Shown: positions 1 to 64,000 of the stretch, in pieces
Numbering within the stretch: position 1 is the first letter of the stretch
Layout of the letters: every line of letters begins with the position of its first letter
IMG/VR virus record: IMGVR_UViG_3300009182_000002
Coordinates: 1 to 64,000 of that record
Reading direction: 5' to 3' (one strand)
DNA: 64,000 nucleotides
DNA from: a virus
Position numbers and translations under genes: made by a program
Notes under the pieces: generated by a model
Databases searched by the model: none
Seen by the model: only the letters and a program-made list of their open reading frames with translations
Told to the model about the DNA's origin: nothing

Positions 1-141
1 GTGCCGCACCGTTAGGTGCCTAGCAATAGACGTGGGCCAGCCACTCCGGTACGCGGAGCGGCGGAGGCGGGAGGTCAGCCTGCGGGCGGTCTGCTCGCTG
101 GCCTGCACCAGTGCCTGCTCGTACTTCGTGGTATCGATCAC
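1..141 (-). CDS. hypothetical protein, cut by left window edge
   Basis: A GTG start at 141 overlaps the stop of the upstream gene by four bases (GTGA) and the frame stays open for 47 codons to the edge. The visible N-terminus begins VIDTTKYEQALVQASEQ and is followed by an arginine-rich stretch, probably helical. Translational coupling to the membrane-protein gene upstream supports it being real. No family recognised; the C-terminus is missing. Confidence 0.55.
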   Translation of the reverse strand, partial: MIDTTKYEQALVQASEQTARRLTSRLRRSAYRSGWPTSIARHLTVRH

Positions 142-320
142 TTGCCCTTAGCCTTGGATACGAGGGAACCCAAGGCGTAACCAGCCATCGAGGCGATGAT
201 CGGAACGAGGACATTACCCTTGTTGTCAGGTCGGTAGGAGTTGAAAATCTCTCCATAGAACAACCGACTGTCAGCAGAGGACTCAGTCTTCTCGTTGCGC
301 TCGTACCACGAACTACTCAT
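138..320 (-). CDS. small single-pass membrane protein
   Basis: 60 residues. A hydrophilic N-terminal half is followed by one hydrophobic segment (about residues 38-54, VLVPIIASMAGYALGSLV) and a basic tail KAKGK, as expected for a small inner-membrane protein. A good ribosome binding site (AAGGAG) lies just upstream. It sits next to the tail-fibre genes. Residues 25-31 read FNSYRPD, close to the FNSYRPGG C-terminus of the protein at 49972-50337. Function unknown. Confidence 0.6.
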   Translation of the reverse strand: MSSSWYERNEKTESSADSRLFYGEIFNSYRPDNKGNVLVPIIASMAGYALGSLVSKAKGK

Positions 321-430
321 AGCAAGGCTCCTTGCGGAGTGCAGGTCGGCCTTTCGGCCTAGGCAGGTTCCCCTTGGGAGGGGCGTCGATTCCAGAGTAG
401 GAGCGGTATTGCGCTGCGTCCGTGTAAAAA

Positions 431-1702
431 TCAGTACTTGATGATGTAGTTGACGACTACGTACGGCGGCAGGTTAGAGAAGGCAGAGCCTGATCCAGTC
501 GAGTCCGAAGTACTGGTTCCCGTGTAACTAATGGCGGGGATGGTGTGGGTGTGGCTGGACACCCCACCCGTGTTCATCTGGGCGTCGAACCTTCCGGTGC
601 TCGTGCTTCCCGCTTTCAGGTTGGCGATAGTCCCGGAAGTGGTCGCGTCCGCCAGAGAGAACGTCGGAGAGTGGTTGTGCGCTCCGTCTGAGCCGGTGAC
701 AGACCCAGACCCGTGAGTGTGGGTAAGAGAGACGCCGTGAGTGTGCGCTGGCAACTCGGTGGTTGTTAGGGTTGACGTGGCCGTACCGCCGCCGCTGTTT
801 CGGAGCGACGTAGCGCCAAAGTTGGTGTCTCCTGACTTGTACCCGAAAGGAACTCTGGTCCTCAGGTCAGGAACGTTGAACGTCGTGGATGCGTCACCGC
901 TGCCGTACTTCGTGCCCACAATGGCGTATAGCGCCGAGTAGGTCGTCCGGTTGATAGCAGACCCGTCGCACAGGAGCCATCCGTTAGGTGCTGTGTCCCC
1001 TCCGTAGGGGGAGATCATACCTACTGGCGTGGTGGCGTAGGTGACTGTGCCAGCATCAACGCGGGTGCTCAAAGTGGTTGTGCTGCTGGAGGTGACCGTG
1101 AGGTTACCGGTGACGCTCACGTCTGTTCCTACGTACAGCGACCCGGAAAGGCCTACGCCTCCGGTGACAACGAGAGAGCCCGACGTAGACGATGTAGACG
1201 CGGTGCCTGAAGTAAGGCTGGTGACCCCGGCAACGCTTAGCGCACCACCAAGGGCAACCGCCCCAGTGGACCGGGTGATTCGGACGACCGCACCCAAAGT
1301 GCTGCCCGAGATGATCCCCGTGCCGGTACGGGGCGAACCTGCGTCGTAGGCCCGGATCTCAAAGTCAGACCCGACCGCGCCGGACTCGGCTGTGGCGTTA
1401 GCCGTGAGCGTCCACCGGGCTGAGCCTGAGGTCGCAAGCGTGAAGTTGCGGTCGGTGCTGGCCCCTCCGTTGGCGGTGGCGGCAGATGCGGTGACGTTGG
1501 CCTCGATGGCGCTCAGCCGCGCACCCACGTTGGAGTAGGTGCTTCGGGGGTTCGTGCCTAGTTCCGTCTCGATCTTGTTGATCGCGTCGTTGACGTTGGC
1601 ATGCTGAGTGGCGTGCTTCAACCCAGTGGTGGCAGAGCCAAGAATGTCCGACCCAGTTGGGTTGCTGAACGAGTCAATGCCGGACGGGTAACTTGAGGCC
1701 AT
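431..1702 (-). CDS. tail fibre protein with phage tail collar domain
   Basis: 423 residues. The N-terminal part (1-70) is probably helical and trimer-forming; 80-220 is a Ser/Thr/Gly-rich beta region. Residues 226-290 match the phage tail collar / microcystin-dependent-protein fold (GMISPYGG, GWLLCDGSAI, VPDLRTRVPFGY). A His-rich loop (ELPAHTHG, about 316-323) and a NYIIKY C-terminus follow, both typical of the family. Such proteins are distal fibres or adhesins that bind the host surface. It is the last large gene of the minus-strand structural run in the window. Confidence 0.85.
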   Translation of the reverse strand: MASSYPSGIDSFSNPTGSDILGSATTGLKHATQHANVNDAINKIETELGTNPRSTYSNVGARLSAIEANVTASAATANGGASTDRNFTLATSGSARWTLTANATAESGAVGSDFEIRAYDAGSPRTGTGIISGSTLGAVVRITRSTGAVALGGALSVAGVTSLTSGTASTSSTSGSLVVTGGVGLSGSLYVGTDVSVTGNLTVTSSSTTTLSTRVDAGTVTYATTPVGMISPYGGDTAPNGWLLCDGSAINRTTYSALYAIVGTKYGSGDASTTFNVPDLRTRVPFGYKSGDTNFGATSLRNSGGGTATSTLTTTELPAHTHGVSLTHTHGSGSVTGSDGAHNHSPTFSLADATTSGTIANLKAGSTSTGRFDAQMNTGGVSSHTHTIPAISYTGTSTSDSTGSGSAFSNLPPYVVVNYIIKY

Positions 1703-1773
1703 GTGGGCTTCTCCTAGAAATCAACGGCTAACAACGAGGTTACGGATCAGCGGCCCCGGTGTCTGGACAAGCC

Positions 1774-1809
1774 GAAGGCCCCGGCAGGGGGCGTTCCGCC
1801 GGGGCCTTC
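1774..1809 (-). terminator. intergenic stem-loop, probable terminator
   Basis: A perfect 12-bp inverted repeat (GAAGGCCCCGGC and its complement) with a 12-base loop lies in the gap between the connector-like gene (stop at 1881) and the collar fibre gene (start 1702). No strong T tract follows on either strand, so it may be a processing or weak termination site. Confidence 0.55.
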
Positions 1810-1880
1810 GTGGTGCCACTGAAACTGAAGGAAGCAGACTCAGCATACTTGATATGACACCTGTCAAGCAATTGGGTATG

Positions 1881-2573
1881 TCATTCAGCAAAGGCGTTGT
1901 ACTGGTCATCGTTGACGAGTTCATCCGGCATGACCTGATTGAGATCAATCGTTAGAACGGTGTACGAGGTCAGGACCTGACCTCGGAGGTACAGGCGGGT
2001 TGGGCTGAACACTGAGCCCCGATACAGAACCCGGTCCCGGATGTGAGCATCAGGATGCTTAACAAGCGTTGGCAACGCCCGGTTGACGTCGTCCATGCTC
2101 ACCGTAAGACGAAGCACATCGGTGTTGTAGAAGCCTCGCTCGTTCTGCACCGTCTGGCCTTGGAAGACCTGAGCCACGATCACCGGAAGTTGGAACGGTT
2201 TCTTCCAGCGCCTTCCGATGTTGGCGGAGCCGACGCTGTAGATGTCGTCCACCTCGGTGGTCTCGGCATCCCACAATGACCACTGGACCTGCATGCCGAC
2301 ACGGCGCTGAAGGTCGTCGCGCATTCCACGGAAGATTCCGTCCAACTCGAACTCGGTGGTGAACCGTCCCTGAGGCTGACCGACATGACCGTTGACGAAT
2401 ACCCGTGACGGGGTCACAACATTCGTTGCTAAGAATGGCTGAGCAGCAGTAACTGCCACGATGGAGTTACTCACCGTGACGGACGATGCGAAGGCCCGAG
2501 ACGCGGTGCTCGTCTTGCGAGCGGTCAACCCCGCTGTCACTGCATCGGTGATGCTTCTAGTCACTGCCGTCAT
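1881..2573 (-). CDS. putative head-tail connector (stopper-like) protein
   Basis: 230 residues. The central region (about 60-215) has the pattern of actinophage head-tail stopper/connector proteins: GRRWKKPFQLPVIVAQV, then an NERGFYNTDVLRLTV strand and a C-terminal PDELVNDDQYNAFAE. The N-terminal 50 residues are Ala/Thr/Ser-rich and look like an extension. I assign it from remembered family pattern, not from a search. It lies between adsorption genes, which is unusual for a connector, so another minor tail role is possible. Confidence 0.4.
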   Translation of the reverse strand: MTAVTRSITDAVTAGLTARKTSTASRAFASSVTVSNSIVAVTAAQPFLATNVVTPSRVFVNGHVGQPQGRFTTEFELDGIFRGMRDDLQRRVGMQVQWSLWDAETTEVDDIYSVGSANIGRRWKKPFQLPVIVAQVFQGQTVQNERGFYNTDVLRLTVSMDDVNRALPTLVKHPDAHIRDRVLYRGSVFSPTRLYLRGQVLTSYTVLTIDLNQVMPDELVNDDQYNAFAE

Positions 2574-2603
2574 AGATTCAGTATCCCGGTATCACTAGAA
2601 GTT

Positions 2604-3446
2604 TCAGGCCCGAACCCACGCTGAGCCGTTCCAGATCTTCACCGTGTTCTTAGCGAAGGACGAGCCGTTGTACACCTTTCCGTATTGCGGCTGAGATCCT
2701 CCGGTATCGTTGGCTACATTTACGCTGCGCCAGTTAGTCCCGTCGTACATAACCCCGGCGTTCTGCATATCAATCAGCGCCGCCCTCTGGGCGATCTCAG
2801 TGGATGTCAACAAACGGTTGTATAGGGCCACATGCGAAACGTAGTCCCGGTAGGAAAGACCCCCGTACGATCCGTCATCGCCTACGGAAAAGGTGCTGGC
2901 GTCCATGTCTCCGCGACGGTAGACACCGCCAACGGCAACGAGCACACCGTCAACGTAGAGAGATGACGTTCCACCACTCGCCCTACTCGTCACGGCTACG
3001 TGGTGGTTTAGACCGTCAGTGACAATGAACGAGTCGATGGATTGGTAGGTGTTGTTGATGTCCCACGTTTGAAACCTGACTAGGCCGTTGACGTCACTTG
3101 CGGAGTGGGTGTTGGGCTCTATGCAGATGTTCCACGCCCAGAGGTACCCGCTTCCGCCAACGATTCCGTGAGCGTAAGGGCTTCCGAAGAAGTTGTACGC
3201 AGACTCATCGGTATTGATGACCATCTCCACCGACATCGCTGAGGTGTAGGGGATGGAGGAGTTGTACAGCGTTCCTCGCATTGAGGTCTGCCAGTGACCG
3301 CCAGCAACGTTGTGCCGGGGCAGCGTGATGCCTGCTCCCGGCGACAGCCCGGAAGTGAAGTAGTCGAAGTTGGCAGCGCTGTTACACAGCGCGTATTTGT
3401 GTGGGCTGGCAGAGGAGATAGCGTTTCCGAGGTGGTTGGCGCTCAT
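2604..3446 (-). CDS. LamG/concanavalin-like fold tail protein
   Basis: 280 residues starting at the ATG that shares one base with the upstream stop (TGATG at 3444-3448); the longer open frame to 3833 is not used. Residues about 60-215 look like a LamG/laminin_G_3 sandwich (MSVEMVINTDE, HHVAVTSRASGGTSSLYVDG, VSHVALYNRLLTSTEIAQRA). The C-terminal 60 residues (YDGTNWRSVNV, VKIWNGSAWV) form a small domain often seen at fibre ends. It probably binds carbohydrate on the host surface together with its neighbours. Confidence 0.75.
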   Translation of the reverse strand: MSANHLGNAISSASPHKYALCNSAANFDYFTSGLSPGAGITLPRHNVAGGHWQTSMRGTLYNSSIPYTSAMSVEMVINTDESAYNFFGSPYAHGIVGGSGYLWAWNICIEPNTHSASDVNGLVRFQTWDINNTYQSIDSFIVTDGLNHHVAVTSRASGGTSSLYVDGVLVAVGGVYRRGDMDASTFSVGDDGSYGGLSYRDYVSHVALYNRLLTSTEIAQRAALIDMQNAGVMYDGTNWRSVNVANDTGGSQPQYGKVYNGSSFAKNTVKIWNGSAWVRA

Positions 3447-4597
3447 CAGGCTGCCTCGTAGGTGACCACGAAGTTGAAATGGTCGCCGTTGGCCCAAGTT
3501 CCGGGGGCGGTCGCGGTGATGCTGTTGAAGCCGATGTACCCCGGAGCCGCCGACAAATAATCGCCGCTCATCGCCCACGTCGTCGTGGACGGAAGCCACC
3601 CGGTTGCGAGGCGAGCCCCTCCTCCGGACAGCAGGAAAACGACGTGCGGGAAATAGTAGGAGCCTCCCGCCTTGGCGGTTACCGGGAGAGTCAGGGTTGG
3701 AGAACCAGACTGCGCTCCAGCGACGTTGAACTTGCACCGCCAGACGACTGTCTTCCCAATTTGGACGTAGTACGAGTCGAAGGTTCCGGCCCCCTGTGAC
3801 CATCCGGTCATCGTTGGAGTGAAAGACGTCCACGCATCCGAGGTGTCCAGCCAGATGTCGCCCGTGGTCGGGGACGAAGGTGCGGTGGAGGACACGGTCA
3901 CGCTGGGAACGTTGACGCCTCCTCGCGTCAGTGTCCCAGAGACGGCGAGATTCACGGCGGTAGCCGAACCAGTCAACGCGGGGCTTGCTAGAGGGGCTTT
4001 CAGCGCCAAGTCTGCAACCAGACTGGTGACGTCGCTCTCAGCGTGTGAGTGCGTGGATGCTGCACGGGTGGTGTCCGTCGGATGGACGTGGTCCTGACGG
4101 CTGGGGATTGCCGAGACTCCTGTCGCGGCGGTTCCGTTGATAAGCGGAGTGGACGTGGAAAGTAGCGACCCAGCCAGACCCGATGCCGAGACGGTGGATG
4201 TAGCAGTCAACGTTCCGGTGACGGATACGTTGCCGGTGAATGCAGCGCCAGACAGGCTCGCCTTGTTAGTTGACAAGGAGTTGACGCTGGAGGTTAGTGA
4301 CGTGACGTTCGATTGCAACGCGGCGATATCGCTTACCAACGAAGTGACATCAGATTCCGGGTGCGTGTGCGCTGAAGATGCCACGCTGGGCATGTAGACC
4401 GGGAACGAGATGTCGCCGCCCTCGAAAGTTGCCCATACTGGGCTTCCTACATTGGGCACTGTTCCTATTCCAACGGGGTACGCCCAACCGGTGGTTCCGT
4501 CCCCGAGAATCTGCGGGATCTTCAATCGCACTCGGGACAGGCCCTTGGGGTCGGCGTTGTCAACGACGACGGCTCGGTAGTTCGCTGAATAGTTCAT
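3446..4597 (-). CDS. tail spike / baseplate protein with gp5-type OB domain
   Basis: 383 residues. The first 70 residues (YRAVVVDNADPKGLSRVRLK, GWAYPVGIGTVPNVGSPVW) resemble the OB-fold of phage baseplate hub and spike proteins (gp5/VgrG type), which anchors a spike to the tail tip. Residues 75-230 carry repeated collagen-like or beta-helical units (two HxHxESDVTSLV segments and LSGAAFTGNVSVTGTL-type repeats). The C-terminal 150 residues are a beta domain with a WTSFTPTMTGW motif. It sits directly downstream of the giant fibre gene. Confidence 0.7.
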   Translation of the reverse strand: MNYSANYRAVVVDNADPKGLSRVRLKIPQILGDGTTGWAYPVGIGTVPNVGSPVWATFEGGDISFPVYMPSVASSAHTHPESDVTSLVSDIAALQSNVTSLTSSVNSLSTNKASLSGAAFTGNVSVTGTLTATSTVSASGLAGSLLSTSTPLINGTAATGVSAIPSRQDHVHPTDTTRAASTHSHAESDVTSLVADLALKAPLASPALTGSATAVNLAVSGTLTRGGVNVPSVTVSSTAPSSPTTGDIWLDTSDAWTSFTPTMTGWSQGAGTFDSYYVQIGKTVVWRCKFNVAGAQSGSPTLTLPVTAKAGGSYYFPHVVFLLSGGGARLATGWLPSTTTWAMSGDYLSAAPGYIGFNSITATAPGTWANGDHFNFVVTYEAA

Positions 4598-4606
4598 CTC
4601 ATGCTC

Positions 4607-7600
4607 CTAGACCGGGATTCCCCAGCCGACGAAAGGTCGTCGGTAGACCCCCGCCACAACATCAGCGAGTTGCGTGACATCGGCACCTGTCCTCAAGTAC
4701 CTAGCAGATACAACAAGTGCCTCCGATACGGTCAGGCTATCCGCAGGGTTTCGTGGACGACTACCCAAACGTCCACCAATGTCGGACAGTGTGAGCGCAT
4801 CAGTGAGCCCGCGAGTTTTGGCAGACTTCGCTGAGGCTGAATCTGAAGACGTGGCGCTGTCGTTGACGAGCCTTATCATCGAGCGCGTACATGTGGCCGA
4901 ATCTGACGCTGTAACGGCGTCAATTGCTGCTCTCAAGAAACCACGGCTTCTAGCAACGGTGTCGCTAGAAGTAAGCGAGTCGCTGGCGGTACGTGCCCTC
5001 GTCATCGTGACTGTGATGACATCGCTCGTTGTGAAGATGTCAGCGGCGAAACTAGTGACGCCTCTGCTGCGCGAGATCGAGTCGGACGCGGTCTGAAGGT
5101 CCGTGGCGGTTCTTGAGAAGGAAGACTTTCGTGCAACTGACTCACTAGACGTTAGTGACTCGGCAACTGCGCGGCTTTGCGAGCGCGGTGACGTAAGTAC
5201 ATCTGAAGATGCAAGCACATCAGTAGCACTACGAACTCTAGTGTTCTGCTGAGTTAGAGCGTCAGATGCAGTTAGAGAGTCAGTCGCTGAGCGAGGCCGA
5301 CCGATGTTCGGGGTTCCGAGTGCATCGGATGCAGTGATCGAGTCTGAAACTGCGCGGCTGAGTGCTGATACAGCCGTGATCGGCAACGCCACAGTTGACT
5401 GACGTGTACCCGCTGCTGACTTGTTGATCGTAACTGTTTGGCCGGTAGCAGCCGTAAAAGTAGTCGCAGCCGTGGACGTGACCACCGAACAGTCTATGTC
5501 AAGAACAGTAGATCCGTCACCGATCACAACCGCACGGTAGACACGACCGCCGAGCGCATTGGCGCTACCGTCGGTCGCTCCAAAGTACGCGGTCCTCGTA
5601 TTCGTGATAAGTGGGAATGCGGCGAGGGTGTGCGTGGAGATGGTGGTCCACGTCGCACCATCTGGGCTCTTGTAGAAGGTGATGACACCAGACGCAGCAA
5701 TGCGCGTCACACGGAACCAGTACGGGGTTCCGCTGGGTACGTTGTGGGACGAACTCTGCTGTTCCACATAGGTCGTAGCGCCTGAGCCGAATACTGCATA
5801 GAGGGCGTTGTTAGTATTTCCCGTTGACAGAATCCAACCGCGTGCGCTTGCGTTCTGCTTGGCCGCGAGGCCAATGTATGTTCGTGTGCTCGTCTCAATA
5901 GACGCATAGACGCGAATATCAATATCGCCTGTGATATCGAGTGCTGACGAGTTCGGAACAGACAGTGAGTTGCCGTTTACCGGCGGGATATATACCGAAG
6001 CACGATTCTCGGAATCCAGACTTGCGGTAGCGTCCGTCGCAGGTCTACTCAGTGTTTGTGATCTAGAGAGACTGTCAGATGTAGTGAGCGAATCAGAAAC
6101 ATCACGGTTCTGGACGCGAGGACTGGTCAGGACATCAGATGATGCAAGTGTGTCCGATGCAGCCCTAGCCTTGGTGGTAACAGCGCTGCCAGAATCACTA
6201 GCACTAAAAACGTCGGTGATGTTGCGGCTAAGAGCGAGGTTGCTCTTTCCAACGCTCCCAGTGACAGCATCTGAAATAGTAAGAGAATCTGATGGGCTAC
6301 GAACTCGCCCAGCAACAACAGCACCTACTGTAGGAGCAATGAGTAAGGCAACGCTAAGCGCGTTTTGTCCACCGCTGGTTGTGAATGCGGTAGTTCCTGT
6401 CGAGCCAGTATTTACTATCTTGTAGCCAGTGCGTAGCCGAGTTCCATCGGAATATTGGTAGTTGATTGATGCGTCAGCGGGGCCAGCGGTAAGAGATCCG
6501 TACGAGGTAAAGGAACCGCTGGTCATCGCCGCAATTCCGATGAGCAGACATCCATCTTTTGGTACAGAGACGGAATTGATTGGCACAGAGGTGGCCGTGC
6601 CTCGTATCCAACTGACCGAGTTCAGGTCGTTGTCGTAGCCAGCATGTGAGATGGGGTTGATGCTACTAGCAGATCCTACAGGGACGATAGAACCGTAGTC
6701 GCCTCCTGAAATGACTACAGCCTGTAAGGCAAATTGGACATCGTCACTGGCTACGAAGTTATATGATGCACCAGAAGTCCATTGGACCGGATAGATACTT
6801 AGGGCAATGTCTCCGATGTAGGAAACGCCAGTGACGTAACTTGTTCCGGCGGAGGAAAAAAGATTGCTTGTTGACTGAATGTAATGATCAATAATTGCAT
6901 AGTAAGGATTCGGACCAACATTTGAGGTGCTGCTATCCCCTGTGATGTCGTGTGACTGAGCGCCGATAAACAGCACCGTGTCACCCGCAGCAGGAGCCGA
7001 ACCGACCCACGATGACGACGATGAAATCGTAACACCAGCAGAACCGTAACCAGTCCAAGAGAAAGTACCCTTGACTACTGGAAGTGTTGTAGTGCCAGTT
7101 CCGGGTGATGCTGCGGTTGTCGTCTCACTAAATGTGATGCTGTCCGAGATAGATTTTGGTCGTCCAACACTTCTAGAAATACTGTCTGCTGTTGTCAGTG
7201 CATCAGCGATGCTTCGTGCAGATGTCCTATTACGAGATATTGCGTCAGAAGTAGTAGTTGAATCTGCAAGTGCTCGTGACTTAGAAGATGATTGAATTAA
7301 CGCATCAGAGAGTGAGACTGAGTCGGTTACTGATCTGGAAAAACCGGGAACAGTTGCCGAATTGATCGTCGGCCAGTACTGCTGCTGGTTGGGCCTGTTC
7401 TGCGGACTCTCGAATCGCGTAGTAACGGTGCTATCAGTAAGTCCGCGTGTTTCAAACTCCGCAAACGACATATAGCAATAGATCGTTGCTCTTGCGTTGA
7501 GCGCTGCCACCATCGCCGCAGTTGCGTTGGCCGTGGTCTGGCTGTATGCCGTGATACCTGTGAAGGTGGCGGCGAGTGGGAGAGCGGCCATCTGCTCTGG

Positions 7601-9523
7601 GGTCTGCCAATCCGAAGTCTCAAGAGTTGGACCCCAAGAGCCGATTCTCAGATAGGTAGTTGGTAGATTGCTGTCCTGCGTAAACAAGGAGATTGTCGCA
7701 GAGGTGACGATCAGCCCATCCGGCAGCGTACTTGCATCAAACGCAAGTACCCCGATATTGACGTATCGGGCGGGGTCGTAATCAGCGGAAGGGGTATATG
7801 CTTTACCAACCTGAAACGGAACAGCGGTGTAAACCGAACTGGCAGGCGAGTATGTCCAATCGGTTGTTTCATTTGCCCCAGCAGTCATGCCTCCGACCAA
7901 AGTCGGGTAGAGAGCCAGCGGCGCGCGTACAACACTTCGAGTAATAGAATCACTAGAAGCAACGCTGTCCGAGATAAGTCTCGGTTGTCCAACACTTCGA
8001 GTAATAGAATCACTAGAAGCGGCGCTGTCAGAGATATTGCGGGATAAAGCAGACGTGAGGTAAGCCGCATGGGCAGCAATTCTTGTACTAGAAAGAGCAG
8101 TACTGTACCAAGCAACTTCATCAATTACGCCGTTAAAAAACTGATAAATACTTGCGTTAGAACCAACGCTAAAACCTTGAGTACCACCAAGTTGCATAGT
8201 GCCGGTGCGTGTCGCGCTTTGATCTAACACTCCGTTTATGTAAAGTCGCGTTGTTGTGCCGTCATGCGTTGCTGCCAGATGATATTTCTGTCCTACAACA
8301 AGGGTACTAACGCTTGTCGTTGTCCACAAAGCACCCGTGCTGTCCCAGAGGATGACTTCAAACTTGCCCGCGTTGATGCGGAACTGGAACACACGGTTTG
8401 GGTTGGACGTGGAATTGTCGCGGTCAAGGATCGAATAGACTCCGCTAACCGCGTTGGGTTTAACAATTGCCTCAAGCGTGATGAGGCTTGTTGCCATCCA
8501 TGATGCATAAGCAAGATCAACCCGCTGCGACGACGCAGTAGCAAACGTCATTGCCGTGTCGCTATCGTTAGACAACAATCCGGTGGTGCCGAGCGTTGGG
8601 CTGTTAACGGTTGTTCCGTTGCGACTGTTGCCAGAATAGTCGGTAACCGTCGTACCTGATGTTGTGTTCATTCGCCAATAAAGAATTGGCGAGGATGCAA
8701 GAACAGAATCAGCGTAATTAGTGGCAGGAGCGGGGTTTACATAAATCGTTTGGATTGCGTAGTAGCCTAGCGCCCCGCCGGTTGGACAACTAACTGTGAC
8801 TGATCGCGTCGAGGTGGCTGAAATGCCCGAGATGTGTTCAACCGATACCACGCCGCCAATGCACCCGTTACCACTGGCACTAGCACCACTTGCACGGTTG
8901 TAAACCGTCAGGCCGCTTGTCGCGTTAGTGAACGTGGCGTTGTTACCACCGCCGTTGTCTGTTGACGCCATAAACATGTTGATGGCGAGTCCTTCAACAA
9001 CCGAGGGACTGAATGTGACGGTCGTGTATGTCGCCGGATAACTGCCGGTGAATCCAGTAGTTTGTGAAACGTAGACGTTTCCCGTGGCTAGTTGAAACGG
9101 GTTAGTCGTGTCGGCACCAGAAATGATCATTGCGCCGATTGTTTGACCCAAATTGTACCCAGACTGAGCACCGGACACTGTGGTGTTAGTTTCTGCGCCC
9201 GTTGCGGCTTTCCAGAATAAAACCGCATTGGCTCCATTAGTTGAGCCAAAAGCATCCATCATTGGCACAAGTCCGGCGCTGGTAAAACCAGAGGGCGCAG
9301 TCAGGAATGTGCCATCACAAATCTGAAAAACCCAGATTAGAAGCAGATCACCGGCGGAGGGGGTCACACCATTCGTGAACCCAGACGACCACGGGATCGT
9401 ATAAGAGGCTTGCAGCGAAGAAGTTTGCTGCCACGAGCCTTTAAGGTTCGCGCCTTTTCTAGCAAGAGTCGCGACACTTCGTACAATCGCCGGATTTGGA
9501 TAACCGCGCCCTAGCCTGCTCAC
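4607..9523 (-). CDS. giant multidomain tail fibre/adhesin with SDS-type repeats
   Basis: 1638 residues; the start ATG overlaps the upstream stop (ATGA). Domains in order (approximate): 1-270 jelly-roll-like module related to the upstream gene product; 270-490 LamG domain (ITLEAIVKPNAVSG, YHLAATHDGTTTRLYINGVL, GVIDEVAWYSTALS); two repeats; 540-735 beta domain; repeats; 830-1065 second jelly-roll module; repeats; 1175-1345 second concanavalin-like domain; then a C-terminal run of about a dozen repeats. The repeat unit is about 18 residues with consensus R-x-x-x-D-S-[IL]-[TA]-x-S-D-x-[IL]-x-R-S and appears more than 20 times. It probably projects from the tail and binds host glycans. The gene has a lower G+C look than its neighbours. 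Confidence 0.75.
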   Translation of the reverse strand: MSRLGRGYPNPAIVRSVATLARKGANLKGSWQQTSSLQASYTIPWSSGFTNGVTPSAGDLLLIWVFQICDGTFLTAPSGFTSAGLVPMMDAFGSTNGANAVLFWKAATGAETNTTVSGAQSGYNLGQTIGAMIISGADTTNPFQLATGNVYVSQTTGFTGSYPATYTTVTFSPSVVEGLAINMFMASTDNGGGNNATFTNATSGLTVYNRASGASASGNGCIGGVVSVEHISGISATSTRSVTVSCPTGGALGYYAIQTIYVNPAPATNYADSVLASSPILYWRMNTTSGTTVTDYSGNSRNGTTVNSPTLGTTGLLSNDSDTAMTFATASSQRVDLAYASWMATSLITLEAIVKPNAVSGVYSILDRDNSTSNPNRVFQFRINAGKFEVILWDSTGALWTTTSVSTLVVGQKYHLAATHDGTTTRLYINGVLDQSATRTGTMQLGGTQGFSVGSNASIYQFFNGVIDEVAWYSTALSSTRIAAHAAYLTSALSRNISDSAASSDSITRSVGQPRLISDSVASSDSITRSVVRAPLALYPTLVGGMTAGANETTDWTYSPASSVYTAVPFQVGKAYTPSADYDPARYVNIGVLAFDASTLPDGLIVTSATISLFTQDSNLPTTYLRIGSWGPTLETSDWQTPEQMAALPLAATFTGITAYSQTTANATAAMVAALNARATIYCYMSFAEFETRGLTDSTVTTRFESPQNRPNQQQYWPTINSATVPGFSRSVTDSVSLSDALIQSSSKSRALADSTTTSDAISRNRTSARSIADALTTADSISRSVGRPKSISDSITFSETTTAASPGTGTTTLPVVKGTFSWTGYGSAGVTISSSSSWVGSAPAAGDTVLFIGAQSHDITGDSSTSNVGPNPYYAIIDHYIQSTSNLFSSAGTSYVTGVSYIGDIALSIYPVQWTSGASYNFVASDDVQFALQAVVISGGDYGSIVPVGSASSINPISHAGYDNDLNSVSWIRGTATSVPINSVSVPKDGCLLIGIAAMTSGSFTSYGSLTAGPADASINYQYSDGTRLRTGYKIVNTGSTGTTAFTTSGGQNALSVALLIAPTVGAVVAGRVRSPSDSLTISDAVTGSVGKSNLALSRNITDVFSASDSGSAVTTKARAASDTLASSDVLTSPRVQNRDVSDSLTTSDSLSRSQTLSRPATDATASLDSENRASVYIPPVNGNSLSVPNSSALDITGDIDIRVYASIETSTRTYIGLAAKQNASARGWILSTGNTNNALYAVFGSGATTYVEQQSSSHNVPSGTPYWFRVTRIAASGVITFYKSPDGATWTTISTHTLAAFPLITNTRTAYFGATDGSANALGGRVYRAVVIGDGSTVLDIDCSVVTSTAATTFTAATGQTVTINKSAAGTRQSTVALPITAVSALSRAVSDSITASDALGTPNIGRPRSATDSLTASDALTQQNTRVRSATDVLASSDVLTSPRSQSRAVAESLTSSESVARKSSFSRTATDLQTASDSISRSRGVTSFAADIFTTSDVITVTMTRARTASDSLTSSDTVARSRGFLRAAIDAVTASDSATCTRSMIRLVNDSATSSDSASAKSAKTRGLTDALTLSDIGGRLGSRPRNPADSLTVSEALVVSARYLRTGADVTQLADVVAGVYRRPFVGWGIPV
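7930..8020 (-). repeat. DNA-level direct repeat inside the fibre gene
   Basis: A 31-bp exact repeat starts at 7930 and again at 7990 (first bases CAACACTTCGAGTAATAG), a 60-bp period. It encodes two successive copies of the SDS-type peptide unit. The lack of synonymous drift suggests recent duplication or gene conversion within the repeat array. Confidence 0.85.
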
Positions 9524-10344
9524 CAGCGACTCGCTTGAGTAACGCCACTAGCAGGAAGTGGCTGAGCGATAGGAGCGTACGGAGTACGGGCTGGACGGAC
9601 ATCTGCGGGCAAGGTTGCTATGACCCCGAAAGTCAACGCCAGCCCATTGCCGGGATTTGTCGCAGAGTATGCAACTGAGTAGTTCATAGAAACAACAGGA
9701 ATCTGTGTCGTAGTACCAAGCGTTGCTGATGTGGCGTACGCGACCATGTAACCCGCGTAATTGTACGAAAAATTATTGGCGTAGGACTGAGCAATAGTGA
9801 ACGGAGATGAAGCCGATATAGTTTCTGCGCGAGTGTTACCCGCTTGGTAGAAACACACTGCTACGGCCAGATCGTTCGTACTAGCCAGATAGCCCGAGGT
9901 TGGAACCGTAATGGATGCCTTATCTGCGTTCAGAGTGATGTTGTCTTTGCCAGCGAACCCATAGATCGGGTTGGTGGTTGCGGCTCCAGTAAACGCTAGC
10001 GTGGTCAGAATGACCCGCTCACCGCCGGAGTCGCTGGACCCCGGAGTGAAAGTAAAAACGGGAAGGTCTGTGGCTGTATTGTCGGATACTCGGTAAAACA
10101 CCTGTGTGGGGGCTGTCGCTGAGCCAAAGTCTGGGTCGGTGTAGTTAGCCCCATTCATAATGGGGCCAGCAGTCCATCCGGTAGGAGTGTTAAAGGTTCC
10201 GCTGTATACAGTTGCTGAGGACGGAGACATGGCTGTGACAACGGCTACAAGTAGATCACCTGACACAGACCCAGCGGGCCGTGTGACTGTAGCCCCTATG
10301 TTCGCAGGAGTGACAAGCGTCGATGATCGATACGCGACAGCCAC
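9520..10344 (-). CDS. beta-rich minor tail protein related to the giant fibre
   Basis: 274 residues. The layout (GDLLVAVVTAMS, TPTGWTAG, VILTTLAFTGAATTNPI, DLAVAVCFY) parallels residues 30-240 of the adjacent 1638-residue fibre (GDLLLIWVF, APSGFTSAG, IGAMIISGADTTNPF), so the two share a module by duplication. The ATGA overlap with the fibre gene indicates coupled translation. The C-terminal 40 residues are Pro-rich (PYAPIAQPLPASG). Probably a fibre subunit; the exact role is unknown. Confidence 0.6.
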   Translation of the reverse strand: MAVAYRSSTLVTPANIGATVTRPAGSVSGDLLVAVVTAMSPSSATVYSGTFNTPTGWTAGPIMNGANYTDPDFGSATAPTQVFYRVSDNTATDLPVFTFTPGSSDSGGERVILTTLAFTGAATTNPIYGFAGKDNITLNADKASITVPTSGYLASTNDLAVAVCFYQAGNTRAETISASSPFTIAQSYANNFSYNYAGYMVAYATSATLGTTTQIPVVSMNYSVAYSATNPGNGLALTFGVIATLPADVRPARTPYAPIAQPLPASGVTQASRW

Positions 10345-10370
10345 TTCCCCACCTCCTTACTAGGTAGGGA

Positions 10371-10838
10371 CTACGTCCGTCCGAAGATCATCGTGGCGCG
10401 ACAGTTCACGGCAGACGTAGGTGCCGTGCAGCGGATTACGAAGCCCTGAGACACAGCGGTGTCGTAGGTATCACCTAGGGGGATGTCGTAGATCGCGGTG
10501 CCGTTGTACGGGGACAGCAGGAACTGATCGATGATCGTCAGCACCGTGGGCTCAACCGTGTAGTTGTACGCGGTGGACATACCCGTAGTCGCGATAGTGC
10601 GCCCCGCGATCTGGTTGACGGTTCCGGCAGTCGTGGTTCCAGCCGTGGCGAACGTCGAGTAGCAGACATCAACTAGGACGGCCTTATCAGTGGACGTGAC
10701 GCCGTCGAAACCGATGCGGATCTTCTTCAGATCAACACCAAACTGCGCTCCGGACGTGACGCTGAGGACACTCTTCGCCGTGGCGGCTGTGAGAGCCACG
10801 GCTGCACCAGTGACCGCGCTATACAGGGTCTGAGCCAT
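10371..10838 (-). CDS. putative virion beta-sandwich protein
   Basis: 155 residues, Thr/Ala/Val-rich with alternating hydrophobic strands (VALTAATAKSVLSVTSG, IRIGFDGVTSTDKAVLVDVC). It resembles small decoration or minor structural proteins of actinophages. The pattern also recalls the unlinked protein at 27578-28027. It lies in the structural operon seven bases from the next gene. Confidence 0.45.
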   Translation of the reverse strand: MAQTLYSAVTGAAVALTAATAKSVLSVTSGAQFGVDLKKIRIGFDGVTSTDKAVLVDVCYSTFATAGTTTAGTVNQIAGRTIATTGMSTAYNYTVEPTVLTIIDQFLLSPYNGTAIYDIPLGDTYDTAVSQGFVIRCTAPTSAVNCRATMIFGRT

Positions 10839-10844
10839 GACAGC

Positions 10845-11237
10845 CTACGAAAGGGTGACGGTCTGAGTGATCGTCAGGGTGTCGCCGACAGCCGAAAGGG
10901 TTGCAGTTGTTCCTAGCAACGTCTCGAAGACGAGCGAGCCCGAGGTCACGGCGTTGAAGATGCCGACCTTAGCAATAGTCACTGGCAGCGAATCGTTGGC
11001 GTTCGTGGTGAACGTGTTGCTAATGGTGTAGGTGCTCGTGCCGTTGGTGTGTGCGTACGTGCCTGCCACGCGGATGAGACCGCCAGAGGCAGTGACAATC
11101 TCACCCGTCAGCGTTGTGCTACTCGCAGAAGCGGCTGTTGAGTTTGCGGTAAGGCCGACCCACTTAGCAACTGCGGTGGCCGAGGCAGAGCCCGCTACCT
11201 GAGCAGCAACGTGATCTTTGCCAGCGTTGGTAATCAT
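10845..11237 (-). CDS. putative tail protein, MITNAGKD family
   Basis: 130 residues starting MITNAGKDHVAAQVAG and containing WVGLTANSTAAS, TLTGEIVTASGG, TYTISNTFTTNA and KVGIFNAVTSGSLVFE segments. This arrangement recurs in small phage structural proteins encoded next to tail fibres. No catalytic motif is visible. Assigned from context and remembered pattern. Confidence 0.5.
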   Translation of the reverse strand: MITNAGKDHVAAQVAGSASATAVAKWVGLTANSTAASASSTTLTGEIVTASGGLIRVAGTYAHTNGTSTYTISNTFTTNANDSLPVTIAKVGIFNAVTSGSLVFETLLGTTATLSAVGDTLTITQTVTLS

Positions 11238-11244
11238 TTCTCTC

Positions 11245-11508
11245 CTAGGCGTTCACGCCGGGTACGCTCTGTACCGGGCAGTCGTAGTGGGCGCACAGTT
11301 GCGCTTCGAGGTCGGGGTCCGAGCATGCGATCCACGACGGCGCGGCTGCGGACTGAGCGGTCCACACCCCCGAAGGATCAGTGACGGTGATGAACGCTTC
11401 GTCTACCGCGATCCCCTCAGGGAACTCGATGTCGGTGGTGTGCTCATCGGTAGAGTTGGGGTCAACGTCGTGTAGAGGCGCGACGTTGCCGAATCGTGCA
11501 GTGATCAT
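11245..11508 (-). CDS. hypothetical structural-operon protein
   Basis: 87 residues. The N-terminal half looks like a short beta domain (VDEAFITVTDPSGVW); the C-terminal half has three cysteines (IACSDPDLEAQLCAHYDCPV). A ribosome binding site (AGGAGAAC) precedes the ATG. It lies tightly between two virion genes. No family recognised. Confidence 0.5.
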   Translation of the reverse strand: MITARFGNVAPLHDVDPNSTDEHTTDIEFPEGIAVDEAFITVTDPSGVWTAQSAAAPSWIACSDPDLEAQLCAHYDCPVQSVPGVNA

Positions 11509-11517
11509 GTTGTTCTC

Positions 11518-11955
11518 CTAGTAGAGGCGCTTGAGTCTTATTGTCGCGGTGAGGTCAGCGCCAGTCAGGCTCAAACCCGGCTGCACTACGTCAAGAGTTA
11601 GGTAGTCGCCTTTGATGAAGGTCGCGACGGAGATGTAGTTGTTGGCAAGGGCCGTGAACTCCCCCGCCGGGATTCGTGGCTGAATCGAGTAGATCGACGT
11701 CCCGTTCTTCTTCAGGTTCACAATCACGTCTCGGTCTGCCACGGTACCTACCGTGAGACGGACATTGGAGATGCTGTAGGGACCTTCCAGATAGAGGCGA
11801 CCAGTGCCTGTCAAAGTACGCAGATTTCCGTTCATGGTGAAGACGTATGCTTCAATTTGATCGACGGGGTAGCCGTCCACCACTGCGCTGGCGCTTGCAA
11901 GTGAGCCGACACTAATTGTGTCATTTCCGGTGACCGTAACTGTGAAATCACTCAT
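11518..11955 (-). CDS. hypothetical beta-rich virion protein
   Basis: 145 residues, mostly predicted strands (FTVTVTGNDTISVGSL, VRLTVGTVADRDVIVNLKKN, LTATIRLKRLY). The start ATG shares one base with the upstream stop at 11955. Composition and position suggest a small capsid- or tail-associated protein, possibly a decoration or fibre-attachment subunit. Confidence 0.5.
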   Translation of the reverse strand: MSDFTVTVTGNDTISVGSLASASAVVDGYPVDQIEAYVFTMNGNLRTLTGTGRLYLEGPYSISNVRLTVGTVADRDVIVNLKKNGTSIYSIQPRIPAGEFTALANNYISVATFIKGDYLTLDVVQPGLSLTGADLTATIRLKRLY

Positions 11956-13157
11956 CAGATACCTCGACCCGTACCGTCATACGTTGTAAGCGCCGTGAAG
12001 CCTTCTTGCGCGTCTCCTCCAAGCAACGGCGGGTAGATGCCCGGAGTAGTTTGCGCGACGTAGTTGCCGTCACGAGTGACGTCACGCTGGGTGAAGACTT
12101 TGCCTTGCAGGAAGGTGCGAACGTCCTGCGCGTCGAGAGTGTTCTTGACTTGAAGGTCCCAGACCGCTAGCAGTGGGAGGAACCGGGTCTGGTCGGAAGT
12201 GAGAGACAGGGCGACTGTACCTAGAGTTGCGTTAACTACGTTTACGGCGATGACGGCAGCAATGACCGGGGATTCTGCAAACTGCCTAATTTGAGCGCTG
12301 ATTGTGTAGTTTGTGACGTCAAAGTCAAAGTCCACGGTGCTGGAGAACGAGTCTCCCTGACGAAGGACGAGGTCGTAGATAGCAGCCTTGGTAGGCAGGG
12401 CGTCTGCGCCGTAGGTGTTGGCAGGCAGGTAGACCCGCTGTGGCTTGCTGTAGTCATCGATCTCCTGCGCGATGTAGATCGGCACCAACTTGTTGGTAGT
12501 GCGGGAGACCCGGCGGAGGTTAAAGACCTCAATGCGGTTGAGACCAATGTTGAGCGCGGCGCACAGTTCCTTGTACTGCTGCTGGCGAGCGCCCATCATC
12601 TCCATCAACTGGCGGTAGCGCTCAGAGCGAGGGATGTTGACGCCGTCTGGGGCGGCGATGTCAATGTCGAACGAGGCATCCGTTGCTAAGGCCATCAAAG
12701 CCATGTAAGTGGCAAGGATGCTTACCGGGTACTCTTCGATGATTGCAAGGTTAGAAATCGTCATCGACCGCCCGAAGGCGTCGGTTCGATGGTAAAGGTG
12801 CTCCGCCACAGCGGCATCCACGAAGGACTTGAGGTCCGTGTACCCGAAGAAGCGGTAGCGGGTCCCAGCCACTCGTACGAGGGCATTTAGGGCTGGAGCA
12901 GAGGCAAAGGTGACTACGCCAGTACGTTCCGCGACAGTGACCTGTGCGGAGGTCTGAGCAGTCCCGTTGACGGAGACGACGAGGGTGCTGGTGTCCAGTG
13001 GGTACTGGTTCGTCTCAAACTTCGTGGTCACACCATCACCAATCACGGTGACGTCAAAGGCGGTCGCCTGATCACCCAATTCGAGACGGACTCGGTTCAT
13101 CAGGTCAGTTGTAGTCGCCACGCTAACAATGTTCCCGTCTCGTTGGTAAAGCGTCAC
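11955..13157 (-). CDS. large virion protein, connector/baseplate-like
   Basis: About 400 residues. The N-terminal 60-100 region (VIGDGVTTKFET, LVVSVNGTAQTSAQVT, GVVTFASAPALNALVRV) is a beta domain often found in virion connector proteins. The middle (110-220) is helical, with MTISNLAIIEEYPV and MMGARQQQYKELCAAL. The C-terminal domain (DLVLRQGDSFSSTVDF, YTISAQIR) resembles a baseplate-upper-protein-like sandwich. The first possible start is a GTG at 13157 only about 12 bases after a terminator-like hairpin and without a clear Shine-Dalgarno; GTG or ATG codons about 13-21 residues in are alternatives. Confidence 0.5.
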   Translation of the reverse strand: MTLYQRDGNIVSVATTTDLMNRVRLELGDQATAFDVTVIGDGVTTKFETNQYPLDTSTLVVSVNGTAQTSAQVTVAERTGVVTFASAPALNALVRVAGTRYRFFGYTDLKSFVDAAVAEHLYHRTDAFGRSMTISNLAIIEEYPVSILATYMALMALATDASFDIDIAAPDGVNIPRSERYRQLMEMMGARQQQYKELCAALNIGLNRIEVFNLRRVSRTTNKLVPIYIAQEIDDYSKPQRVYLPANTYGADALPTKAAIYDLVLRQGDSFSSTVDFDFDVTNYTISAQIRQFAESPVIAAVIAVNVVNATLGTVALSLTSDQTRFLPLLAVWDLQVKNTLDAQDVRTFLQGKVFTQRDVTRDGNYVAQTTPGIYPPLLGGDAQEGFTALTTYDGTGRGI

Positions 13158-13168
13158 AGCAAAAGAGA

Positions 13169-13204
13169 GCCCGCGTCAGCGGGAGGGCGGGCGCTGACGC
13201 GGGC
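13169..13204 (-). terminator. rho-independent terminator-like hairpin
   Basis: A 13-bp perfect stem (GCCCGCGTCAGCG and its complement) is followed on the minus strand by TCTCTTTTGC. It falls just after the capsid-associated gene and before the GTG of the next structural gene, so it could terminate or attenuate transcription downstream of the abundant capsid message. Confidence 0.7.
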
Positions 13205-13226
13205 GGCTGGTGTAGACCGGCACTTG

Positions 13227-13592
13227 TTAGTGCCAGATCAAGCCCTTCTCCTCTAGGTGATCGGCCACAGCCTTCGGGACCTTGTACTTCTGGCCCATCT
13301 TGAAGGTGTAGAGCGTGCCGACCCCAAGGGTCATGTCGTCAATGTCCTCATTCACGCGGACGATGACGCTGTTCTCGGAGAGAGAGGCATCGACCTCTTC
13401 CACGGAGTCAACGACAACGGGTGCGTTCTGAGTGAGATCAGTGACCGAGGTAGCGTCAATCTCGGCCTGCACCGCTGCGGCGGTGCTGATTTCGTCGGCA
13501 CGGCGAGCGAGTTCCTCGGCGTGCTCCTTCTGCAACTTCTCGCGGTTGCGACCGGTGAGGTCTGCGGCGCGAGTCTTCGGTGCTGCTGCCAC
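13227..13592 (-). CDS. hypothetical capsid-adjacent protein
   Basis: 121 residues. The N-terminal 45 residues are a charged helix (LTGRNREKLQKEHAEELARR); the C-terminal half is a compact beta region ending DHLEEKGLIWH. Small proteins of this composition often follow the major capsid gene in actinophages. The role is not established; the ATG is preceded by AAGGAGA. Confidence 0.55.
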   Translation of the reverse strand: MAAAPKTRAADLTGRNREKLQKEHAEELARRADEISTAAAVQAEIDATSVTDLTQNAPVVVDSVEEVDASLSENSVIVRVNEDIDDMTLGVGTLYTFKMGQKYKVPKAVADHLEEKGLIWH

Positions 13593-13640
13593 GGCATTTT
13601 CTCCTTGTTGTTAGTGGCTCGTTGTTTGTCCCTTGTGAGC

Positions 13641-13679
13641 CCTCCGGGGGCCGATCCTTTTGAGACCGACCCCCAGAGG
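13641..13679 (-). terminator. stem-loop after the capsid gene
   Basis: An imperfect 14-bp inverted repeat (CCTCCGGGGGCCGA with CCGACCCCCAGAGG) lies between the capsid stop (13708) and the next start (13592). It lacks a T tract, so it may stabilise the capsid mRNA 3' end and not terminate. Confidence 0.45.
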
Positions 13680-13707
13680 AATCAGTTGCTTGAAACGTTA
13701 GATGTAA

Positions 13708-14739
13708 TCAGTTCGTTTCAGCAATTACGACAGATTGGTCGGTAATGAGGCCGAGACCCCAAATTGAATACCAAGCGAGAGCATGTTCGCGACCAAAATC
13801 GAGAATTCCGCCGTCACGCAACTCGACAGGAAGTGAGATAGCGTGTCCGAAAGCGTTGTCTCCGATGAAGATTGCCGAGTAACGGTCGTTAGAACCGTTT
13901 GGCGTGCTTCCCGTTCCGGCGGTGTCTCCGGTGTAGTTTGCACCGGCACCGTTAGTGACCTTCTTAACCTGCGTTGTCTCGATAAAGACCGTATCGTACA
14001 ATCTTCCGATTTCGCCGAGCATGAAATTACCGGGCGCAGCGTACTTTGTAACTTCGATGAATTCCGCGGTGTCACGAAGGCGACGCGACTGGTGAGGGTG
14101 AACGAAGCAGACGTAAGTCTCACCGAGACGGGGAACGTTCTTGGTTGCCAAAGTTTCGACGGCATCCTTAACGACAGCGGGCGAGAGATTGAACGCGCCG
14201 GTCATGTTGGCGCGCGAGGTGCCGACCGTACCGGTGTTGTAGAAACCGTTAGCGTTGGTGTAAACGCCGCCGCCGCTGTAACCGTAGATGGTCGAGGTTG
14301 CGGTGAGCAGGGTGTCGCGGGCCATACCGTCGAGGTACAGGGCCATGTTGCGGCCCAGCAGGCGCGAGGCCGAGGCCATCACGTCATCGAACGAGGCGTT
14401 CAGCAGCAACTCCGACACCGCGATGGCGTAGCCGTGCTCGGCCACCGTGATGGAGAACTGCGAGGCGGTCAGCGCGTTGGTGCTCAGGCGCACACCCTCA
14501 GTCAACTGCGAGGCAGCGCCAAGGTTGTTATACCGCATGAAATTGATCGTGAGACCGGGGGCGACACCCAACTCTGTCTTCTTAACAGCAAACTGCTCGA
14601 AACGAAGAATGGGCATTGACTGAAACAGGATCTCCTTTGACCAGATGGTCTGGATGGCCTGCGTGAGGTTGCTGTTAGCACCGCTGTAAGCAGTGGCGGA
14701 AGCGGAGAGTGCTCCGGTTCCGGTAATGGCGTTAGCCAT
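13708..14739 (-). CDS. major capsid protein, N4-gp56-like
   Basis: 343 residues. Segments such as WSKEILFQSMPILRFEQFAV, SQFSITVAEHGYAIAVSELL, YVCFVHPHQSRRLRD and FIGDNAFGHAISLPVELRDG follow the N4-gp56 family of HK97-fold capsid proteins. It sits between the scaffold gene and small head genes, as expected. A strong Shine-Dalgarno (AAGGAGATAAG) precedes the ATG and hairpins flank the transcript end, fitting high expression. It forms the icosahedral shell. Confidence 0.9.
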   Translation of the reverse strand: MANAITGTGALSASATAYSGANSNLTQAIQTIWSKEILFQSMPILRFEQFAVKKTELGVAPGLTINFMRYNNLGAASQLTEGVRLSTNALTASQFSITVAEHGYAIAVSELLLNASFDDVMASASRLLGRNMALYLDGMARDTLLTATSTIYGYSGGGVYTNANGFYNTGTVGTSRANMTGAFNLSPAVVKDAVETLATKNVPRLGETYVCFVHPHQSRRLRDTAEFIEVTKYAAPGNFMLGEIGRLYDTVFIETTQVKKVTNGAGANYTGDTAGTGSTPNGSNDRYSAIFIGDNAFGHAISLPVELRDGGILDFGREHALAWYSIWGLGLITDQSVVIAETN

Positions 14740-14785
14740 GTCTTATCTCCTTGGGAGGACGTTGGGTTATGGGGTTGGTAAAGCC

Positions 14786-15550
14786 TCAGCCGAACAGACC
14801 CGTGTTTCGAGAGGCTGAGGCCTGCCCCAGCAACTTCGAGCGGTGCTTGGCGTAATCGCTGAACGACATCCCGGCAATCTGCTCCGGGGTAAACTGCTGG
14901 TTGTCCGAATTGGTGTCCAGAGGTCCGGCGGCGGGGGCGGTAACCCGCGAACCCGCCATATCGCGTCGTGCAGTTTGCATTGCAGACTGCGCTGACTCAA
15001 GGATGCGCGATGAGCGCTCCTTCAGTCCCGCGATACTCGACTCAATTTCATCTGGGCTGTTGCCCGAAATGAGATCGAGAAGTTCAGGGATGATGTTGTC
15101 CTGCTCTTCGGCAACTCGCTGCTGCCGGTAGGACATCACCTCTTGGAACTGGCGCTCGTGCTCAAGAAGGGCAAAGGCCTTCTCGCGCTCTGCGCGCTCC
15201 TGTTCCAACTGTTCGTGCCACTCTCGCTCCTTGTTCTCAAGGAGGGTGCGGACATCCATCTCCGCCTCAGCCTTGGCGCGGGCCTCTGCCTCTGCGTCGG
15301 CGCGGAGGCGCTCTTCCTCAAGTAGGCGCTCATCACGCTCGCGCTTCAAGAGGTTCAACTCCTCCTTCAGGCGCTCTACCTGCGGGTACAACTTGTCCTT
15401 CTCCTGAGCGCGGATGCGTGCGAGATCATCCTCGGTGTAGAACTTCTCGCTCACGCTCTCGTCCGGAACCTCGGGAGTAGGGATCTGGTCGGTGGTCGTC
15501 GTCGCTGCGGCAACCTCGGAGGCGAAAGCCTCAGTGTCAAAAGTGCTCAT
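14786..15550 (-). CDS. capsid scaffolding protein
   Basis: 254 residues. A short acidic N-terminus is followed by a long charged coiled coil (about 55-150, rich in Glu/Arg/Ala, with LKEELNLLKRERDERLLEEE-type heptads). A conserved C-terminal peptide (QIAGMSFSDYAKHRSKLLGQ) probably contacts the capsid protein. The position directly before the capsid gene and the composition are diagnostic of assembly scaffolds. Confidence 0.85.
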   Translation of the reverse strand: MSTFDTEAFASEVAAATTTTDQIPTPEVPDESVSEKFYTEDDLARIRAQEKDKLYPQVERLKEELNLLKRERDERLLEEERLRADAEAEARAKAEAEMDVRTLLENKEREWHEQLEQERAEREKAFALLEHERQFQEVMSYRQQRVAEEQDNIIPELLDLISGNSPDEIESSIAGLKERSSRILESAQSAMQTARRDMAGSRVTAPAAGPLDTNSDNQQFTPEQIAGMSFSDYAKHRSKLLGQASASRNTGLFG

Positions 15551-15674
15551 TGCGTTCCTCTTGGGGTGTCAGTGGTCTTGTCCGAATGGCCGAAGCCGTG
15601 TCCCGTATGACCTGCCGTTTAGGTGGTAGTACAAGCAAATCCGTTGTTAGAGGCATTGTCTGGCTAAACAACTG

Positions 15675-17381
15675 CTAGTTGCGTGAGTCGGAAGAATCCG
15701 GGTTCTCCGGGTTCCGCCGCTGTGGCAACTTCGTTCCGTAGGCATCGGTAAGCAAGGTGCTCTGGAGGCCGAGAACTTCCTGCATGTTCATCTGCTGCGC
15801 CGGGGTCGGCTGCGTAGCAACGGGGTTGCCTTCAGCGTCCAACTCGGGGTTAGGAACAGCGGTGCCATCGGGTGAGACGAGCATGCCTGTGGCGTCGTTG
15901 ATCGCCTGAGTGATCTGCGCCTTCACCAAGTTCAGCGCACCGTCGGCCTTGGCGTCATCCATCAACTCGGAGCGGATCTCCGCGAGTTTCTCGTCGGGGA
16001 ACTCCTCGCCGAGAGTGCGTAGCGCACCTTCCTTGGACTCCAGACCGAGCGCCATCTTTGCCTGAATTTCGTTCAGGGCGATCAACTTGTCGAGCGGAAG
16101 CGGAGGTGGGAAGTGGCAGATGCTTCGGTAGGACACCGGGTCGGCAGGGTCCAACTGCGGAACCTGCTCGGGCTTGAGAGGAACGTTGTTGCTTGGGTCC
16201 CAACGAAGGGCGTCTGGCTCCTTGAAAGCCATCGTTAGCAACACGAGTTCGTTGATGCGCTCAAGACCCTCGGCGTACTGCACGATTTTCTGCTGGTAGC
16301 GGTTCATCAGCGGCTGGAACTGGATGCTCAAAGCAACGCCAGATGTATTGCTAATGGGCTGCAACTGCCCCAGCGCCGTCTCCGGCACACCGACCATCTC
16401 GTGCATCGAGCGCTTGATGACCTCTAGGTACTGGAGAGCACCCTGCAATCCGGAGCCGCCACCCTCAAGGTTGAAGACGGTGGCGTCTTTAGGCAGGCCA
16501 CCCCACACCTTCTTGGGGCCCTTCTCCAACTGCGATGCCTTGGCACCAGTGATGACGGTGACGGGAGCGGCGTGGTAATTGATGATGTCCGCGACGTCGG
16601 TGGCAACCTCGTTGTAGTTGCGGTTCAGAACGATGATGTCGTGACAATCCGCCAGACCCCATGGGGAACCCGACACACGCACGTTTGGGATGTGGATGAT
16701 GGGGACGACACCCAGCGGATTGGGGCGAGAATCAATCAACTCGTCGTTGATGTACTCCTCAATAGTGTCGTCAGTGAGAATCTCAGTGTAGGTGTAAACC
16801 TGACGTGTTCCCTCAAGTGAGGTGCCCCAAAAGCGGTACTTAAGTTTGAAACGAATGAGACGTTCTCTGTCATGTGGATGAAACTCAGGAAAACAGAATG
16901 AACTGTTAAGCGGCAAGATACGAACGCGGCCCGGGTGTACCCGACCAACGCTGTCCTCGTAGGCCTCCTCGTAAGCAACCTTGACAAAGCAGTCGCCAGA
17001 GACACCGCCTTGCTGGCCCATCTCCCACAAGACCTGAGCCTTGTCGTTGTCTACTTCCCACACTCGCTTGAGCACGTCGGGGACGATGGCTTCGGTCTGT
17101 TTTGGAGATTTAAACTGCACCCCACGACTGAAAGTGAAGTTAATGATGTAGTCGGTAAAGGCGCGGTAGTAGTTGTACACCATTTGAGACTCACCGGCTT
17201 CTCGCCGATAACTCCAATGATGACCAAGGTACATGGCCCAGTTCAATGAATATCTATTGAGACGCGGGCCGTGTACTTCAAATTCTTCATCGGCAAGTTC
17301 AACTAGACCGAGAGGGCTGATTGAAATCGTGAGGTCAGATGACGCTGCACGATAAGAGGGAGGTGCGAAGTCGATGGACAT
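15675..17381 (-). CDS. portal protein
   Basis: 568 residues, within the usual range of SPP1 gp6-type portals. The N-terminal region (LNRYSLNWAMYLGHHWSYRR, YRAFTDYIINFTFSRG), the central clip/wing part (NRNYNEVATDVADIINYHAA, SMHEMVGVPETALGQLQPIS) and the C-terminal helices are typical. It forms the dodecameric vertex through which DNA enters. An ATG with GGAG upstream starts it; it lies between terminase and scaffold, the standard order. Confidence 0.88.
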   Translation of the reverse strand: MSIDFAPPSYRAASSDLTISISPLGLVELADEEFEVHGPRLNRYSLNWAMYLGHHWSYRREAGESQMVYNYYRAFTDYIINFTFSRGVQFKSPKQTEAIVPDVLKRVWEVDNDKAQVLWEMGQQGGVSGDCFVKVAYEEAYEDSVGRVHPGRVRILPLNSSFCFPEFHPHDRERLIRFKLKYRFWGTSLEGTRQVYTYTEILTDDTIEEYINDELIDSRPNPLGVVPIIHIPNVRVSGSPWGLADCHDIIVLNRNYNEVATDVADIINYHAAPVTVITGAKASQLEKGPKKVWGGLPKDATVFNLEGGGSGLQGALQYLEVIKRSMHEMVGVPETALGQLQPISNTSGVALSIQFQPLMNRYQQKIVQYAEGLERINELVLLTMAFKEPDALRWDPSNNVPLKPEQVPQLDPADPVSYRSICHFPPPLPLDKLIALNEIQAKMALGLESKEGALRTLGEEFPDEKLAEIRSELMDDAKADGALNLVKAQITQAINDATGMLVSPDGTAVPNPELDAEGNPVATQPTPAQQMNMQEVLGLQSTLLTDAYGTKLPQRRNPENPDSSDSRN

Positions 17382-17390
17382 CTACGCTCC

Positions 17391-17636
17391 CTACTTCCCC
17401 TTCTTCTTCTTGTCCTTCTCCTTGGACTTAGGGTCGTTATTGTCCTTGAAGCGGGGGTCAACCTTCTTCTGTGAATCCACGAAACGGCCACCGGCTTGCA
17501 CGTAATGGTCGTGGACCCACTTGGCTGCCGTGGGTGAAGGCCAAGTGTGGTAGCGCGCCTTGGCCTGCGCGACGTACATGTTCCAGAGCCTTTGGTTGGC
17601 CGGAATCTGCTGGCCTCTGTGCTCCTGCTGTGCCAT
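17391..17636 (-). CDS. small basic head-module protein
   Basis: 81 residues. The N-terminal half is an aromatic helical segment (QRLWNMYVAQAKARYHTWPS, AAKWVHDHYVQAGGRFVDSQ) and the C-terminal third is a lysine run (SKEKDKKKKGK). The AGGAGAGC ribosome site and tight spacing to the portal gene support expression. It could bind DNA or act in head assembly. Confidence 0.6.
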   Translation of the reverse strand: MAQQEHRGQQIPANQRLWNMYVAQAKARYHTWPSPTAAKWVHDHYVQAGGRFVDSQKKVDPRFKDNNDPKSKEKDKKKKGK

Positions 17637-17658
17637 GGGTGCTCTCCTAGGTGTTCTT

Positions 17659-17694
17659 CCCCGGCCCAGCGCTGCTAGAGCGCTGGGGCCGGGG
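17659..17694 (-). terminator. long G+C-rich intergenic hairpin
   Basis: A 14-bp stem with one bulged G and a 7-base loop (TGCTAGA), located between two head-module genes. There is no T tract on the minus strand after it; a role in mRNA processing or partial termination is likely. Confidence 0.5.
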
Positions 17695-17709
17695 ACGCAC
17701 AGACGAAGG

Positions 17710-18117
17710 TCAGTCAGTGACCAATGCGGGGTTCATGCGCTGCTGGCGACCGCCGCTACGGATGACCTCTTCGTAGGTCACCTCCGCGTAGTCAGCGAAC
17801 GAACCGTGGGCGAACTCGCCGAGGTACGCCGGGGCTTCAACCCACGCAGCAGAGCCGACGTGTGCCCGCTCCTGCATGGTCTCCTCGGGGTACTTCTCGA
17901 ACACGTTCATGTTGTGGTTCGGACGACCGGGCGGGGTCATCAGACCCTGCATGATGCCCTTCTGGAAGTCGTTGGGCACGTCCGTGTCAGTGGCGACGCC
18001 CTCCTCGAAACGAAGCGGGCCACGCTGACCGGGAACGGCAGCGGACATCTTGCGCTCGTAGTTGTTAGGGCTGCGCTCAGGGAACTGCGGAGCGGGGGCA
18101 ACCGTGGGAACGGCCAT
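17710..18117 (-). CDS. hypothetical head-module protein
   Basis: 135 residues between the terminase and portal genes. Pro/Asn-rich N-terminus, then FQKGIMQGLMTPPGRPNHNM and a C-terminal FADYAEVTYEEVIRSGGRQQ segment. No motif identifies it. A ribosome site (GAAGGAGAAGAG) is present. Position suggests a virion or packaging accessory. Confidence 0.55.
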   Translation of the reverse strand: MAVPTVAPAPQFPERSPNNYERKMSAAVPGQRGPLRFEEGVATDTDVPNDFQKGIMQGLMTPPGRPNHNMNVFEKYPEETMQERAHVGSAAWVEAPAYLGEFAHGSFADYAEVTYEEVIRSGGRQQRMNPALVTD

Positions 18118-18203
18118 TTACTCTTCTCCTTCGGGATGAGGAATCCTCGTGATTAAGTCTGTTCCGAAGTTGGTAGCGCGTCAGCGTGAACTAACGTCTT
18201 TGT

Positions 18204-19796
18204 CTAGCGGCCAAAAAATGGGTTGCTAGAGACCTCTACCGTTGGCATGACGAGGTCTTGTGTGAGGGCGCATGCGATAGCAAGACTGTCCACGTAGTCG
18301 TCGTGAGCGTGAGCCTCGTCCGGGGCTGCGACCAGCATGTTCGGTCCCTTGAACACCTTCTCCGCATCGACCATCTGCTGGAAGAAGCGTTTCCATGTAC
18401 GCAGCCGCCGGGTCTTGGCATGGGCTGGCCAGCCAATCATCTTTCGCTGAATCAGGGCCTGAAGGTGCTTCCAACGCTTGGACTGGTCACTGGCGTTGCT
18501 AGAGATCGAGATCACCTCTGTCCTTGGCAAGAGGAGTTCGAGGCGCTGCGCGACCGCGTCTCCAACACCTTGCGCGTCAACGCCGACCGCTAGCACGTCG
18601 TAGTTGGAGAGGAAGTTGGTGATCTGGAAGTACTGCTCCTCCCAGTCATCCCCTTGGATTTCCATCCAGTTGAGGATTCGGTGGTCGTAGTAGCCGAACT
18701 CATCCGGCCTGTCCCAGTCCACCCACACCACGGTGACAACGGTGGAGTCCATCTTTCGGGCCGGGTCGATGCCGACGACAACCGGAGTGCGGTGCCAGAC
18801 CTTGACTATCTCCTGAGAGGTGTCACCTAGTTCCTCCATGATCGTCTGGGTGACGAACATGCCTCGCTCTAGCAACCACTTGCAGTTGTAAGACATCTGG
18901 AATTCGTCTGAGTCCTCCCCGATGCGGAGCATCTCCTTGCGGATGAACTTGTCATAGTTGCTGTTGGTCCTAGCAACATCTCGCCAATCCCACTGGTAGT
19001 GGTTCTGCCTCATGTTCCGGTTCGTCTGCCGACGCCGGTTCAGTTGGATGGATCGGTAGAAGTTGTTCTTCGAGGTAGTTGGGGTGCCGGTCTTAACAAT
19101 GGTGGCGTTGTAGTACGCACCCATGGGGCTGATGCTCTTAGCAACGACGAAGTCGTCCGCCTCCTGACACTCATCGATGACGATCAGGTGAAAGGACTTG
19201 GACTCGATCTTGGCTCGTGGGTTCGCGGTCATCATCAGGATCTGCGATCCTGACTTCTTCAACCTGATGCCCTTGGTGATTCCGGGTGTCCGGCCTGTTA
19301 TGTCATCGATTTCCGGATCTCCGAGAACCTCAAGGGCGCGCTCGGATGTGAGCCGGGAGACGGTACGGCCAAACAGGGTCTCAGCCTGCGACTCGACGGG
19401 GGCGAACATGCCTACCCAGAGCCCGTCCTTGAATTTGCCAAGCAAGTCGGGGTAGATGCGCGCTAGGCGCGGAAACAGAACCATCAACGTTGCAACGACG
19501 TTAGCAATGGTCTCTGACTTGCCAGACTGACGCGCGGCCAGTGCAGTGATCTCTTCACCATCATTGATGATGATTGATTCGATGATCCTGCGCGCCAGCG
19601 GCTTCTGGTAGGGGTGAAGGTCGTGGCCCACGAGGACGACCATGAACTGCATGGTCTTCTCTACCAACTGCTCCACGAACTCCTTGGAGAGTTGGTCGAG
19701 TTCCTCGTCAGGCTCGAATTCTTGATCGTTCCCCGGGTCCCCGTAGAGGTCGTCCGGAGTGATGTCGAGTTCTTCAAACTGCGGTTGAGTGCCCAT
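18204..19796 (-). CDS. terL: terminase large subunit
   Basis: 530 residues. The ATPase domain has Walker A at 87-95 (AARQSGKSE) and Walker B at 204-209 (LIVIDE). The RNase H-like nuclease domain has the acidic residues D344 (VVGIDPARKMDST), D407 (GVDAQG) and a C-terminal HDDYVDSLA. It pumps DNA through the portal and cuts concatemers. No small terminase was recognised; the 74-residue gene just upstream is one candidate. Confidence 0.93.
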   Translation of the reverse strand: MGTQPQFEELDITPDDLYGDPGNDQEFEPDEELDQLSKEFVEQLVEKTMQFMVVLVGHDLHPYQKPLARRIIESIIINDGEEITALAARQSGKSETIANVVATLMVLFPRLARIYPDLLGKFKDGLWVGMFAPVESQAETLFGRTVSRLTSERALEVLGDPEIDDITGRTPGITKGIRLKKSGSQILMMTANPRAKIESKSFHLIVIDECQEADDFVVAKSISPMGAYYNATIVKTGTPTTSKNNFYRSIQLNRRRQTNRNMRQNHYQWDWRDVARTNSNYDKFIRKEMLRIGEDSDEFQMSYNCKWLLERGMFVTQTIMEELGDTSQEIVKVWHRTPVVVGIDPARKMDSTVVTVVWVDWDRPDEFGYYDHRILNWMEIQGDDWEEQYFQITNFLSNYDVLAVGVDAQGVGDAVAQRLELLLPRTEVISISSNASDQSKRWKHLQALIQRKMIGWPAHAKTRRLRTWKRFFQQMVDAEKVFKGPNMLVAAPDEAHAHDDYVDSLAIACALTQDLVMPTVEVSSNPFFGR

Positions 19797-19869
19797 GGTC
19801 TGACTAGCCTGTCAAGACCATGGGCACCCTGTCCGCATCAACTCCGCTTGATGGTGCGGTGGTCGGACT

Positions 19870-20094
19870 CTAACTGCGTGACTTGATTTCTCGGATGACC
19901 GCAAGAAGAGCCTCAGCGCTCGTCTCGGCCTCGTCAAGGTGCAAGGACTCACGGCTCTTCTGCCACTGGGACATCTCGCGTCCGAGTGCGAAGAGAGTCT
20001 GGTCTGCCCACAGCACGAGGTCCGGGGTCGAGATCTTGGCAACGCGGCGCTCTAGCCGGGTCTGCTCACGCTCTTCGCGCTGCCGCCTAAACAA
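19870..20094 (-). CDS. small helical protein upstream of terminase
   Basis: 74 residues from a TTG at 20094 that overlaps the upstream stop; the frame is open further upstream, so the start is not certain. Highly charged helix (FRRQREEREQTRLERRV) followed by DLVLWADQTLFALGREMSQW and a helical C-terminus. Small size, helical nature and position next to terL allow a small-terminase or packaging-factor role, but no motif proves it. Confidence 0.5.
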   Translation of the reverse strand: MFRRQREEREQTRLERRVAKISTPDLVLWADQTLFALGREMSQWQKSRESLHLDEAETSAEALLAVIREIKSRS

Positions 20095-20362
20095 GGTCGT
20101 CCTCAAAGCCAACGCCGTTGTCTTCGAGGATTCGCATACCAAGGGCGTGTTGGTAGACGGAACTCTCGTTCAGGCGGGTCTTCCAACGACCAACAACCAA
20201 CGCTCGGTTGGTAAAGGGCACCCGGAAGATGCGGCAACCTCCGGTGCGAAACGGCGGTTCCACTTCGGTGGTCGTGGACTTGTTAACAAGGGGTATGAGG
20301 AGACCGTCGGGGTACCGGATGGTGTGCCAGAAGACGGTCCCCACAGTGTGGGGTTCAGTCAT
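20087..20362 (-). CDS. hypothetical protein
   Basis: 91 residues with a compact mixed fold (VGTVFWHTIRYPDGLLIPLV, GGCRIFRVPFTNRALVVGRW). The stop overlaps the start of the next gene by eight bases. No family recognised. Confidence 0.5.
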   Translation of the reverse strand: MTEPHTVGTVFWHTIRYPDGLLIPLVNKSTTTEVEPPFRTGGCRIFRVPFTNRALVVGRWKTRLNESSVYQHALGMRILEDNGVGFEDDLV

Positions 20363-20384
20363 ACCAGCAGCCTACCGGCTGGTG

Positions 20385-21152
20385 TCACCCCTTGCCTTGT
20401 TTGCGGGTGTTGCCGCCGAGGTTGCCAGAGCGGTACTTGTACTGGCCGACACCGCTTCCACGCTTCGAGCCCAACTTCTGCTTGCCGGTGACACCCTTAC
20501 GCATGATCTGCCCTGTACGGCTGAGGCGGTAGAGGGTCTCACGGGCACCAGAAGGCAGGTGAGAGACGTCAGCGACGCCGCGCGGCTTCTGGTCAAGGTA
20601 GGTGTAGATGAAGCGGCCCTTGGACCGTGCGCGTTTGAAGTTCTGCCAAGTGCGGTTGTCCACCTCGTAGTAGTTGTAGAAGGTGCCGTCGCGGAACACT
20701 ACGGTCAGCGTTCCGCCGCCACGGTGCTTGTCGTACCCAGCGGCAACGGTTCGGGGACGGTTGACGTTCGTGGTTGACGTGGGAACCTCTGTCAACTGTG
20801 CGGGCTCGCCAGTGGACGAGTTAGGGCCGAGGCCCGGCAACGGAACGGCAGCGTTGTTGTTGAAATAGAACCCGGTGTCAGCGTCGTCGTAGAAGAAGTC
20901 TGACTCGTTCTCGTGAATCTGGATAGCCTCGTAATACTCCGAGGCGCTTGCCGCTACGGGGACCGCTTGGAAAGGGCTTGTCAACGGGTGCTCGATCATC
21001 AGGTCGGCACCCAAGTAGTCGGTTGGGTCGATTCCGTAGTTCACCTGCATCGACGCTGGGTCGTGCAGGAAGTCCTTGATGGTGTTCTGAAAAGGCTGAC
21101 TACGGTCCAGAGAGTCGAATAACTGCTTGGGGTCAGGCGGCGTCGGGGCCAT
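20385..21152 (-). CDS. KTSC-domain protein
   Basis: 255 residues from the second ATG, which lies six bases after GGAGG; a first ATG at 21158 is too close to it. Residues about 140-190 (GTLTVVFRDGTFYNYYEV, WQNFKRARSKGRFIYTYLDQ) match the KTSC domain, a small beta domain found in phage and lysyl-tRNA-synthetase-linked proteins. The N-terminal 130 residues are acidic and low in complexity; the C-terminus is Gly/Lys/Arg-rich. Between lysis and terminase genes, it is probably virion-associated. Confidence 0.6.
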   Translation of the reverse strand: MAPTPPDPKQLFDSLDRSQPFQNTIKDFLHDPASMQVNYGIDPTDYLGADLMIEHPLTSPFQAVPVAASASEYYEAIQIHENESDFFYDDADTGFYFNNNAAVPLPGLGPNSSTGEPAQLTEVPTSTTNVNRPRTVAAGYDKHRGGGTLTVVFRDGTFYNYYEVDNRTWQNFKRARSKGRFIYTYLDQKPRGVADVSHLPSGARETLYRLSRTGQIMRKGVTGKQKLGSKRGSGVGQYKYRSGNLGGNTRKQGKG

Positions 21153-21426
21153 CGTCATCCTCCAGTTCTGAGCAGAAGTGGCTTTCTAGGTCGCTCTCCG
21201 CCACTGCATCCATGCAGAGTCGGCAGCGGTACCACTTGACCTGCTTGAAACCGTTCTGAGCCGTCCCTTCTTCAGGGATGACGTCACCGCCACCGTCAGG
21301 CTGAGATTCGTAGTCCGTGACGATGACGGTTGGCCTGAACAGGTCAGGCGGAAACGGCCCTCGCGGCTTCGTGACAGAGGCCGGTACTGAATGCCCCTGC
21401 TTGGTAGCCACCCTCACGATTCTCAC
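21133..21426 (-). CDS. zinc-finger-like small protein
   Basis: 97 residues. A C-x2-C-x12-H-x-C pattern near the C-terminus (CRLCMDAVAESDLESHFC) should bind one zinc. The rest is Pro/Gly-rich. ATGA overlap with the upstream gene and a 20-base overlap with the KTSC gene show translational coupling. Function unknown. Confidence 0.55.
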   Translation of the reverse strand: MRIVRVATKQGHSVPASVTKPRGPFPPDLFRPTVIVTDYESQPDGGGDVIPEEGTAQNGFKQVKWYRCRLCMDAVAESDLESHFCSELEDDDGPDAA

Positions 21427-21665
21427 GACTTCTTGGCTCCCGAACGAGTACGACGCTTGGGAGCAGGAGCCTCCACAGCCGCCGCCTCTTCCCAGATCGG
21501 GCTAGTGCCGAGTTCCACAGGTGGGTACACCGGGCTCACCTGACTGCCGATGAAGGGGCGAAGGTGATCCGGAAGGCAGGTGGCACAGAACCCCTGACCC
21601 CCTGTGATGCCCGAAGCCGCGTAGAGCCACGCAGCAGGGGCACCACAGAGGTGGCAGAGGTTCAC
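21423..21665 (-). CDS. zinc-ribbon small protein
   Basis: 80 residues with two CxxC pairs (CHLCGAP at 4-10 and CATC at 28-31), then a Pro-rich linker and a basic tail (PKRRTRSGAKKS). It overlaps the holin gene and the next gene by four bases each. Probably a nucleic-acid or protein-binding zinc ribbon. Confidence 0.55.
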   Translation of the reverse strand: MNLCHLCGAPAAWLYAASGITGGQGFCATCLPDHLRPFIGSQVSPVYPPVELGTSPIWEEAAAVEAPAPKRRTRSGAKKS

Positions 21666-21928
21666 GCGCCTGTGGAGCCGTCAACCGAAGGGTCGGTAGC
21701 GGCAGGGTCGGAAGCGGAAGAGCCCACGCCATACTGGGTCGTCCATGGAGTCACGTAGGCAACGACCAACGGCAACAGGATGGCGATGACACCTTCAAGT
21801 GCTGGGCCAAGGTTGAGGGTCGTGTAGTTCGCCTGAAGCCAGTTCAAACCGGCGAGCGACAGAATCGCGCCAGCGCTGAATAGCAGGTGACGAACAGGGG
21901 TGGGAAGGCGATCAAGCCAACCAGTCAT
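21662..21928 (-). CDS. putative holin
   Basis: 88 residues with two predicted membrane segments (about 13-31, HLLFSAGAILSLAGLNWL, and 44-60, GVIAILLPLVVAYVTPW), a short loop and a polar Ser/Asp tail. Size, topology and position immediately downstream of two endolysin genes fit a class II holin that permeabilises the membrane for the lysins. Confidence 0.75.
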   Translation of the reverse strand: MTGWLDRLPTPVRHLLFSAGAILSLAGLNWLQANYTTLNLGPALEGVIAILLPLVVAYVTPWTTQYGVGSSASDPAATDPSVDGSTGA

Positions 21929-21943
21929 TGTTTTGCCTTTCGA

Positions 21944-22792
21944 TTAGGGAGCGACAGTGAAGTGGTAGCGGCCACCGAGAGCGGTGAGCGAAACTTTGCC
22001 CGGCTTGCCGTCAGCATCGGCCCCGGTGTAGCCGAGGTTGCGCTGCCACGCGGCGTAGGCGGCAAGAGTGTTAGGGCCGAACTTTCCATCGACCGTGTCC
22101 TTGTAGTAGCCAAGAACTTTCAGTGCTTTCTGCACGATGCCGATTTCTGCGTTGCTCTTGCCCGGCTGCACGTTGGCGACGTGGACCGTGGTCGGCGTCG
22201 TCGGAGGAACCGGCTTGGGAGCAGGAACAGGAGCGGGCTTCGGCTTGATGATCTGCTTGATAAGCGTCGTTGTACCGTCTGACTTGATGCCAAGACGCTT
22301 AACAACGTTGTTAACGTCAGCAAGGGTGGTGTCGCGCTTAGCGCCGATTTCCCACGACTGATTCAATTCAGTGTGCATTTCGTCGCACTTACCCCATGCG
22401 TAACCATTACCGAGCACCCAATGTCCATCAGTAGTGACATAACGGCTGAGAATGCGCTTAAGAATTGTGCGCTCCTCGTCAGTCATATGACGCTGGTTAT
22501 CGGCGAGCAGCACCCTGTATGCAAGGTCTACCGCAGTCCCGGACGCATGATTGCTGTAAGCGTTCGCGTTTCGAGCCTGTCGCACTTCATGGCCGTCTAC
22601 TTCGTTAGCGTGGTTCGTCAACTTGAGACGAGCAGGCATCTCCTTGTTCCACGCCGCACAGAAGTGCAGAAAGAGTGGCAAACAAGCCTTGGCAAGGGTC
22701 ACGCGCCGGTCGGTGCCCGGGATAACTCCAGTCGCGATACGCGAGTCGCCATCATCGAGAACCGGCCAACCGTTCAAACTTACGTCTCCCAC
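21944..22792 (-). CDS. endolysin: M15-type peptidase with peptidoglycan-binding domain
   Basis: 282 residues from a GTG with AAAGGAG upstream. Residues 1-160 are a D-Ala-D-Ala carboxypeptidase/VanY-like metallopeptidase: SNHASGTAVDL supplies H82 and D89 and DEMHTEL supplies H150. A Pro/Lys linker (about 180-198) joins a PG_binding_1 domain (200-275; IGIVQKALKVLGYYKDTVDG, FGPNTLAAYAAWQRNLGYTG). It should cleave cross-links of host peptidoglycan. The binding domain closely resembles that of the next lysin. Confidence 0.88.
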   Translation of the reverse strand: MGDVSLNGWPVLDDGDSRIATGVIPGTDRRVTLAKACLPLFLHFCAAWNKEMPARLKLTNHANEVDGHEVRQARNANAYSNHASGTAVDLAYRVLLADNQRHMTDEERTILKRILSRYVTTDGHWVLGNGYAWGKCDEMHTELNQSWEIGAKRDTTLADVNNVVKRLGIKSDGTTTLIKQIIKPKPAPVPAPKPVPPTTPTTVHVANVQPGKSNAEIGIVQKALKVLGYYKDTVDGKFGPNTLAAYAAWQRNLGYTGADADGKPGKVSLTALGGRYHFTVAP

Positions 22793-22855
22793 TGAGACTC
22801 CTTTCCTCTACATCAAGGGTGCTGGTGCAGAGGCTCAGCGTCAGCGTGAAGTAGG

Positions 22856-23620
22856 TCAGAGAACGGTGAAGCCGTACTTGGCACCTAGTGCAACGAGGCT
22901 TTTGCGGCCCGGAGCACCGTCTGCGGCGCTTCCGGTGTAGCCCAACTTGCGTTGCCACGCGGCGTACGCAGCCTGCGTTTTGGGGCCGAATGCACCATCA
23001 GCGGGACCGGGGTTGAGACCAGCCGCGATGAGCGCGTTCTGGACGATCTTGACCTCAGAGTTCTTTGCTCCGGGGTGGACGTCAACCAACTGAACAACCG
23101 GCTTCTTGGGCACAACCGGAGGCGGAGTCGGCTTGGGAACCGGCGCAGGCGCGGGAGTCTTCGAGTACTGCGGCCAGAGACCCCACCAGTGAACAAAACC
23201 TGCCTCACTGTCGGCGCTGTACTGAACAACCCAACTGCTGGGGTAACCGGACCAATCAAATTGATACCCGGTTGAAGTTGCTCGAAGACCCCAATCAAGG
23301 AAATACGTGCCGTGCTTCGACAGGTGGTTGTAGGTGTAGTCAAAGTTGTAGTCAGGATTGAGCATCAACGACATGTCTTTGTCGGCACCGTAAATTGACC
23401 TAATAGTTGATAGGTGACGATTGTTAATTTGCCAGACACCTGTGTCGAAATAGCGAGGACCTTCGTGAGCCCAGTCACCAAACGGAGCGCCAGACGGGTA
23501 CAAGTTGCTTGGGACGCCACCGCTTTCCCTCATGCCGAGGGACCAGAGGATGCGGAGGGCGGGCATCGGAACCTTCTTAGCAACGAGGAAATCGTGGAGC
23601 CATTGCGGTCCTGAACTCAT
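22856..23620 (-). CDS. endolysin: lysozyme/transglycosylase-like with peptidoglycan-binding domain
   Basis: 254 residues. The N-terminal domain has a lysozyme/SLT-like catalytic glutamate (MRESGG, E32), then DTGVWQINNRHL and FVHWWGLWPQ, as in actinophage transglycosylase-type lysins. A Pro-rich hinge (about 150-170) leads to a PG_binding_1 domain (VKIVQNALIAAGLNPGPADG). It should cut the glycan strand while the neighbour cuts peptides. Confidence 0.82.
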   Translation of the reverse strand: MSSGPQWLHDFLVAKKVPMPALRILWSLGMRESGGVPSNLYPSGAPFGDWAHEGPRYFDTGVWQINNRHLSTIRSIYGADKDMSLMLNPDYNFDYTYNHLSKHGTYFLDWGLRATSTGYQFDWSGYPSSWVVQYSADSEAGFVHWWGLWPQYSKTPAPAPVPKPTPPPVVPKKPVVQLVDVHPGAKNSEVKIVQNALIAAGLNPGPADGAFGPKTQAAYAAWQRKLGYTGSAADGAPGRKSLVALGAKYGFTVL

Positions 23621-23955
23621 TTCAATCTCCTTGCAGATCTCTTCTCAGCAGCCTGATCTCGCATGCGCTGGAGGCTGTTGACGATGGGAGCAACCTCGCC
23701 GTCGTTGAACCCCGGTGCATCGGGGTGGTCGATGAGGTGGTTTACGCGCTGCGCCACGCGAGTGGGGCTCATGCCGTAACGGTTCAGGCCTTCCGCTTCA
23801 CGAGGACCGCTGTAACGAGATGGGTACTTCCTGCCCTGCATCTCGTAGGTCTCTCCTGACTGGTACTGCTTGTACCACCACTTGAGCAACTCAGCGTCAT
23901 CCGAATTGAACGCAGGACGTTCGTTGGCCCTGTCCTCAGGGGGATTACCGGCCAT
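23617..23955 (-). CDS. hypothetical protein with MAGNPPEDR N-terminus
   Basis: 112 residues; the ATG at 23955 shares its A with the stop of the gene before it. It starts MAGNPPEDRANERPAF, the first nine residues being shared with the products at 23955-24260 (V for M) and 50905-51255. The rest has LLKWWYKQYQSGETYEMQG and two helical stretches (TRVAQRVNHLIDHPDAP, IVNSLQRMRDQAAEKRS). Unknown function; the shared head suggests a common sorting or leader signal. Confidence 0.6.
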   Translation of the reverse strand: MAGNPPEDRANERPAFNSDDAELLKWWYKQYQSGETYEMQGRKYPSRYSGPREAEGLNRYGMSPTRVAQRVNHLIDHPDAPGFNDGEVAPIVNSLQRMRDQAAEKRSARRLK

Positions 23956-24260
23956 CAGCAGTCCCAAGCACGCAGCGATTTGTTGATCCGCGAGTCAGGA
24001 TCGTTCGCGGTCTTGGAGGAGGTGTTGTGCTCCTTCATGCCCTCCATGCGGGCGCAGAAGGACTTGCGTCGGGCGGCGGACTTCTTGCTCTTGGACGCCT
24101 GCTCCTTCTTCACCGGGGGCTTGAGGTCGCTGCCGGGGTGCTGGCGCTCGTAAGACTCTCGGCCCTTCTCGTTCAGACCGCCCTCGGGGTCCTTGCCCTC
24201 AGAACGTGACCACGCGGCGGTGCGGTGCTTGCCACGGTCCTCGGGAGGGTTACCCGCCAC
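23955..24260 (-). CDS. DUF6321-like basic protein with VAGNPPEDR N-terminus
   Basis: 101 residues from a GTG at 24260. The core (WSRSEGKDPEGGLNEKGRES, ARRKSFCARMEGMKEHNTSS, DSRINKSLRAWDC) matches a small basic family I know as DUF6321, common in phages and marine and freshwater viruses. The first nine residues repeat the MAGNPPEDR signature. Very lysine/arginine-rich, so nucleic-acid binding is plausible. A longer open frame to 24365 is ignored because it runs through the Cys-rich peptide gene. Confidence 0.65.
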   Translation of the reverse strand: MAGNPPEDRGKHRTAAWSRSEGKDPEGGLNEKGRESYERQHPGSDLKPPVKKEQASKSKKSAARRKSFCARMEGMKEHNTSSKTANDPDSRINKSLRAWDC

Positions 24261-24262
24261 GA

Positions 24263-24367
24263 CTACTTCTTCTTTGAAGCGCGAGCGGCCTTGCAGGTCG
24301 CACAAGTACACTTGCACCCCTTCTGCGGGGCACCCTTCTTGCACTTGCATCCACAGGAAGCACACAT
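24263..24367 (-). CDS. metallothionein-like cysteine-rich peptide
   Basis: 34 residues, eight of them cysteine: MCASCGCKCKK at the start, then CKCTCATCK, ending in lysines. The C-x2-C-x-C-x-C and C-x-C-x-C-x2-C clusters, lack of aromatics and high Lys content are like bacterial metallothioneins or other metal-cluster peptides. It lies two bases from the next gene and its start overlaps the region of the previous stop, so it is part of the operon. Not proven to bind metal. Confidence 0.6.
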   Translation of the reverse strand: MCASCGCKCKKGAPQKGCKCTCATCKAARASKKK

Positions 24368-24368
24368 G

Positions 24369-24530
24369 TCATTTACTCCTCTTCTTCTTGGCGTTCATGT
24401 TGTCAACGAGGTTCGGGTAGGGACGACCGGCCTTCTTGGCGGCAGCCTTGGCCTTCGCCTTCTGCTCGGGGGTCAGGGGAGTGCTCTTCTTCTTAGGGTC
24501 GGGCGTATCCCACACCTTTTTAGCGGTCAT
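24369..24530 (-). CDS. small lysine-rich protein
   Basis: 53 residues, beginning MTAKKVWDTPDPKKKSTPL and containing a KAKAKAAAKKAG helix followed by GRPYPNLVDNMNAKKKRSK. The start overlaps the upstream stop (ATGA). The alternating Lys/Ala helix suggests DNA or RNA binding, possibly virion DNA condensation. Confidence 0.55.
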   Translation of the reverse strand: MTAKKVWDTPDPKKKSTPLTPEQKAKAKAAAKKAGRPYPNLVDNMNAKKKRSK

Positions 24531-24727
24531 TTCTTCTTGCCCTTCGAGTGGTAGTTCTTGGTTGCCTTGACGCCCTGCTCGACGGTTTTGGACCCCGCCT
24601 TGTCAGTCAGGTTGATCACGTCCCACTTCCCGCCTTTCTTGCCTACGTGATCGACGTAGACGTCCCCATCTTTCTTGAAAACGCGGTGTTTCTCTCCGTC
24701 AACTGTGAACTGTCGCGAGCGATCCAT
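24527..24727 (-). CDS. small basic beta protein
   Basis: 66 residues; the first 45 form a likely beta barrel (SRQFTVDGEKHRVFKKDGDV, GKWDVINLTDKAG) with a basic tail YHSKGKKK. Overlaps the next gene by four bases. Unknown function. Confidence 0.55.
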   Translation of the reverse strand: MDRSRQFTVDGEKHRVFKKDGDVYVDHVGKKGGKWDVINLTDKAGSKTVEQGVKATKNYHSKGKKK

Positions 24728-24730
24728 AGG

Positions 24731-24889
24731 TCAGTGCTCCTTTGAGTCGCTAATTGCGTTCCGGTTCTGAGAGGAACGATCACGGTTCTTCTTGGTACGA
24801 CGGTCGTAGAAGATAGGCGCGTGCTGGTTAACCTTGGGACCAGTCCCTGTGCCCTTTACGAGATTGTCGTCAGGCTTTTTCTTGGCCAT
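24731..24889 (-). CDS. small basic protein
   Basis: 52 residues starting MAKKKPDDNLVKGTGTGPK; the open frame extends upstream to 25051 but the ATG at 24889, eight bases after the previous stop, is the plausible start. Rich in Lys/Arg/Asn (DRRTKKNRDRSSQNRN). Unknown; same compositional class as its neighbours. Confidence 0.5.
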   Translation of the reverse strand: MAKKKPDDNLVKGTGTGPKVNQHAPIFYDRRTKKNRDRSSQNRNAISDSKEH

Positions 24890-24896
24890 GACTGAC

Positions 24897-25517
24897 TCAG
24901 GGGGTGGGGCTCGGCGGCGTTGGGGCCGAGGGCTTCTTCGCAGGAGTCTTCTTGGCAGGAGCAGCCTTGACAGGAGGCTGGAAGCGAAGGTTGACGCCAT
25001 CGGCGGTGTGCTCAAAGGACTCAACGCCAGCCTCACGCAGTCCCGGAGCAATCTTTGCCGCCGTACGCATCTGGCTCTTGTTTAGGTTTGAGTTGATCTT
25101 CGCCTGCTCGGTGGTGTGCAAATGCGCCTGATCAGCAGATGCAGTGGCGTGAAGGTGCGCCTGATCCGTCGCCGCCGTGTCGTGTGCGTGCATCTGGTCG
25201 AGGCGATCACTTGCGTGCTGGTTCATCTGGTCGGCCCGCGCGGTCTCTCGAACGTGGCCTGCCTGAGCCGCTTGCTCGCCCAACTGATGCTCCAACATCA
25301 TGTTGCCTCGGTACATCATGTTGTGCTGTCCGAGGTACTCAAGTTGCGCTCCGTACGCGCCCTTTTGGTACTCAAGGTAGCGACTCAGGGCGCGCTTGCT
25401 GGGGATGCGGCCAAAGCCGCCAGCGTTCCCGTTGTTGCCGTTGCCGCGATTACCTTCCAAACGGCCAATGAAATACGCGCCAAGAGCGTTGGCACCAGCC
25501 TGTTGTTTCTGCGTCAT
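24897..25517 (-). CDS. helical protein with 11-residue repeats
   Basis: 206 residues from the ATG at 25517 (an ATG at 25535 is an alternative). Gly/Asn-rich N-terminus, then four consecutive 11-residue units of the form DQ[MA]xxHxxAxx (about 103-146), such as DQMHAHDTAAT and DQAHLHATASA, predicted as one long amphipathic helix rich in His. The C-terminal 30 residues are Pro/Lys/Ala-rich (AKKTPAKKPSAPTPP). This could be a virion internal or ejected protein; no family recognised. Confidence 0.55.
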   Translation of the reverse strand: MTQKQQAGANALGAYFIGRLEGNRGNGNNGNAGGFGRIPSKRALSRYLEYQKGAYGAQLEYLGQHNMMYRGNMMLEHQLGEQAAQAGHVRETARADQMNQHASDRLDQMHAHDTAATDQAHLHATASADQAHLHTTEQAKINSNLNKSQMRTAAKIAPGLREAGVESFEHTADGVNLRFQPPVKAAPAKKTPAKKPSAPTPPSPTP

Positions 25518-25555
25518 ATCACAAGGGTGCAGCACTAGCCGCAGTTCGTCCGGGC

Positions 25556-25816
25556 TTACTTAGCCCGGTGCTCGTTCTCCTTGGCAACATTCTTTCCATG
25601 TTGCAAAGGCTGGAGATTTCGCATCGAGTCGTTGCTCTTGTTGTTGTCCTTGTGGTCCACATCAGTATCCCGCGACAACTTCCCGTGCTTGTCCTCGTAG
25701 TCCTTGCGCGCCTTGTTAACGGACGTGGTGGAACCATCGGCATGGCGGATCGCGTAGATAGGGCGACCACCGTTTTGCTTGCTGCCCTTGTACGGGCCGT
25801 ACACCTTGTCAGCCAT
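25556..25816 (-). CDS. HNH endonuclease
   Basis: 86 residues starting at the ATG eight bases after a clear GGAGG; an in-frame upstream ATG lacks such a site. The C-terminal half carries an HNH motif (DTDVDHKDNNKSNDSMRNLQ) with H, N and H in the right order and the NLQPLQHGKNVAK continuation typical of the family. In phages such enzymes serve packaging or as free-standing homing nucleases; position far from terL favours the latter. Confidence 0.78.
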   Translation of the reverse strand: MADKVYGPYKGSKQNGGRPIYAIRHADGSTTSVNKARKDYEDKHGKLSRDTDVDHKDNNKSNDSMRNLQPLQHGKNVAKENEHRAK

Positions 25817-26003
25817 CGCTGGGTACCTCCGGTAAGGCCCCTTGCTCAAGAAGAGGCTGCTCGTACGCGGTGTAGTGGTGGCGACAGAAAATAAGTTCCA
25901 AGTCGTTTGACATCCACACTCGCCGCTTTGCCGCTGCCCCGCATCGGTCGCACCTGTCGTGCGCTGTCAAGGGAGTGATCTTTCGACTCGTCGCGGTAGG
26001 CAT
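25809..26003 (-). CDS. DUF7455-type zinc-binding protein
   Basis: 64 residues from the ATG at 26003. The pattern PLTAHDRCDRCGAAAKRRVW followed by LELIFCRHHYTAYE is the small actinobacterial family with CxxC and CxxH zinc ligands (DUF7455). It overlaps the HNH gene by eight bases. Function unknown, but the family is nearly restricted to Actinomycetota and their phages, which supports the host assignment. Confidence 0.7.
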   Translation of the reverse strand: MPTATSRKITPLTAHDRCDRCGAAAKRRVWMSNDLELIFCRHHYTAYEQPLLEQGALPEVPSDG

Positions 26004-26156
26004 AACAACATGCTGCCTTGCAGCAAGTGCAACTTCAGTGTGAAGCACTCTCGTGGGAGTGAATCTCCACCATGTCGTCGTACACCAGAACGTAAGGGTG
26101 AGGAGTGCTGTAACCATCGGACTTCAGAAGTTTCCAGAAGACGATTCTGGGACCGG

Positions 26157-26594
26157 TCACTTGACGCTCGCCCGCAACTGCCAGACCCACTTCTCGTGCT
26201 GGTCGATTCGTTCGGCGATGAAGTTGGCGATGCCCTGCTCGTCCGCTGCGTTGGCAACCTTGAACACGTTCTTGAGTCGAGTCACGAGGAACTCGTTAGC
26301 CGCTAGCAAGTCGTTGGCAAGAGACCGAGCGTCGTTAGCAACGCGGTTGGGCTCTGGCAGCGTCCTCAACTCGACCAAACGCTCAAGCCGGTACGGCGCG
26401 TAGTCACCCAACTTCCGGATGTTCTCGGCCAGCGGGTCGATGCTTTCGTAGATGTCGGTGTAGATCGTCTCGAACAGCGCGTGGTACTGCGCGAAGTCCG
26501 GACCCTCAACGTTCCAGTGGTACCCGTGAGCCCTGAGGTAGGCCGAAACGACGTCCGCGAATAGTGACTTCAACTCGCTCGTCAGGTCGCTCAC
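26157..26594 (-). CDS. dps: Dps-family ferritin-like protein
   Basis: 145 residues, typical of Dps. The signature YLRAHGYHWNVEGPDFAQYH followed by FETIYTDIYESIDPLAENIR gives the ferroxidase ligands (His, His, Asp, Glu), and the C-terminal helices (TRLKNVFKVANAADEQGIAN, HEKWVWQLRA) complete the four-helix bundle. Dps dodecamers oxidise iron with peroxide and can shield DNA. Here it may protect phage DNA or lower host oxidative stress. Its start overlaps the gene upstream (ATGA). Confidence 0.88.
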   Translation of the reverse strand: MSDLTSELKSLFADVVSAYLRAHGYHWNVEGPDFAQYHALFETIYTDIYESIDPLAENIRKLGDYAPYRLERLVELRTLPEPNRVANDARSLANDLLAANEFLVTRLKNVFKVANAADEQGIANFIAERIDQHEKWVWQLRASVK

Positions 26595-27217
26595 TTCTGC
26601 GCCTTCCTAGACGCCATCTCCTCCATCGCGGAGGGAACGTCGATCTCATCAATGTTCTTGGCGTCGAACACCGCCCGCTCTCCGCGCTTGTCAGCGGCCA
26701 CAACAGCGTCATCTCGATTGCCGTAGACACTGGAGAAGTCGAGAACCGCCTGAGGCTGACCGGCGTTCTCGCCTTCCTTAGGCGTCTCGTTCCATCCCCC
26801 AGCAAATCCTCCGGGCCATGGCCGACCGGTCGTGGTACGTCCGGCACGGCGCTCGATATTGCGCCCCTCTGAACTGAGGATGTGGGCCAATGCGTGGTTG
26901 GTATTGAACTGGGCTTGGTTGTTATTCGGGTTGATTGGAATAACCGTCTCCGGAACTCGCTTCCCAGTGTGAGGGTCAGCAGCGCCTCCAACGCCGTACC
27001 AAGTCTCGTTTCCGACTTCCTCAGGATTGTTGCCCGGCTCAGGCCTCATCGTGATGCCGCCCTGACGGACACCCTCCTCAAAGGTCTTTGCGTGATTGAC
27101 GTAACTGTCCATCACCGCTGGGTCGTACGACTTCTGCAACGGAGAGTCGATGTGAGTGTGCATCAGCGCATGGAGCAGTGTGCCTGCAAGAGGATGATGG
27201 TGTGTGGTATCGGCCAT
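26591..27217 (-). CDS. hypothetical protein
   Basis: 208 residues from the ATG at 27217. Begins MADTTHHHPLAGTLLHALMH, with a Gly/Pro/Asn-rich centre (GNNPEEVGNETWYGVGGAAD) and a NTNHALAHILSSEGRNIERR helix. C-terminal VFDAKNIDEIDVPSAMEEMA could form a small domain. No catalytic motif can be named. Coupled to dps by a four-base overlap. Confidence 0.55.
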   Translation of the reverse strand: MADTTHHHPLAGTLLHALMHTHIDSPLQKSYDPAVMDSYVNHAKTFEEGVRQGGITMRPEPGNNPEEVGNETWYGVGGAADPHTGKRVPETVIPINPNNNQAQFNTNHALAHILSSEGRNIERRAGRTTTGRPWPGGFAGGWNETPKEGENAGQPQAVLDFSSVYGNRDDAVVAADKRGERAVFDAKNIDEIDVPSAMEEMASRKAQK

Positions 27218-27267
27218 GCGTCTATCGTCGCGTCTTGACACCCACACAGTGTGCTAAAGTGCCAGCC

Positions 27268-27519
27268 ATGGAGACCATTACCTTCGTAGCACACCCGCAC
27301 CCCAAGACCGACAAGACCGTGTGGTTCGGCGTCTGCCGCACCTGCGGAACGATGGACCCCGTCGATGGGACGCTGCTTGGCGCTGGGGACGACAGCAACA
27401 ACCCTCTGAAGAACCACTGGGCCGAGACCCACATCTGCAAGAAGACCCCGGACTACTTCGCGCTCAGCGAGTACGGCGACATCAACGAGTACTACGGGCT
27501 TGACCTAGAGTCCCTGTAG
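27268..27519 (+). CDS. lone plus-strand zinc-binding protein
   Basis: 83 residues starting METITFVAHPHPKTDK. Cysteines CRTCGTMDP and the later HWAETHICK give a CxxC...HxxxxxC set. It is the only plus-strand gene in the left half and has its own terminator directly after. Upstream there is TTGACA at 27235 and a CACACAGTGTG palindrome at 27243-27253 but no obvious Shine-Dalgarno, so it may be leaderless and separately controlled. Confidence 0.6.
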   Translation: METITFVAHPHPKTDKTVWFGVCRTCGTMDPVDGTLLGAGDDSNNPLKNHWAETHICKKTPDYFALSEYGDINEYYGLDLESL

Positions 27520-27534
27520 TACCTGACAACGACA

Positions 27535-27567
27535 AAGCCCCCGGCAATGCCGGGGGCTTCGTCTTTT
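27535..27567. terminator. bidirectional rho-independent terminator
   Basis: An 11-bp stem AAGCCCCCGGC with its complement, a 3-base loop (AAT) and CGTCTTTT after it on the plus strand. It separates the converging plus gene ending at 27519 and minus gene ending at 27578. Confidence 0.85.
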
Positions 27568-27577
27568 GGACCGAGTA

Positions 27578-28027
27578 TCAGACAGGGCGAACGAGGATGG
27601 TGGCCGAGAGGGCCGAGCCAGCCACGGTGCTACCGATCTGATCCACCTTGAGACCGATGGTCTGACCGGTGGTGAAGGTGCCGAGCACGTTGGCGTTGGG
27701 GAACGAGTTGGCAGCGTAGTAGTTGATACCCGAGGTCTGGTTCGACGGGGTCGAGGTGCTGGTGGCCGAGTTGGTGATCTTCAGAGTGCTCACGGTGCCA
27801 GCGGTGGCACCAGCGGTGAGGGTCAACTTGTTAGCAGTGGCGCTGATCTGCGAGGTACCTGCAACCTGCGTGTTGATGAGCAGGTCTGCACCAGTGTTGC
27901 CGGTACCGAGGGAGGCCGACACGGCCACGATCTCACCTGCGAAGGGCAGCGGAGTGCTGGTGAACGCAGACGAGGTAGTAAGAGCGCCCGAGATGGTCAC
28001 GGGGATGGCGACGACATTGCCGTACAT
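27578..28027 (-). CDS. putative virion decoration-like beta protein
   Basis: 149 residues from the ATG at 28027, preceded by GAAGAAGG; the upstream open frame is not used. Thr/Ser/Ala-rich alternating strands (VVAIPVTISGALTTSSAFTS, ISATANKLTLTAGATAGTV, GQTIGLKVDQIGS) suggest a jelly-roll. Composition resembles the small structural protein at 10371-10838. Isolated from the other head genes, with its own terminator, as for an abundantly made virion protein. Confidence 0.5.
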   Translation of the reverse strand: MYGNVVAIPVTISGALTTSSAFTSTPLPFAGEIVAVSASLGTGNTGADLLINTQVAGTSQISATANKLTLTAGATAGTVSTLKITNSATSTSTPSNQTSGINYYAANSFPNANVLGTFTTGQTIGLKVDQIGSTVAGSALSATILVRPV

Positions 28028-28095
28028 AAAACCTTCTTCCGGAAGTTTGACGGGATCTCCGTCAACCCAAGGATGGCTGTAAAGCAACCTTTTCG

Positions 28096-28287
28096 TCAGG
28101 GCGTAATGGGAGGAGAGATCTCTGTACCCAAGACGTCGGGATGAGTCTGGACGACCTTCGCCCACATGACTGCTTCGTAGGCGGTCTCGAATCCGAGGCC
28201 AACGTTGATGTCGATGTCTTGTGCAGTTATGAACTCAGGCACATCTGCGCCGGATCGAAGCACCGGTTTCACGTAATAGACGGTCAT
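28096..28287 (-). CDS. hypothetical small protein
   Basis: 63 residues (MTVYYVKPVLRSGADVPEFI...), with an AAAGGA ribosome site just upstream and a helical FETAYEAVMWAKVVQ segment. It sits between the decoration-like gene and tRNA-Asn. No family recognised. Confidence 0.5.
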   Translation of the reverse strand: MTVYYVKPVLRSGADVPEFITAQDIDINVGLGFETAYEAVMWAKVVQTHPDVLGTEISPPITP

Positions 28288-28304
28288 AAGAATTCCTTTC
28301 GTAA

Positions 28305-28378
28305 GGCTGACCCGGGTGGACTCGAACCACCAACCGGGCGATTAACAGTCGCCTGCGCTGCCATTGCGCCACGGGTCA
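28305..28378 (-). tRNA. tRNA-Asn (GTT)
   Basis: Cloverleaf read on the minus strand: 7-bp acceptor TGACCCG/CGGGTCA, anticodon stem GGCGA/TCGCC with loop CTGTTAA (anticodon GTT), T arm GGTGG-TTCGAGT-CCACC. The discriminator is G; the CCA end is only partly encoded (CC). It probably offsets asparagine codon use in the phage. Confidence 0.92.
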
Positions 28379-28422
28379 TAGTGCCACGTTTCCGCTCGCG
28401 CCGTGGCTTTTGGTAAGCGGCG

Positions 28423-28504
28423 TGCCCCGAGTGGGACTTGAACCCACACTCCCTAAGGAACCGAATTTTGAGTCCGGCGCGTCTGCCAATTCCGCCAAGG
28501 GGGC
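28423..28504 (-). tRNA. tRNA-Leu (CAA), acceptor stem imperfect
   Basis: Class II tRNA on the minus strand with anticodon stem CCGGA/TTCGG (end pair A-T), loop CTCAAAA (anticodon CAA), a long variable arm around TTCCTTAGGGAG and T arm GTGGG-TTCAAGT-CCCAC. The acceptor is GCCCCCT/TCGGGGC: five pairs form and the two inner positions are C-C and T-T mismatches. The molecule may be partly decayed or repaired by editing. CCA not encoded. Confidence 0.8.
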
Positions 28505-28520
28505 TGAGACGTCGAGTGTA

Positions 28521-28688
28521 CTAGAGAGTGTCAGTCATTGCTAGGAAGGTGTCGATGATCGAGACCTCGACCCCGTGGGCCTTGGCAAGGCTCATCGCCA
28601 GCCGCAACTGGCCCAACTCGTCCATGTTCATGGCAAGAAAGCACTCGTACTGGAGCCATCCGTAGGACTCCGAGACCTCAAGTTCCAT
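28521..28688 (-). CDS. hypothetical small protein
   Basis: 55 residues from the ATG at 28688, after GGGGTGG; a longer form from 28772 would overlap the upstream gene by 65 bases. Helical and acidic (MELEVSESYGWLQYECFLAM, LRLAMSLAKAHGVEVSI). Unknown function. Confidence 0.45.
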   Translation of the reverse strand: MELEVSESYGWLQYECFLAMNMDELGQLRLAMSLAKAHGVEVSIIDTFLAMTDTL

Positions 28689-28707
28689 CAGCCACCCCAC
28701 AGGACAA

Positions 28708-29223
28708 TCATTCGGTCCTCTCAGGGTGTGTGGTTCTTCTGGGAACCCATACTCCGGGGCTGAGGATGACACCGTAGTCGGCTGGGTCTCCGTGGTGGTT
28801 CTCCGTGACGTGCAGAAAATCCACGCCCTTCTGTCGTAGTGCGATGTTCCCTAGAGCCGCGTCGTGCAGGTAGGTCGAGACGCGAGGGTTCGCTTCTCGA
28901 AACTGTCTCCCGAGACGCTCTAGATGCCTGTGCGTGACGCTCATCGGAAAAGTCGGGCCTACATGACCGCTCTGGACTGCTGGATCGTCGTGAGTGCCGT
29001 CGGTGATGTCGAGAGCGTGGTCAATGGCGCTCTCGTGATCGCCGAAGACGTAGAACCCCGGTCCCTGCGTCTGAGGGTTGTCTGTGAAGGTAGCCCGCGC
29101 TCCCTTGGATCTGATACTCCTATCCCCTCTGACTGTGGTCCCGTGATGCCACTCGCGGTCGTTGACCTCATCAAATAGGCGGCTGCTGTAGTGAGCATCC
29201 TCAAACTCTTCGTTGCGGCTCAT
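28708..29223 (-). CDS. ADP-ribosyltransferase-like protein
   Basis: 171 residues. WHHGTTVRGDRSIRSKGAR followed by GPGFYVFGDHESAIDHALD has the layout of the ART/PARP-like fold (HGT strand, then GxGFYV...A..hA). The C-terminal DYGVILSPGVWVPR could supply the last strand. No clear catalytic glutamate can be assigned by eye. In phages ARTs modify host proteins or act as virion-delivered effectors. Overlaps the ParB-like gene by four bases. Confidence 0.5.
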   Translation of the reverse strand: MSRNEEFEDAHYSSRLFDEVNDREWHHGTTVRGDRSIRSKGARATFTDNPQTQGPGFYVFGDHESAIDHALDITDGTHDDPAVQSGHVGPTFPMSVTHRHLERLGRQFREANPRVSTYLHDAALGNIALRQKGVDFLHVTENHHGDPADYGVILSPGVWVPRRTTHPERTE

Positions 29224-29561
29224 CGGGGGGTCTCCATCGCTGGTATGTGCCGTAGCCCAAGTTGCAAGGCGGCGATAGCCCGGTGGTGGCCCTCGCGCAC
29301 TGCGTTTCCCCGGACGAGAATTGGCGTCAGCACACCGTTCTGGGAGATGTCGCCCTTGAGAGCCTCGATGTAGTTGTCAGGACCGCCATGGGCATGGTCG
29401 TTGCTATGGACCTTGTCAGGATCTCCGCCGCTTGCTTCCCAGTTGGCGCGCATGGCGTCGAGAGCCTCATCCATGTGAACGCCGCCGTACTCATCCGAAA
29501 CCATGTCCCGTAGGTGGCTAACAGGGAGATCAAACTGGACGCCGAGTGCTCGGTGGCTCAT
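29220..29561 (-). CDS. ParB/sulfiredoxin-like domain protein
   Basis: 113 residues. The C-terminal half (ISQNGVLTPILVRGNAVREG followed by HHRAIAALQLGLRHIP) is the ParB N-terminal-domain pattern including the GxHR-like nucleotide-binding motif (EGHHRAIAA). Stand-alone ParB-like domains in phages can act as CTPases or nucleases. Between a membrane protein and the ART-like gene with ATGA overlaps on both sides. Confidence 0.72.
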   Translation of the reverse strand: MSHRALGVQFDLPVSHLRDMVSDEYGGVHMDEALDAMRANWEASGGDPDKVHSNDHAHGGPDNYIEALKGDISQNGVLTPILVRGNAVREGHHRAIAALQLGLRHIPAMETPR

Positions 29562-29770
29562 GTCTTACGCCCCGGCTGAAGAACATGCGCGACCCACCAA
29601 ACGCACCCAGCAACGAGTGCGGCTCGGGTTACGTGGTTGCGGTCGAACAACAGCCGTGCGTGAGCAGACAACGTGGCCTTCTCGTCGCCCGAACGCAGGC
29701 TTGCCATCTCCAAAGCCAACGCGGCAGCCGATACAGCACACCAGCCTGCGGTGTAGTGGTTGGTGCTCAC
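29558..29770 (-). CDS. small membrane-associated protein
   Basis: 70 residues with two moderately hydrophobic segments (AGWCAVSAAALALEMASL and RAALVAGCVWWVAHVL). ATGA overlaps on both sides place it in the same translational unit as the ParB-like and paralogue genes. Function unknown. Confidence 0.5.
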   Translation of the reverse strand: MSTNHYTAGWCAVSAAALALEMASLRSGDEKATLSAHARLLFDRNHVTRAALVAGCVWWVAHVLQPGRKT

Positions 29771-30564
29771 TGCCCCTCCCGGGCCTTCTTCGACTCGGCC
29801 AGCCGCTGCCGCAGGAACTGACTGCCAATCATCGGATCAACCTCGGTGACCGGATGGGGACCCGTGGTAGCACCGCGCATACGCGCATCCGTGTAACGCT
29901 CAGAGGTCGTGCGGATGTGATGGCGCTCCAAGGCGACGACCTCGCTGGGGAAGTCGCGGTCGGACTCACGGTCAAGGCTGTTGGAAGGCTTCGACTCCGG
30001 ATTCTCTGGATTCGGGTCGATCACTCCGTGCTTGACAAGGCGCTGCACGATCCGCGAGGAGTCCTTGCTAAGGGATGCGTCGGGCATCGGCATGACCCCG
30101 TAGCGCCGCATCGACTCATGGCCCGCGAGGCCCAAAACTGATGGGACAAGGTGTGACTCTCCGACGGTTGACGCCAGTACACCAAGGGTTGGGGCCTTCG
30201 CTGGCTCCTCTGGGGCCACATCGAACAAGGTGGTCTGGTACGCCCGACGACCGCCAGTGTGGTTGTTCTCCCACTCGGATTGGGTGAGCATCTCTGGACG
30301 GCTCAAGGAAATGCCACTGCCTGCCTTCGTGCCTTTCACACCGGGGGCAAAGATCCTCTCGTCGGTGCCCTGATTGCGGGTGTTGACTACTGCCCTTTCT
30401 GGGAGGGCAGCACGACCGCCCTTGAGGGTTGCAACGGCACCTAGGGGTTGGGTGGAGTTGTGGTGGATGGCACTGAGGGTGAGTCCTTCGAGTTCCTCAC
30501 CGTTGACATCCCTATGGTGACTCTCCCGCATTCTGTACTTGTAGGGGTTCTCAGTTGTTTCCAT
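29767..30564 (-). CDS. accessory protein, tandem paralogue copy 1
   Basis: 265 residues from the ATG at 30564 (AGAAGG upstream). Nearly every block has a counterpart in the next gene: LTLSAIHHN/LTVSALHRD, YQTTLFDVAP/SQGTLFDYAP, LGVLASTVGESHLVPSVLG, a RIVQRLVKHG helix and a C-terminal DPMIGSQFLRQRL. The QTTLF segment resembles a sliding-clamp-binding motif (QxxLF). No known family; the pair arose by tandem duplication. Confidence 0.6.
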   Translation of the reverse strand: METTENPYKYRMRESHHRDVNGEELEGLTLSAIHHNSTQPLGAVATLKGGRAALPERAVVNTRNQGTDERIFAPGVKGTKAGSGISLSRPEMLTQSEWENNHTGGRRAYQTTLFDVAPEEPAKAPTLGVLASTVGESHLVPSVLGLAGHESMRRYGVMPMPDASLSKDSSRIVQRLVKHGVIDPNPENPESKPSNSLDRESDRDFPSEVVALERHHIRTTSERYTDARMRGATTGPHPVTEVDPMIGSQFLRQRLAESKKAREGQ

Positions 30565-31351
30565 CAGCGGCCTTCTGAGGCTGCTTCTTCGCCGCGACGA
30601 GACGCTCACGCAAGAACTGACTTCCAACCATCGGGTCAAGTTCTTTCAGGGTCGAGGAGTGTTGACCGTTTTCTGTGTATGTGACGTTCTTCTTCTCCTG
30701 CGATACCGCGATATCTGACCACAACGATTCCCCTGTAATCCCTCTACCGACGCTGTTGTTAGGGAGGGACTCGGGATTGTTGGGGTTTGGCGAGAGCGCG
30801 CCGTGCTTGACAAGGCGTTGAACGATCTTGGCTGAGTCCCCGCTCAACGAATCATCGGGAATTGGTAGGTGCCCGTACCTGCTCAAGGACTCAAGACCGG
30901 CGTGACCCAAGACTGATGGGACTAGATGCGACGTTCCTTTGGTGGATGCGAGTATCTTTAGGACTGGTGCTTTGCTCTCTTGAGGAGGGGCGTAGTCGAA
31001 GAGCGTCCCTTGTGACATAGGAAGTCCATCATTGTGTCTACGTTCAAAATCGCCTTGTTTCTTGTTGGCCTTCTTGAAGTCTTCGTAGGAAGAGTCGTCA
31101 CCCAAGACCTTCTTCTTGGTGTCTTCATCAATCCAGATCTGCTCCGGAGTGCCGAAACCGTCCCAGTGATTACGCTCGGCCCTACCGTTGTGGGCCTCTC
31201 TTCCACCCTCCAGATGCGCCACCACACCAGTAGGTTCGTCTGGATCGCGGTGGAGAGCGCTGACGGTCAAGGTCTCGTCACCACCTGTGCTTGTCCCGTA
31301 ACTTCTCCCGTAACGAGCCTTCCAGCGGTAGTTGTTGTCAACTGTTTCCAT
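30551..31351 (-). CDS. accessory protein, tandem paralogue copy 2
   Basis: 266 residues, AAGGAG before the ATG. Paralogue of the downstream gene with matched blocks (KILASTKGTSHLVPSVLGHA, SAKIVQRLVKHGALSPNPN, ELDPMVGSQFLRERL) but diverged between them. Contains QGTLF in SQGTLFDYAPPQ. The last 14 bases overlap the next start. Function unknown. Confidence 0.6.
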   Translation of the reverse strand: METVDNNYRWKARYGRSYGTSTGGDETLTVSALHRDPDEPTGVVAHLEGGREAHNGRAERNHWDGFGTPEQIWIDEDTKKKVLGDDSSYEDFKKANKKQGDFERRHNDGLPMSQGTLFDYAPPQESKAPVLKILASTKGTSHLVPSVLGHAGLESLSRYGHLPIPDDSLSGDSAKIVQRLVKHGALSPNPNNPESLPNNSVGRGITGESLWSDIAVSQEKKNVTYTENGQHSSTLKELDPMVGSQFLRERLVAAKKQPQKAADGNN

Positions 31352-32168
31352 CGGTGATCTCCTTTTGCCCCTCTACCGCGTCGAACTGGGTGCTGAGATT
31401 GCGTCTGCGTGCGTAGGACCGGGAGAACCGACCAAGATTCCCCTCCGACTTCTGGTTCTCCTCGCTCGTGGTATCCCAGAACGACTTCCCGGCAGGCTCG
31501 GATCGACGGTCGTCGCGGTGGTGGATGTCTGCGTAGTCCTCAGCAGAGGCCTCTTTGGACGCCAGAGTGTCGGCATCCCACTGGGAACTGGTGCCAACCT
31601 GCTCCGCAGCCTCCGAAGGACCGGTTCCGGAGTCCCAGAGGCTCTGCCTCTTGTCGAGGACGGGGAGGTTCTCTGCGTGGTGCCCTAGGGCATGGATCAG
31701 TGCCCGGGAGCGCTCATTGCGGCTGGTGCCACTGCGGACAGTCACATGCAGCCGTGAGACCGGCAATTGCTCCTCAGAACCGTCCTTGAGCCGGTAACTG
31801 GCTGACTCCGTGTACTTTGCTGAAGGGTGAGGCTGTTCAGCCTCCATTCCCGGCTTGAACCAGCCGCTGACACCGGATTCGTTCACAGCGTCACTGGTGT
31901 TCCCTGCACGCACGATGTCGAGGTTTCGCAGGTCAGAGGCAGGGACAGTGGACCTAGCCACGTCCTCTTTCATCTGAGCGACCTCTTCAGGGTCACCGGA
32001 GAGCCTCTTGGTGCCCTCGATGGCCTCGCTAACCTCCCGCATCCGCTCAGGGTTGTATCCCCTCGGATACCTCTCGGAGTCCTGCATCCAGAAAGCAGGA
32101 CGTGCGAGCATCCCCTGATCCTCACCCGGGGCGAAGTAAGGCTCAGCAGCGTTCTTCTTCCGAGGCAA
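31338..32168 (-). CDS. hypothetical protein with degenerate zincin-like helix
   Basis: 276 residues from a TTG at 32168 with AGGAG nine bases upstream. Charged throughout. Around residues 138-165 LHVTVRSGTSRNERSRALIH then ALGHHAENL resembles the helix of metallopeptidases (HExxH), but the catalytic Glu position is Ala (HALGHH). It is the first gene of the minus-strand run, next to the divergent control region, so it is likely expressed from there. Confidence 0.5.
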   Translation of the reverse strand: MPRKKNAAEPYFAPGEDQGMLARPAFWMQDSERYPRGYNPERMREVSEAIEGTKRLSGDPEEVAQMKEDVARSTVPASDLRNLDIVRAGNTSDAVNESGVSGWFKPGMEAEQPHPSAKYTESASYRLKDGSEEQLPVSRLHVTVRSGTSRNERSRALIHALGHHAENLPVLDKRQSLWDSGTGPSEAAEQVGTSSQWDADTLASKEASAEDYADIHHRDDRRSEPAGKSFWDTTSEENQKSEGNLGRFSRSYARRRNLSTQFDAVEGQKEITDGNS

Positions 32169-32359
32169 GACAGGGCTCCTAGATAACGGAAGCCCTCCGC
32201 CACTCCAGTATCCAAGGGGACTGACACCCTAGAAAGCGTCAAATGTACAAGTTTTCCTTTTCCCCCTTAGCAACGTTGTAAAAGGGGATGTGACAAGATT
32301 TAGGAACTTTAGTTTTGGGTTCCATAGCAACGGGAGGGCCCAGATGCTCCAAGCAACGC

Positions 32360-32388
32360 TTGCTAGGGCCTTAGCAATTATTTTAAAG
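32360..32388 (+). promoter_or_regulatory. weak candidate plus-strand promoter
   Basis: TTGCTA at 32360 and TTAAAG at 32383 with a 17-base spacer, in the only A+T-rich patch of the divergent region. The match to consensus is modest and about 1.1 kb separates it from the first plus-strand gene, so this is only a candidate. Confidence 0.2.
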
Positions 32389-33396
32389 ATCGCTCGTCTC
32401 AACGAAGATTCTTGATCGAGAGCGAGTACAGCCCTCCCGCTCCCAAGTTCGGCACGCCATTTGGGCAACTGCCTGAGATTTCAAGGGCCACCTATGCCTG
32501 AGCACTGGCCCCGCGCTGGTGGCGCAAGCGCTTAAGGGTGGGCGGGTCGCTCTGGCTGGCAAGCCGTTAGCCACGCTAAGCAACGGAGCCCTGCCCGGAG
32601 GGCTTCGAGTCGCTCGAGCCCGCTCCGGGCCACTGCCTCGCGACGGGGTGGCGGCGTGGCGGTGCGGGCAGGCTTCGGGATGGTGGTCCGGTGCTGTGAG
32701 TAACCAGCAGCGCGCTGGTGGTGCTGGAGCGCTCACTGGCACCGGGCGAGGGGTCCGGCTTGCCAAGGTCTCAGAATGGCGCTGTGGGCTTGCTAGGGCC
32801 ATCCCAGCGTTGAGCCGGTCCGGTCTCAGCCCTTTCACAGCAGCGTGTTCCAGCGTTGGAAACTTCTTTGGTAACGGTTTGGTAACGAGGGCTGTTTACG
32901 GGAATGAACGCCTTGGCAACCGCGTTGTTGATCAAGCAACACGATCGACACGGCACCGCGCAGCGCAGGCCCCCGGCTCTCGGGGCGAGCCCCTCGCGAT
33001 GGCCACCACAGCGGGTGAGCGAGCGACCCTCGTACCTCCCAGCGCCACGACCACGGGCTGGGGAAGGGCGACGGTTAAGCAGCCGGACCCGTCCAAGGAG
33101 ACAACTCTGTCGTGCTTCGGTGCGGCAGACGGTCAACAGGGGCACGCCCCGGTCTCCAGATGAATCCGTTGACGTGTCCGGACCATCTGCCGGTCTACCC
33201 GTGAGTGACCGCGCCAAGAACAACCACGGGCCTACTGCATTGCCCATGAAGTGACCTGTGAAGCCCTTGTGGCTTCGCCGGGATTCCCGCCGTGTGCGGG
33301 GAGTGCCTGACACCCCAACGGAATGGCGGGGTGACCATGGGAGGCCAACAACTGTGGTGGGAGCGGGGTGGCCACGCCGCCCCGTTCCCCCACCAA

Positions 33397-33469
33397 GAGC
33401 CGCTGATGAACTGGTCATCGACGGTCGGCAGGCCACCGACCTGACGGGGTTCGACTCCCCGGTGGCTCA
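33397..33469 (+). tRNA. tRNA-like element (Ala GGC by position), unusual
   Basis: 73 bases with a 7-bp acceptor GAGCCGC/GTGGCTC (one G-T pair), an anticodon-like stem GTCGG/CCGAC with loop CAGGCCA, a 4-base variable region and a perfect T arm CGGGG-TTCGACT-CCCCG. The spacing between arms is that of a tRNA. Oddities: no U at the position before the anticodon, and a D arm that pairs only in a shifted register (GATG/CATC). It may be a divergent tRNA-Ala, a decayed tRNA or a tRNA mimic in the 5' leader of the plus operon. Confidence 0.4.
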
Positions 33470-33504
33470 CGCTCCATACCCACAACCAACCACTAGGAGA
33501 GCCC

Positions 33505-33747
33505 ATGTCCATTCCCACAACCAACCACGACGACCTGACCACGATGCTGGACGGGTCAGTGCAGGTCACCCTCACCCGCGCGGCAGTCGTTGACCTGCTG
33601 AGCGCGCTGGGACGTTCACTCACTGAGAACACCGGCGAGGTTCACATCGTCCTTGACGTGTGCGAACACCGCGCGTGGTTCGACGTGCGCGGTACGTCTG
33701 GCCGCATCGGCGGGGCAGTCACGCACTGCTACTGCGTCATCAACTAG
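33505..33747 (+). CDS. hypothetical protein, first gene of plus operon
   Basis: 80 residues (MSIPTTNHDDLTTMLDGSVQ...), with AGGAGAGCCC before the ATG. A helix-strand pattern (VTLTRAAVVDLLSALGRSLT, GEVHIVLDVCEHRAWFDVRG) suggests a small alpha/beta domain. It precedes the AAA ATPase gene. No family recognised. Confidence 0.6.
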   Translation: MSIPTTNHDDLTTMLDGSVQVTLTRAAVVDLLSALGRSLTENTGEVHIVLDVCEHRAWFDVRGTSGRIGGAVTHCYCVIN

Positions 33748-33752
33748 GCGAA

Positions 33753-33795
33753 ACAGGGCCATCGCGGCCCTGTCCACGGGGTTGGCATCCCCGTG
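33753..33795 (+). other. tandem hairpins between first gene and AAA ATPase
   Basis: Two adjacent perfect stem-loops: ACAGGGCC/GGCCCTGT with a 5-base loop (33753-33773) and CACGGGG/CCCCGTG with a 7-base loop TTGGCAT (33775-33795). No T tract follows, so a role in mRNA processing or translational control of the next gene is more likely than termination. Confidence 0.5.
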
Positions 33796-33831
33796 CTGAC
33801 GAGCCTGCCACCAACCTAGGAGAGTGAAGCC

Positions 33832-35280
33832 TTGACAACTGGACTGCCCACATTCGCCGCGCTGATTCGCAGCGCGCCGGGTCCTGACAACCGCTGGTGC
33901 GAGGTCCTCATCGTGAGGTCCTTCGACACCTTCTCACCGCTGCACGTTCCCGGCGTTGGACCAGCGCCGCTGTTCTACATCCGGAACACCGGGGGCGGTC
34001 GGGGACCGTCCAACGCATGGGTCGCCGTCACCGACGTTCCTGCTCAGGAGCGCGCTGCATGGTGCGGCAATGACCCTCTCGTCGTGCCGCTCACCACGCA
34101 CGACGTGACCGCAGTTGCTAGCGCTCGCAACTTGCCGCCCAAGTCGCTGCTCACGCGGCTCCAGTCGCGCATCGACCGCGTGCCGCTCAATCAAGCCGTT
34201 GGGCTAACCATTGGCAACGTCGTTGACGCTCTGGTGCAGGCCACCGACGTGTTCGCCACGGTCGTGCCTGCTGCTCCCAAGGTCGCCCCGGCTCAGGTCG
34301 TGGTGGCCGCGCCGGTCATTCCTCAGGTGTCGGCCATCCCGGCTCCCGTGCTGACAGTGCCGGTTGCCAGCACGGCACCGGTTGCCAGCGCTGGTCCCGT
34401 GGTCGTGCTTGACGACGACCAGCCCGACTCCGACGACGGCTCCGTCACGGTCGTCGTGCAGGACGGCGCGTGCCGCAAGGCCATCGTCCTGCCGCCGTCG
34501 TTCGCTGACTCGTACATCCACCGTGCGGTGTTCGGAGTCGATGACTTCACGGTGCTGGATGAGGCACGGGCCAAGGGCGACAGCGTCGGGCTGTACGGCC
34601 CCACGGGCTCTGCCAAGACCACCGTTGCCAAGGCTTACGCGGCAGCGCGCGGTCTCCCGTATGTGCAGGTCTCAGGCACCGCGACGATGGAAGAGTCGCG
34701 GATGTTCGGTCGCTGGATCGACCTTGGCCAGTGGCAGGACGGCGTCGTCAGCGAGGTGGTCCGCTACGGCGGTCTACTCATCCTTGACGAGATCAACATG
34801 CTCCCGCCGAACATCAGCGCGAGCCTGTTCCCGCTGCTTCGCGAGCGGGTCCTCACCCTGCACGACAAGGACGGCGAGACCATCACCGCCCACCCGTCGC
34901 TGATCGTCATCGCGACGTGGAACCCGAACTACTCCGGTACGCGCGAACTGAACGCCGCGCTCGCCAACCGGTTCGGGGTGCAGGTTGAGTGGGGCTACGA
35001 CGACCGTGTTGAGAAGGCGCTTGGCATCTGCAACAGCCTTCGCGCTGCTGCTGGTCGCCTTCGTGCCAGCGAGGTCAAGGGCGAGGTCAGCGCCCCCTGC
35101 CCGACCAACGCGCTGGTTGACTTCCAGCACTACGCCGGTCGGCTGGGGCTGGACTTCGCGGTTGGCAACTTCGTCGCCCGGTACCACGACGATGTTGAGC
35201 GCAAGGCCGTGCAGGCCGTGTTCGACACCTTCCGTTCCAGCATCGAAAACGAGTTGGGGCTGGCTCAGGCAACCGTCTGA
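33832..35280 (+). CDS. MoxR/CobS-like AAA+ ATPase
   Basis: 482 residues from a TTG after AGGAGAGTGAAGCC. The first 140 residues and a Pro/Val/Ala linker (about 145-195) are specific to this protein. The AAA+ domain has Walker A GPTGSAKT (256-263), Walker B LLILDE (315-320), sensor-1 ATWNPNY (361-367) and the conserved ELNAALANRF. This is the MoxR/CobS clade, whose members remodel partners together with VWA proteins. The next two genes encode a metallopeptidase and a VWA protein, so a three-part chaperone-protease machine is inferred. I do not call it cobalt chelatase. Confidence 0.85.
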   Translation: MTTGLPTFAALIRSAPGPDNRWCEVLIVRSFDTFSPLHVPGVGPAPLFYIRNTGGGRGPSNAWVAVTDVPAQERAAWCGNDPLVVPLTTHDVTAVASARNLPPKSLLTRLQSRIDRVPLNQAVGLTIGNVVDALVQATDVFATVVPAAPKVAPAQVVVAAPVIPQVSAIPAPVLTVPVASTAPVASAGPVVVLDDDQPDSDDGSVTVVVQDGACRKAIVLPPSFADSYIHRAVFGVDDFTVLDEARAKGDSVGLYGPTGSAKTTVAKAYAAARGLPYVQVSGTATMEESRMFGRWIDLGQWQDGVVSEVVRYGGLLILDEINMLPPNISASLFPLLRERVLTLHDKDGETITAHPSLIVIATWNPNYSGTRELNAALANRFGVQVEWGYDDRVEKALGICNSLRAAAGRLRASEVKGEVSAPCPTNALVDFQHYAGRLGLDFAVGNFVARYHDDVERKAVQAVFDTFRSSIENELGLAQATV

Positions 35281-35344
35281 GCCAGCACCAGCACCACCTA
35301 GCAAGCCCTACCAACCACTACCAACCTCTAGGAGAGCGATCACC

Positions 35345-36271
35345 TTGGCAATCACTTCACCCCTCACCGCCGACCGCTTGCTTGGCCCCGGCGCTGAACG
35401 TGGCGAGCGGCTCGCACGCCTCGCCGCCATCTTCACCAAGTCCAACAGCATCCTGTCCGGTCAGTCGGTCAAGGTGCGTATTGAGACCAACGACTGGGCT
35501 TGCCCACCGGCCCCGGCATGGTCCGATGGCCAGAACATCTGGTTCAAGGGCAGCGACATTCGTGACGCTGACTTCGACTCCATCGTCAACCTGTACGGTC
35601 TCAACTACCACGAACTGGGCCACATCCTGTGGACACCCCGTCAGTCGCACCCGCTGGCGACTTGGGCTTGGCGCAACCGTCACTGGTCCACGATGAACCT
35701 CTTGGAAGACCAGCGCATCGAAACGGCGATGACCCGCCGCTGGCCTTCGACGGCACCGTGGCTCACCGCGTGCGTCCTGCGCTGGGTGCTGGCCGACCCC
35801 AAGACCCTCAGCACGTCCTACCTGCTGCTGCGTGGTCGTCGCTTCCTCCCGGCTGACGTGCGCGGACTGTCACGTCAGGCCTTCGAGCGTCAGGACCTGC
35901 TCCCTGAGGTTGACCGCATCGTTGACGCCTACCGGGAACTGCGCTTCCCAGAGAAGCCCAACCTGCGCCGCGTATCGGAGCGCAACCTGTACGACCGTGC
36001 TCAGGCGCTGATCACCGACTACAGCGCGCTGATTGCCAGCCTTAACAACCAGCCCACGTCGTCGCCTAACCACGGCAACGACGAGACATCACCGGTAACC
36101 AACGGCTACCCAGCGCCTCACGATCCCAATGAGGCCAACACCGACGACCAGTACGACGACGAGCCCCAGCCCGGTCAGGGTAGCGACGGGGACCAGAACG
36201 ACCAGCACGACGACACCAACGACAGCGGCGCGGGCACCCCGTGCTGCTCCTGCGACGGAGGCAGCCACTGA
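35345..36271 (+). CDS. HExxH metallopeptidase of the MoxR-VWA system
   Basis: 308 residues from a TTG at 35345, ten bases after AGGAGAG; an open frame continues upstream inside the ATPase gene but is not used. LNYHELGHILW (zinc motif HELGH at 89-93) with a downstream NLLEDQRIE (E121 as possible third ligand) is a zincin active site, like the N-terminal putative metallopeptidase part of DUF2201/VWA proteins. The C-terminal 70 residues are acidic and Asp/Asn/Gln-rich, ending PCCSCDGGSH. It shares one base with the next start. Confidence 0.72.
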   Translation: MAITSPLTADRLLGPGAERGERLARLAAIFTKSNSILSGQSVKVRIETNDWACPPAPAWSDGQNIWFKGSDIRDADFDSIVNLYGLNYHELGHILWTPRQSHPLATWAWRNRHWSTMNLLEDQRIETAMTRRWPSTAPWLTACVLRWVLADPKTLSTSYLLLRGRRFLPADVRGLSRQAFERQDLLPEVDRIVDAYRELRFPEKPNLRRVSERNLYDRAQALITDYSALIASLNNQPTSSPNHGNDETSPVTNGYPAPHDPNEANTDDQYDDEPQPGQGSDGDQNDQHDDTNDSGAGTPCCSCDGGSH

Positions 36272-37464
36272 TGAACGACGACACCATGCCCAACACAAGC
36301 GCCTGCTCCTGCGGTTGCCACGGTCCTGCCGCTGGCAACGAGCCTGCCAACGACCAGCCGGGTGGCTCTGGCAACGAGCCGGGTCAGCCCCAGCCCGGCA
36401 ACGAGCCGGGTCGGCCCGGCAACGGCGACCAGCCCGGCGACCAGCCCGGCGAGGGCGAGGGTCAGGGCGAGGGCGACCAGCCCGGTGAGTCCGACGGCGG
36501 CGGCGCGAACGGCGGCGCTGGCTCCGACGGCGAGACCGGGCTGGACGGCGGCGAGGCCAACGGTGCTGGCACCGGGGTTACCAACGCCCCCGACATTGCC
36601 AAGGCCTTGCAAGACGCTGCTAGCAAGGCTCTCGACAACATCACCAACGACGTCGATATCGCTGGCGAGGCCAGCAGCGCTGTCAACGCTGTTGTCAAGG
36701 GCGGCGGTCACGTCCAGATCCTGCGCGACTCCCGCTTCGACACCTTCGCCCCCAGCGACGAGGCTCGCCTCGCTGAGCGCCGCGCGGTGCGGGAGTTCAA
36801 CACCCTCCGCGCAGACGCTGAGGAGGGCTGGGACCGCGCCCGTCCGCAGGGTCGGCTGAACGTCGGTCGCTACATCTCTAGCAACGGGGACCTTGACGTG
36901 GCCTTCGACCAGTGGCGTGACCGCAAGGGTGACGCCTCCGACCTTGAGGTTGTGCTACTGCTGGACGACTCAATGTCCATGGCTTCCTACCGCGTGGTCA
37001 GCGCGGAGGCCATGTGGGTACTCAAGCGTGGCCTTGACGCCATCGGTGCCAACACCACGGTGGTCATGTTCCACTCCGAGTCCCGCGTCCTGTACAAGCC
37101 GACCGACAAGGCTGAGGCGGGTCGCCTCCGCTGCTCAACTGAGAGCGGCGGCACTGACCCCAGCGAGGGCATCGCTCAGGCGGCGCGCATCTTCGCCGGG
37201 AGCCGCAAGGGTCAGAAGGTGCTGATCACCATCACCGATGGCGACTACTGGGGTGAGTCTGTCCCTGCCAACTGCGACTACAACATTGACGACATTGTCA
37301 AGGCCATGACCAACAGCGGCGTCGTCACTGCTCAGGTCCTGTTCAACCACGCGAGCGAGCAGACTCACGGGCACGCGATCAGCACTCAGGTCTCGCAGGT
37401 TGAGGAGATCGCGTCCTTTGCCAAGGAACTTGTCAAGGCTGCTATCAAGTCTCGCCAGCGCTAG
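36271..37464 (+). CDS. VWA-domain protein of the MoxR system (CobT-like)
   Basis: 397 residues. Cys-rich N-terminus (ACSCGCHG), then about 80 residues of Gly/Pro/Glu/Asp low complexity, a helical region (105-200) and a VWA domain with a complete MIDAS: D232-x-S234-x-S236 (LLDDSMSMAS), T295 (GGTDPS) and D323 (ITDGD). MIDAS proteins bind Mg2+ and a target acidic residue and act with MoxR ATPases. The start overlaps the metallopeptidase stop (TGATG), as if one fused protein had been split. A strong terminator follows directly. Confidence 0.82.
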   Translation: MNDDTMPNTSACSCGCHGPAAGNEPANDQPGGSGNEPGQPQPGNEPGRPGNGDQPGDQPGEGEGQGEGDQPGESDGGGANGGAGSDGETGLDGGEANGAGTGVTNAPDIAKALQDAASKALDNITNDVDIAGEASSAVNAVVKGGGHVQILRDSRFDTFAPSDEARLAERRAVREFNTLRADAEEGWDRARPQGRLNVGRYISSNGDLDVAFDQWRDRKGDASDLEVVLLLDDSMSMASYRVVSAEAMWVLKRGLDAIGANTTVVMFHSESRVLYKPTDKAEAGRLRCSTESGGTDPSEGIAQAARIFAGSRKGQKVLITITDGDYWGESVPANCDYNIDDIVKAMTNSGVVTAQVLFNHASEQTHGHAISTQVSQVEEIASFAKELVKAAIKSRQR

Positions 37465-37473
37465 CAACGGGCT

Positions 37474-37506
37474 AACCCAGCAGGCCCCAAAGGGGCCTGC
37501 TGGGTT
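37474..37506 (+). terminator. strong hairpin after the MoxR-VWA triad
   Basis: A 15-bp perfect stem (AACCCAGCAGGCCCC and its complement) with loop AAA, followed by GCTTCCC. It probably separates the triad message from the small-protein genes beyond. Confidence 0.8.
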
Positions 37507-37534
37507 GCTTCCCAACACAAGCAATTACCAACCC

Positions 37535-37578
37535 CAGCGCGACTAGCAGCCACCCCGGTGCAAGGCCGGGGCGCGCAC
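37535..37578 (+). repeat. 44-bp structured leader repeat, copy 1
   Basis: Identical over 44 bp to 38595-38638. It folds as GCGCG, an 11-base bulge, CCCCGG, 7-base loop TGCAAGG, CCGGGG, CGCGC. It lies 39 bases before the start at 37617. Probable cis-acting RNA or operator element. Confidence 0.85.
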
Positions 37579-37616
37579 TGGTGCGACGAGCGCACCTAGC
37601 AACGAGAGGAATGCCA

Positions 37617-37808
37617 ATGCCCGAGATCAACGCCACCTACACCGTCGATGTTGACGGCACCCTTCACATCACACACCGCGAGTGCGGCGTCGTTCAAGAA
37701 GTCAAGCCGGTGCGCGAGTTCGCTGACGGCACCTGCTCGTTCGGTTCCGATGCCGACGTGTGCCTCGCCTGCGAGAACGAGGGTCGCCCGGCGACCCTCA
37801 ACTACTAG
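37617..37808 (+). CDS. small zinc-binding protein downstream of leader repeat 1
   Basis: 63 residues (MPEINATYTVDVDGTLHITH...) from the second of two ATGs, six bases after GAGAGGA. Cysteines at ECGVV, TCSF and CLAC, with nearby His, could form a zinc site. The 44-bp repeat in its 5' leader suggests shared regulation with the gene at 38684. Unknown function. Confidence 0.6.
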   Translation: MPEINATYTVDVDGTLHITHRECGVVQEVKPVREFADGTCSFGSDADVCLACENEGRPATLNY

Positions 37809-37819
37809 GGGGCTGGCTC

Positions 37820-37957
37820 ATGCTGCACAGCGCACGATCCCGAGCCCACCACGGCCATCGCGGTTGCTACTGCTGCGACTGGCCCGTAAGCAACCGCACA
37901 CTTCGCCAGCGCGAGAGGCGCGCTTGGCAACGACAGATTGAGAGGGAGTACGCATGA
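37820..37957 (+). CDS. small basic Cys-containing protein
   Basis: 45 residues (MLHSARSRAHHGHRGCYCCD...) with AGGGGG upstream. CYCC followed by an Arg-rich helix (RQRERRAWQRQIEREYA) is a combination seen in many actinophage small genes. ATGA overlap with the next gene. Possibly nucleic-acid binding. Confidence 0.55.
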   Translation: MLHSARSRAHHGHRGCYCCDWPVSNRTLRQRERRAWQRQIEREYA

Positions 37958-38199
37958 CCCACATCCCGGCGCAGGACGCCAACAACGCAACCGTCATCCG
38001 GTTGCTTGAGGAGATCGCCTCGCTTCAAGCAACCATCGACTCGCTCATCCCACGCGAGGACCCCGAGGTTCGGGCCGAGCGTTACCGCACCACGGCGAGC
38101 GACCGCTTCCAGTACAGCGACGGCGCTGACGCTGTCGGCTTCCATCTTGAGCGCATGTCCGCGCCCGACTACGACCCCTACTACGACGAGAGGTACTGA
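37954..38199 (+). CDS. hypothetical acidic protein
   Basis: 81 residues; N-terminal helix with leucine spacing (VIRLLEEIASLQATIDSLIP) suggests a short coiled coil, C-terminus Asp/Tyr-rich (SAPDYDPYYDERY). GAGAGGGAG upstream. No family recognised. Confidence 0.6.
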   Translation: MTHIPAQDANNATVIRLLEEIASLQATIDSLIPREDPEVRAERYRTTASDRFQYSDGADAVGFHLERMSAPDYDPYYDERY

Positions 38200-38201
38200 C
38201 C

Positions 38202-38513
38202 ATGACCACGATCACCATCACCATCCCGACCGACCTCGCAGACGCCATCGCAGATGCGCTGACCAAGTGCGTGCTGCGGGCCAGCGCTGACGCTGAACGG
38301 ACTGTCGCAGGGCCAGCGTACGAGCGAGCAGAAGAGGCAACCCGGTACTTCGGGGACGCGCTCGTCGCCTTCAACTACGCCCGCGACATTGACCCTCTAG
38401 CGCGAGAGTGCGGGGCATGCGGTGCGGAGTCAGGCGAGGACTGCCGGTGGCACTGCACCGCGCGGCCCGACGATGACAACGTGCCCAACACAAGCAATCT
38501 CATCGACGCTTAG
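38202..38513 (+). CDS. hypothetical protein with Cys cluster
   Basis: 103 residues. First half: beta strand and helix (TTITITIPTDLADAIADALT); second half: CGACGAESGEDCRWHC, a four-cysteine zinc cluster widespread in actinophage small proteins. Two bases separate it from the preceding gene. Confidence 0.6.
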   Translation: MTTITITIPTDLADAIADALTKCVLRASADAERTVAGPAYERAEEATRYFGDALVAFNYARDIDPLARECGACGAESGEDCRWHCTARPDDDNVPNTSNLIDA

Positions 38514-38594
38514 GGCTTGGCTTACCCACTGCGGTTGTCCAAGAATGTTGTCGGAGGCAGGAATACCAAGATCAACTAAGGGTGTTGCCACACT

Positions 38595-38638
38595 CAGCGC
38601 GACTAGCAGCCACCCCGGTGCAAGGCCGGGGCGCGCAC
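38595..38638 (+). repeat. 44-bp structured leader repeat, copy 2
   Basis: Exact copy of 37535-37578, 46 bases before the start at 38684. The flanking DNA on both sides is unrelated between the two copies, so the element itself is conserved. Confidence 0.85.
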
Positions 38639-38683
38639 GCTCACGACGAACCGTTCGTCGTATGTAGCCAAAGGAGGGCCAAC

Positions 38684-38968
38684 ATGGCCGAGTACATCTT
38701 CATTGAGGAAGAACCGCAGGTTAGTTCAGGACCACGCCTCAACCACCAGCAGGTCACGCTCGCGCGTCGTGTGCGTGACGCAGGCGGCTGGGTTGCCGTC
38801 ATTCGCTTCGACAAGAAGTCGGCGGCGAACGTCGCGGCCTCCCGCATCCGTCGCGGCAACGCGGCGTCGTGGGCGTACGTCGGCACCTTCGACACCAAGG
38901 TCGGCCAGCGCCCCGGCGAGTCCGAGTGGACCGTCTACGCGCTCTACACCGGAGAGGCAAGCAACTGA
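38684..38968 (+). CDS. hypothetical protein, GWVAV paralogue A
   Basis: 94 residues with AAAGGAGG before the ATG. The core (GGWVAVIRFDKKSAANVAAS, WAYVGTFDTKV, EWTVYALY) is matched in the product at 40284-40616 (DGWVAVLEY, WNSVGTFDATV, TVKVYARC), so the two are paralogues of a small alpha/beta domain. It has the 44-bp leader repeat; the paralogue does not. Confidence 0.65.
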   Translation: MAEYIFIEEEPQVSSGPRLNHQQVTLARRVRDAGGWVAVIRFDKKSAANVAASRIRRGNAASWAYVGTFDTKVGQRPGESEWTVYALYTGEASN

Positions 38969-39489
38969 TGACTACCACCAACCAACCCACCGTTGACGAG
39001 CAGCGCGCACAGGTCTTGGCTGACAACCCCGGCCTTGACAAGGCGTTGACAACCAACCACCACATCGTTGAGGACATCTCCGCCCGCTTCGCTGCGACCG
39101 GTCGCCTTTCCGAGAAGCAGATCGCGCTCGTCTTCAAACTCGCCAAGCAAGACGCTGCCGCTAAGCAGCGTGAGGCTGAGCGCGAGGTAGCAGACATGCT
39201 GGTCCGCGAGTCTGGCATCACCATCACCCCCGGCAAGCAGGTCATCTTCGGAAGCGTCGTGTCTCTCAACCTGAAGGACAGCGGCTTCGGCCCGACGTGG
39301 AAGATGATCGTTGAGCACCCCAGCGGTCTGAAGTACTGGGGCACCGTCCCTAGCAACCTCGTCGGTGCTCTTGCCAAGGGTGATCAAGTTGAGTTCACCG
39401 CAACCGTGTCGGTCTCCGACAACGATCCAAAACCCATCTTCGGGTTCTACAAGCGCCCGACCAACGCCGCACTTATCAAGTCGGCCTGA
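38968..39489 (+). CDS. putative OB-fold protein
   Basis: 173 residues; ATG shares a base with the upstream stop. The N-terminal half is helical (SEKQIALVFKLAKQDAAAKQ) and the C-terminal half is a beta barrel (VIFGSVVSLNLKDSGFGPTW, KYWGTVPSNL, DQVEFTATVSVSDNDPKPIF, GFYKRP), as in actinophage proteins that may bind single-stranded nucleic acid. No enzymatic motif. Confidence 0.55.
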   Translation: MTTTNQPTVDEQRAQVLADNPGLDKALTTNHHIVEDISARFAATGRLSEKQIALVFKLAKQDAAAKQREAEREVADMLVRESGITITPGKQVIFGSVVSLNLKDSGFGPTWKMIVEHPSGLKYWGTVPSNLVGALAKGDQVEFTATVSVSDNDPKPIFGFYKRPTNAALIKSA

Positions 39490-39505
39490 CAAGGAGGAAC
39501 ACAGA

Positions 39506-39859
39506 ATGATTGACAAGAAGCAGGTAGTGATTCCAATTACCGTTGATGCCGCCGAGTTCTGGTCGGCCATCTTCGGAGCCGAGCCGTTCATCTGGCCATG
39601 GTGGGTCAAGGTGGACTACGCCGAGGGCTGCGACTGGGAGACCCCCGGCGAGGTCACCATCACCGTCGCTGACCCCGACGACGCTGAGGACAGCACGACC
39701 AAGACCCTCACGCTTGAGGATCTTGTCGCCGCGTACCTCATCGCGCTGGAGCAGTATCCGCGTTCTGTTGGCGTCGGCTGGGAGACCCCCGACTTCGACT
39801 CTGAGAGCAGCGACCTCATCCTCCAGATCGCAGTGCAGGGTGAGGTGGTGTTCGGATGA
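39506..39859 (+). CDS. hypothetical acidic protein
   Basis: 117 residues, AAGGAGG upstream. Contains an aromatic segment (FIWPWWVKVDYAEGCDWE) and acidic strands (VTITVADPDDAEDS). The overall charge is strongly negative, so DNA mimicry is conceivable but unproven. Confidence 0.6.
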   Translation: MIDKKQVVIPITVDAAEFWSAIFGAEPFIWPWWVKVDYAEGCDWETPGEVTITVADPDDAEDSTTKTLTLEDLVAAYLIALEQYPRSVGVGWETPDFDSESSDLILQIAVQGEVVFG

Positions 39860-39978
39860 GCATCTGCCAATGGTTCGCCTTGTGCGACCGAGAGGCCACG
39901 CAGTCTGTCCCTCACCCCGTGCTGGGTGATGTCCCGACGTGCGACCGCTGCGCGTCGTTCGCCAATGGGGGTGCCTGA
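39856..39978 (+). CDS. tiny zinc-ribbon protein
   Basis: 40 residues (MSICQWFALCDREATQSVPH...), with C-x5-C and CDRC later. This CQWFALCDR...LGDVPTCDRC layout is typical of actinophage and actinobacterial small zinc proteins. ATGA overlap with the gene before it. Confidence 0.65.
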   Translation: MSICQWFALCDREATQSVPHPVLGDVPTCDRCASFANGGA

Positions 39979-39979
39979 C

Positions 39980-40123
39980 ATGGAGCAGGTCATCAACATC
40001 GACTTCACAGACCTTGACGACGCTTACCACAAGATCGTCAAGTTGCTAGTAGACAACGGAATGGTTGACCGGGAGGCGCGCGTTTCGGCGCGCTTCCTGC
40101 TCGCCGGAGTGGAGGACAAGTGA
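39980..40123 (+). CDS. hypothetical small helical protein
   Basis: 47 residues (MEQVINIDFTDLDDAYHKIV...), all helical after the first strand. The ATG is one base after the preceding stop; the stop overlaps the next GTG. Unknown. Confidence 0.55.
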   Translation: MEQVINIDFTDLDDAYHKIVKLLVDNGMVDREARVSARFLLAGVEDK

Positions 40124-40281
40124 GACTCACAACCCGAGGCTGGGTCTGCCTGTGGACGTTGGTATGCGTGCTTGCTATCGCTGTCAACGCTGCTTTCGCA
40201 GACAAGCAGGTCGAGTGCCGCGTCGAGAACCTCTCGACATGCCACATAACAACAACCGCTAACAACATCGGAGGCAACTAA
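40120..40281 (+). CDS. small secreted or signal-anchored protein
   Basis: 53 residues from a GTG (GTGA overlap). Residues 5-25 form a signal-like hydrophobic stretch (TRGWVCLWTLVCVLAIAVNA then AFA), with a possible signal-peptidase site after AFA. The short exported part has two cysteines (ECRVENLSTC) that could pair outside the cell. Confidence 0.55.
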   Translation: MRLTTRGWVCLWTLVCVLAIAVNAAFADKQVECRVENLSTCHITTTANNIGGN

Positions 40282-40283
40282 CA

Positions 40284-40616
40284 ATGACTGTCAAGCACAT
40301 CTTTGAAGTCGGCGACCCGACGTCCAACACAAGCGCATCAATCTTCGCTCTCAACCAAGAGACCATCCAAACAGCAGAGCGAGTGGCCGCAGCCGATGGC
40401 TGGGTGGCTGTGCTGGAGTACCCCGAGCCTGAGCGCAGTACGGCAGCAACCACAGCGCACCGGATCAAGCACGGCAAGAGCGCCGCGTGGAACAGCGTGG
40501 GCACCTTTGACGCCACAGTGCGGAAGACCAACTGGGGAACCGTGAAGGTCTACGCACGCTGCATCACTCGCTGGAGTGATCGTGATGACCCTTCAATCGC
40601 ACCATGGGATAGGTGA
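40284..40616 (+). CDS. hypothetical protein, GWVAV paralogue B
   Basis: 110 residues. Shares the GWVAV...AAW...VGTFD core with the protein at 38684-38968, with an extra C-terminal tail. A GGAGG lies 12 bases upstream. Unknown role. Confidence 0.62.
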   Translation: MTVKHIFEVGDPTSNTSASIFALNQETIQTAERVAAADGWVAVLEYPEPERSTAATTAHRIKHGKSAAWNSVGTFDATVRKTNWGTVKVYARCITRWSDRDDPSIAPWDR

Positions 40617-40623
40617 TGTACCG

Positions 40624-41043
40624 ATGCAGACATTCCTGCCGTACGCAGACTTCGTTGACAGCGCCAAGGTGCTAGACAGACAACGCCTTGGCAAGCAACG
40701 AGTTGAGGCCTACCAGATTCTTCGCACGCTTCGGGGTGAGTCCAACGGCTGGTCTCATCACCCGGCAACCCGCATGTGGAAGGAACACACTCAAGCGCTC
40801 GCCGCGTATGGGTTCGTAGTGTGCAGCGAGTGGATAGCCCGTGGTTATAAAGACAACCTGCGTCTCTACTTCGCGCAGCGTCTGGCGCAGCCCAAGGCTC
40901 TTGTCATGCCTGAGTGGTTAGGTGATGAGGCTTTCCACCTGTCACACCAGAGCAACCTCGTTCGTAAAGACCCGCAGCACTACGGCGCGTTCTTCCCTGA
41001 CGTACCGTCTGACCTTCCCTATGTCTGGCCCATCTGGGCCTGA
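40624..41043 (+). CDS. pyrimidine-dimer glycosylase-like (MSMEG_6728-type) protein
   Basis: 139 residues. MQTFLPYADFVDSAKVLDRQ and RLGKQRVEAYQILRTLRGES and GWSHHPATRMWKEH are diagnostic of the MSMEG_6728 family, related in fold to T4-type pyrimidine-dimer DNA glycosylase. A repair function is therefore possible, but many members are uncharacterised. Start at the ATG that begins the conserved block. Confidence 0.75.
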   Translation: MQTFLPYADFVDSAKVLDRQRLGKQRVEAYQILRTLRGESNGWSHHPATRMWKEHTQALAAYGFVVCSEWIARGYKDNLRLYFAQRLAQPKALVMPEWLGDEAFHLSHQSNLVRKDPQHYGAFFPDVPSDLPYVWPIWA

Positions 41044-41138
41044 CGCGCACCACCAGCCGTGAAGTAGGGGCAACAAGGCCCTGACGCCACACCGCTCGCA
41101 GGAGAGGGCACGGCAACGATCCCTTAGGAGGGGACAGC

Positions 41139-41579
41139 ATGGAGACAACCATCTACAACGGCCCTGCCCGATTCATTGGATACCGTGGTCGCGAGTGCAA
41201 GACCGACCGCATCCGCGAGGTCGTGATCCAACTGTCTGACGGCACGCTCCACACCGAGTACTTCTGTGAGCAGTGCGACTATCGCGCGGCTAAGTCCGCG
41301 TCGGTGCGCGGTCACTTGTCGCTGCACCCACTGCCGGGTAAGCCCCGCAGTGGCCGTCCTGTCGGGTCGCGCAAGCGCTCGCGCCACAGCGACGAGGTCA
41401 ACGAGGCGATTGAGCGCGAGATCGCTCGTCGTGTTGAGCGAGAGTTGCAGCGCGGTGCAAGCAAGCGCTCGCTGGAGCGAGAGGTTGCTAGGCAGAGGTT
41501 GGCGGAGGTTCGCCGCGAGAACCGCGAACTTCGCAAGCGCCTCAAGAACATCCGGGCAGCCATCGTTGGCAACGTTTAG
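41139..41579 (+). CDS. C2H2-finger protein with basic coiled coil
   Basis: 146 residues, AGGAGG upstream. A C2H2-type finger (FCEQCDYRAAKSASVRGHLS then LH) is followed by a basic linker (SGRPVGSRKRSRHSD) and a long Arg/Glu coiled coil (about 88-140). This looks like a dimeric DNA-binding regulator. Confidence 0.7.
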   Translation: METTIYNGPARFIGYRGRECKTDRIREVVIQLSDGTLHTEYFCEQCDYRAAKSASVRGHLSLHPLPGKPRSGRPVGSRKRSRHSDEVNEAIEREIARRVERELQRGASKRSLEREVARQRLAEVRRENRELRKRLKNIRAAIVGNV

Positions 41580-41600
41580 CAATTCCTAACAACAGGCGTG

Positions 41601-41624
41601 GCCCCGGCCTGACACCTACGGGGC
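41601..41624 (+). other. intergenic hairpin
   Basis: GCCCCG/CGGGGC with a 12-base loop in the 109-base gap after the C2H2 gene. No T tract; possible weak terminator or mRNA-stabilising structure. Confidence 0.4.
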
Positions 41625-41688
41625 ACTTCCGAATGTCAGACCCATCTGCAACACTTCGTTCACACCTAACACCTTGGAGGGGAATCCG

Positions 41689-41865
41689 GTGGATCACACC
41701 ATCAACGTCGGAAAGACCAGCAAGTGGGAGACAACGCACGCCTACCGCATGCGTTGCTCATGCGGAGCAGCGTCCTACGTCCACACGCGCAAAGACGCTA
41801 ACAAAAGCGCGCGCGAACATCTCGCTCATGTTGAGAAGCGCGCTGCTGCCGAGGTGAAGCCATGA
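41689..41865 (+). CDS. small zinc-binding protein
   Basis: 58 residues from a GTG after GGAGGGG. MRCSCGAAS and later His residues (AREHLAHVEK) give a probable zinc site. ATGA overlap with the next gene. Confidence 0.55.
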   Translation: MDHTINVGKTSKWETTHAYRMRCSCGAASYVHTRKDANKSAREHLAHVEKRAAAEVKP

Positions 41866-42035
41866 AGGTTTGCCCAGAGTGCAGCGGGCGCGGCTATCAC
41901 TACATGCCGGGCCCAACTCCTGACGACATTGACGCCGAGGGTTGCCAAGACTGTCGTGGCACCGGCATCCAGTTTCTAACCACTAACCGTATTGCACCGC
42001 CCGTTGATTACGACCCCGATGAAAAGGAGGACTAG
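41862..42035 (+). CDS. DnaJ-type zinc-finger small protein
   Basis: 57 residues with two CxxCxGxG-like units: VCPECSGRGYH at 3-13 and CQDCRGTG. This is the DnaJ cysteine-rich repeat, often found alone in phage proteins. It may hold zinc and bind unfolded peptides or nucleic acid. Confidence 0.6.
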   Translation: MKVCPECSGRGYHYMPGPTPDDIDAEGCQDCRGTGIQFLTTNRIAPPVDYDPDEKED

Positions 42036-42039
42036 CACC

Positions 42040-42378
42040 ATGCACGATGAAGACACCGAGTTTGAACCGACTGCTTACGAGATTGTGCATTGCATGCACG
42101 AGGACAACGAGCCAGTTGTTCACCTGACGCTGTCTTACGCCGAGGTCAGTCTCATTGCCATGGCGTTGACAGAGTTCGTTCCCGGCGAGATTGAGCGCGC
42201 CCGCCTTCAATTCCTCAAGAGCGACGACCCATCGCTCAAGGCTTCGCTCTGCCGCATCGCGGGGTACGGAGAAGCCGCCCTCATTCAATGGCAGGAGATG
42301 GAGGAGGTCATGGCTGAGCCGATGGCCGAGTACATCGACTGGCATGAGTGGACGCATGAGATGGAGGCCGAGGCGTGA
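42040..42378 (+). CDS. hypothetical acidic helical protein
   Basis: 112 residues, AAGGAGG upstream. Strand-helix start (YEIVHCMHEDNEPVVHLTLS) then acidic helices (EMEEVMAEPMAEYIDWHEWT). ATGA overlap with the WhiB gene, so it is co-translated with it. Confidence 0.55.
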   Translation: MHDEDTEFEPTAYEIVHCMHEDNEPVVHLTLSYAEVSLIAMALTEFVPGEIERARLQFLKSDDPSLKASLCRIAGYGEAALIQWQEMEEVMAEPMAEYIDWHEWTHEMEAEA

Positions 42379-42617
42379 ACGCCCCGTCCTTCGACGGCTC
42401 CCAGCCGTGCGCGCAGTCGGGTGGGGACTCATGGTTCCCCGATGACAACTCGTCTTTCACGACAGAGAACAGGATCGCCGCTGCTCTCTGCCAGACATGT
42501 CAGTTCAGAGTTCCTTGCTTGGAGTACGCCGTTGCTAACAACGTCGATGGCATCTGGGGAGGCACCACCCGCAATGACCGAAACGCTATTAAGCGGCAAA
42601 GGCGAGGTTCCGCATGA
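42375..42617 (+). CDS. WhiB-like transcription regulator
   Basis: 80 residues. Four cysteines C12, C39, C42, C48 (CQTC then VPCLEYA) to hold an iron-sulfur cluster, followed by the GIWGGTT turn and a basic end (RNDRNAIKRQRRGSA), all as in WhiB proteins. Phage WhiBs can compete with host WhiBs for the housekeeping sigma factor. A second copy lies at 60391-60702. Confidence 0.9.
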   Translation: MNAPSFDGSQPCAQSGGDSWFPDDNSSFTTENRIAAALCQTCQFRVPCLEYAVANNVDGIWGGTTRNDRNAIKRQRRGSA

Positions 42618-42913
42618 CCGCCGCCCGCGCAAGGTTGCAGGACTACCTGAAGCCCGGTCGTTCCGCGTGGAGCGATGACTACCACAACTCGCCTCACGCG
42701 AACACAGATGAAGGGTGTGTGGTGTGTGGCAAGCGCACGACTCCTGAGAAGCGGATTGTGGTCTGCCTGACAGGTGGTGGCGACGTGCTGGTGCGTCCAG
42801 AGGATGAGGAGCGTGAGGAGCGTGAGGACGCCGATGGTGGCTTCATGGGCCGCTGGTCGGTTGGGCCTGAATGTGGCCGAGCCATCCCGCAGGAATACAG
42901 GGTGTCAGCATGA
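42614..42913 (+). CDS. hypothetical zinc-binding protein
   Basis: 99 residues; CVVCGKRT near residue 35 and a later Cys in VGPECGRA, joined by an acidic loop rich in Glu/Asp (PEDEEREEREDADGG). ATGA overlaps on both sides. Unknown. Confidence 0.6.
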   Translation: MTAARARLQDYLKPGRSAWSDDYHNSPHANTDEGCVVCGKRTTPEKRIVVCLTGGGDVLVRPEDEEREEREDADGGFMGRWSVGPECGRAIPQEYRVSA

Positions 42914-43089
42914 CCGATCCCTATCCGCCACCGCCTCGCAAGAGAGGTGACCCGGTCACCCGTCTTGGTTGGTGCGTTGATAACCACCACGACGAATGCC
43001 CGGTGAAGGCGGGTAGGGATCAAGAGTGGGTGTGCGAGTGTCCTTGCCATCCCGTTGCCAAGAAGAAGAAGACCCGGAAGACCGGCTAG
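42910..43089 (+). CDS. small Cys/His protein
   Basis: 59 residues (MTDPYPPPPRKRGDPVTRLG...) with WCVDNHHDECPV and CECPCHPV, then a lysine tail (AKKKKTRKTG). Zinc binding likely; widespread type in actinophages. Confidence 0.55.
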   Translation: MTDPYPPPPRKRGDPVTRLGWCVDNHHDECPVKAGRDQEWVCECPCHPVAKKKKTRKTG

Positions 43090-43099
43090 ACTTCGTAGC

Positions 43100-43200
43100 C
43101 ACACTGTGAAAGAGCGACTGGGGCACGCCAGTATCACGACAACAGAGCAGTACCTCCACCGGATGCGGATGGAGGATGACAACATCAGCAGTGTCATCGG
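43100..43200 (+). pseudogene. tyrosine recombinase (integrase) C-terminal fragment
   Basis: Translation of the frame through 43106 gives VKERLGHASITTTEQYLHRM, the conserved LGHxSixTTxxYxH block of phage integrases with the catalytic His and Tyr. Nothing upstream encodes the rest, and the frame runs on out of register into the next gene. No ribosome site is seen. A decayed integrase end, or a transferred scrap, left between two working genes. Confidence 0.65.
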
Positions 43201-43227
43201 GACCTGCTGTCAGACAAGGAGTAACGA

Positions 43228-43461
43228 ATGGCCACCAAGCCCGTCTGCCCACGCTGTGGGCACTTCATTCCCAACGACGAACAGCCGGGGGCCTACCCCG
43301 GCGCTCTGAGCCGAGCGGACAACGAGACTGAGGTCTGCTCCGACTGCGGCACCCATGAGGCGCTGGAGCAGTTCTTCAACGCCAACGGGGATCACCGCCC
43401 CACTCCTGTCAGCCAGTGGCCTGTCACGGAGTACCGTCCCCTGTTTACTGCTCTTCACTAG
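43228..43461 (+). CDS. zinc-ribbon protein, actinobacterial type
   Basis: 77 residues, CAAGGAG upstream. VCPRCGHFIPN at the start, then ALSRADNETEVCSDCGTHEA, the latter a segment found in many actinobacterial and phage small proteins. Last gene of the plus operon. Confidence 0.65.
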   Translation: MATKPVCPRCGHFIPNDEQPGAYPGALSRADNETEVCSDCGTHEALEQFFNANGDHRPTPVSQWPVTEYRPLFTALH

Positions 43462-43565
43462 ACCAGAACGACCGTAAGCCGTGAGTGCGTGGGAAACCGA
43501 CTCTCAACCCTAACCACGGCAGCGTGAGGCGAGGCACCCCCTTTCTACCTCGTTGATCACGCAGA

Positions 43566-43600
43566 GAAGCCCCCGGCCTGAACACTAGGCCGGGGGCTTC
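43566..43600. terminator. bidirectional terminator between converging operons
   Basis: A 14-bp perfect stem (GAAGCCCCCGGCCT and its complement) with a 7-base loop, placed between the end of the plus operon (43461) and the end of the RNR gene (43659). The same stem core (AAGCCCCCGGC) is used at 27535. Confidence 0.8.
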
Positions 43601-43658
43601 CCTCATCGACTGTACTGCTGGAGCCTCAGTGCTACATCGTCCACCGTCATGTAGGGCG

Positions 43659-45677
43659 TCAATTCAACGGCACCTCACAAGCATCGGTCGTGCAGTAGGC
43701 CTCTCCAACTGCGTCTAGGGCGTTGCCCTTGTAGACGCTGTTTAGATTGATCTTCTTCAACTTCCGCTTCCAAGCGTCGTACTCGTCTTTGCTGATCTGG
43801 GTGTAGGGCTGCTGCGGATAGACCTTGTTACCCATTGGCAAGAACGAGACGGTCTTAAGCCGACCCTCGTACATGTGGAGCACAGTGCCGACATGCTTTG
43901 CCTCTGTCTCAGAGTCGAACGACAGGGTGACGCTGACGCTGTTGTCAGACCAGTATTGCTGGGCCAACGCGGCGAGGTTCGCTTTCTCAAACAGCGACAC
44001 GTCCTTCTCCGCGCGCACGGGAACGCTCTTCACTGGGAAGTAGACCACCGACGTGTTGGAGTCAGTCACAGCGTCTTCCACCGCGTAACCGGCGTCGATG
44101 AACTTGGCGACCATGGGGTCGCTTTTGGCAAACCGGATGGCCCGCAGAACATGCTCGCCACCGGGGGGCCAGTGGACGCCCGGTGTCTCACCCGCGAGGA
44201 TGCTCACCGTTCCCGAGGGTTTGACTGTCGTGGTCTTGATCGACTCACGGACGCAGAGCCACTCCGAGTAGATGGAGTCCCAGCGCTGGACCTCGCCGTA
44301 GCCGGTGTCGAGCCACTCCCTAAGCAACGGGAGTGAGCGGGAGTCCGCGAAGCCTGCGAGTCCCGAGACGCTCGTGCCGATGCGGCGGTTGCGCTGCATG
44401 ATCGCGTTGGTAGTGGGCCAGTGCGTTGGAATGAGAGTCACGGTCTTGGCGTAGAGGTAAGCAAACTTGAGAGTCCTCAAGAAATCCTTGAGGTCGTCAT
44501 GCCTATTGATATACGTCTCTACCAACGTGCAGCACTCGTATGACTCCAACGACTGCTCAGCGCAAGGGTTGTAACCGGCTACGCGATAGTCCTTGTTGTT
44601 AACGGGATCGTTCAAGCGACCGTACTTGCGAGATACATCCAGCCAGATGAAACCCGGCTCACCATTCAAAGCAATGTTCTCAACGAACGGCGAGTAGTCC
44701 ATACCAACGGTTGCTTCCAATGAGTTGTTAGACATCCAACCCCATCCCGGATTGTCTGGGGAGTAGGAGTTTCGTTCGGGGAAGGTTTCCGGATTCTTTA
44801 AATTCACGAAGTCGTTGTCAACGGGCTTGCCAAGAGCGAGTTCGGCAGAGCGACGCACGTTGCCGGAGACCACGCAGACGCCGATCAGGTTGGCGATGTC
44901 AACGATGGTCTTGCTATCAAGAGTCTTGCCAACCATCGGATCGAGAACCGCGCGCAACTTGGTGTGCAGTCGGATCAACGGCTCGGGACCTGCCGCCGTA
45001 CCTCCGAAGGTCTTGATCGGTTCACCCGCAGGACGAATCAATCCGTAGTCGAAGACGTACGTTGGCTGGTTGTTCTTGAGGTATGAGTCCAGCAGCATGC
45101 CGACGCTCTCCACCCAGCCCTCACGGGTGTCGGGGATGACGAAGTCCACCTTGTTGTCAGTGGGGTGGCTGACCTCAATGGCACGGCTCACACCATTTGT
45201 GTCGAAGCCGACCCCGATCCCCAGCATGCTCGCCTCCATGAGGAACAGGAACGGGGCGCTTGGGTTGTTCTTGGTCATGTCAGCGGTAGAGACGAAAGCG
45301 CAGTTCTGGAGCGCGGCGCTGTTGCGTCCCTCCATCACCAACGGAGTGCCCATCATCCACAGACCACGACCGGGAGGCGTCCACTTCAGATTGAAGAGGC
45401 GGTCGAATGCTTCCTGAGCACTGGCCTGCGCTTGGTGCCCGTTCCATGGGAGACGGTTCTCCTTGCAGTGGTCTTTCTGGATGCTGTACATGCCGTTGAT
45501 AACACGTTCGCACACATCGACCCACGTCTCCTTGGAGCCGTCCTCCTTCAGGCGCGAGTACGTTCGCATGAAGGTGATCTCACCAACGCTGTTGCCAGCC
45601 ACGTCGGTGTACCCCCACGGCACAGGCTGGGTTCGGTAGTACGAGACGAAGTCATCCGTCAGTCGAAACGAAAACAA
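43659..45677 (-). CDS. nrdJ: class II (adenosylcobalamin-dependent) ribonucleotide reductase
   Basis: 672 residues from a TTG 12 bases after GAGGAGGAC. The catalytic set matches the monomeric Lactobacillus-type RTPR: C126 (LQNCAF), C372 in NPCAEQ with E374, and C383 in ECCTLVE (11 apart, as C408/C419 in the model enzyme), plus the C-terminal redox pair C662/C667 (CTTDAC). It makes deoxyribonucleotides for phage replication without oxygen or metallo-radical partners, so it depends on host B12. Confidence 0.92.
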   Translation of the reverse strand: MFSFRLTDDFVSYYRTQPVPWGYTDVAGNSVGEITFMRTYSRLKEDGSKETWVDVCERVINGMYSIQKDHCKENRLPWNGHQAQASAQEAFDRLFNLKWTPPGRGLWMMGTPLVMEGRNSAALQNCAFVSTADMTKNNPSAPFLFLMEASMLGIGVGFDTNGVSRAIEVSHPTDNKVDFVIPDTREGWVESVGMLLDSYLKNNQPTYVFDYGLIRPAGEPIKTFGGTAAGPEPLIRLHTKLRAVLDPMVGKTLDSKTIVDIANLIGVCVVSGNVRRSAELALGKPVDNDFVNLKNPETFPERNSYSPDNPGWGWMSNNSLEATVGMDYSPFVENIALNGEPGFIWLDVSRKYGRLNDPVNNKDYRVAGYNPCAEQSLESYECCTLVETYINRHDDLKDFLRTLKFAYLYAKTVTLIPTHWPTTNAIMQRNRRIGTSVSGLAGFADSRSLPLLREWLDTGYGEVQRWDSIYSEWLCVRESIKTTTVKPSGTVSILAGETPGVHWPPGGEHVLRAIRFAKSDPMVAKFIDAGYAVEDAVTDSNTSVVYFPVKSVPVRAEKDVSLFEKANLAALAQQYWSDNSVSVTLSFDSETEAKHVGTVLHMYEGRLKTVSFLPMGNKVYPQQPYTQISKDEYDAWKRKLKKINLNSVYKGNALDAVGEAYCTTDACEVPLN

Positions 45678-45848
45678 AGGTAGTCCTCCTCATTGACATC
45701 AGTGGGTAGGTCGAAGGTACCAGTTGGTAAGCCGCGCGGACAACCGCCTGACTCAAGTTCAAGTACCGTTTTAATCGAGATCACCAAGTACGCAGGGCCC
45801 AAATCGAAGGAGATCCTGTTCCACGCCCTTGGCAAGCCTTGTTAGCAA

Positions 45849-47411
45849 CTAACTGCCGATAGATCCATCGATGATTCGGTTGGTCTGCTCGGCGTCCAAA
45901 CCACCGTTGGGAAGATCCCGAAGCGAGGCGGCTCGGTCTCCAAACAACGCACTCAACACCCCACCTGCGGTCTGCCTCTCGACCGTCATACGAACGAACT
46001 CGTTGTTGCTTTCGAGGTCTTTGAGGATCTTTACCAACTTGAAAAGCCGGTCTATTTCTAGACCGGTGTTCGGATCTGGGTATCCGCCGTTCAATTCCTC
46101 GCTGAACCGGGCGAAAGCAACCCTTTGCCCTTGCATTTCAACGATTGCATTGAGGAGAGACCGCAACTGCTCCTTGGTCTTGACCTCCACCGGGAGACCG
46201 AACGCGCACATCGATTCAGGCTTGTAGGCAGGGCAGTTGCTAGCCACGAAACAGGTGTCGCACTGGCGCAGCGACTGCGAGTTCGACTGCATGACCGGCA
46301 CATCGCGGAGGACTTGATTGCCGTTCTCATCGGTGTCAACAATCGTCTTGTACTGAACCCCCAGCACCGGCAAAGTAGCGGTCTCCTCGGGAGTTCGGGG
46401 CTCCGGAAGTTTCCGCATCGAAGCATCCCTGTTGGCAACTACGGGAGGGGGGTTTTCCTGACTTTGGCTTGGTACCCCATTTCCGCTCTTAGCAACTAAG
46501 AAGTCATTGCTAGAGGCGTTGCTAACGAGGTCCGGGTCTGACTTATAAAACAATTGCTCATCAGATTCGGGGACAGACTCCGATCCGAAGTTCTTCTTTC
46601 GCGGGTCTTCCATCTGCATCTCCATCTGTTGGTATGACCAGATCGCCAGTTTGGTGACCTCGTTGGGGTCGTCGTTCACGACCTTTCCGAAGTCAATCCC
46701 GGCCTTCTCGCAGACCGACCGATACCTCATTCGCGCTTGGTCCTTCATCCGCTGTGGGTAGCGAACGAGGCGAGTGCCGTCCCAGACGATGGTCTCGCCA
46801 CGACGCATCGGAGAGAGCCATGACAGCGTGCTGACGGTCTCCCACCGGATGGCTCTCAAGTTGTCTGGCTTGGCGATGGAAAGCCCGTGAAAAGACGTCT
46901 TGTGCTGTATCGCGAGGGCGTTGGTCCTGCTTGCAAGCGTGCTGTCAGACTCCACAGTCTCGTACGGGATGGCGATGTGTGAATACCGATCCGCGAGCGC
47001 GAAGAGAGCCGGGTAGCCCAGCGAGGATTCCCAAATGGGCCAGAACAATTCCTCACCCAACTCGGCCCAGAACAACTCGCGCTGCTCCTTGAGCCACGCA
47101 ACTCCAAGCGGCGGGCAGACCAGTTCGGTCGCTCCGGAGATGCGATCCCCGTTCTGAACTACGAAGTCCTGATACTCGGCGGCGTAGTCTTCCAACTCAG
47201 CAACAGACAAGCCAGCCTTGGCAACCTGCTGCGAACCGGCATCGAGGTAGACGCGCACGTCGTCGGGGAACCGTCCGGCAAACAAGTAAGGCTTGTTCTT
47301 GGGCAGTCCGCGCTTCCACAGTCGAAAGAACGACACTCCGACATCTTTTACGCCCATGTCGGTTAGCAAGATGCGATTGCTCGGGACCTCGGCACCGTCA
47401 AAGACCAGCAT
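45849..47411 (-). CDS. TGT/DpdA-like TIM-barrel protein with zinc site (tentative)
   Basis: 520 residues. VYLDAGSQQVAKAGLSVAEL (54-73) resembles the LDSGAF-type catalytic block of tRNA-guanine transglycosylases and phage DpdA enzymes, and HGLSIAK (175-181) with STLSWLSPMRRGETIVWDG (194-212) matches the later barrel part (SVDSTSW...G). Residues about 383-402 hold four cysteines (QCDTCFVASNCPAYKPESMC). A C-terminal helical domain follows. If correct it could exchange guanine for a 7-deazaguanine in DNA or RNA. No queuosine-pathway gene is seen in the window. Confidence 0.4.
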   Translation of the reverse strand: MLVFDGAEVPSNRILLTDMGVKDVGVSFFRLWKRGLPKNKPYLFAGRFPDDVRVYLDAGSQQVAKAGLSVAELEDYAAEYQDFVVQNGDRISGATELVCPPLGVAWLKEQRELFWAELGEELFWPIWESSLGYPALFALADRYSHIAIPYETVESDSTLASRTNALAIQHKTSFHGLSIAKPDNLRAIRWETVSTLSWLSPMRRGETIVWDGTRLVRYPQRMKDQARMRYRSVCEKAGIDFGKVVNDDPNEVTKLAIWSYQQMEMQMEDPRKKNFGSESVPESDEQLFYKSDPDLVSNASSNDFLVAKSGNGVPSQSQENPPPVVANRDASMRKLPEPRTPEETATLPVLGVQYKTIVDTDENGNQVLRDVPVMQSNSQSLRQCDTCFVASNCPAYKPESMCAFGLPVEVKTKEQLRSLLNAIVEMQGQRVAFARFSEELNGGYPDPNTGLEIDRLFKLVKILKDLESNNEFVRMTVERQTAGGVLSALFGDRAASLRDLPNGGLDAEQTNRIIDGSIGS

Positions 47412-47880
47412 CTACGTCCTCCTGCGTGGTTACTTCCAAAGCAACTTTCTGCCTGCGGTCAATCTCGGCTTGGATGTCGTCCCAAGAACGGCGACCCTTG
47501 TTGCTATCGCGTCTCGATACTGGCGCGGCGAACTGCGGGTGCGCGAACAGCAGCGAGCAGATCCCCTCGGAGACAGCCCAAGCAACGTTGCTTGGATCGC
47601 CATCAACAAAGAAATCGATGCGACCTCGGGATCGTTCAAGCGCGACTTGCCGACGGCGAAGTTCGTTCGAGGTCTCGTCCTCGGCAACTTCCTTGCCAAG
47701 GAGATTGTCATAGATGATGTTGTTGGTACGGAGCCAGTGCTCCGCCTCGGCGATGCTCTTGTTGGCAAGAAGCACGACCGGCCCGATCCGCTTGAGTCCC
47801 TCCAAGAGGGTCTTGCCCTCTCGGATTGGATTTCCGGTCGCTGCCCGAAGTACTCCGTCTATTGCTACGAGTGTGGTCAC
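47398..47880 (-). CDS. HAD-like protein
   Basis: 160 residues. LVAIDGVLRAATGNPIREG, VVLLANKS and FFVDGDPSNVAWAVSEGICS follow the HAD fold order (motif I, II, IV). Motif I is DGVLR where DxD would be expected, so phosphatase activity is uncertain. It overlaps the TGT-like gene by 14 bases. Confidence 0.6.
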   Translation of the reverse strand: MTTLVAIDGVLRAATGNPIREGKTLLEGLKRIGPVVLLANKSIAEAEHWLRTNNIIYDNLLGKEVAEDETSNELRRRQVALERSRGRIDFFVDGDPSNVAWAVSEGICSLLFAHPQFAAPVSRRDSNKGRRSWDDIQAEIDRRQKVALEVTTQEDVDAGL

Positions 47881-47882
47881 GT

Positions 47883-48818
47883 TTACTGCCTGTAGATCGC
47901 TGCCCTGCGGGTGAGGACATCTGCGGATGGGAGGTCTACGCCGTAGGTCTCTGCCTCGTGTGACTCACGAGCGGACTCGGCGTACTGCTTGATTTGCTTG
48001 AGAGCGCCAACTGCGCCGGACTGCTTTCCTGCTTGCCAACGGTAGTTGTTGAAGTCGGAGTAGCCGCTACCAGTCATGGAAAACGCGATCTTCCTACCGT
48101 GATGAATCTCGTCGTAGAGAGACTCTGCCGCTGAGATGGCGTGCTGGAGTCGAGACTCCGCGTTCACCCGGTACGCAGGGTTGCTAGTTGCTCGTACATC
48201 CGTGAGCGCCTGCGAGTACCGCTTTACCAACTCCGTGGTCGTGTCGTAGTCACGCTGTGACTTCTGCTCCCATGCACGGCTGAACGGGGCGTGGGCAGAT
48301 TGGTCGGGCTCTACGGTCCACTCATCGGCGGTCAGGTTGTACGCGGCGTACGGGTTGATGGCCCGAATGTCGGTAGCGCCGGGGTTTACGTAGAAGGTGA
48401 CCTCGTACCCGTTCCAGTCAGCGGTGTTGGGCATCAAGTTCTCGTTGAAGTCCTCGTTCATCAACTGAGAGATGTCAGTGTCCGAGAACCCCATGAACTC
48501 CATGTTGCACTGACGGAAGATCGGGTAGTCGATGCCAACAAGCACGTCGAGATCCCCGGGAACCCTCGTTGCTGACCATTGGTAAGAGACCCCGGAGCCT
48601 GCGATCCAAGCAACGGTCCACCTCTCCGGGGCAACGTAACTGTGGGCAAGGCTGTTGATAAGCATGTGCAGAAGAGTGTTGCGGACCCATGGGCGAAGAT
48701 GGCTACCCACGAAAAGCCGGGGGTCCAGTTCGCCAGAGGGGTCCGAGAAATACGAGGTTGACGACGGACTAACACTGACCGGCCTACTGGCCTTGGAAAG
48801 TTCATCCGCGTAACTCAT
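47883..48818 (-). CDS. nucleotidyltransferase-fold protein
   Basis: 311 residues. GSGVSYQWSATRVPGDLDVL has the GS...DxD pattern of the DNA polymerase beta-type nucleotidyltransferase superfamily (GS near 74, PGDLDVLVG near 88). The C-terminal half is helical (RLQHAISAAESLYDEIHHGR). A substrate cannot be named. Two bases from the HAD-like gene, so probably co-expressed. Confidence 0.65.
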   Translation of the reverse strand: MSYADELSKASRPVSVSPSSTSYFSDPSGELDPRLFVGSHLRPWVRNTLLHMLINSLAHSYVAPERWTVAWIAGSGVSYQWSATRVPGDLDVLVGIDYPIFRQCNMEFMGFSDTDISQLMNEDFNENLMPNTADWNGYEVTFYVNPGATDIRAINPYAAYNLTADEWTVEPDQSAHAPFSRAWEQKSQRDYDTTTELVKRYSQALTDVRATSNPAYRVNAESRLQHAISAAESLYDEIHHGRKIAFSMTGSGYSDFNNYRWQAGKQSGAVGALKQIKQYAESARESHEAETYGVDLPSADVLTRRAAIYRQ

Positions 48819-48859
48819 ACCCCCATTCTTTCTGCTGAATGGGTGTACGTCTTGCCCTA

Positions 48860-49093
48860 CTACTCGTCCTCGTCAACCATTCGGGACTTCTTGATAACCC
48901 GACGACGAGGAGAACTCACGCTGGTTGTCTTGGTTGTCTCGTTCTCGGTGATTGGAGCCGGGGGCGATACGAATCCGCATGCCGAGTGAGCGTTTGAGAA
49001 CCGGTGGACCAGCATCCAGACGCCTGAGTTGTTGTCATCGGAGTCCATCATCATCTGGCTCTCGCACATCCCGCAGTGAAGATCTACGTACAT
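48860..49093 (-). CDS. small zinc-binding protein
   Basis: 77 residues; CGMCESQMMM near residue 8 and a distal Cys in HSACGF, then an acidic/basic tail. GAGGAG precedes the ATG. Unknown. Confidence 0.55.
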   Translation of the reverse strand: MYVDLHCGMCESQMMMDSDDNNSGVWMLVHRFSNAHSACGFVSPPAPITENETTKTTSVSSPRRRVIKKSRMVDEDE

Positions 49094-49096
49094 CTG

Positions 49097-49375
49097 CTAC
49101 TCCTCGTCCTTCTTGGTCGAGCGGCGCTTGGCAACAGCCTTGGCAACCTTTTCAGCAGGCTTCTCCTCCTGCTGATCTCGCAAATAAGCGCTGGCGTACT
49201 GAGCCGATGCCTGTGCGGCTAGGTCTGCCGATAGGTCAAGCAACGAGCGGCGAACATCGCGCAGAGTGGGCTGCCGCTCGATATCGAGGACGTCGTTGGG
49301 GATATCCATGATCAAAGACGGCGATCCCTCGCTGTCCACAACGACTACGAAAGCGGTCATGGGTCGGTCGCTCAC
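49097..49375 (-). CDS. hypothetical protein with lysine tail
   Basis: 92 residues from a GTG that overlaps the upstream stop (GTGA); the longer open frame to 49441 is not used. N-terminal strands (MTAFVVVVDSEGSPSLIMDI), a helix (VRRSLLDLSADLAAQASAQY) and a basic tail (AKRRSTKKDEE). Confidence 0.55.
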   Translation of the reverse strand: MSDRPMTAFVVVVDSEGSPSLIMDIPNDVLDIERQPTLRDVRRSLLDLSADLAAQASAQYASAYLRDQQEEKPAEKVAKAVAKRRSTKKDEE

Positions 49376-49908
49376 TTGTACAGTCCCTTCTCCTCGCGAG
49401 TCTTGCGCTCGTTGAACACCCGAACAGGGCAGAAGTCGCACAAGTAGACTCGGGTGGCGTTCGACTGGGTCGGGCTATCCAGCCCCGCGTCCTTACGCTC
49501 AACCGCAGTCTGGGGCAGTAGGCGCTTCTTCTCTGCACGGAAGTCTGGGCATTGGCCTTTGGGCCGGTTGTACGCAGCCCAGCAGGCCATCGCGTCCTCA
49601 GCGAACTGCATTTTGGTCTCGTAGAAAGCAGTACCAAACACATCAAGTCCAGAAGACCCCTGATGGATCTGTTCGATGATTGCTTCGCGCATTGTTTTCG
49701 ATTGCCAGTGGATAGCGCCCACGTTGATAAGGAGCCCAACGTGCTCTGAGCCGTGGCGCTCAATTGTCATCTGGAGTAGGACATCTCCCTCGGGTGGACC
49801 CGAATAGGGAGGCAACTCATCAATGGTCTTGCAAGTACGGCAAACCATGAGCCGCACGTACGGCTCTTGCTCCGTGGACTCAGCGAAATTGCCAAGATCA
49901 ATGGTCAT
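49372..49908 (-). CDS. zinc-binding protein conserved in actinophages
   Basis: 178 residues. CRTCKTID near residue 23 and CDFCPVRVFNERK near the C-terminus form a pair of CxxC knuckles; WAAYNRPKGQCPDF is another conserved part. I recall this type in actinophage DNA-metabolism blocks but know no function. Confidence 0.6.
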   Translation of the reverse strand: MTIDLGNFAESTEQEPYVRLMVCRTCKTIDELPPYSGPPEGDVLLQMTIERHGSEHVGLLINVGAIHWQSKTMREAIIEQIHQGSSGLDVFGTAFYETKMQFAEDAMACWAAYNRPKGQCPDFRAEKKRLLPQTAVERKDAGLDSPTQSNATRVYLCDFCPVRVFNERKTREEKGLYK

Positions 49909-49971
49909 CGTCAGTGCTCCTAGTGGTGTCAGTACGACGCTAACAAGGAGCCGCTGGCCTGTCTCGGTGTA

Positions 49972-50337
49972 CTAACCGCCGGGACGGTAAGAGTTGAACA
50001 TCCCGGTTTGGTTAGGCGATCCGCTACCCATGGCGAAGTTTGAAGATCGGCTTTCGTTGCCTCCGGGCTGCTGCGGAGTCTTCTTCATCATGTCCTTGCC
50101 AGCGTTGCCAAGGCCTTGCTCTCCTGCGCCAGACTCTCCGGCGGAGGCAGCCCTCGAAGCCGCGCTCGTGGCAGCGTTCTTAGCAGCGAACGACTCGGCC
50201 AAACCACCCGCTCCAGCCTCTACTGCCCCAGCAGCACCAGCGGCTTCGGCTGCGCCAGCCGCACCAGCCACTGCACCCGCGCCTTCAACAGCAGCGCCCG
50301 CAGCAAGAACCTCGGGGATTAATGCAAGTGGAGCCAT
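49972..50337 (-). CDS. Ala/Gly-rich protein ending FNSYRPGG
   Basis: 121 residues. The first 75 are almost entirely Ala/Gly/Glu helix (EGAGAVAGAAGAAEAAGAAG), the rest Gly/Ser/Asn-rich, ending GMFNSYRPGG. The ending repeats a motif of the protein at 138-320. Looks like a virion-internal or membrane-interacting protein; no family recognised. Confidence 0.5.
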   Translation of the reverse strand: MAPLALIPEVLAAGAAVEGAGAVAGAAGAAEAAGAAGAVEAGAGGLAESFAAKNAATSAASRAASAGESGAGEQGLGNAGKDMMKKTPQQPGGNESRSSNFAMGSGSPNQTGMFNSYRPGG

Positions 50338-50693
50338 CACTGTTCTCCGGGATCGTTAGCGGCACTGGGGCGTCGGGTATAGCCGGGAAGATGAGCAAAT
50401 TGATTCTTGCCAAAGTTGTCAGCGCCAGCACTCTCCCAGCGCCCAGACTTCTCCAAAGCGCCCGCTAGGAAATCGTGAGCGGCATGCGTCCGCAACGTCT
50501 TTCCGTTGATGTCGGCATCTCGGCCTGCCATGGATGCCACGGAGAGCATGTGCCCTTCTCCACGGAACTCAGGCTTCACGAAAACCGTGTGCATGTACCC
50601 CGTGGGGTCAACTCGGACAGAACCAAAGTCGTTGAAGTACATGGCACCGCCGTCGAACTGACGGCTGTGCGTGCGGTGGATGCGCTCGGCCAT
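50337..50693 (-). CDS. GNAT-like or related small domain protein
   Basis: 118 residues. GYMHTVFVKPEFRGEGHMLS resembles the beta4-turn-helix of acetyltransferases (V.PEFRGxG), and HAAHDFLAGALEKSGRW could be the next helix. The N-terminal fold is too short for a full GNAT, so this is tentative. Confidence 0.4.
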   Translation of the reverse strand: MAERIHRTHSRQFDGGAMYFNDFGSVRVDPTGYMHTVFVKPEFRGEGHMLSVASMAGRDADINGKTLRTHAAHDFLAGALEKSGRWESAGADNFGKNQFAHLPGYTRRPSAANDPGEQ

Positions 50694-50695
50694 GA

Positions 50696-50908
50696 CTACC
50701 GACCGGGGTTGACCCGCTGAGTTGCCGGGTACTCGCTGTTGACGTAACCCCAGTTGTAGTCAGGGTGCAACGAGGCGCGGTTGGCGTAGACCTCGGAGTC
50801 GCCGCTGGCAGGCTGGACCTCAGTGTCCGGCCTGCGCTTGCGGTACTTACCGTCCGTGGAACCCTCATTGAGGGACTCGTTCTGGCTGCGGCTGATGTTA
50901 ACGGTCAC
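50696..50908 (-). CDS. hypothetical polar protein
   Basis: 70 residues, Asn/Ser/Glu-rich with ASLHPDYNWGYVNSEYPAT near the end. ATGA overlap with the MAGNPPEDR gene upstream. Unknown; composition like virion-associated proteins. Confidence 0.5.
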   Translation of the reverse strand: MTVNISRSQNESLNEGSTDGKYRKRRPDTEVQPASGDSEVYANRASLHPDYNWGYVNSEYPATQRVNPGR

Positions 50909-51255
50909 TGCTTCTTCCTCTCCTGCTGCTTGACGTATTCGCGGGTACGGATCTGGTCCATGTCGCTCGACATCAAAGGGGTGTACTTGGTGCCCGGAAG
51001 ACGACCCTCCTCATGCGGCATGGTGAACTCCATGCGATGCGGTAGGTACCCGTCACCGGCTGAAGAAAGCCCCGCAGCCAACTCATGGGCTGGGTCATGC
51101 TCCCCGTGCCAGTTTCCAGCCATGGAACCCGCGAATACGACCTTCTGGTGGCCTGTATCGGGATGCCGATAGGTCACGGCGGCTCCGGTGTAGGCGTCCC
51201 CGGGCATGATGGAGCCTCGGTTAGCGGATCGATCCTCAGGCGGGTTACCAGCCAT
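50905..51255 (-). CDS. hypothetical protein with MAGNPPEDR N-terminus
   Basis: 116 residues. Starts MAGNPPEDRSANRGSIM, sharing nine residues with products at 23617-23955 and 23955-24260 although the remainder (DTGHQKVVFAGSMAGNWHGE, EEGRLPGTKYTPLMSSD) is unrelated. Position 27 kb away indicates that the head was copied independently of the body. Confidence 0.6.
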   Translation of the reverse strand: MAGNPPEDRSANRGSIMPGDAYTGAAVTYRHPDTGHQKVVFAGSMAGNWHGEHDPAHELAAGLSSAGDGYLPHRMEFTMPHEEGRLPGTKYTPLMSSDMDQIRTREYVKQQERKKQ

Positions 51256-51515
51256 TATGAGTTGTCCTCTTTCGGTTTAGTCGGTTCTACAAAACGAACA
51301 GTGACCGCGCCACCATCTGGCGGCGTAGCCTTCAAGCGCGGCTGACGACGACCGCCCTTCTTGACGTTGGGGCCACGGTTCGCGGTGCGCTTCTGCATCC
51401 CCTTGGCGTTAGTACCAGAGATGTCGCCCTTGTTTCCGTCCTTCTGAGCGGCTTCCTTGCCGCCGGGATGAGCGCCGCCACGGCCACCCTTGTTCCCGTT
51501 AGGTGTTAGGTCCAT
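51255..51515 (-). CDS. small basic Gly-rich protein
   Basis: 86 residues (MDLTPNGNKGGRGGAHPGGK...), Gly/Lys/Asn-rich, then RRQPRLKATPPDGGAVTVRF. Probably disordered and nucleic-acid binding. Shares a base with the next start. Confidence 0.5.
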   Translation of the reverse strand: MDLTPNGNKGGRGGAHPGGKEAAQKDGNKGDISGTNAKGMQKRTANRGPNVKKGGRRQPRLKATPPDGGAVTVRFVEPTKPKEDNS

Positions 51516-51518
51516 GGC

Positions 51519-51743
51519 CTACCTTCCGCTCATACGCGACTTGATGTGCTTGTGGTGCTTCTTCTTCCGACAGTTATGGCAATGCCGGTCGTTCGAGTAG
51601 ATGGCTGCAACAGGGCTAAGCAACGTCCCGCACCCACCCGCGCAAGGCTCTGACCCGTTGTAAACCGTTGTTATGCTGTCTTGGGGCTGATTGGCACTAT
51701 CACCAGCAGTGCCGGTGTCACTACCTGCGTCACTACCTTCCAT
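51519..51743 (-). CDS. zinc-finger small protein
   Basis: 74 residues from the ATG at 51743 (TGATG overlap). PCAGGCGTLL and HCHNCRKKKHHKHIKSR give a zinc knuckle followed by a strongly basic tail. Confidence 0.5.
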   Translation of the reverse strand: MEGSDAGSDTGTAGDSANQPQDSITTVYNGSEPCAGGCGTLLSPVAAIYSNDRHCHNCRKKKHHKHIKSRMSGR

Positions 51744-52081
51744 CACCAAGTCCCCGTTCCTTGCGAATTTCGTGAGGTACCGGAGTAGCCGCCGGGTCCA
51801 CCCGAGTAGTTCTGAGACGGGAAAGACACTGCGTCTATATCTGTAATGATGTCTGTAATGCTTAATTCTCGGGTCCTATACCCGAACCGAGGAGGGAACG
51901 GATTGACCTGCGGGAGAGGCGGTCGAACCATCTCTTGCAACTCAGCACCCGGAACTAGGGCGGCCTCTAAAGCCAGCGTTGTTAGGCGCTCTTCGTTGCT
52001 AGCAAACGGGCGGTTCTGAGACCACGGCGGCAACTGATTCCACGGCTTGGTGTGGTCGTACCTACCATCGGGCTGGCTCAT
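51743..52081 (-). CDS. hypothetical Pro/Asn-rich protein
   Basis: 112 residues. WNQLPPWSQNRPFASNEERL near the start, a helix (LTTLALEAALVPGAELQEMV), and a Gly/Ser/Tyr-rich end. Overlaps its neighbours at both ends. Unknown. Confidence 0.5.
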   Translation of the reverse strand: MSQPDGRYDHTKPWNQLPPWSQNRPFASNEERLTTLALEAALVPGAELQEMVRPPLPQVNPFPPRFGYRTRELSITDIITDIDAVSFPSQNYSGGPGGYSGTSRNSQGTGTW

Positions 52082-53370
52082 TTGCCTTTACCGCCCTTGG
52101 CTTTCTTTGGAGTGAAAAGCGCCAATTGACCCGTAACCTCAGAAGGCTTCTCCTCTGGTGGCTGCGTCGGTCGCACATAGGCGTCATGCTCGTTAGTCTC
52201 ACCCGCGTGCAAACGCTGTTGGCCCCACTGAGCGGCCTGAGTCCAGTGAACGTTCTTGAGTCCGTGCTCCTGCATAACGTTCCGACCAACATGGTCAAAG
52301 AAGGAGTGAACACCCGAAATGCTCATCATCTTGTCCTTGTCTTCCTTGGACAGATGAGGAGCAAATCCCATGGCCGTATGAGTGTCTACAACCATGTGAC
52401 CGTTGCTTGCGTTGGGGTCTAGCCACGCATGCAGATATGGACCAGTCTTGGGGCCGAACGGGTCCTTGCCCTTACGAGTGCGGACTTCGCTTAGGTCTGA
52501 TCCGTTCATCAACTGGCGTGAGACATGGACTGTCTCCTTCATCTTTTCAACGCTTCTAGCGCTGGGATGAAAAGATCCCAAGTCGTCTTCAGTGATGGCA
52601 TCAATGTCTCGGTCGCTCTTTGCGTAGTTCAACGCCCACTGAGCGGCTTCGTCGTTGTGATGCACCGTTCGGTTCTTGTTTCGCTCTTCAAAAGGCAACT
52701 GAGGACTGAGCATTGCGTGCGCTGCGGCGGCAACATGGAAGCCAACCCCAAACCGGCTCGCAGTGTCCATCACCTGCTGTCGCGGCTTCGGGCTGCCGTC
52801 CCTGTGGTACCCAGTATCAAAGTAGAAGGGGGCGGCGTAAGGCTGGTTGGTTCCAGTCTTCTCCGACATGTCCTTGCCCTTGGCAACAGCCTGAACCACC
52901 TGTGAAGAGAACGATTTGTGCGCCGAGTCGGAAGACACTCCGTACTTCTTCAATGCGCCTAGAACCCGCTGCTGTTGCTGCGGCGAGAAGTCTTCCCACT
53001 TCGCTCCGGGGCTACCAAGAGACTCGGCTGCTCCTCTGGTTTCGGCGATACGTCGGCGCGACTCGTGCTCGATAGAAGAGCCAAACGCATCCTTACCCTC
53101 AGGAGTTGCTAGGAACGACATCTGATCACCATCGTGCTCAGACCGCATCGTCTTACCCGACAGGTAATCCTCGAAGTGAGTGGCAGCCTGATTCTCGGCA
53201 GCCCTAGCAACGCTCATATCAACGTCTGGGGTTTCAAAGCGACCAGTGTCGGCACCCTTGCCAGTTTCAAAGGCGTTTCTACGTCGAGTACCTGCTGAAG
53301 CCTGTTGAGGTGAGACGCCGGACTTGCGCTTTGTCGTATCGGAAGCCTGACGCTTGGTGTATCTGGGCAT
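52078..53370 (-). CDS. conserved phage protein (DUF7178-like), C-terminal QLALF
   Basis: 430 residues. The C-terminal half has HAWLDPNASNGHMVVDTHTA, a block I associate with an actinophage family (DUF7178), followed by a helix and WTQAAQWGQQRLHAGE. A short tail reads TGQLALFTPKKAKGGKGK, whose QLALF fits the sliding-clamp-binding consensus. The N-terminus is basic and polar. Probably acts on DNA or in the virion; function not established. Confidence 0.5.
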   Translation of the reverse strand: MPRYTKRQASDTTKRKSGVSPQQASAGTRRRNAFETGKGADTGRFETPDVDMSVARAAENQAATHFEDYLSGKTMRSEHDGDQMSFLATPEGKDAFGSSIEHESRRRIAETRGAAESLGSPGAKWEDFSPQQQQRVLGALKKYGVSSDSAHKSFSSQVVQAVAKGKDMSEKTGTNQPYAAPFYFDTGYHRDGSPKPRQQVMDTASRFGVGFHVAAAAHAMLSPQLPFEERNKNRTVHHNDEAAQWALNYAKSDRDIDAITEDDLGSFHPSARSVEKMKETVHVSRQLMNGSDLSEVRTRKGKDPFGPKTGPYLHAWLDPNASNGHMVVDTHTAMGFAPHLSKEDKDKMMSISGVHSFFDHVGRNVMQEHGLKNVHWTQAAQWGQQRLHAGETNEHDAYVRPTQPPEEKPSEVTGQLALFTPKKAKGGKGK

Positions 53371-53376
53371 GGGCTG

Positions 53377-53892
53377 TTAACTCCAAGCGGGACGAAGGTG
53401 AGAGAATTGGGCAGACCGCTTGGGGTCGATTGCTATGGGGCTGTTGCTACGAAGATCGGCTTTGCCGTCGTTGACCAGATGAGGTGCCGGTGCAAGTTCC
53501 ATCAGAGGTGCGGTCTTAACACCCTTGGATTGGTTGATAAGCCCGCGCTGCGGGCTGAACATCGGACTCCAGAAATAATCCGACTTGTCGATGCGCTCGC
53601 CTTTGTGGACTCCCCGGTCATAACCGCGCTGGTTCTGGCGGTTCTTGAGAGAATCAAGGACGGTGTCGGAAACCGCGTAGGGCTTGCCCTTGTCGTCTCT
53701 GCGGCTACGTATGGGGCCTAGATAGCCATCGGGGTACTCAGCCTCAGGGGTACGGCCCATGGCCATACGAGAGGCATCCAGCACAGAACGAGGCACTGGG
53801 GCCATACCGGCGGAACCGCCACCACCAACAGCGGTATCAGTGCCGTACATGCCTCCAGCGCCCAGAGACATCATGTTCTGGGTGTTGGCCAC
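53377..53892 (-). CDS. hypothetical Gly/Ser-rich protein
   Basis: 171 residues. Gly/Ala/Met-rich N-terminus (MSLGAGGMYGTDTAVGGGGS), a middle with RSRRDDKGKPYAVSDTVLDS, and FWSPMFSPQRGLINQSKG. No family recognised; belongs to the low-complexity block. Confidence 0.5.
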   Translation of the reverse strand: MANTQNMMSLGAGGMYGTDTAVGGGGSAGMAPVPRSVLDASRMAMGRTPEAEYPDGYLGPIRSRRDDKGKPYAVSDTVLDSLKNRQNQRGYDRGVHKGERIDKSDYFWSPMFSPQRGLINQSKGVKTAPLMELAPAPHLVNDGKADLRSNSPIAIDPKRSAQFSHLRPAWS

Positions 53893-53939
53893 TTACCAAT
53901 TGTCGGGGCCTCTAGGCACCCTGTACTGCTGTAGTGGTG

Positions 53940-54215
53940 CTAGTCGATGTCCGTGATGCAGGTATGCCAACCGTTGATCTCGCGGGTATGGCGCGGATAA
54001 TCCGGATTGCGCTGCCACTCGTCCTTGTTGTCCCAGAACCCGATTCGCACCGGTACTCCACAGCCCTTGGGGCAGTACTCCGTCTCTGCCGACCACATCT
54101 CCTCAAGAGGGTCTGACTCGGAGTCGGGACAGGGCCACGGCTTCTGGCACTTGAGGCACCACCACATGTTGTTGGGCAGTTCCAAGACCGCGCTCGGTCG
54201 GTGTCCGTTGTTCAC
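53940..54215 (-). CDS. zinc-ribbon protein
   Basis: 91 residues. WWCLKCQKPWPCP and YCPKGCGVPV form a two-knuckle ribbon; Trp/Asp-rich elsewhere. ATGA overlap with the membrane protein upstream. Confidence 0.6.
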   Translation of the reverse strand: MNNGHRPSAVLELPNNMWWCLKCQKPWPCPDSESDPLEEMWSAETEYCPKGCGVPVRIGFWDNKDEWQRNPDYPRHTREINGWHTCITDID

Positions 54216-54433
54216 GTCGTCTCTTTACGCCAGTACGTCTTCTCAAGCCACTGAACGTAGTCGTCCTCGTCACCCAAGGTGACGGACATAGCAGCAACCA
54301 AGCGCGGGTTGCTAAGAGTCGCCTCTCGACGTCGCTCAAGGAACTCGCTCAAAATCAGGAACACGAGCAGAGCAACCGTCGTGCCGACGCACAGTGCCCC
54401 GACGATTGCCAAAGCCCAAAAGAGGATGTTCAT
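54212..54433 (-). CDS. small single-pass membrane protein
   Basis: 73 residues from the ATG at 54433. One strong membrane segment (about 3-29, ILFWALAIVGALCVGTTVAL then LVFLIL) and a charged cytoplasmic tail (EFLERRREATLSNPRL, QWLEKTYWRKETT). Start overlaps the tiny membrane ORF upstream. Confidence 0.6.
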   Translation of the reverse strand: MNILFWALAIVGALCVGTTVALLVFLILSEFLERRREATLSNPRLVAAMSVTLGDEDDYVQWLEKTYWRKETT

Positions 54434-54510
54434 CCTGAAAGCACCACCGATACGACGAAGAGGAAGAAGATGACCACGAAGACCCAGAGAAACCGTTCGA
54501 TGGTGGTCAA
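54430..54510 (-). CDS. 26-residue membrane peptide
   Basis: From a TTG overlapping the phosphoesterase stop (TTGA) to a stop overlapping the next ATG (ATGA). Nearly the whole peptide is one membrane helix (RFLWVFVVIFFLFVVSVVLS). Perfect coupling at both ends and the exclusively hydrophobic reading support a real gene despite its size. Confidence 0.5.
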   Translation of the reverse strand: MTTIERFLWVFVVIFFLFVVSVVLSG

Positions 54511-55688
54511 AGTTGTACTCCCGTGAACTCATGGCCGTCGAAGACAGTCCAGCCGTCCATGATGTGAACCGGGATGATGTGGAACCTGCCATCGGGGTGG
54601 TACCAGACCACGCCCATGCCCTGCTGCCAGTTCTCCCAATGGATCGCTGGACGGCCATCAAGGTGCGTGGCGCTGTGGAAAGACGGCACGGCTCCGTCCA
54701 CACGGCTAAGGCAGCCGGGGCTGAAGCCGACAGAGCGGACGGGTCCGCTGCGGTCGTGGATGGTTCGGTACTGCATCTCAATCCTGTGAATATGGCCGAA
54801 GATCGTGGAGATGTTCGGGCTGTCTTTGACGGTGAGATTCGCCGTAGAGCCGCCGCTGGTGATCTTGTGACCGTGGATCGCTCTGAGGCGGTCGTTAATC
54901 CAATACTCACCGGCTGGCCAAGCGTCGATGTACTCAATGTCTAGTTCGTCAAGCCTTAACAGGTAAGGAACCGAGAGCACGGGCCAAGATTCCGGAGTGT
55001 CTGCTCGCTTGAGACCGAAAGAGGCCATGGCGTTTCGCTTGCTGTAGTCGCCCATCCTCTTGTCGTGGTTGCCCTCGACCAGAACATGCTTGGCATCAGG
55101 TGCCAGCGCCCGGGTCTCGGCTAGCAACTGATAGCCATATTCCAAGGACATCTGCGTGGTCCTTGCAAAGGAAGGTTCCTGAGCCCATCGAGACTGCTCC
55201 GGCAGATCGAGGTAGTCGCCGAGCCAGATGACCTGATCGATTCCGTGCTTGCGCTGGAGGTAGTTAACAACGGCCAAAGCACAAGCAATGGCCTCGTTGT
55301 CATGGAACGGGTCAGTAGTTCCATCGTCGTAGTGATAGAAGCCAATCTGGGTGTCGGGAAGAATTACCGCCAGTTCCCACCCGTCCAACTTCTTGGGCTT
55401 CGAGGGGTTCGACTTGATTGTGACAGGAGCAGGCTGCTGGATCACGGGCCACTCAGGGCCGGATTCCCACCTCGGGGAGATGACGATGCGAGCGGCCTCC
55501 AAGTCAATGACCTGAGGGTCTCCGTTGTCGTCTTTCATCATGCCTTGGTACTGGGACAGCGTGATCCTGCTGACGCTGCCAAGGTCTCCGTGCTCTAGCC
55601 CGTTCTGCTCCATGACCTCAGCCACCTTCTTGATGATGGCTTGGCTGGGCTGAGACTTGGCTTCTTCGATTCGTTTTTTTAAGGACAT
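54507..55688 (-). CDS. calcineurin-like metallophosphoesterase
   Basis: 393 residues. All metal-binding motifs are present: PDTQ at 111-114, GD at 157-158, GNHD at 206-209, HGH at 272-274 and GHIH at 298-301. The first 100 residues are an added helical, Pro/Lys-containing region. The enzyme may act on DNA ends or nucleotides; it sits near other nucleic-acid genes. Confidence 0.85.
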   Translation of the reverse strand: MSLKKRIEEAKSQPSQAIIKKVAEVMEQNGLEHGDLGSVSRITLSQYQGMMKDDNGDPQVIDLEAARIVISPRWESGPEWPVIQQPAPVTIKSNPSKPKKLDGWELAVILPDTQIGFYHYDDGTTDPFHDNEAIACALAVVNYLQRKHGIDQVIWLGDYLDLPEQSRWAQEPSFARTTQMSLEYGYQLLAETRALAPDAKHVLVEGNHDKRMGDYSKRNAMASFGLKRADTPESWPVLSVPYLLRLDELDIEYIDAWPAGEYWINDRLRAIHGHKITSGGSTANLTVKDSPNISTIFGHIHRIEMQYRTIHDRSGPVRSVGFSPGCLSRVDGAVPSFHSATHLDGRPAIHWENWQQGMGVVWYHPDGRFHIIPVHIMDGWTVFDGHEFTGVQL

Positions 55689-55912
55689 GAACAGCCTCCT
55701 CCGCGATGACGAGTGATCTGCGTAGGACTCAGCAGAACGTCGTACTCGTCCTTCACGGCAACGCGGATGGAAGGAGCCGAGAGATCTAGATCAGCGAGAA
55801 TGTCCGCGAACTCCTTGCGCTCCTCAGGAGAGAGGAGGTCTCTAATGAACAGTCCGACCGAGCACTTCTTGCGGTCGTTGACGTCATGCGCCTTGCTTAC
55901 AACGTTTGCCAT
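55679..55912 (-). CDS. small helical protein, possible HTH
   Basis: 77 residues from the ATG at 55912 after GGGGA. LLSPEERKEFADILADLDLS then APSIRVAVKDEYDVLLSPTQ and ITRHRGG look like two helices and a helix-turn-helix ending in a basic Cys tail. Could be a small DNA-binding regulator; ten-base overlap with the phosphoesterase. Confidence 0.45.
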   Translation of the reverse strand: MANVVSKAHDVNDRKKCSVGLFIRDLLSPEERKEFADILADLDLSAPSIRVAVKDEYDVLLSPTQITRHRGGGCSCP

Positions 55913-56031
55913 CTTCCCCACGGGCAGCACTCCGGAAGATTCACTTGATCAGGGACTTTCCCCACAATCAGGCTACCGGGTGTAAGCACGCCGTGTCTAC
56001 TCTTGACACACCTAGAGATGCCAGTTCGTTT

Positions 56032-56295
56032 CTACTCAAAATTGAGATACGAGCCAGCAGTGTTCTTGGAATAGGGGGCAGGGGCCTTGCCGCCGGGGAC
56101 ACGCCACGCGGTGGTACGACCGTACGTCGTAGAGTTCTTGGACTGAAAGCCGACTACGCCGGGAGTATCGAAGTCCGCGTGCTCGTGCGGCTTCATCGCA
56201 TGGGCTTCCGGAACGTTGCCAACGCCGTAGGTGCTTGGTTGACCGTTGTTAGGCCCGCCAAACTGAACCGACGACAGGCTCTGCACCGCTGCCAT
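56032..56295 (-). CDS. hypothetical Gly/Asn-rich protein
   Basis: 87 residues (MAAVQSLSSVQFGGPNNGQP...), polar and probably extended, with FQSKNSTTYGRTTAWRVPGG. No family. The 100-base gap before the next gene holds only a GTGTC/GACAC inverted repeat at 55993-56009. Confidence 0.5.
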   Translation of the reverse strand: MAAVQSLSSVQFGGPNNGQPSTYGVGNVPEAHAMKPHEHADFDTPGVVGFQSKNSTTYGRTTAWRVPGGKAPAPYSKNTAGSYLNFE

Positions 56296-56300
56296 GTCGA

Positions 56301-56747
56301 TCAGCCCATCGAAGACTGCGAGCCATCCCAGAAATTGGGGGACGACTTGCCTGCAACCGAACGGATGATTCGTCCGTTGGCCTGAGTGGCACCGGCCTCG
56401 GGGGAGGTCTGGGCGATGTAGTTCACGACTACACCGTAGTGAGCGCCGTTTCGGTCATAGGAAGCATACTGGTGCGTTCCCGGCTGGCCCGGCATCAAAT
56501 TCGGGTTATTGTCCTTTGACTGATGCTTAGGCATGAACGTCGTGTTCTTCGACGGCGCGCTCGAAGCGTCGTTGAACGTGTAGCCGTCGTTGCCCATGGG
56601 CTGTCGCGGGTTTCCGACCTTGGCCATACCGGCCAGAGCCTCAGCGGGGTCAGGAATGTTGCTCTTAGCCACGACACCTCCAAGGTGCGAGGACGGAGAA
56701 CCCGTGCGACGACGCTGGCTTGCTCCCTGCATGCGCCAATCAGACAC
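56301..56747 (-). CDS. hypothetical polar protein
   Basis: 148 residues. Basic start (MQGASQRRRTGSPSSHLGG), Asn/Pro-rich middle and an HYGVVVNYIAQTSPEAGA strand segment. Resembles the other low-complexity genes of this block. Unknown. Confidence 0.5.
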   Translation of the reverse strand: MSDWRMQGASQRRRTGSPSSHLGGVVAKSNIPDPAEALAGMAKVGNPRQPMGNDGYTFNDASSAPSKNTTFMPKHQSKDNNPNLMPGQPGTHQYASYDRNGAHYGVVVNYIAQTSPEAGATQANGRIIRSVAGKSSPNFWDGSQSSMG

Positions 56748-56805
56748 GAGAACCTCTCAAAAGGGTTGAAATTGCGGGACCACTGAGTACAACGGTACGG
56801 TCTTG

Positions 56806-57087
56806 TTAAAGAACCGTCACCGTAAAAACAATGGCGCTGATGCTTCCATCACGGCTCTCAATGGTGGCAAACCCGGGTTTGAAGATCAGGTCCAATCCGC
56901 GAGGAGCGGTGTACCCGCGAGCGATGGCCATGGCCTTGACGGCCTGATTGACTGCGCCAGCCCCAACGGCCCGAAGGGTTACCTTTCGGGTGTCGTAGAT
57001 GGCGTGGGCGATTGCGCTGGCAACCGATTGAGGGTTGCTACTGGCGCTGACCCGGAGGAAGTTTTCCTCCTCGTGAGGCTTATCCAC
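56806..57087 (-). CDS. SpoVS-like protein
   Basis: 93 residues from a GTG eight bases after AAGGA; the open frame to 57207 is longer but this start fits the family length. LRVSASSNPQSVASAIAHAI, VGAGAVNQAVKAMAIARGYT and PRGLDLIFKPGFATIES are the SpoVS signature (Alba-like fold). In bacteria SpoVS affects sporulation and septation; a nucleic-acid-binding role is likely. In a phage it may alter host development or chromosome state. Confidence 0.85.
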   Translation of the reverse strand: MDKPHEEENFLRVSASSNPQSVASAIAHAIYDTRKVTLRAVGAGAVNQAVKAMAIARGYTAPRGLDLIFKPGFATIESRDGSISAIVFTVTVL

Positions 57088-57193
57088 TTGGTGATCCTTG
57101 GCAAGATGTGATGCTCCGTTTGCCCTCGCCAAGGTCAACGGTAGATGTGACACCCCCGGGTGTACTGCTAAATCGACTCGTAGTAGTTCTGCA

Positions 57194-57517
57194 TTAGGGC
57201 TGGCCACGGTACTTCAAGATTTGCTTTCGGCTCATTGCGCTAATCGTCGCCGAGACCGTGTCCACCGCCATGCTCACAGAGACACCGATGTCTTCAGGAT
57301 GTCCCGGGTTCTTATCCCAATGAGAAGTCCATGGAAGTGACATGACTACTTCTGTAACTAGGTCCATGAACTGACCCGTGGTCAAGTACCACTCAGGGAC
57401 CCGAGGAGGCGTGTAGTTCGCGCGAAGTTGATCAATTATTTCTTGGGTCAACGGTGAACCCGTTTCCTCCGTCTCGGTACTTGTCGTCTTGAAGTTTTCT
57501 GATGACTTCTTGCTCAT
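57194..57517 (-). CDS. hypothetical protein overlapping RuvC-like gene
   Basis: 107 residues. AGGAGACACAGCG before the ATG at 57517 makes this start convincing even though it lies 86 bases inside the upstream gene. Contains WYLTTGQFMDLVTEVVMSLP and an Ala/Ser helix near the end. No family recognised. Confidence 0.55.
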   Translation of the reverse strand: MSKKSSENFKTTSTETEETGSPLTQEIIDQLRANYTPPRVPEWYLTTGQFMDLVTEVVMSLPWTSHWDKNPGHPEDIGVSVSMAVDTVSATISAMSRKQILKYRGQP

Positions 57518-58064
57518 ACGCTGTGTCTCCTAATCCGGCGGCAATACGGGCTAGCCCGTAACTGTCTGCCGCGTTGTCGTCTGTGAATTCGACCCCCCAC
57601 TTCTTGTAGGTGTGGAGGAGGATCATGTTCTTCTGAATTCCGGTGCCCTTGCCCGTCACGTATTTCTTGAGCGAGGCCGGGGCGACTTGCAGTGGGTACT
57701 GTCCTGCGCTGTCTAGCAACTCGCACAAGCAAGCAAGCCGAACGACGCCCCACAACTCCCCGGAGATCAGCGCGCTGTGGCTCATACGCACTGGGGACTC
57801 TGCGGCTACGTCGAACACGACGTTGCCTTCACGTTGTAGGTCGCTGAACTCGTTCATGGTCCATACCCAGATGTTGCACAGACGGTCGATACCGCTACCC
57901 GGCGCGCGATACACGCGGGTACGGTGCTGGAGACCGTCGATGCTGAGCACGGTCATGGCGAATCCAGTGTATGACTGGTCGATTCCGATGGCTACGATTC
58001 CCGGGCTGTCGAGAGCCCCCCACTCTCGTACCTCAGACCGCACAGCCATCGCAGAGATACTCAC
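57432..58064 (-). CDS. RuvC-like Holliday junction resolvase
   Basis: 210 residues. RNase H-like fold: IVAIGIDQSYTGFAMTVLSI (first Asp), AAESPVR (Glu), PASLKKYVTGKGTGIQKNMI and DDNAADSYGLARI (C-terminal acidic pair) match RuvC and poxvirus/phage A22-type resolvases. It should resolve branched replication or recombination intermediates before packaging. Start GTG at 58064, or ATG at 58049. Confidence 0.82.
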   Translation of the reverse strand: MSISAMAVRSEVREWGALDSPGIVAIGIDQSYTGFAMTVLSIDGLQHRTRVYRAPGSGIDRLCNIWVWTMNEFSDLQREGNVVFDVAAESPVRMSHSALISGELWGVVRLACLCELLDSAGQYPLQVAPASLKKYVTGKGTGIQKNMILLHTYKKWGVEFTDDNAADSYGLARIAAGLGDTAYEQEVIRKLQDDKYRDGGNGFTVDPRNN

Positions 58065-58170
58065 TGCCTCGCCACAGGACCCCTGCCTTCAGGGTCTTGC
58101 AAGAAGAGCACAGTCGGTACTCCTCTTCCTCTGTCTCACCGTTGTCGTAAACATCGAACTTGTCTGTCAT
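58033..58170 (-). CDS. tiny zinc-ribbon protein
   Basis: 45 residues (MTDKFDVYDNGETEEEEYRL...) with CSSCKTLKAG and CDGC. AAGGAG ribosome site. Overlaps the start of the resolvase gene by 32 bases. Acidic head and zinc knuckle; unknown function. Confidence 0.55.
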   Translation of the reverse strand: MTDKFDVYDNGETEEEEYRLCSSCKTLKAGVLWRGSEYLCDGCAV

Positions 58171-58171
58171 C

Positions 58172-58627
58172 TCAGTTCTCCTTCCGAGTGCGCTTGGCAC
58201 GTTCTGCCTTGATCATCGGGATGGTCAACCAATAACCAATCCCGTCTAGCGGATTGTCTTCGGTAGGTCGGTTGAGTTCGCGGGCGATCTTCACGCAGAC
58301 CATGGCCATGGCAACCTGCTCTGGGGTCACCGGAACTCCAAAGATGACGCTCCACATCGTGGCCTGCTTGGTGAAGTCGTCCAGTGGGTGACCGTAGTCG
58401 GTGTTTCTGTCGCCTGCGACTAGGTCAGCGGCCTTGTTAGCCACGATGTGCGCGATTTCTTTGGTGTCATCGGGGTAGATAATCCCACCGGTAGGAGTCA
58501 CATCGAACAAAGTTCCCTGCACCCACTTCGGTTTCTCTTCGGCACGCTTCTTCTCGTATGCGTGCGGAGGGTCGTTGTAGTTGGTCCCTGTGAACGAGTA
58601 ATTCTGCTGGGGGTTCAGGGGCTCCAT
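58172..58627 (-). CDS. DUF6378-like (MazG-type helical) protein with QGTLFD motif
   Basis: 151 residues. The C-terminal 90 ([48 protein letters not shown]) match DUF6378, an all-helical domain reminiscent of NTP pyrophosphohydrolases. The N-terminal arm contains [12 protein letters not shown], a clamp-like QxxLF also seen in the 29.8-31.3 kb paralogues. Confidence 0.7.
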
Positions 58628-59112
58628 CGGCTGCTCCTCCTAGTGATGGGTGTCGATCCGGACGTGCGTCGAGTGAGTTCTCGGGAGATCAGCGCGGCGT
58701 CGCGCTCAACGTTCGTAGCAATGGCCTCTACCAAAGTCCGGTAGGCGTGCTTCTCATCAAGTTCTTCCCGCGCTTTCTCAACTACGGGATCGGAAGCAAC
58801 CTTCGCCTTGGTGATAGCAACCCGGTCGTCTCGCCCTCCCGACCAGTTGACCGCGACGGCCTTGGCCTCTGCCATGTCGAGAGTGCGCTGGGCCGACCTC
58901 TCGTCCACCCGCGCGAAAGCAACCTGCACAGCGGTGTAGTCGTTCCACGACGTGTACGCGACGAAGAGGTTCATCAAGTCGTCATCACCCACGTCGGTGA
59001 TATCCGGGGGGAGAGTCGGGATGTCCTCATTCGGCTTGTTCGGGAGAGCGATGCCCTGAGTCGTCGTTCTGGCGACAGCGTCTCGGCTGGTCTGCCCCAT
59101 GAAGTAGTTCAC
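58615..59112 (-). CDS. hypothetical helical protein
   Basis: 165 residues from a GTG overlapping the upstream stop (ATG at 59100 is an alternative). Central segment [20 protein letters not shown] then a long charged helix ([20 protein letters not shown]). Basic Ser/Arg C-terminus. I have seen similar proteins in actinophage recombination blocks; function unknown. Confidence 0.55.
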
Positions 59113-59333
59113 AGCGGATCACTTCCAATGTGGGCACGATCCCCGTCGATAGATACGACTCCACGTCCTGCCACCACGATGTGTGGCTGAGCGCTTCTTT
59201 CACGGGTATACGTGGGTACATCAATGGACAGACTTCGCACGTAGTGGCATTTGCCTTCGTAGTGAAGCGTCAGAACCGGGTGCCCGATGCGCTTGCTCTC
59301 AGGCTTGTTGTAATGAAACCAAAACGACTTCAC
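59109..59333 (-). CDS. small beta protein
   Basis: 74 residues (MKSFWFHYNKPESKRIGHPV...) with strands LTLHYEGKCHYVRSLSIDVP and HIVVAGRGVVSIDGD. Overlaps both neighbours by four bases (ATGA, GTGA). Confidence 0.6.
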   Translation of the reverse strand: MKSFWFHYNKPESKRIGHPVLTLHYEGKCHYVRSLSIDVPTYTRERSAQPHIVVAGRGVVSIDGDRAHIGSDPL

Positions 59334-60166
59334 GACTCCTCCTCAAACGCGAGGCACTTCTTGCAACCACCCTTGTCGGGGCTGACGTTGCACTCCGGAG
59401 CGTCTGTCATCGCGAGGATGCGAGCGCACGTCTGGAGGATGTCTTCCAAGTAGTCCGGCGAATACTTGACACTGAACTCCTTCGCGTCTTGGTTTGCCTT
59501 CCACTCGTAGAGGAAGACGCACTCGTTAGGAGCCGGTCGGGAAAGCAGACCGTCAGCATCCATAACGTGCAGGAGGTGGAGGTACATCTGACCTTGAAGG
59601 AAGTGGGTCCTGAACGGATTGCGGATCTGGTCCCACGCTTTGTCAGCGTCGTTGTTCGTCTTGGCAAGGAGATGCGGAGCCTCGTGGCGCAACGTCCCCG
59701 AACCGACGCTCTTGATCTCGATGATGAAATCGTCACCAATTCCGACAACCCATCCATCGCAATGGCCACGAATGCGGAGGCTGTTGTCCCGCAGCGGTAC
59801 CTCTAGATACTTGCCCCCGAGGGATAACCCCCAGTAGTCGGTCTTCTCTTCGCCCTTCCACAGCCCATACAAGACGCCCATCTCCTCAAGACGGGACTGC
59901 CACTTGGCGTGGATGTAGTGGCCCTCATCGAAGATGTTGTTGGTGCGGAGGTTGTGGCGCTCAGGGAGAGGCTTCTCCCCCGCCACGACCGCGAGCCACG
60001 ATGCGCGGTGGCACCAGTCGTCGCGCACCATCTCGCTGGGGTGGAAGACGTCCGTGCGTCTGGACGTGTCCGGTGGCCGCGTCAACATGTGCTTCTCGAT
60101 TGGACCTAGGAGACGGGTCTCCCGCTTGCTCGCCTCAAGGTAGGCCTTGAGTGCAGATTTTGCCAT
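59330..60166 (-). CDS. Cas4/RecB-family exonuclease
   Basis: 278 residues. PD-(D/E)XK core: RIRGHCDGWVVGIGDDFIIE followed by IKSVGS (Asp, Glu and Lys of the active site) and a QMYLHLL helix (motif QxxxY). Cysteines DWCHRAS near residue 52 and the C-terminal CNVSPDKGGCKKC probably hold an Fe-S cluster as in Cas4/AddB. It would resect DNA ends for RecA. Confidence 0.82.
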   Translation of the reverse strand: MAKSALKAYLEASKRETRLLGPIEKHMLTRPPDTSRRTDVFHPSEMVRDDWCHRASWLAVVAGEKPLPERHNLRTNNIFDEGHYIHAKWQSRLEEMGVLYGLWKGEEKTDYWGLSLGGKYLEVPLRDNSLRIRGHCDGWVVGIGDDFIIEIKSVGSGTLRHEAPHLLAKTNNDADKAWDQIRNPFRTHFLQGQMYLHLLHVMDADGLLSRPAPNECVFLYEWKANQDAKEFSVKYSPDYLEDILQTCARILAMTDAPECNVSPDKGGCKKCLAFEEES

Positions 60167-60196
60167 GTGCCCTCCACATGCTCTCAGGGTGCCAGT

Positions 60197-60403
60197 CTAG
60201 CCGTCATAGTCCGGATGATCAACAGGACACGGGACTGTGACGGGAGACCCGCACGAATAACACTCTCCATTCAACGCCCACCACGAGACGTCGTATTCCT
60301 CAAATGCGACCGCTATGAGGAAGACGTTGTAGCCGCAGTTGAGGCACTCATGGGTGGGGATGCCAGTGGCGTCGATCCCGAGTCCTGCTTCTAGAGGTTC
60401 CAC
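60197..60403 (-). CDS. zinc-ribbon protein
   Basis: 68 residues from a GTG at 60403 overlapping the WhiB stop. ECLNCGYNVF and ECYSCGSPV form two CxxCG knuckles of a rubredoxin-like ribbon. Probably nucleic-acid binding. Confidence 0.6.
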   Translation of the reverse strand: MEPLEAGLGIDATGIPTHECLNCGYNVFLIAVAFEEYDVSWWALNGECYSCGSPVTVPCPVDHPDYDG

Positions 60404-60702
60404 ACGTACTCCTCAAGATCAGAGTCATCATCGAGGCGTTGCCAACGGCGAACCAAGGCATTCCGCTCACGATGAGACATTCCGCCTCGGATACCGTGCA
60501 ACTCGTCGGTCTCAATGGCGTCTAGCAAGCACTCGCGCCTAACAACGCACTCGTCCTCACCATCCCGACCCCAGCAGACCGCTTTCGCTGAATCAGCAAT
60601 CGGTTTGTACAAAGACTTGTCACGAGGTGGAAAGAAGATCTCGGTGTCCATGCCACGACACTTCGCCTCGTAACGCCATGAATAATCAGGTTTCTGGCTC
60701 AC
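60391..60702 (-). CDS. WhiB-like protein with expanded Cys spacing
   Basis: 103 residues. WRYEAKCRGMDTEIFFPPRD, RRECLLDA and GIRGGMSHRERNALVRRW are WhiB features, with cysteines 15, 43, 52 and 58. The usual CxxC is replaced by C-x8-C (CWGRDGEDEC), a six-residue insertion. The cluster may be altered. It lies directly downstream of a nuclease gene in the replication block, separate from the first WhiB at 42.4 kb. Confidence 0.82.
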   Translation of the reverse strand: MSQKPDYSWRYEAKCRGMDTEIFFPPRDKSLYKPIADSAKAVCWGRDGEDECVVRRECLLDAIETDELHGIRGGMSHRERNALVRRWQRLDDDSDLEEYVWNL

Positions 60703-61021
60703 TGTTCTCCTGCACCAATCGGCGGCGCAGGTCTAAGAAGTCCTCCTCGTCAAGCACAACATAGTTATGCCCGTTGAGATGGATACCGAGAACAGGAATA
60801 CGACCATCGAGGAGAGCCTCGGTCATAATCTTCTCCAGTACCTGAGCCGAAAGGGAAAATGACTTCTTGCCCGTCCACTTATGCTCAATGAGCAAGTCCG
60901 TGGTACGGACATCTCCCTTACGGCTCCAGAAGGCACCGGAGGCGGCGGTTCTTGAACCACCTAGGACCTTCGCGAGTCTCTTTTCATGTCGCCCAGACTC
61001 ACGCTGGCCTTCACTCTTCAT
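60686..61021 (-). CDS. PD-(D/E)XK nuclease, resolvase-like
   Basis: 111 residues. ESGRHEKRLAKVLGGSRTAA, GDVRTTDLLIEHKWTGKKSF gives a conserved Glu, Asp and E-x-K active site of the small PD-(D/E)XK (Hjc/endonuclease) type. Encoded between RecA and WhiB with overlaps on each side; probably processes branched or broken DNA. Confidence 0.68.
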   Translation of the reverse strand: MKSEGQRESGRHEKRLAKVLGGSRTAASGAFWSRKGDVRTTDLLIEHKWTGKKSFSLSAQVLEKIMTEALLDGRIPVLGIHLNGHNYVVLDEEDFLDLRRRLVQENSEPET

Positions 61022-62063
61022 TGCTGTCGGGTGAAACCAGAGCGACCTTGTGCTTCAGAGTGCCAAGGACGCCGGACTCCAGATCTTCGCGAAGATCGAG
61101 TTCTTCTCGAATAGAGTTTAGCAGATTCTCTGCACCTTGCCACTTACGGTCCCCGTAAAAGAACCAGCCACCACGACGTTCAACAATTCCGTTAAGAATG
61201 CTGATAGCAACAATCTCTTTGCCGAAATCGTAATCTCCGGGAGGAACCGCTCCGCCGTTCTCGAAGTAGAAATCGAAGTAGGCGGTCTGCTGTGGAGGAG
61301 CGGTCTTGTTCTTGATGGTGCGTACCCGGATCGTCTGCCCGATTCGTTGCTTGTTGCCAGACGAGCCGATCTCAATCCACTCGTCTCGCTTGACCTCACA
61401 GCGAACTGCCATTGCGTAGTCCTTGCCAAGACCACCGGGGGTGGTGCGAGGGTCTCCGTGCATAACGCCAATCTTCATGCGGAACTGGTTGATGACAATT
61501 CCGGTGACGCCGCGCTCTTCTTCAGTAAGAGAACGCTTGGTCGCCTTGCCGACTTTCCTGAAGAACTTGTTAGTGAGAAGGGCTCCACGACCAACTGTCG
61601 ATTCCTCCATCAATTTTTGGTCCTCTGTGCTTGGGACAAGGGCCGGTAGGGAATCAAGGATGACGAGGTCCACGGCCTTGCTCTCACAGAACTGGATGAC
61701 GGCTTCGTAGGCGTCCTCCATAATGTTGGTCTCCACGACCAACACGCGAGACGTGTCTACCCCACACAGTTCGGCGTACTGAGGGCTCCATGGCTCGGCA
61801 GCAACCCAGACAGTAATGAACTCTGGATTGGCCTGCTGGTTGGCCGCAATGGTCTTCAGCGCAATAGCGGTCTTTCCATGCGAAGCCTCACCAACGACCT
61901 CGGTCCACTGGCCGACAGGCCAACCTCCTCCAAGGACGACGTCCAACGACAGCGACCCGGTGGTAATGCGCTTCGGTAGCAACACATCACTACCAAGCAC
62001 CACAGTCCCGTCACCCATCTTCTTGTTAAGAAGAGCGGCAACCTTCATCACGTCCGTGTTCAT
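61011..62063 (-). CDS. recA: RecA-family recombinase
   Basis: 350 residues. Walker A GEASHGKTA (58-66), Walker B LVILDSLPAL (about 132-141), GIVINQFRMKIGVMHGDPRT and TTPGGLGKDYAMAVRCEVKR, as in RecA. It catalyses strand exchange with the exonuclease and resolvases nearby. ATGA overlap with the next gene. Confidence 0.92.
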   Translation of the reverse strand: MNTDVMKVAALLNKKMGDGTVVLGSDVLLPKRITTGSLSLDVVLGGGWPVGQWTEVVGEASHGKTAIALKTIAANQQANPEFITVWVAAEPWSPQYAELCGVDTSRVLVVETNIMEDAYEAVIQFCESKAVDLVILDSLPALVPSTEDQKLMEESTVGRGALLTNKFFRKVGKATKRSLTEEERGVTGIVINQFRMKIGVMHGDPRTTPGGLGKDYAMAVRCEVKRDEWIEIGSSGNKQRIGQTIRVRTIKNKTAPPQQTAYFDFYFENGGAVPPGDYDFGKEIVAISILNGIVERRGGWFFYGDRKWQGAENLLNSIREELDLREDLESGVLGTLKHKVALVSPDSNEE

Positions 62064-62455
62064 TCGATTCTCCCGACGATGTTGCTTGGGTTGTAGCCTG
62101 CTCCCTGAATCTGCTTAGCGGGAGTGACTGCACCACCTGAGTTGCTAGATGGCATGGTTGGACCGGAACCGGACTGCATGACTGGATACCCGCAGTCATA
62201 GCATCGCTGGTATGAGGACCCGGGGGCTGAGAAGTAGTTGCCGCTCATGCACTCGGGGCACTGCGACGTCTGGCGTACGCTCTGTGCCTTCGTTGTAGTG
62301 AGAGTGTCCTGCTCAGCGTCGTACTCAACAGGCATGCCGTGCGCCTGCTGGGGCGTTACCTGTAACGGCTGACGAGGAGGACTGGACACCGGAGGTGTCG
62401 AGGGGCGAGGGCCGGGGTTGCCCAACTTATTGGCCCACCAGTTGCTGTTGCTCAT
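62060..62455 (-). CDS. zinc-ribbon protein
   Basis: 131 residues. Disordered Pro/Ser ends flank a ribbon QCPECMSGNYFS with later YQRCYDCGYPV. Overlaps recA by four bases. May bind single-stranded DNA; unknown. Confidence 0.6.
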   Translation of the reverse strand: MSNSNWWANKLGNPGPRPSTPPVSSPPRQPLQVTPQQAHGMPVEYDAEQDTLTTTKAQSVRQTSQCPECMSGNYFSAPGSSYQRCYDCGYPVMQSGSGPTMPSSNSGGAVTPAKQIQGAGYNPSNIVGRIE

Positions 62456-62868
62456 TAGTCACCTGCCATGTGGATGATGTCTAGATCAAGAAGGTTGCTA
62501 AGGACCGCGAGAGCAGCGCTGAAGGCGACCGCTGAATACGCATCTTGCATTGCACTCATCACGCTTTCGGGGTATTCGGTTTCGGAGTAGGCATTCTGGA
62601 ACTCGACCGATGCCCTAGCAATAACCTGACTCTGAACCGAAACGATGGGCACGAAGATGGAGACTCGGTCCAAGCGAGCGATGCTTGCCTCCCGCTCCAT
62701 CTGGGCGACTTCGTCGCTGATAGGCGGGAATTCCAGCAACTCCGCGACTTCCTCGGGGTCTCCGATCATGGAGTCGTAGAGGGTCTTCCTCGCCAAGGTC
62801 CCGATGGGAACCTCAAAGACAACGAGGCTCGGGTCCTCGTCCTGTCTCTTCTTCCACGGCCATTTCAT
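62455..62868 (-). CDS. hypothetical protein downstream of DNA polymerase
   Basis: 137 residues from the ATG at 62868 that overlaps the polymerase stop (ATGA). MKWPWKKRQDEDPSLVVFEV at the start, two acidic helices (DPEEVAELLEFPPISDEVAQ) and an Ala/Val/Leu helix at the end (FSAALAVLSNLLDLDIIHMA). No family recognised. Confidence 0.55.
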   Translation of the reverse strand: MKWPWKKRQDEDPSLVVFEVPIGTLARKTLYDSMIGDPEEVAELLEFPPISDEVAQMEREASIARLDRVSIFVPIVSVQSQVIARASVEFQNAYSETEYPESVMSAMQDAYSAVAFSAALAVLSNLLDLDIIHMAGD

Positions 62869-64000
62869 TTGGCCTCTCCCCACTTGTTCACGACCTTCAC
62901 GTCGGCAAGCAGGGGGACGTCTAGCAGATTGATCCCCTCCATAGCCTCTCGGATGATCTCGGCGGTTTCTTGCGCGATGCTGGTTGGAGTAACCGTCACC
63001 AACTCGTCGTGGACGGTGAGGATCAGGCTGCTGTCGTCTGAGATCATCCTGTGGGCGCGAACCATTGCGACCTTGATGATGTCTGCGGCAGAACCTTGGA
63101 TCTTCGTGTTAAACGCCTGCCTCTCAGCCTGCGCTCGGAAACCGACCTCCTCGCTCCGCAGATTCGGAAGGTACCTGCGACGACCGAACATGGTCGTGAC
63201 ATACGGAACCGGACTTCGACGGCGGGACTCGTTGACAACCTCCGCCTTGTACTTCGCCACTGATCGAAACTTCGCGCTGAAGTCTCCAAGCAACTTCTTG
63301 GCCTCAGCGGCAGAGCAACCAATCTGGCTAGCGATCTTCTCCGGACCAACCCCGTAGGCCATGGACAGGACGAGCACCTTTCCGGCTTTGCGGTCCACAC
63401 CCATGACGTCGCCCACCGTCGTGTAGATGTCGTCGCCGTCAAGGTAGTTGCGGACCATCGTCTTGTCGCCCGACAGGCTGGCAATCACTCGCGGCTCGAT
63501 CTGGCTGTAGTCGGCCACGACGAGTTGGTAGCCCTCTGGTGCTGCGAACAGATTTCGGATGGCGCGACCACGGTCGGTGCTGGGTGACGGAACGTTCTGC
63601 ATGTTGGGTCGCCGAGATGAGAACCTTCCGGTCTCTGCACCGCACTGGTCAAAATCGGTGTGGATCTTGCCGTCGGTGAGCAAGGCCTCCTTGGCAACGA
63701 CCTTCGACTTGCCGTTGACCGTCCTAGTAACGTTCCCGCCTTGGTAAGGAATCACGTAGGTCGAGAGCAACTTGTTGAGATCCGCATACTCCAAGAGACC
63801 ATCGACCACGGCGTGCCTGCCGCGCAGTGCCTCCAGCGCGTCAGCAGCCACAGAAGGCTGGCCTCCCGGCGTCGTCTTACGCGCCTTCAGACCCAGCCCA
63901 CCATCTTTCTTGGAGGAGAACAGCAGGGCCTGCTTCTCACCGTTGGAGTTGATGTTGAAAGCGCGCCCTGCGGCCTTGTAGATCTTGGCCTTGGTGCTCT
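62865..64000 (-). CDS. polA: DNA polymerase I (family A), C-terminal part, cut by right edge
   Basis: 378 visible codons of the polymerase domain; the frame is open to the right edge, so the N-terminal part is missing. Motif A: VVADYSQIEPRVIASL. Motif B region: AGKVLVLSMAYGVGPEKIAS. Motif C: LILTVHDELV. The fingers RRSPVPYVTTMFGRRRYLPN are also typical. It replicates the phage genome. Confidence 0.92.
   Translation of the reverse strand, partial: STKAKIYKAAGRAFNINSNGEKQALLFSSKKDGGLGLKARKTTPGGQPSVAADALEALRGRHAVVDGLLEYADLNKLLSTYVIPYQGGNVTRTVNGKSKVVAKEALLTDGKIHTDFDQCGAETGRFSSRRPNMQNVPSPSTDRGRAIRNLFAAPEGYQLVVADYSQIEPRVIASLSGDKTMVRNYLDGDDIYTTVGDVMGVDRKAGKVLVLSMAYGVGPEKIASQIGCSAAEAKKLLGDFSAKFRSVAKYKAEVVNESRRRSPVPYVTTMFGRRRYLPNLRSEEVGFRAQAERQAFNTKIQGSAADIIKVAMVRAHRMISDDSSLILTVHDELVTVTPTSIAQETAEIIREAMEGINLLDVPLLADVKVVNKWGEAK

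Follow-up and report, generated by a model that had tools for sequence, protein, structure and literature searches.

A single-copy three-block element in the divergent non-coding gap of a freshwater actinophage: a candidate early control region

Genome context of the divergent gap

The window (the whole stretch of DNA that was analysed, 64,000 nucleotides) covers the opening 64 kb of an IMG/VR virus record of 97,729 bp. The virus is a contractile-tailed actinophage from freshwater. A contractile tail is indicated by the genes for a tail sheath and baseplate, and the terminase is 52–54% identical to those of the Streptomyces phages BRock, LuckySocke, Alone3, pSt2308 and GiJojo. Relatives of the capsid protein number more than 590 in viral contigs; the top 80 are 77–83% identical to it. 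According to a simple gene caller, the minus strand of the record carries 81.0 kb of genes and the plus strand 9.2 kb, nearly all of the latter within the single block 33505–43461. This block diverges from the leftward genes at the gap studied here. The main features are:

32169–33504, no strand assigned: divergent non-coding region and putative control region (no coding-like ORF; longest intergenic gap; gene map)
32231–32330, no strand assigned: A+T-rich patch, 61% A+T in 100 bp (composition scan)
33505–33747, plus strand: 80-aa ORF that starts the rightward operon, without family match
33832–35280, plus strand: gene for an AAA_5/MoxR-type ATPase (PF07728, E 6e-22; phrog_249)
36271–37464, plus strand: gene for a VWA-domain protein, CobT-like partner (PF13519; gene order as in Gordonia phages)

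A preliminary description of this DNA had called the gap the longest in the window and placed it between oppositely transcribed blocks. It is indeed bounded by leftward ORFs on one side and the rightward operon on the other and, at 1,336 bp, is the longest intergenic gap of the entire 97.7-kb record; the next real gap is 344 bp long, and an apparent gap of 884 bp at 63999–64882 is an artefact of joining separately called stretches. None of the ORFs of at least 40 aa within it has coding-like codons: their per-codon score is 0.002 or less, the yardstick being 0.07, the 5th percentile of 94 called genes.

The gap and the features reported for it are real, but several of them are not special to it. 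Its left part is A+T-rich and its right part G+C-rich, the latter as had been stated. The A+T-rich patch, described as the only one nearby, has the highest A+T content in the 31–35 kb interval, but equally high patches lie at 8081 and 23331. The 13-bp direct repeat is present at 32358 and 32788; with up to two mismatches allowed, however, there are four matches against 1.7 expected. The nested inverted repeats attributed to the region do not amount to an enrichment (four 7-mers against 3.9 expected, one 8-mer against 1.2).

When the AAA and VWA proteins were the sole queries, no close relatives were found; these were recovered with the capsid protein. Just left of the gap, two adjacent paralogous ORFs without family match are encoded on the minus strand (29767–30564 and 30551–31351), beside a third ORF (31338–32168) that is 18–22% identical to them. 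There is a ParB_N-like ORF at 29220–29561. Farther to the right, a queuine tRNA-ribosyltransferase-like protein (45849–47411, minus strand; phrog_887, E 4e-47) is encoded next to a ribonucleotide reductase gene; we presume that it may be a DpdA-type enzyme, involved in 7-deazaguanine in phage DNA.

The three-block element

The gap contains an element, some 79 bp long and oriented towards the rightward genes, with the layout GGCYACTGCC ... CTGG ... TTAAGGGTRGGG. In consensus form it reads GGCNACTGCC, about 30 nt, CTGG, about 23 nt and TTAAGGGTRGG. This genome has a single copy, at 32464–32542, accompanied by a second copy of block 1:

32464–32473, plus strand: block 1, GGCAACTGCC, one change from GGCYACTGCC, a block found in the divergent gap of all five relatives that have both the capsid and the AAA gene
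32505–32508, plus strand: middle block CTGG, offset +37 from the A of ACTGCC, as in the consensus of 33 non-redundant elements
32532–32543, plus strand: block 3, TTAAGGGTGGGC, one change from TTAAGGGTRGGG, then GGG; spacing 68
32628–32637, plus strand: second copy of block 1, GGCCACTGCC, exact and in the same direction (pattern match)

The start-to-start spacing of blocks 1 and 3 is 68 in the window, 68 in the relative G031 and 69 in G029. In a third relative, G034, block 3 starts 81 nt after the better block 1 copy, or 69 nt after a second, imperfect copy identified by eye. The consensus of the 33 non-redundant elements consists of TTnGGCTACTGCCT, a C at +37 (85%) opening CTGG, and then TTAAGGGTGGGGGG; the CTGG of the window falls exactly at the consensus offset. 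CTGG or CTGC occurs near the middle position in 50 of 57 elements, a count made without a control, with near-duplicates included and the window left out.

The joint pattern is highly specific. It matches once in the 97.7-kb record, in the gap and on the plus strand, and once each in G029 and G031. There is no match in BRock, Cantare or four Gordonia phages, none of the reversed pattern in nine records, and none of the joint pattern in 200 dinucleotide shuffles of the genome.

The repeat GGCNACTG, found in the window at 32464 and 32628, is oriented around the element. Within 700 bp of it, in a total of 49,421 b, 30 extra copies are forward and five reverse; the remaining DNA of these loci, 330,847 b or 6.7 times as much, has 32 forward and 19 reverse copies. 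These counts come from 37 sequences of related loci and are not independent. The preliminary description had thus anticipated the right kind of feature, repeated sites, but with TAGCAAC in place of GGCYACTGCC as the repeat. We also considered whether GGC-YACU-GCC is a small hairpin acting as an RNA signal. By eye, the +200 copies lose the second arm of the hairpin, so a DNA site is likelier than an RNA signal. We found no printed description of the three-block element; the matches listed included no phage paper and no TTAAGGGTGGGG.

Distribution of the element in viral contigs and bacterial genomes

The DNA of the gap has no similarity in the phage collection or in 33 records with AAA relatives, and comparison with 27 capsid relatives gave only matches of 18–31 bp with E-values of 0.01 or worse. 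The AAA gene is also present in five of these 27 (capsid about 80% identical, AAA 41–47%). All five share the same layout, in which leftward genes and rightward genes are separated by a divergent gap of 353–585 bp, with GGCYACTGCC on the rightward strand. TTAAGGGTRGGG is present in three of them (G029, G031 and G034) and absent from G030 and G033.

A search of viral contigs with a looser pattern gave 65 loci with tightly grouped spacing, of which 14 were discarded by eye as chance matches and 51 kept; a stricter pattern was found in 46 viral contigs. Genes were called on both sides of the element in 36 of the 51 kept loci. In 30 of these the genes diverge and no ORF overlies the element, in one they diverge and an ORF call overlaps it, in four both flanking genes are on the minus strand and in one both are on the plus strand. 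Among the other 15 loci, five are too short and 10 have no gene call on one or both sides.

The element is also found in seven bacterial contigs, against about one expected by chance (a rough estimate). All seven records are labelled Actinobacteria, and one is a Bifidobacterium breve MAG. One copy has an HTH_17 gene on one side and a tyrosine integrase gene on the other, another lies near an HTH_17 gene and a gene for a superinfection-immunity-like protein, a third near a DarT-like protein and a fourth near a DUF520 gene; the gene setting of the seven copies is not uniformly divergent.

Three bacterial contigs (L262, L264 and L265) carry nearly the same element, with GTGTATGAATTA direct repeats around block 3 that could be integrase arm sites or iterons. 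Separately, the end of the gap in G029 (L186, about 2380–2460) contains, by eye, a hairpin of 12 bp that carries the canonical T-loop TTCAACT and resembles a tRNA minihelix.

A genome-wide word, TTGNYAR

The preliminary description had singled out TAGCAAC-type copies in the left part of the gap. Copies of TAGCAAC or AGCAAC are present at 32269, 32326 and 32352, but they are a local sample of a word, TTGNYAR, that is spread over the whole record (for example at 32268, 32360, 32868 and 37595), on which ground we rejected them as iterons. The list of the genome's most over-represented 7- and 8-mers consists almost entirely of variants of this word or of its complement. Allowing at most one mismatch, we count 70 occurrences of CNTAGCAACG in the 64-kb window, where 13.1 would be expected. 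TTGCTAG occurs 50 times versus 8.6 (s.d. 3.0) in 60 shuffles that keep the proteins and the per-gene codon usage, and TTGGCAA 56 times versus 15.0 (s.d. 3.5) in the same shuffles. Within genes there are 187 TTGNTAR sites versus 74 in synonymous-codon shuffles, none of 60 shuffles exceeding 96. Neighbouring sites at distances of 9–15 bp are in excess, as in one tandem in the gap:

32868–32885, plus strand: tandem TTTGGTAACG, two TTGNYAR copies 11 bp apart (repeat search)

The word is not enriched in 80 loci of capsid relatives (631 sites seen, 774 expected), and its enrichment in loci of AAA relatives never exceeds about 1.9-fold. An apparent 2.3-fold enrichment of TTGNTAR in one contig, L093, was based on two sites and was set aside, and AGCCCTCC repeats are at chance level. 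TTGNYAR may be bound by a protein, be a target of modification or act as a signal in recombination; its excess in this single phage is a puzzle separate from that of the gap.

The leader and its predicted RNA features

About 960 non-coding bases separate block 3 from the first rightward ORF of the window. In 11 element contigs (L198, L201, L205, L209, L210, L222, L226, L231, L236, L246 and L248), our own gene caller likewise leaves about 1.0–1.6 kb uncalled before the first rightward gene. On the plus strand, 32505–33504 folds moderately better than its shuffles (z −2.98; 0 of 20 shuffles as stable); on the minus strand it does not (z −1.24; 3 of 20). Three local features stand out:

32325–32445, minus strand: three-way-junction-like fold with GGGAGGGC/GCCCTCCC as closing stem (z −3.47, 1 of 200 shuffles)
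33354–33394, plus strand: long G+C hairpin just 5′ of the tRNA-like element (z −5.8, 0 of 200 shuffles)
33397–33470, plus strand: tRNA-like cloverleaf, called by ARAGORN as tRNA-Ala (ggc) (z −2.74; minimum-energy fold)

The first of these, with a z of −2.09 on the plus strand, is possibly the leader of the leftward genes. The tRNA-like element had already been noted and is indeed present; when the gap is shuffled 3,000 times with its dinucleotides kept, ARAGORN reports a match in only one case. Transfer RNAs have U at position 33, and alanine tRNA has the pair G3–U70. The cloverleaf has a canonical T-loop and T-arm, but an A at position 33 and G–C at pair 3. It does not match RF00005 in Rfam, the best match in the clan being tRNA-Sec with 20.1 bits (cut-off 47). 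It is probably not a working tRNA; a decayed tRNA gene and a tRNA mimic, for example an RNase P signal, are both possible.

A second conserved stretch, GGCTACTG ... ACCAG ... TGTTATCAG, is common to many of the long-leader loci. RNAalifold finds no consensus pair in this second domain among 11 related loci, a set that does not include the window. A sequence-only model built from the same 11 loci finds no copy in the window at an E-value of 5 with filters (best 3.3 bits unfiltered). A candidate picked by eye at 32647–32760 was missed by this model, and we make no claim for it. As there are no consensus pairs and the second domain is not found in the window, our claim of RNA structure is limited to the three local features. 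Rfam yields nothing above chance in the gap and nothing in 13 long-leader loci.

A predicted hammerhead ribozyme downstream of the gap

One further RNA feature lies 240 nt outside the gap, ahead of the AAA gene, with its first base in the stop codon that ends the 80-aa ORF:

33746–33813, plus strand: type II hammerhead ribozyme (RF02276, 42.1 bits, cut-off 37)

By covariance model it belongs to an already known class, and self-cleavage is predicted after 33774. Stems I and III are closed and stem II is open; the GAAA and CUGANGA motifs and the cleavage-site C are present. A pseudoknot between loop I and the tail is reported for most type II hammerheads (PMC3088659). Here 4 bp are possible between loop I and the 3′ tail, and 10% of random loop/tail pairs equal that. 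No hammerhead above the cut-off occurs in the 33 other records of the AAA search or in any of the 27 capsid relatives. Judged by the relatives searched, it is therefore not a feature of the lineage, and processing by a ribozyme is no lineage rule.

Proposed function of the region

We propose, with a probability of roughly one half, that the gap is a divergent early control region and the element the promoter/operator of the rightward operon, giving a transcript that has a long leader and is cut by the ribozyme. The GGCNACTG blocks would be recognized by a DNA-binding protein of the host or of the phage, and transcription would start at or just 3′ of TTAAGGGTRGGG, so that the element launches the rightward operon through the long leader. 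From the known chemistry of the ribozyme, the hammerhead would cut this transcript after 33774 in vivo, separating the leader and the 80-aa ORF from the AAA/VWA message as distinct RNAs. We prefer a promoter/operator because the element always points to and precedes rightward genes, whether the leader is short (about 120–290 nt) or long. No sigma-70-like promoter (TTGACA/TATAAT-like hexamers 16–18 nt apart) and no terminator were found in 32000–33900. The missing sigma-70 match and the putative nature of the binding protein are the weakest points of the promoter reading. Further points against it are the loss of block 3 from two of the five close relatives, the failure to detect the second long-leader domain in the window, the mixed gene settings of the bacterial copies and the lack of the hammerhead in the other records searched. 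The control centre suggested by the preliminary description thus gains support from a single cis-element that occupies the same divergent position in related phages, but not from the TAGCAAC copies and inverted repeats then put forward, nor from the GC skew then named as a check.

The main rival, to which we give a small but appreciable chance, is a replication origin, in which GGCNACTG would serve as iteron-like initiator sites, the A+T-rich patch would unwind, and the G-rich GGGTGGG of the non-template strand would favour a transcription-primed start. The element is consistent with this in being single-copy per genome, intergenic and flanked by oriented repeats with the A+T-rich patch on the left, and the bacterial copies in the neighbourhood of integrase and HTH_17 genes suggest that its function serves mobile elements of different kinds. 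However, there are just two or three GGCNACTG repeats per locus, with wide and variable spacing, and no replication-initiation gene was recognized beside the element, the neighbours being without family match. A skew minimum lying elsewhere had been named beforehand as the observation that would speak against a control centre or origin here. The cumulative GC skew in fact has a local maximum near 32 kb; its record-wide minimum is at the start of the record, with a local low near 72–76 kb, and it follows gene direction, which confounds any inference about an origin.

We regard it as rather unlikely that the product is instead the RNA fold itself, that is, a long structured non-coding RNA of about 1 kb with a tRNA-like end and a downstream ribozyme, like the large ornate phage RNAs. 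The stronger folding of the plus strand, the hairpin and cloverleaf at the 3′ end and the long uncalled leaders of the 11 element contigs are all in its favour, as is the well-supported structured RNA in the equivalent gap of Gordonia phages (see below). Set against this are the lack of a consensus pair in the second domain, the absence of Rfam matches above chance from the gap and the long-leader loci, and the fact that the Gordonia RNA has no sequence in common with this gap.

That the gap is an ordinary intergenic remnant, with an unremarkable A+T patch and repeats and a tRNA gene decayed from a tRNA-rich ancestor, agrees with the long array of tRNA genes that precedes the terminase gene in the cultured relative BRock, with the score of the tRNA-like element below the Rfam cut-off and with perfect inverted repeats at chance level. 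This reading is improbable, since it fails to account for the conserved element or for where it sits in the relatives. For the tRNA-like part by itself it may well be correct.

More speculatively, and in our view with the odds well against it, the element could be a control module, so far undescribed, that is passed between mobile DNAs associated with Actinobacteria. A common host protein would recognize it, and both lytic contractile-tailed phages and integrated elements would employ it to initiate either early transcription or replication primed by transcription; here it would drive a leader ending in a tRNA mimic and freed by the hammerhead.

The copies beside integrase and HTH_17 genes in bacteria suggest that unrelated mobile elements obey the same signal. 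From sequence alone, the element may identify the early control region of freshwater actinophages in a large, mostly uncultured group, and what had been a vaguely described long gap now offers a defined target of 79 bp for tests of promoter activity, protein binding and origin function.

Comparison with known systems

Mycobacteriophage stoperators are many short sites dispersed over a phage genome. TTGNYAR resembles them as a set of many short sites scattered over this phage genome, but differs in comprising hundreds of degenerate sites that lie in genes and on both strands.

A gap of 403–1178 bp in five phages of Gordonia or Brevibacterium (GMA6, Chidiebere, UBSmoodge, DalanDe and Cantare) resembles the present one in preceding a rightward AAA block, and the block of GMA6 and DalanDe also has annotated VWA/CobT-like genes. 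Unlike the gap of the window, theirs has no match to the element; there is no DNA similarity between the two, and the right part of the gap in the Gordonia group is a structured RNA with covariation. With no DNA match, we do not consider the present gap a homologue of this RNA. A pattern derived from it matched six contigs, namely GMA6 itself and five apparent chance matches in coding sequence.

The Gordonia RNA is an observation in its own right. In the Chidiebere-type phages, about 800 nt in the right part of the gap resemble a large structured RNA (L004:6215–7044; also L006 and L081–L086). There are 222 predicted pairs, 99.8% of cells are paired and 11 pairs are changed on both sides. Cells changed on both sides number 29 versus 10.9 in shuffles (0 of 500 reach 29), while further pair types are no more frequent than in shuffles (481 of 500); the support comes from only two or three sequence clades. 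A promoter-like site lies upstream, and the RNA has no Rfam match.

The large ornate RNAs GOLLD and ROOL occupy long non-coding stretches of phage genomes with a tRNA-like element nearby. The present region likewise combines a long non-coding phage stretch with a tRNA-like element close by, but it matches no Rfam family, and the 11 related loci, the window not among them, yield no consensus structure with compensatory changes.

The predicted hammerhead shares with known type II hammerheads (RF02276; PMC3088659) the core and the form of stems I, II and III; a 4-bp pseudoknot between loop I and the tail may be present as well. Some phage type II hammerheads are likewise reported from an intergenic place in a phage operon (PMC3088659); the present one differs in its position between the 80-aa ORF and the AAA gene, 240 nt beyond the gap.
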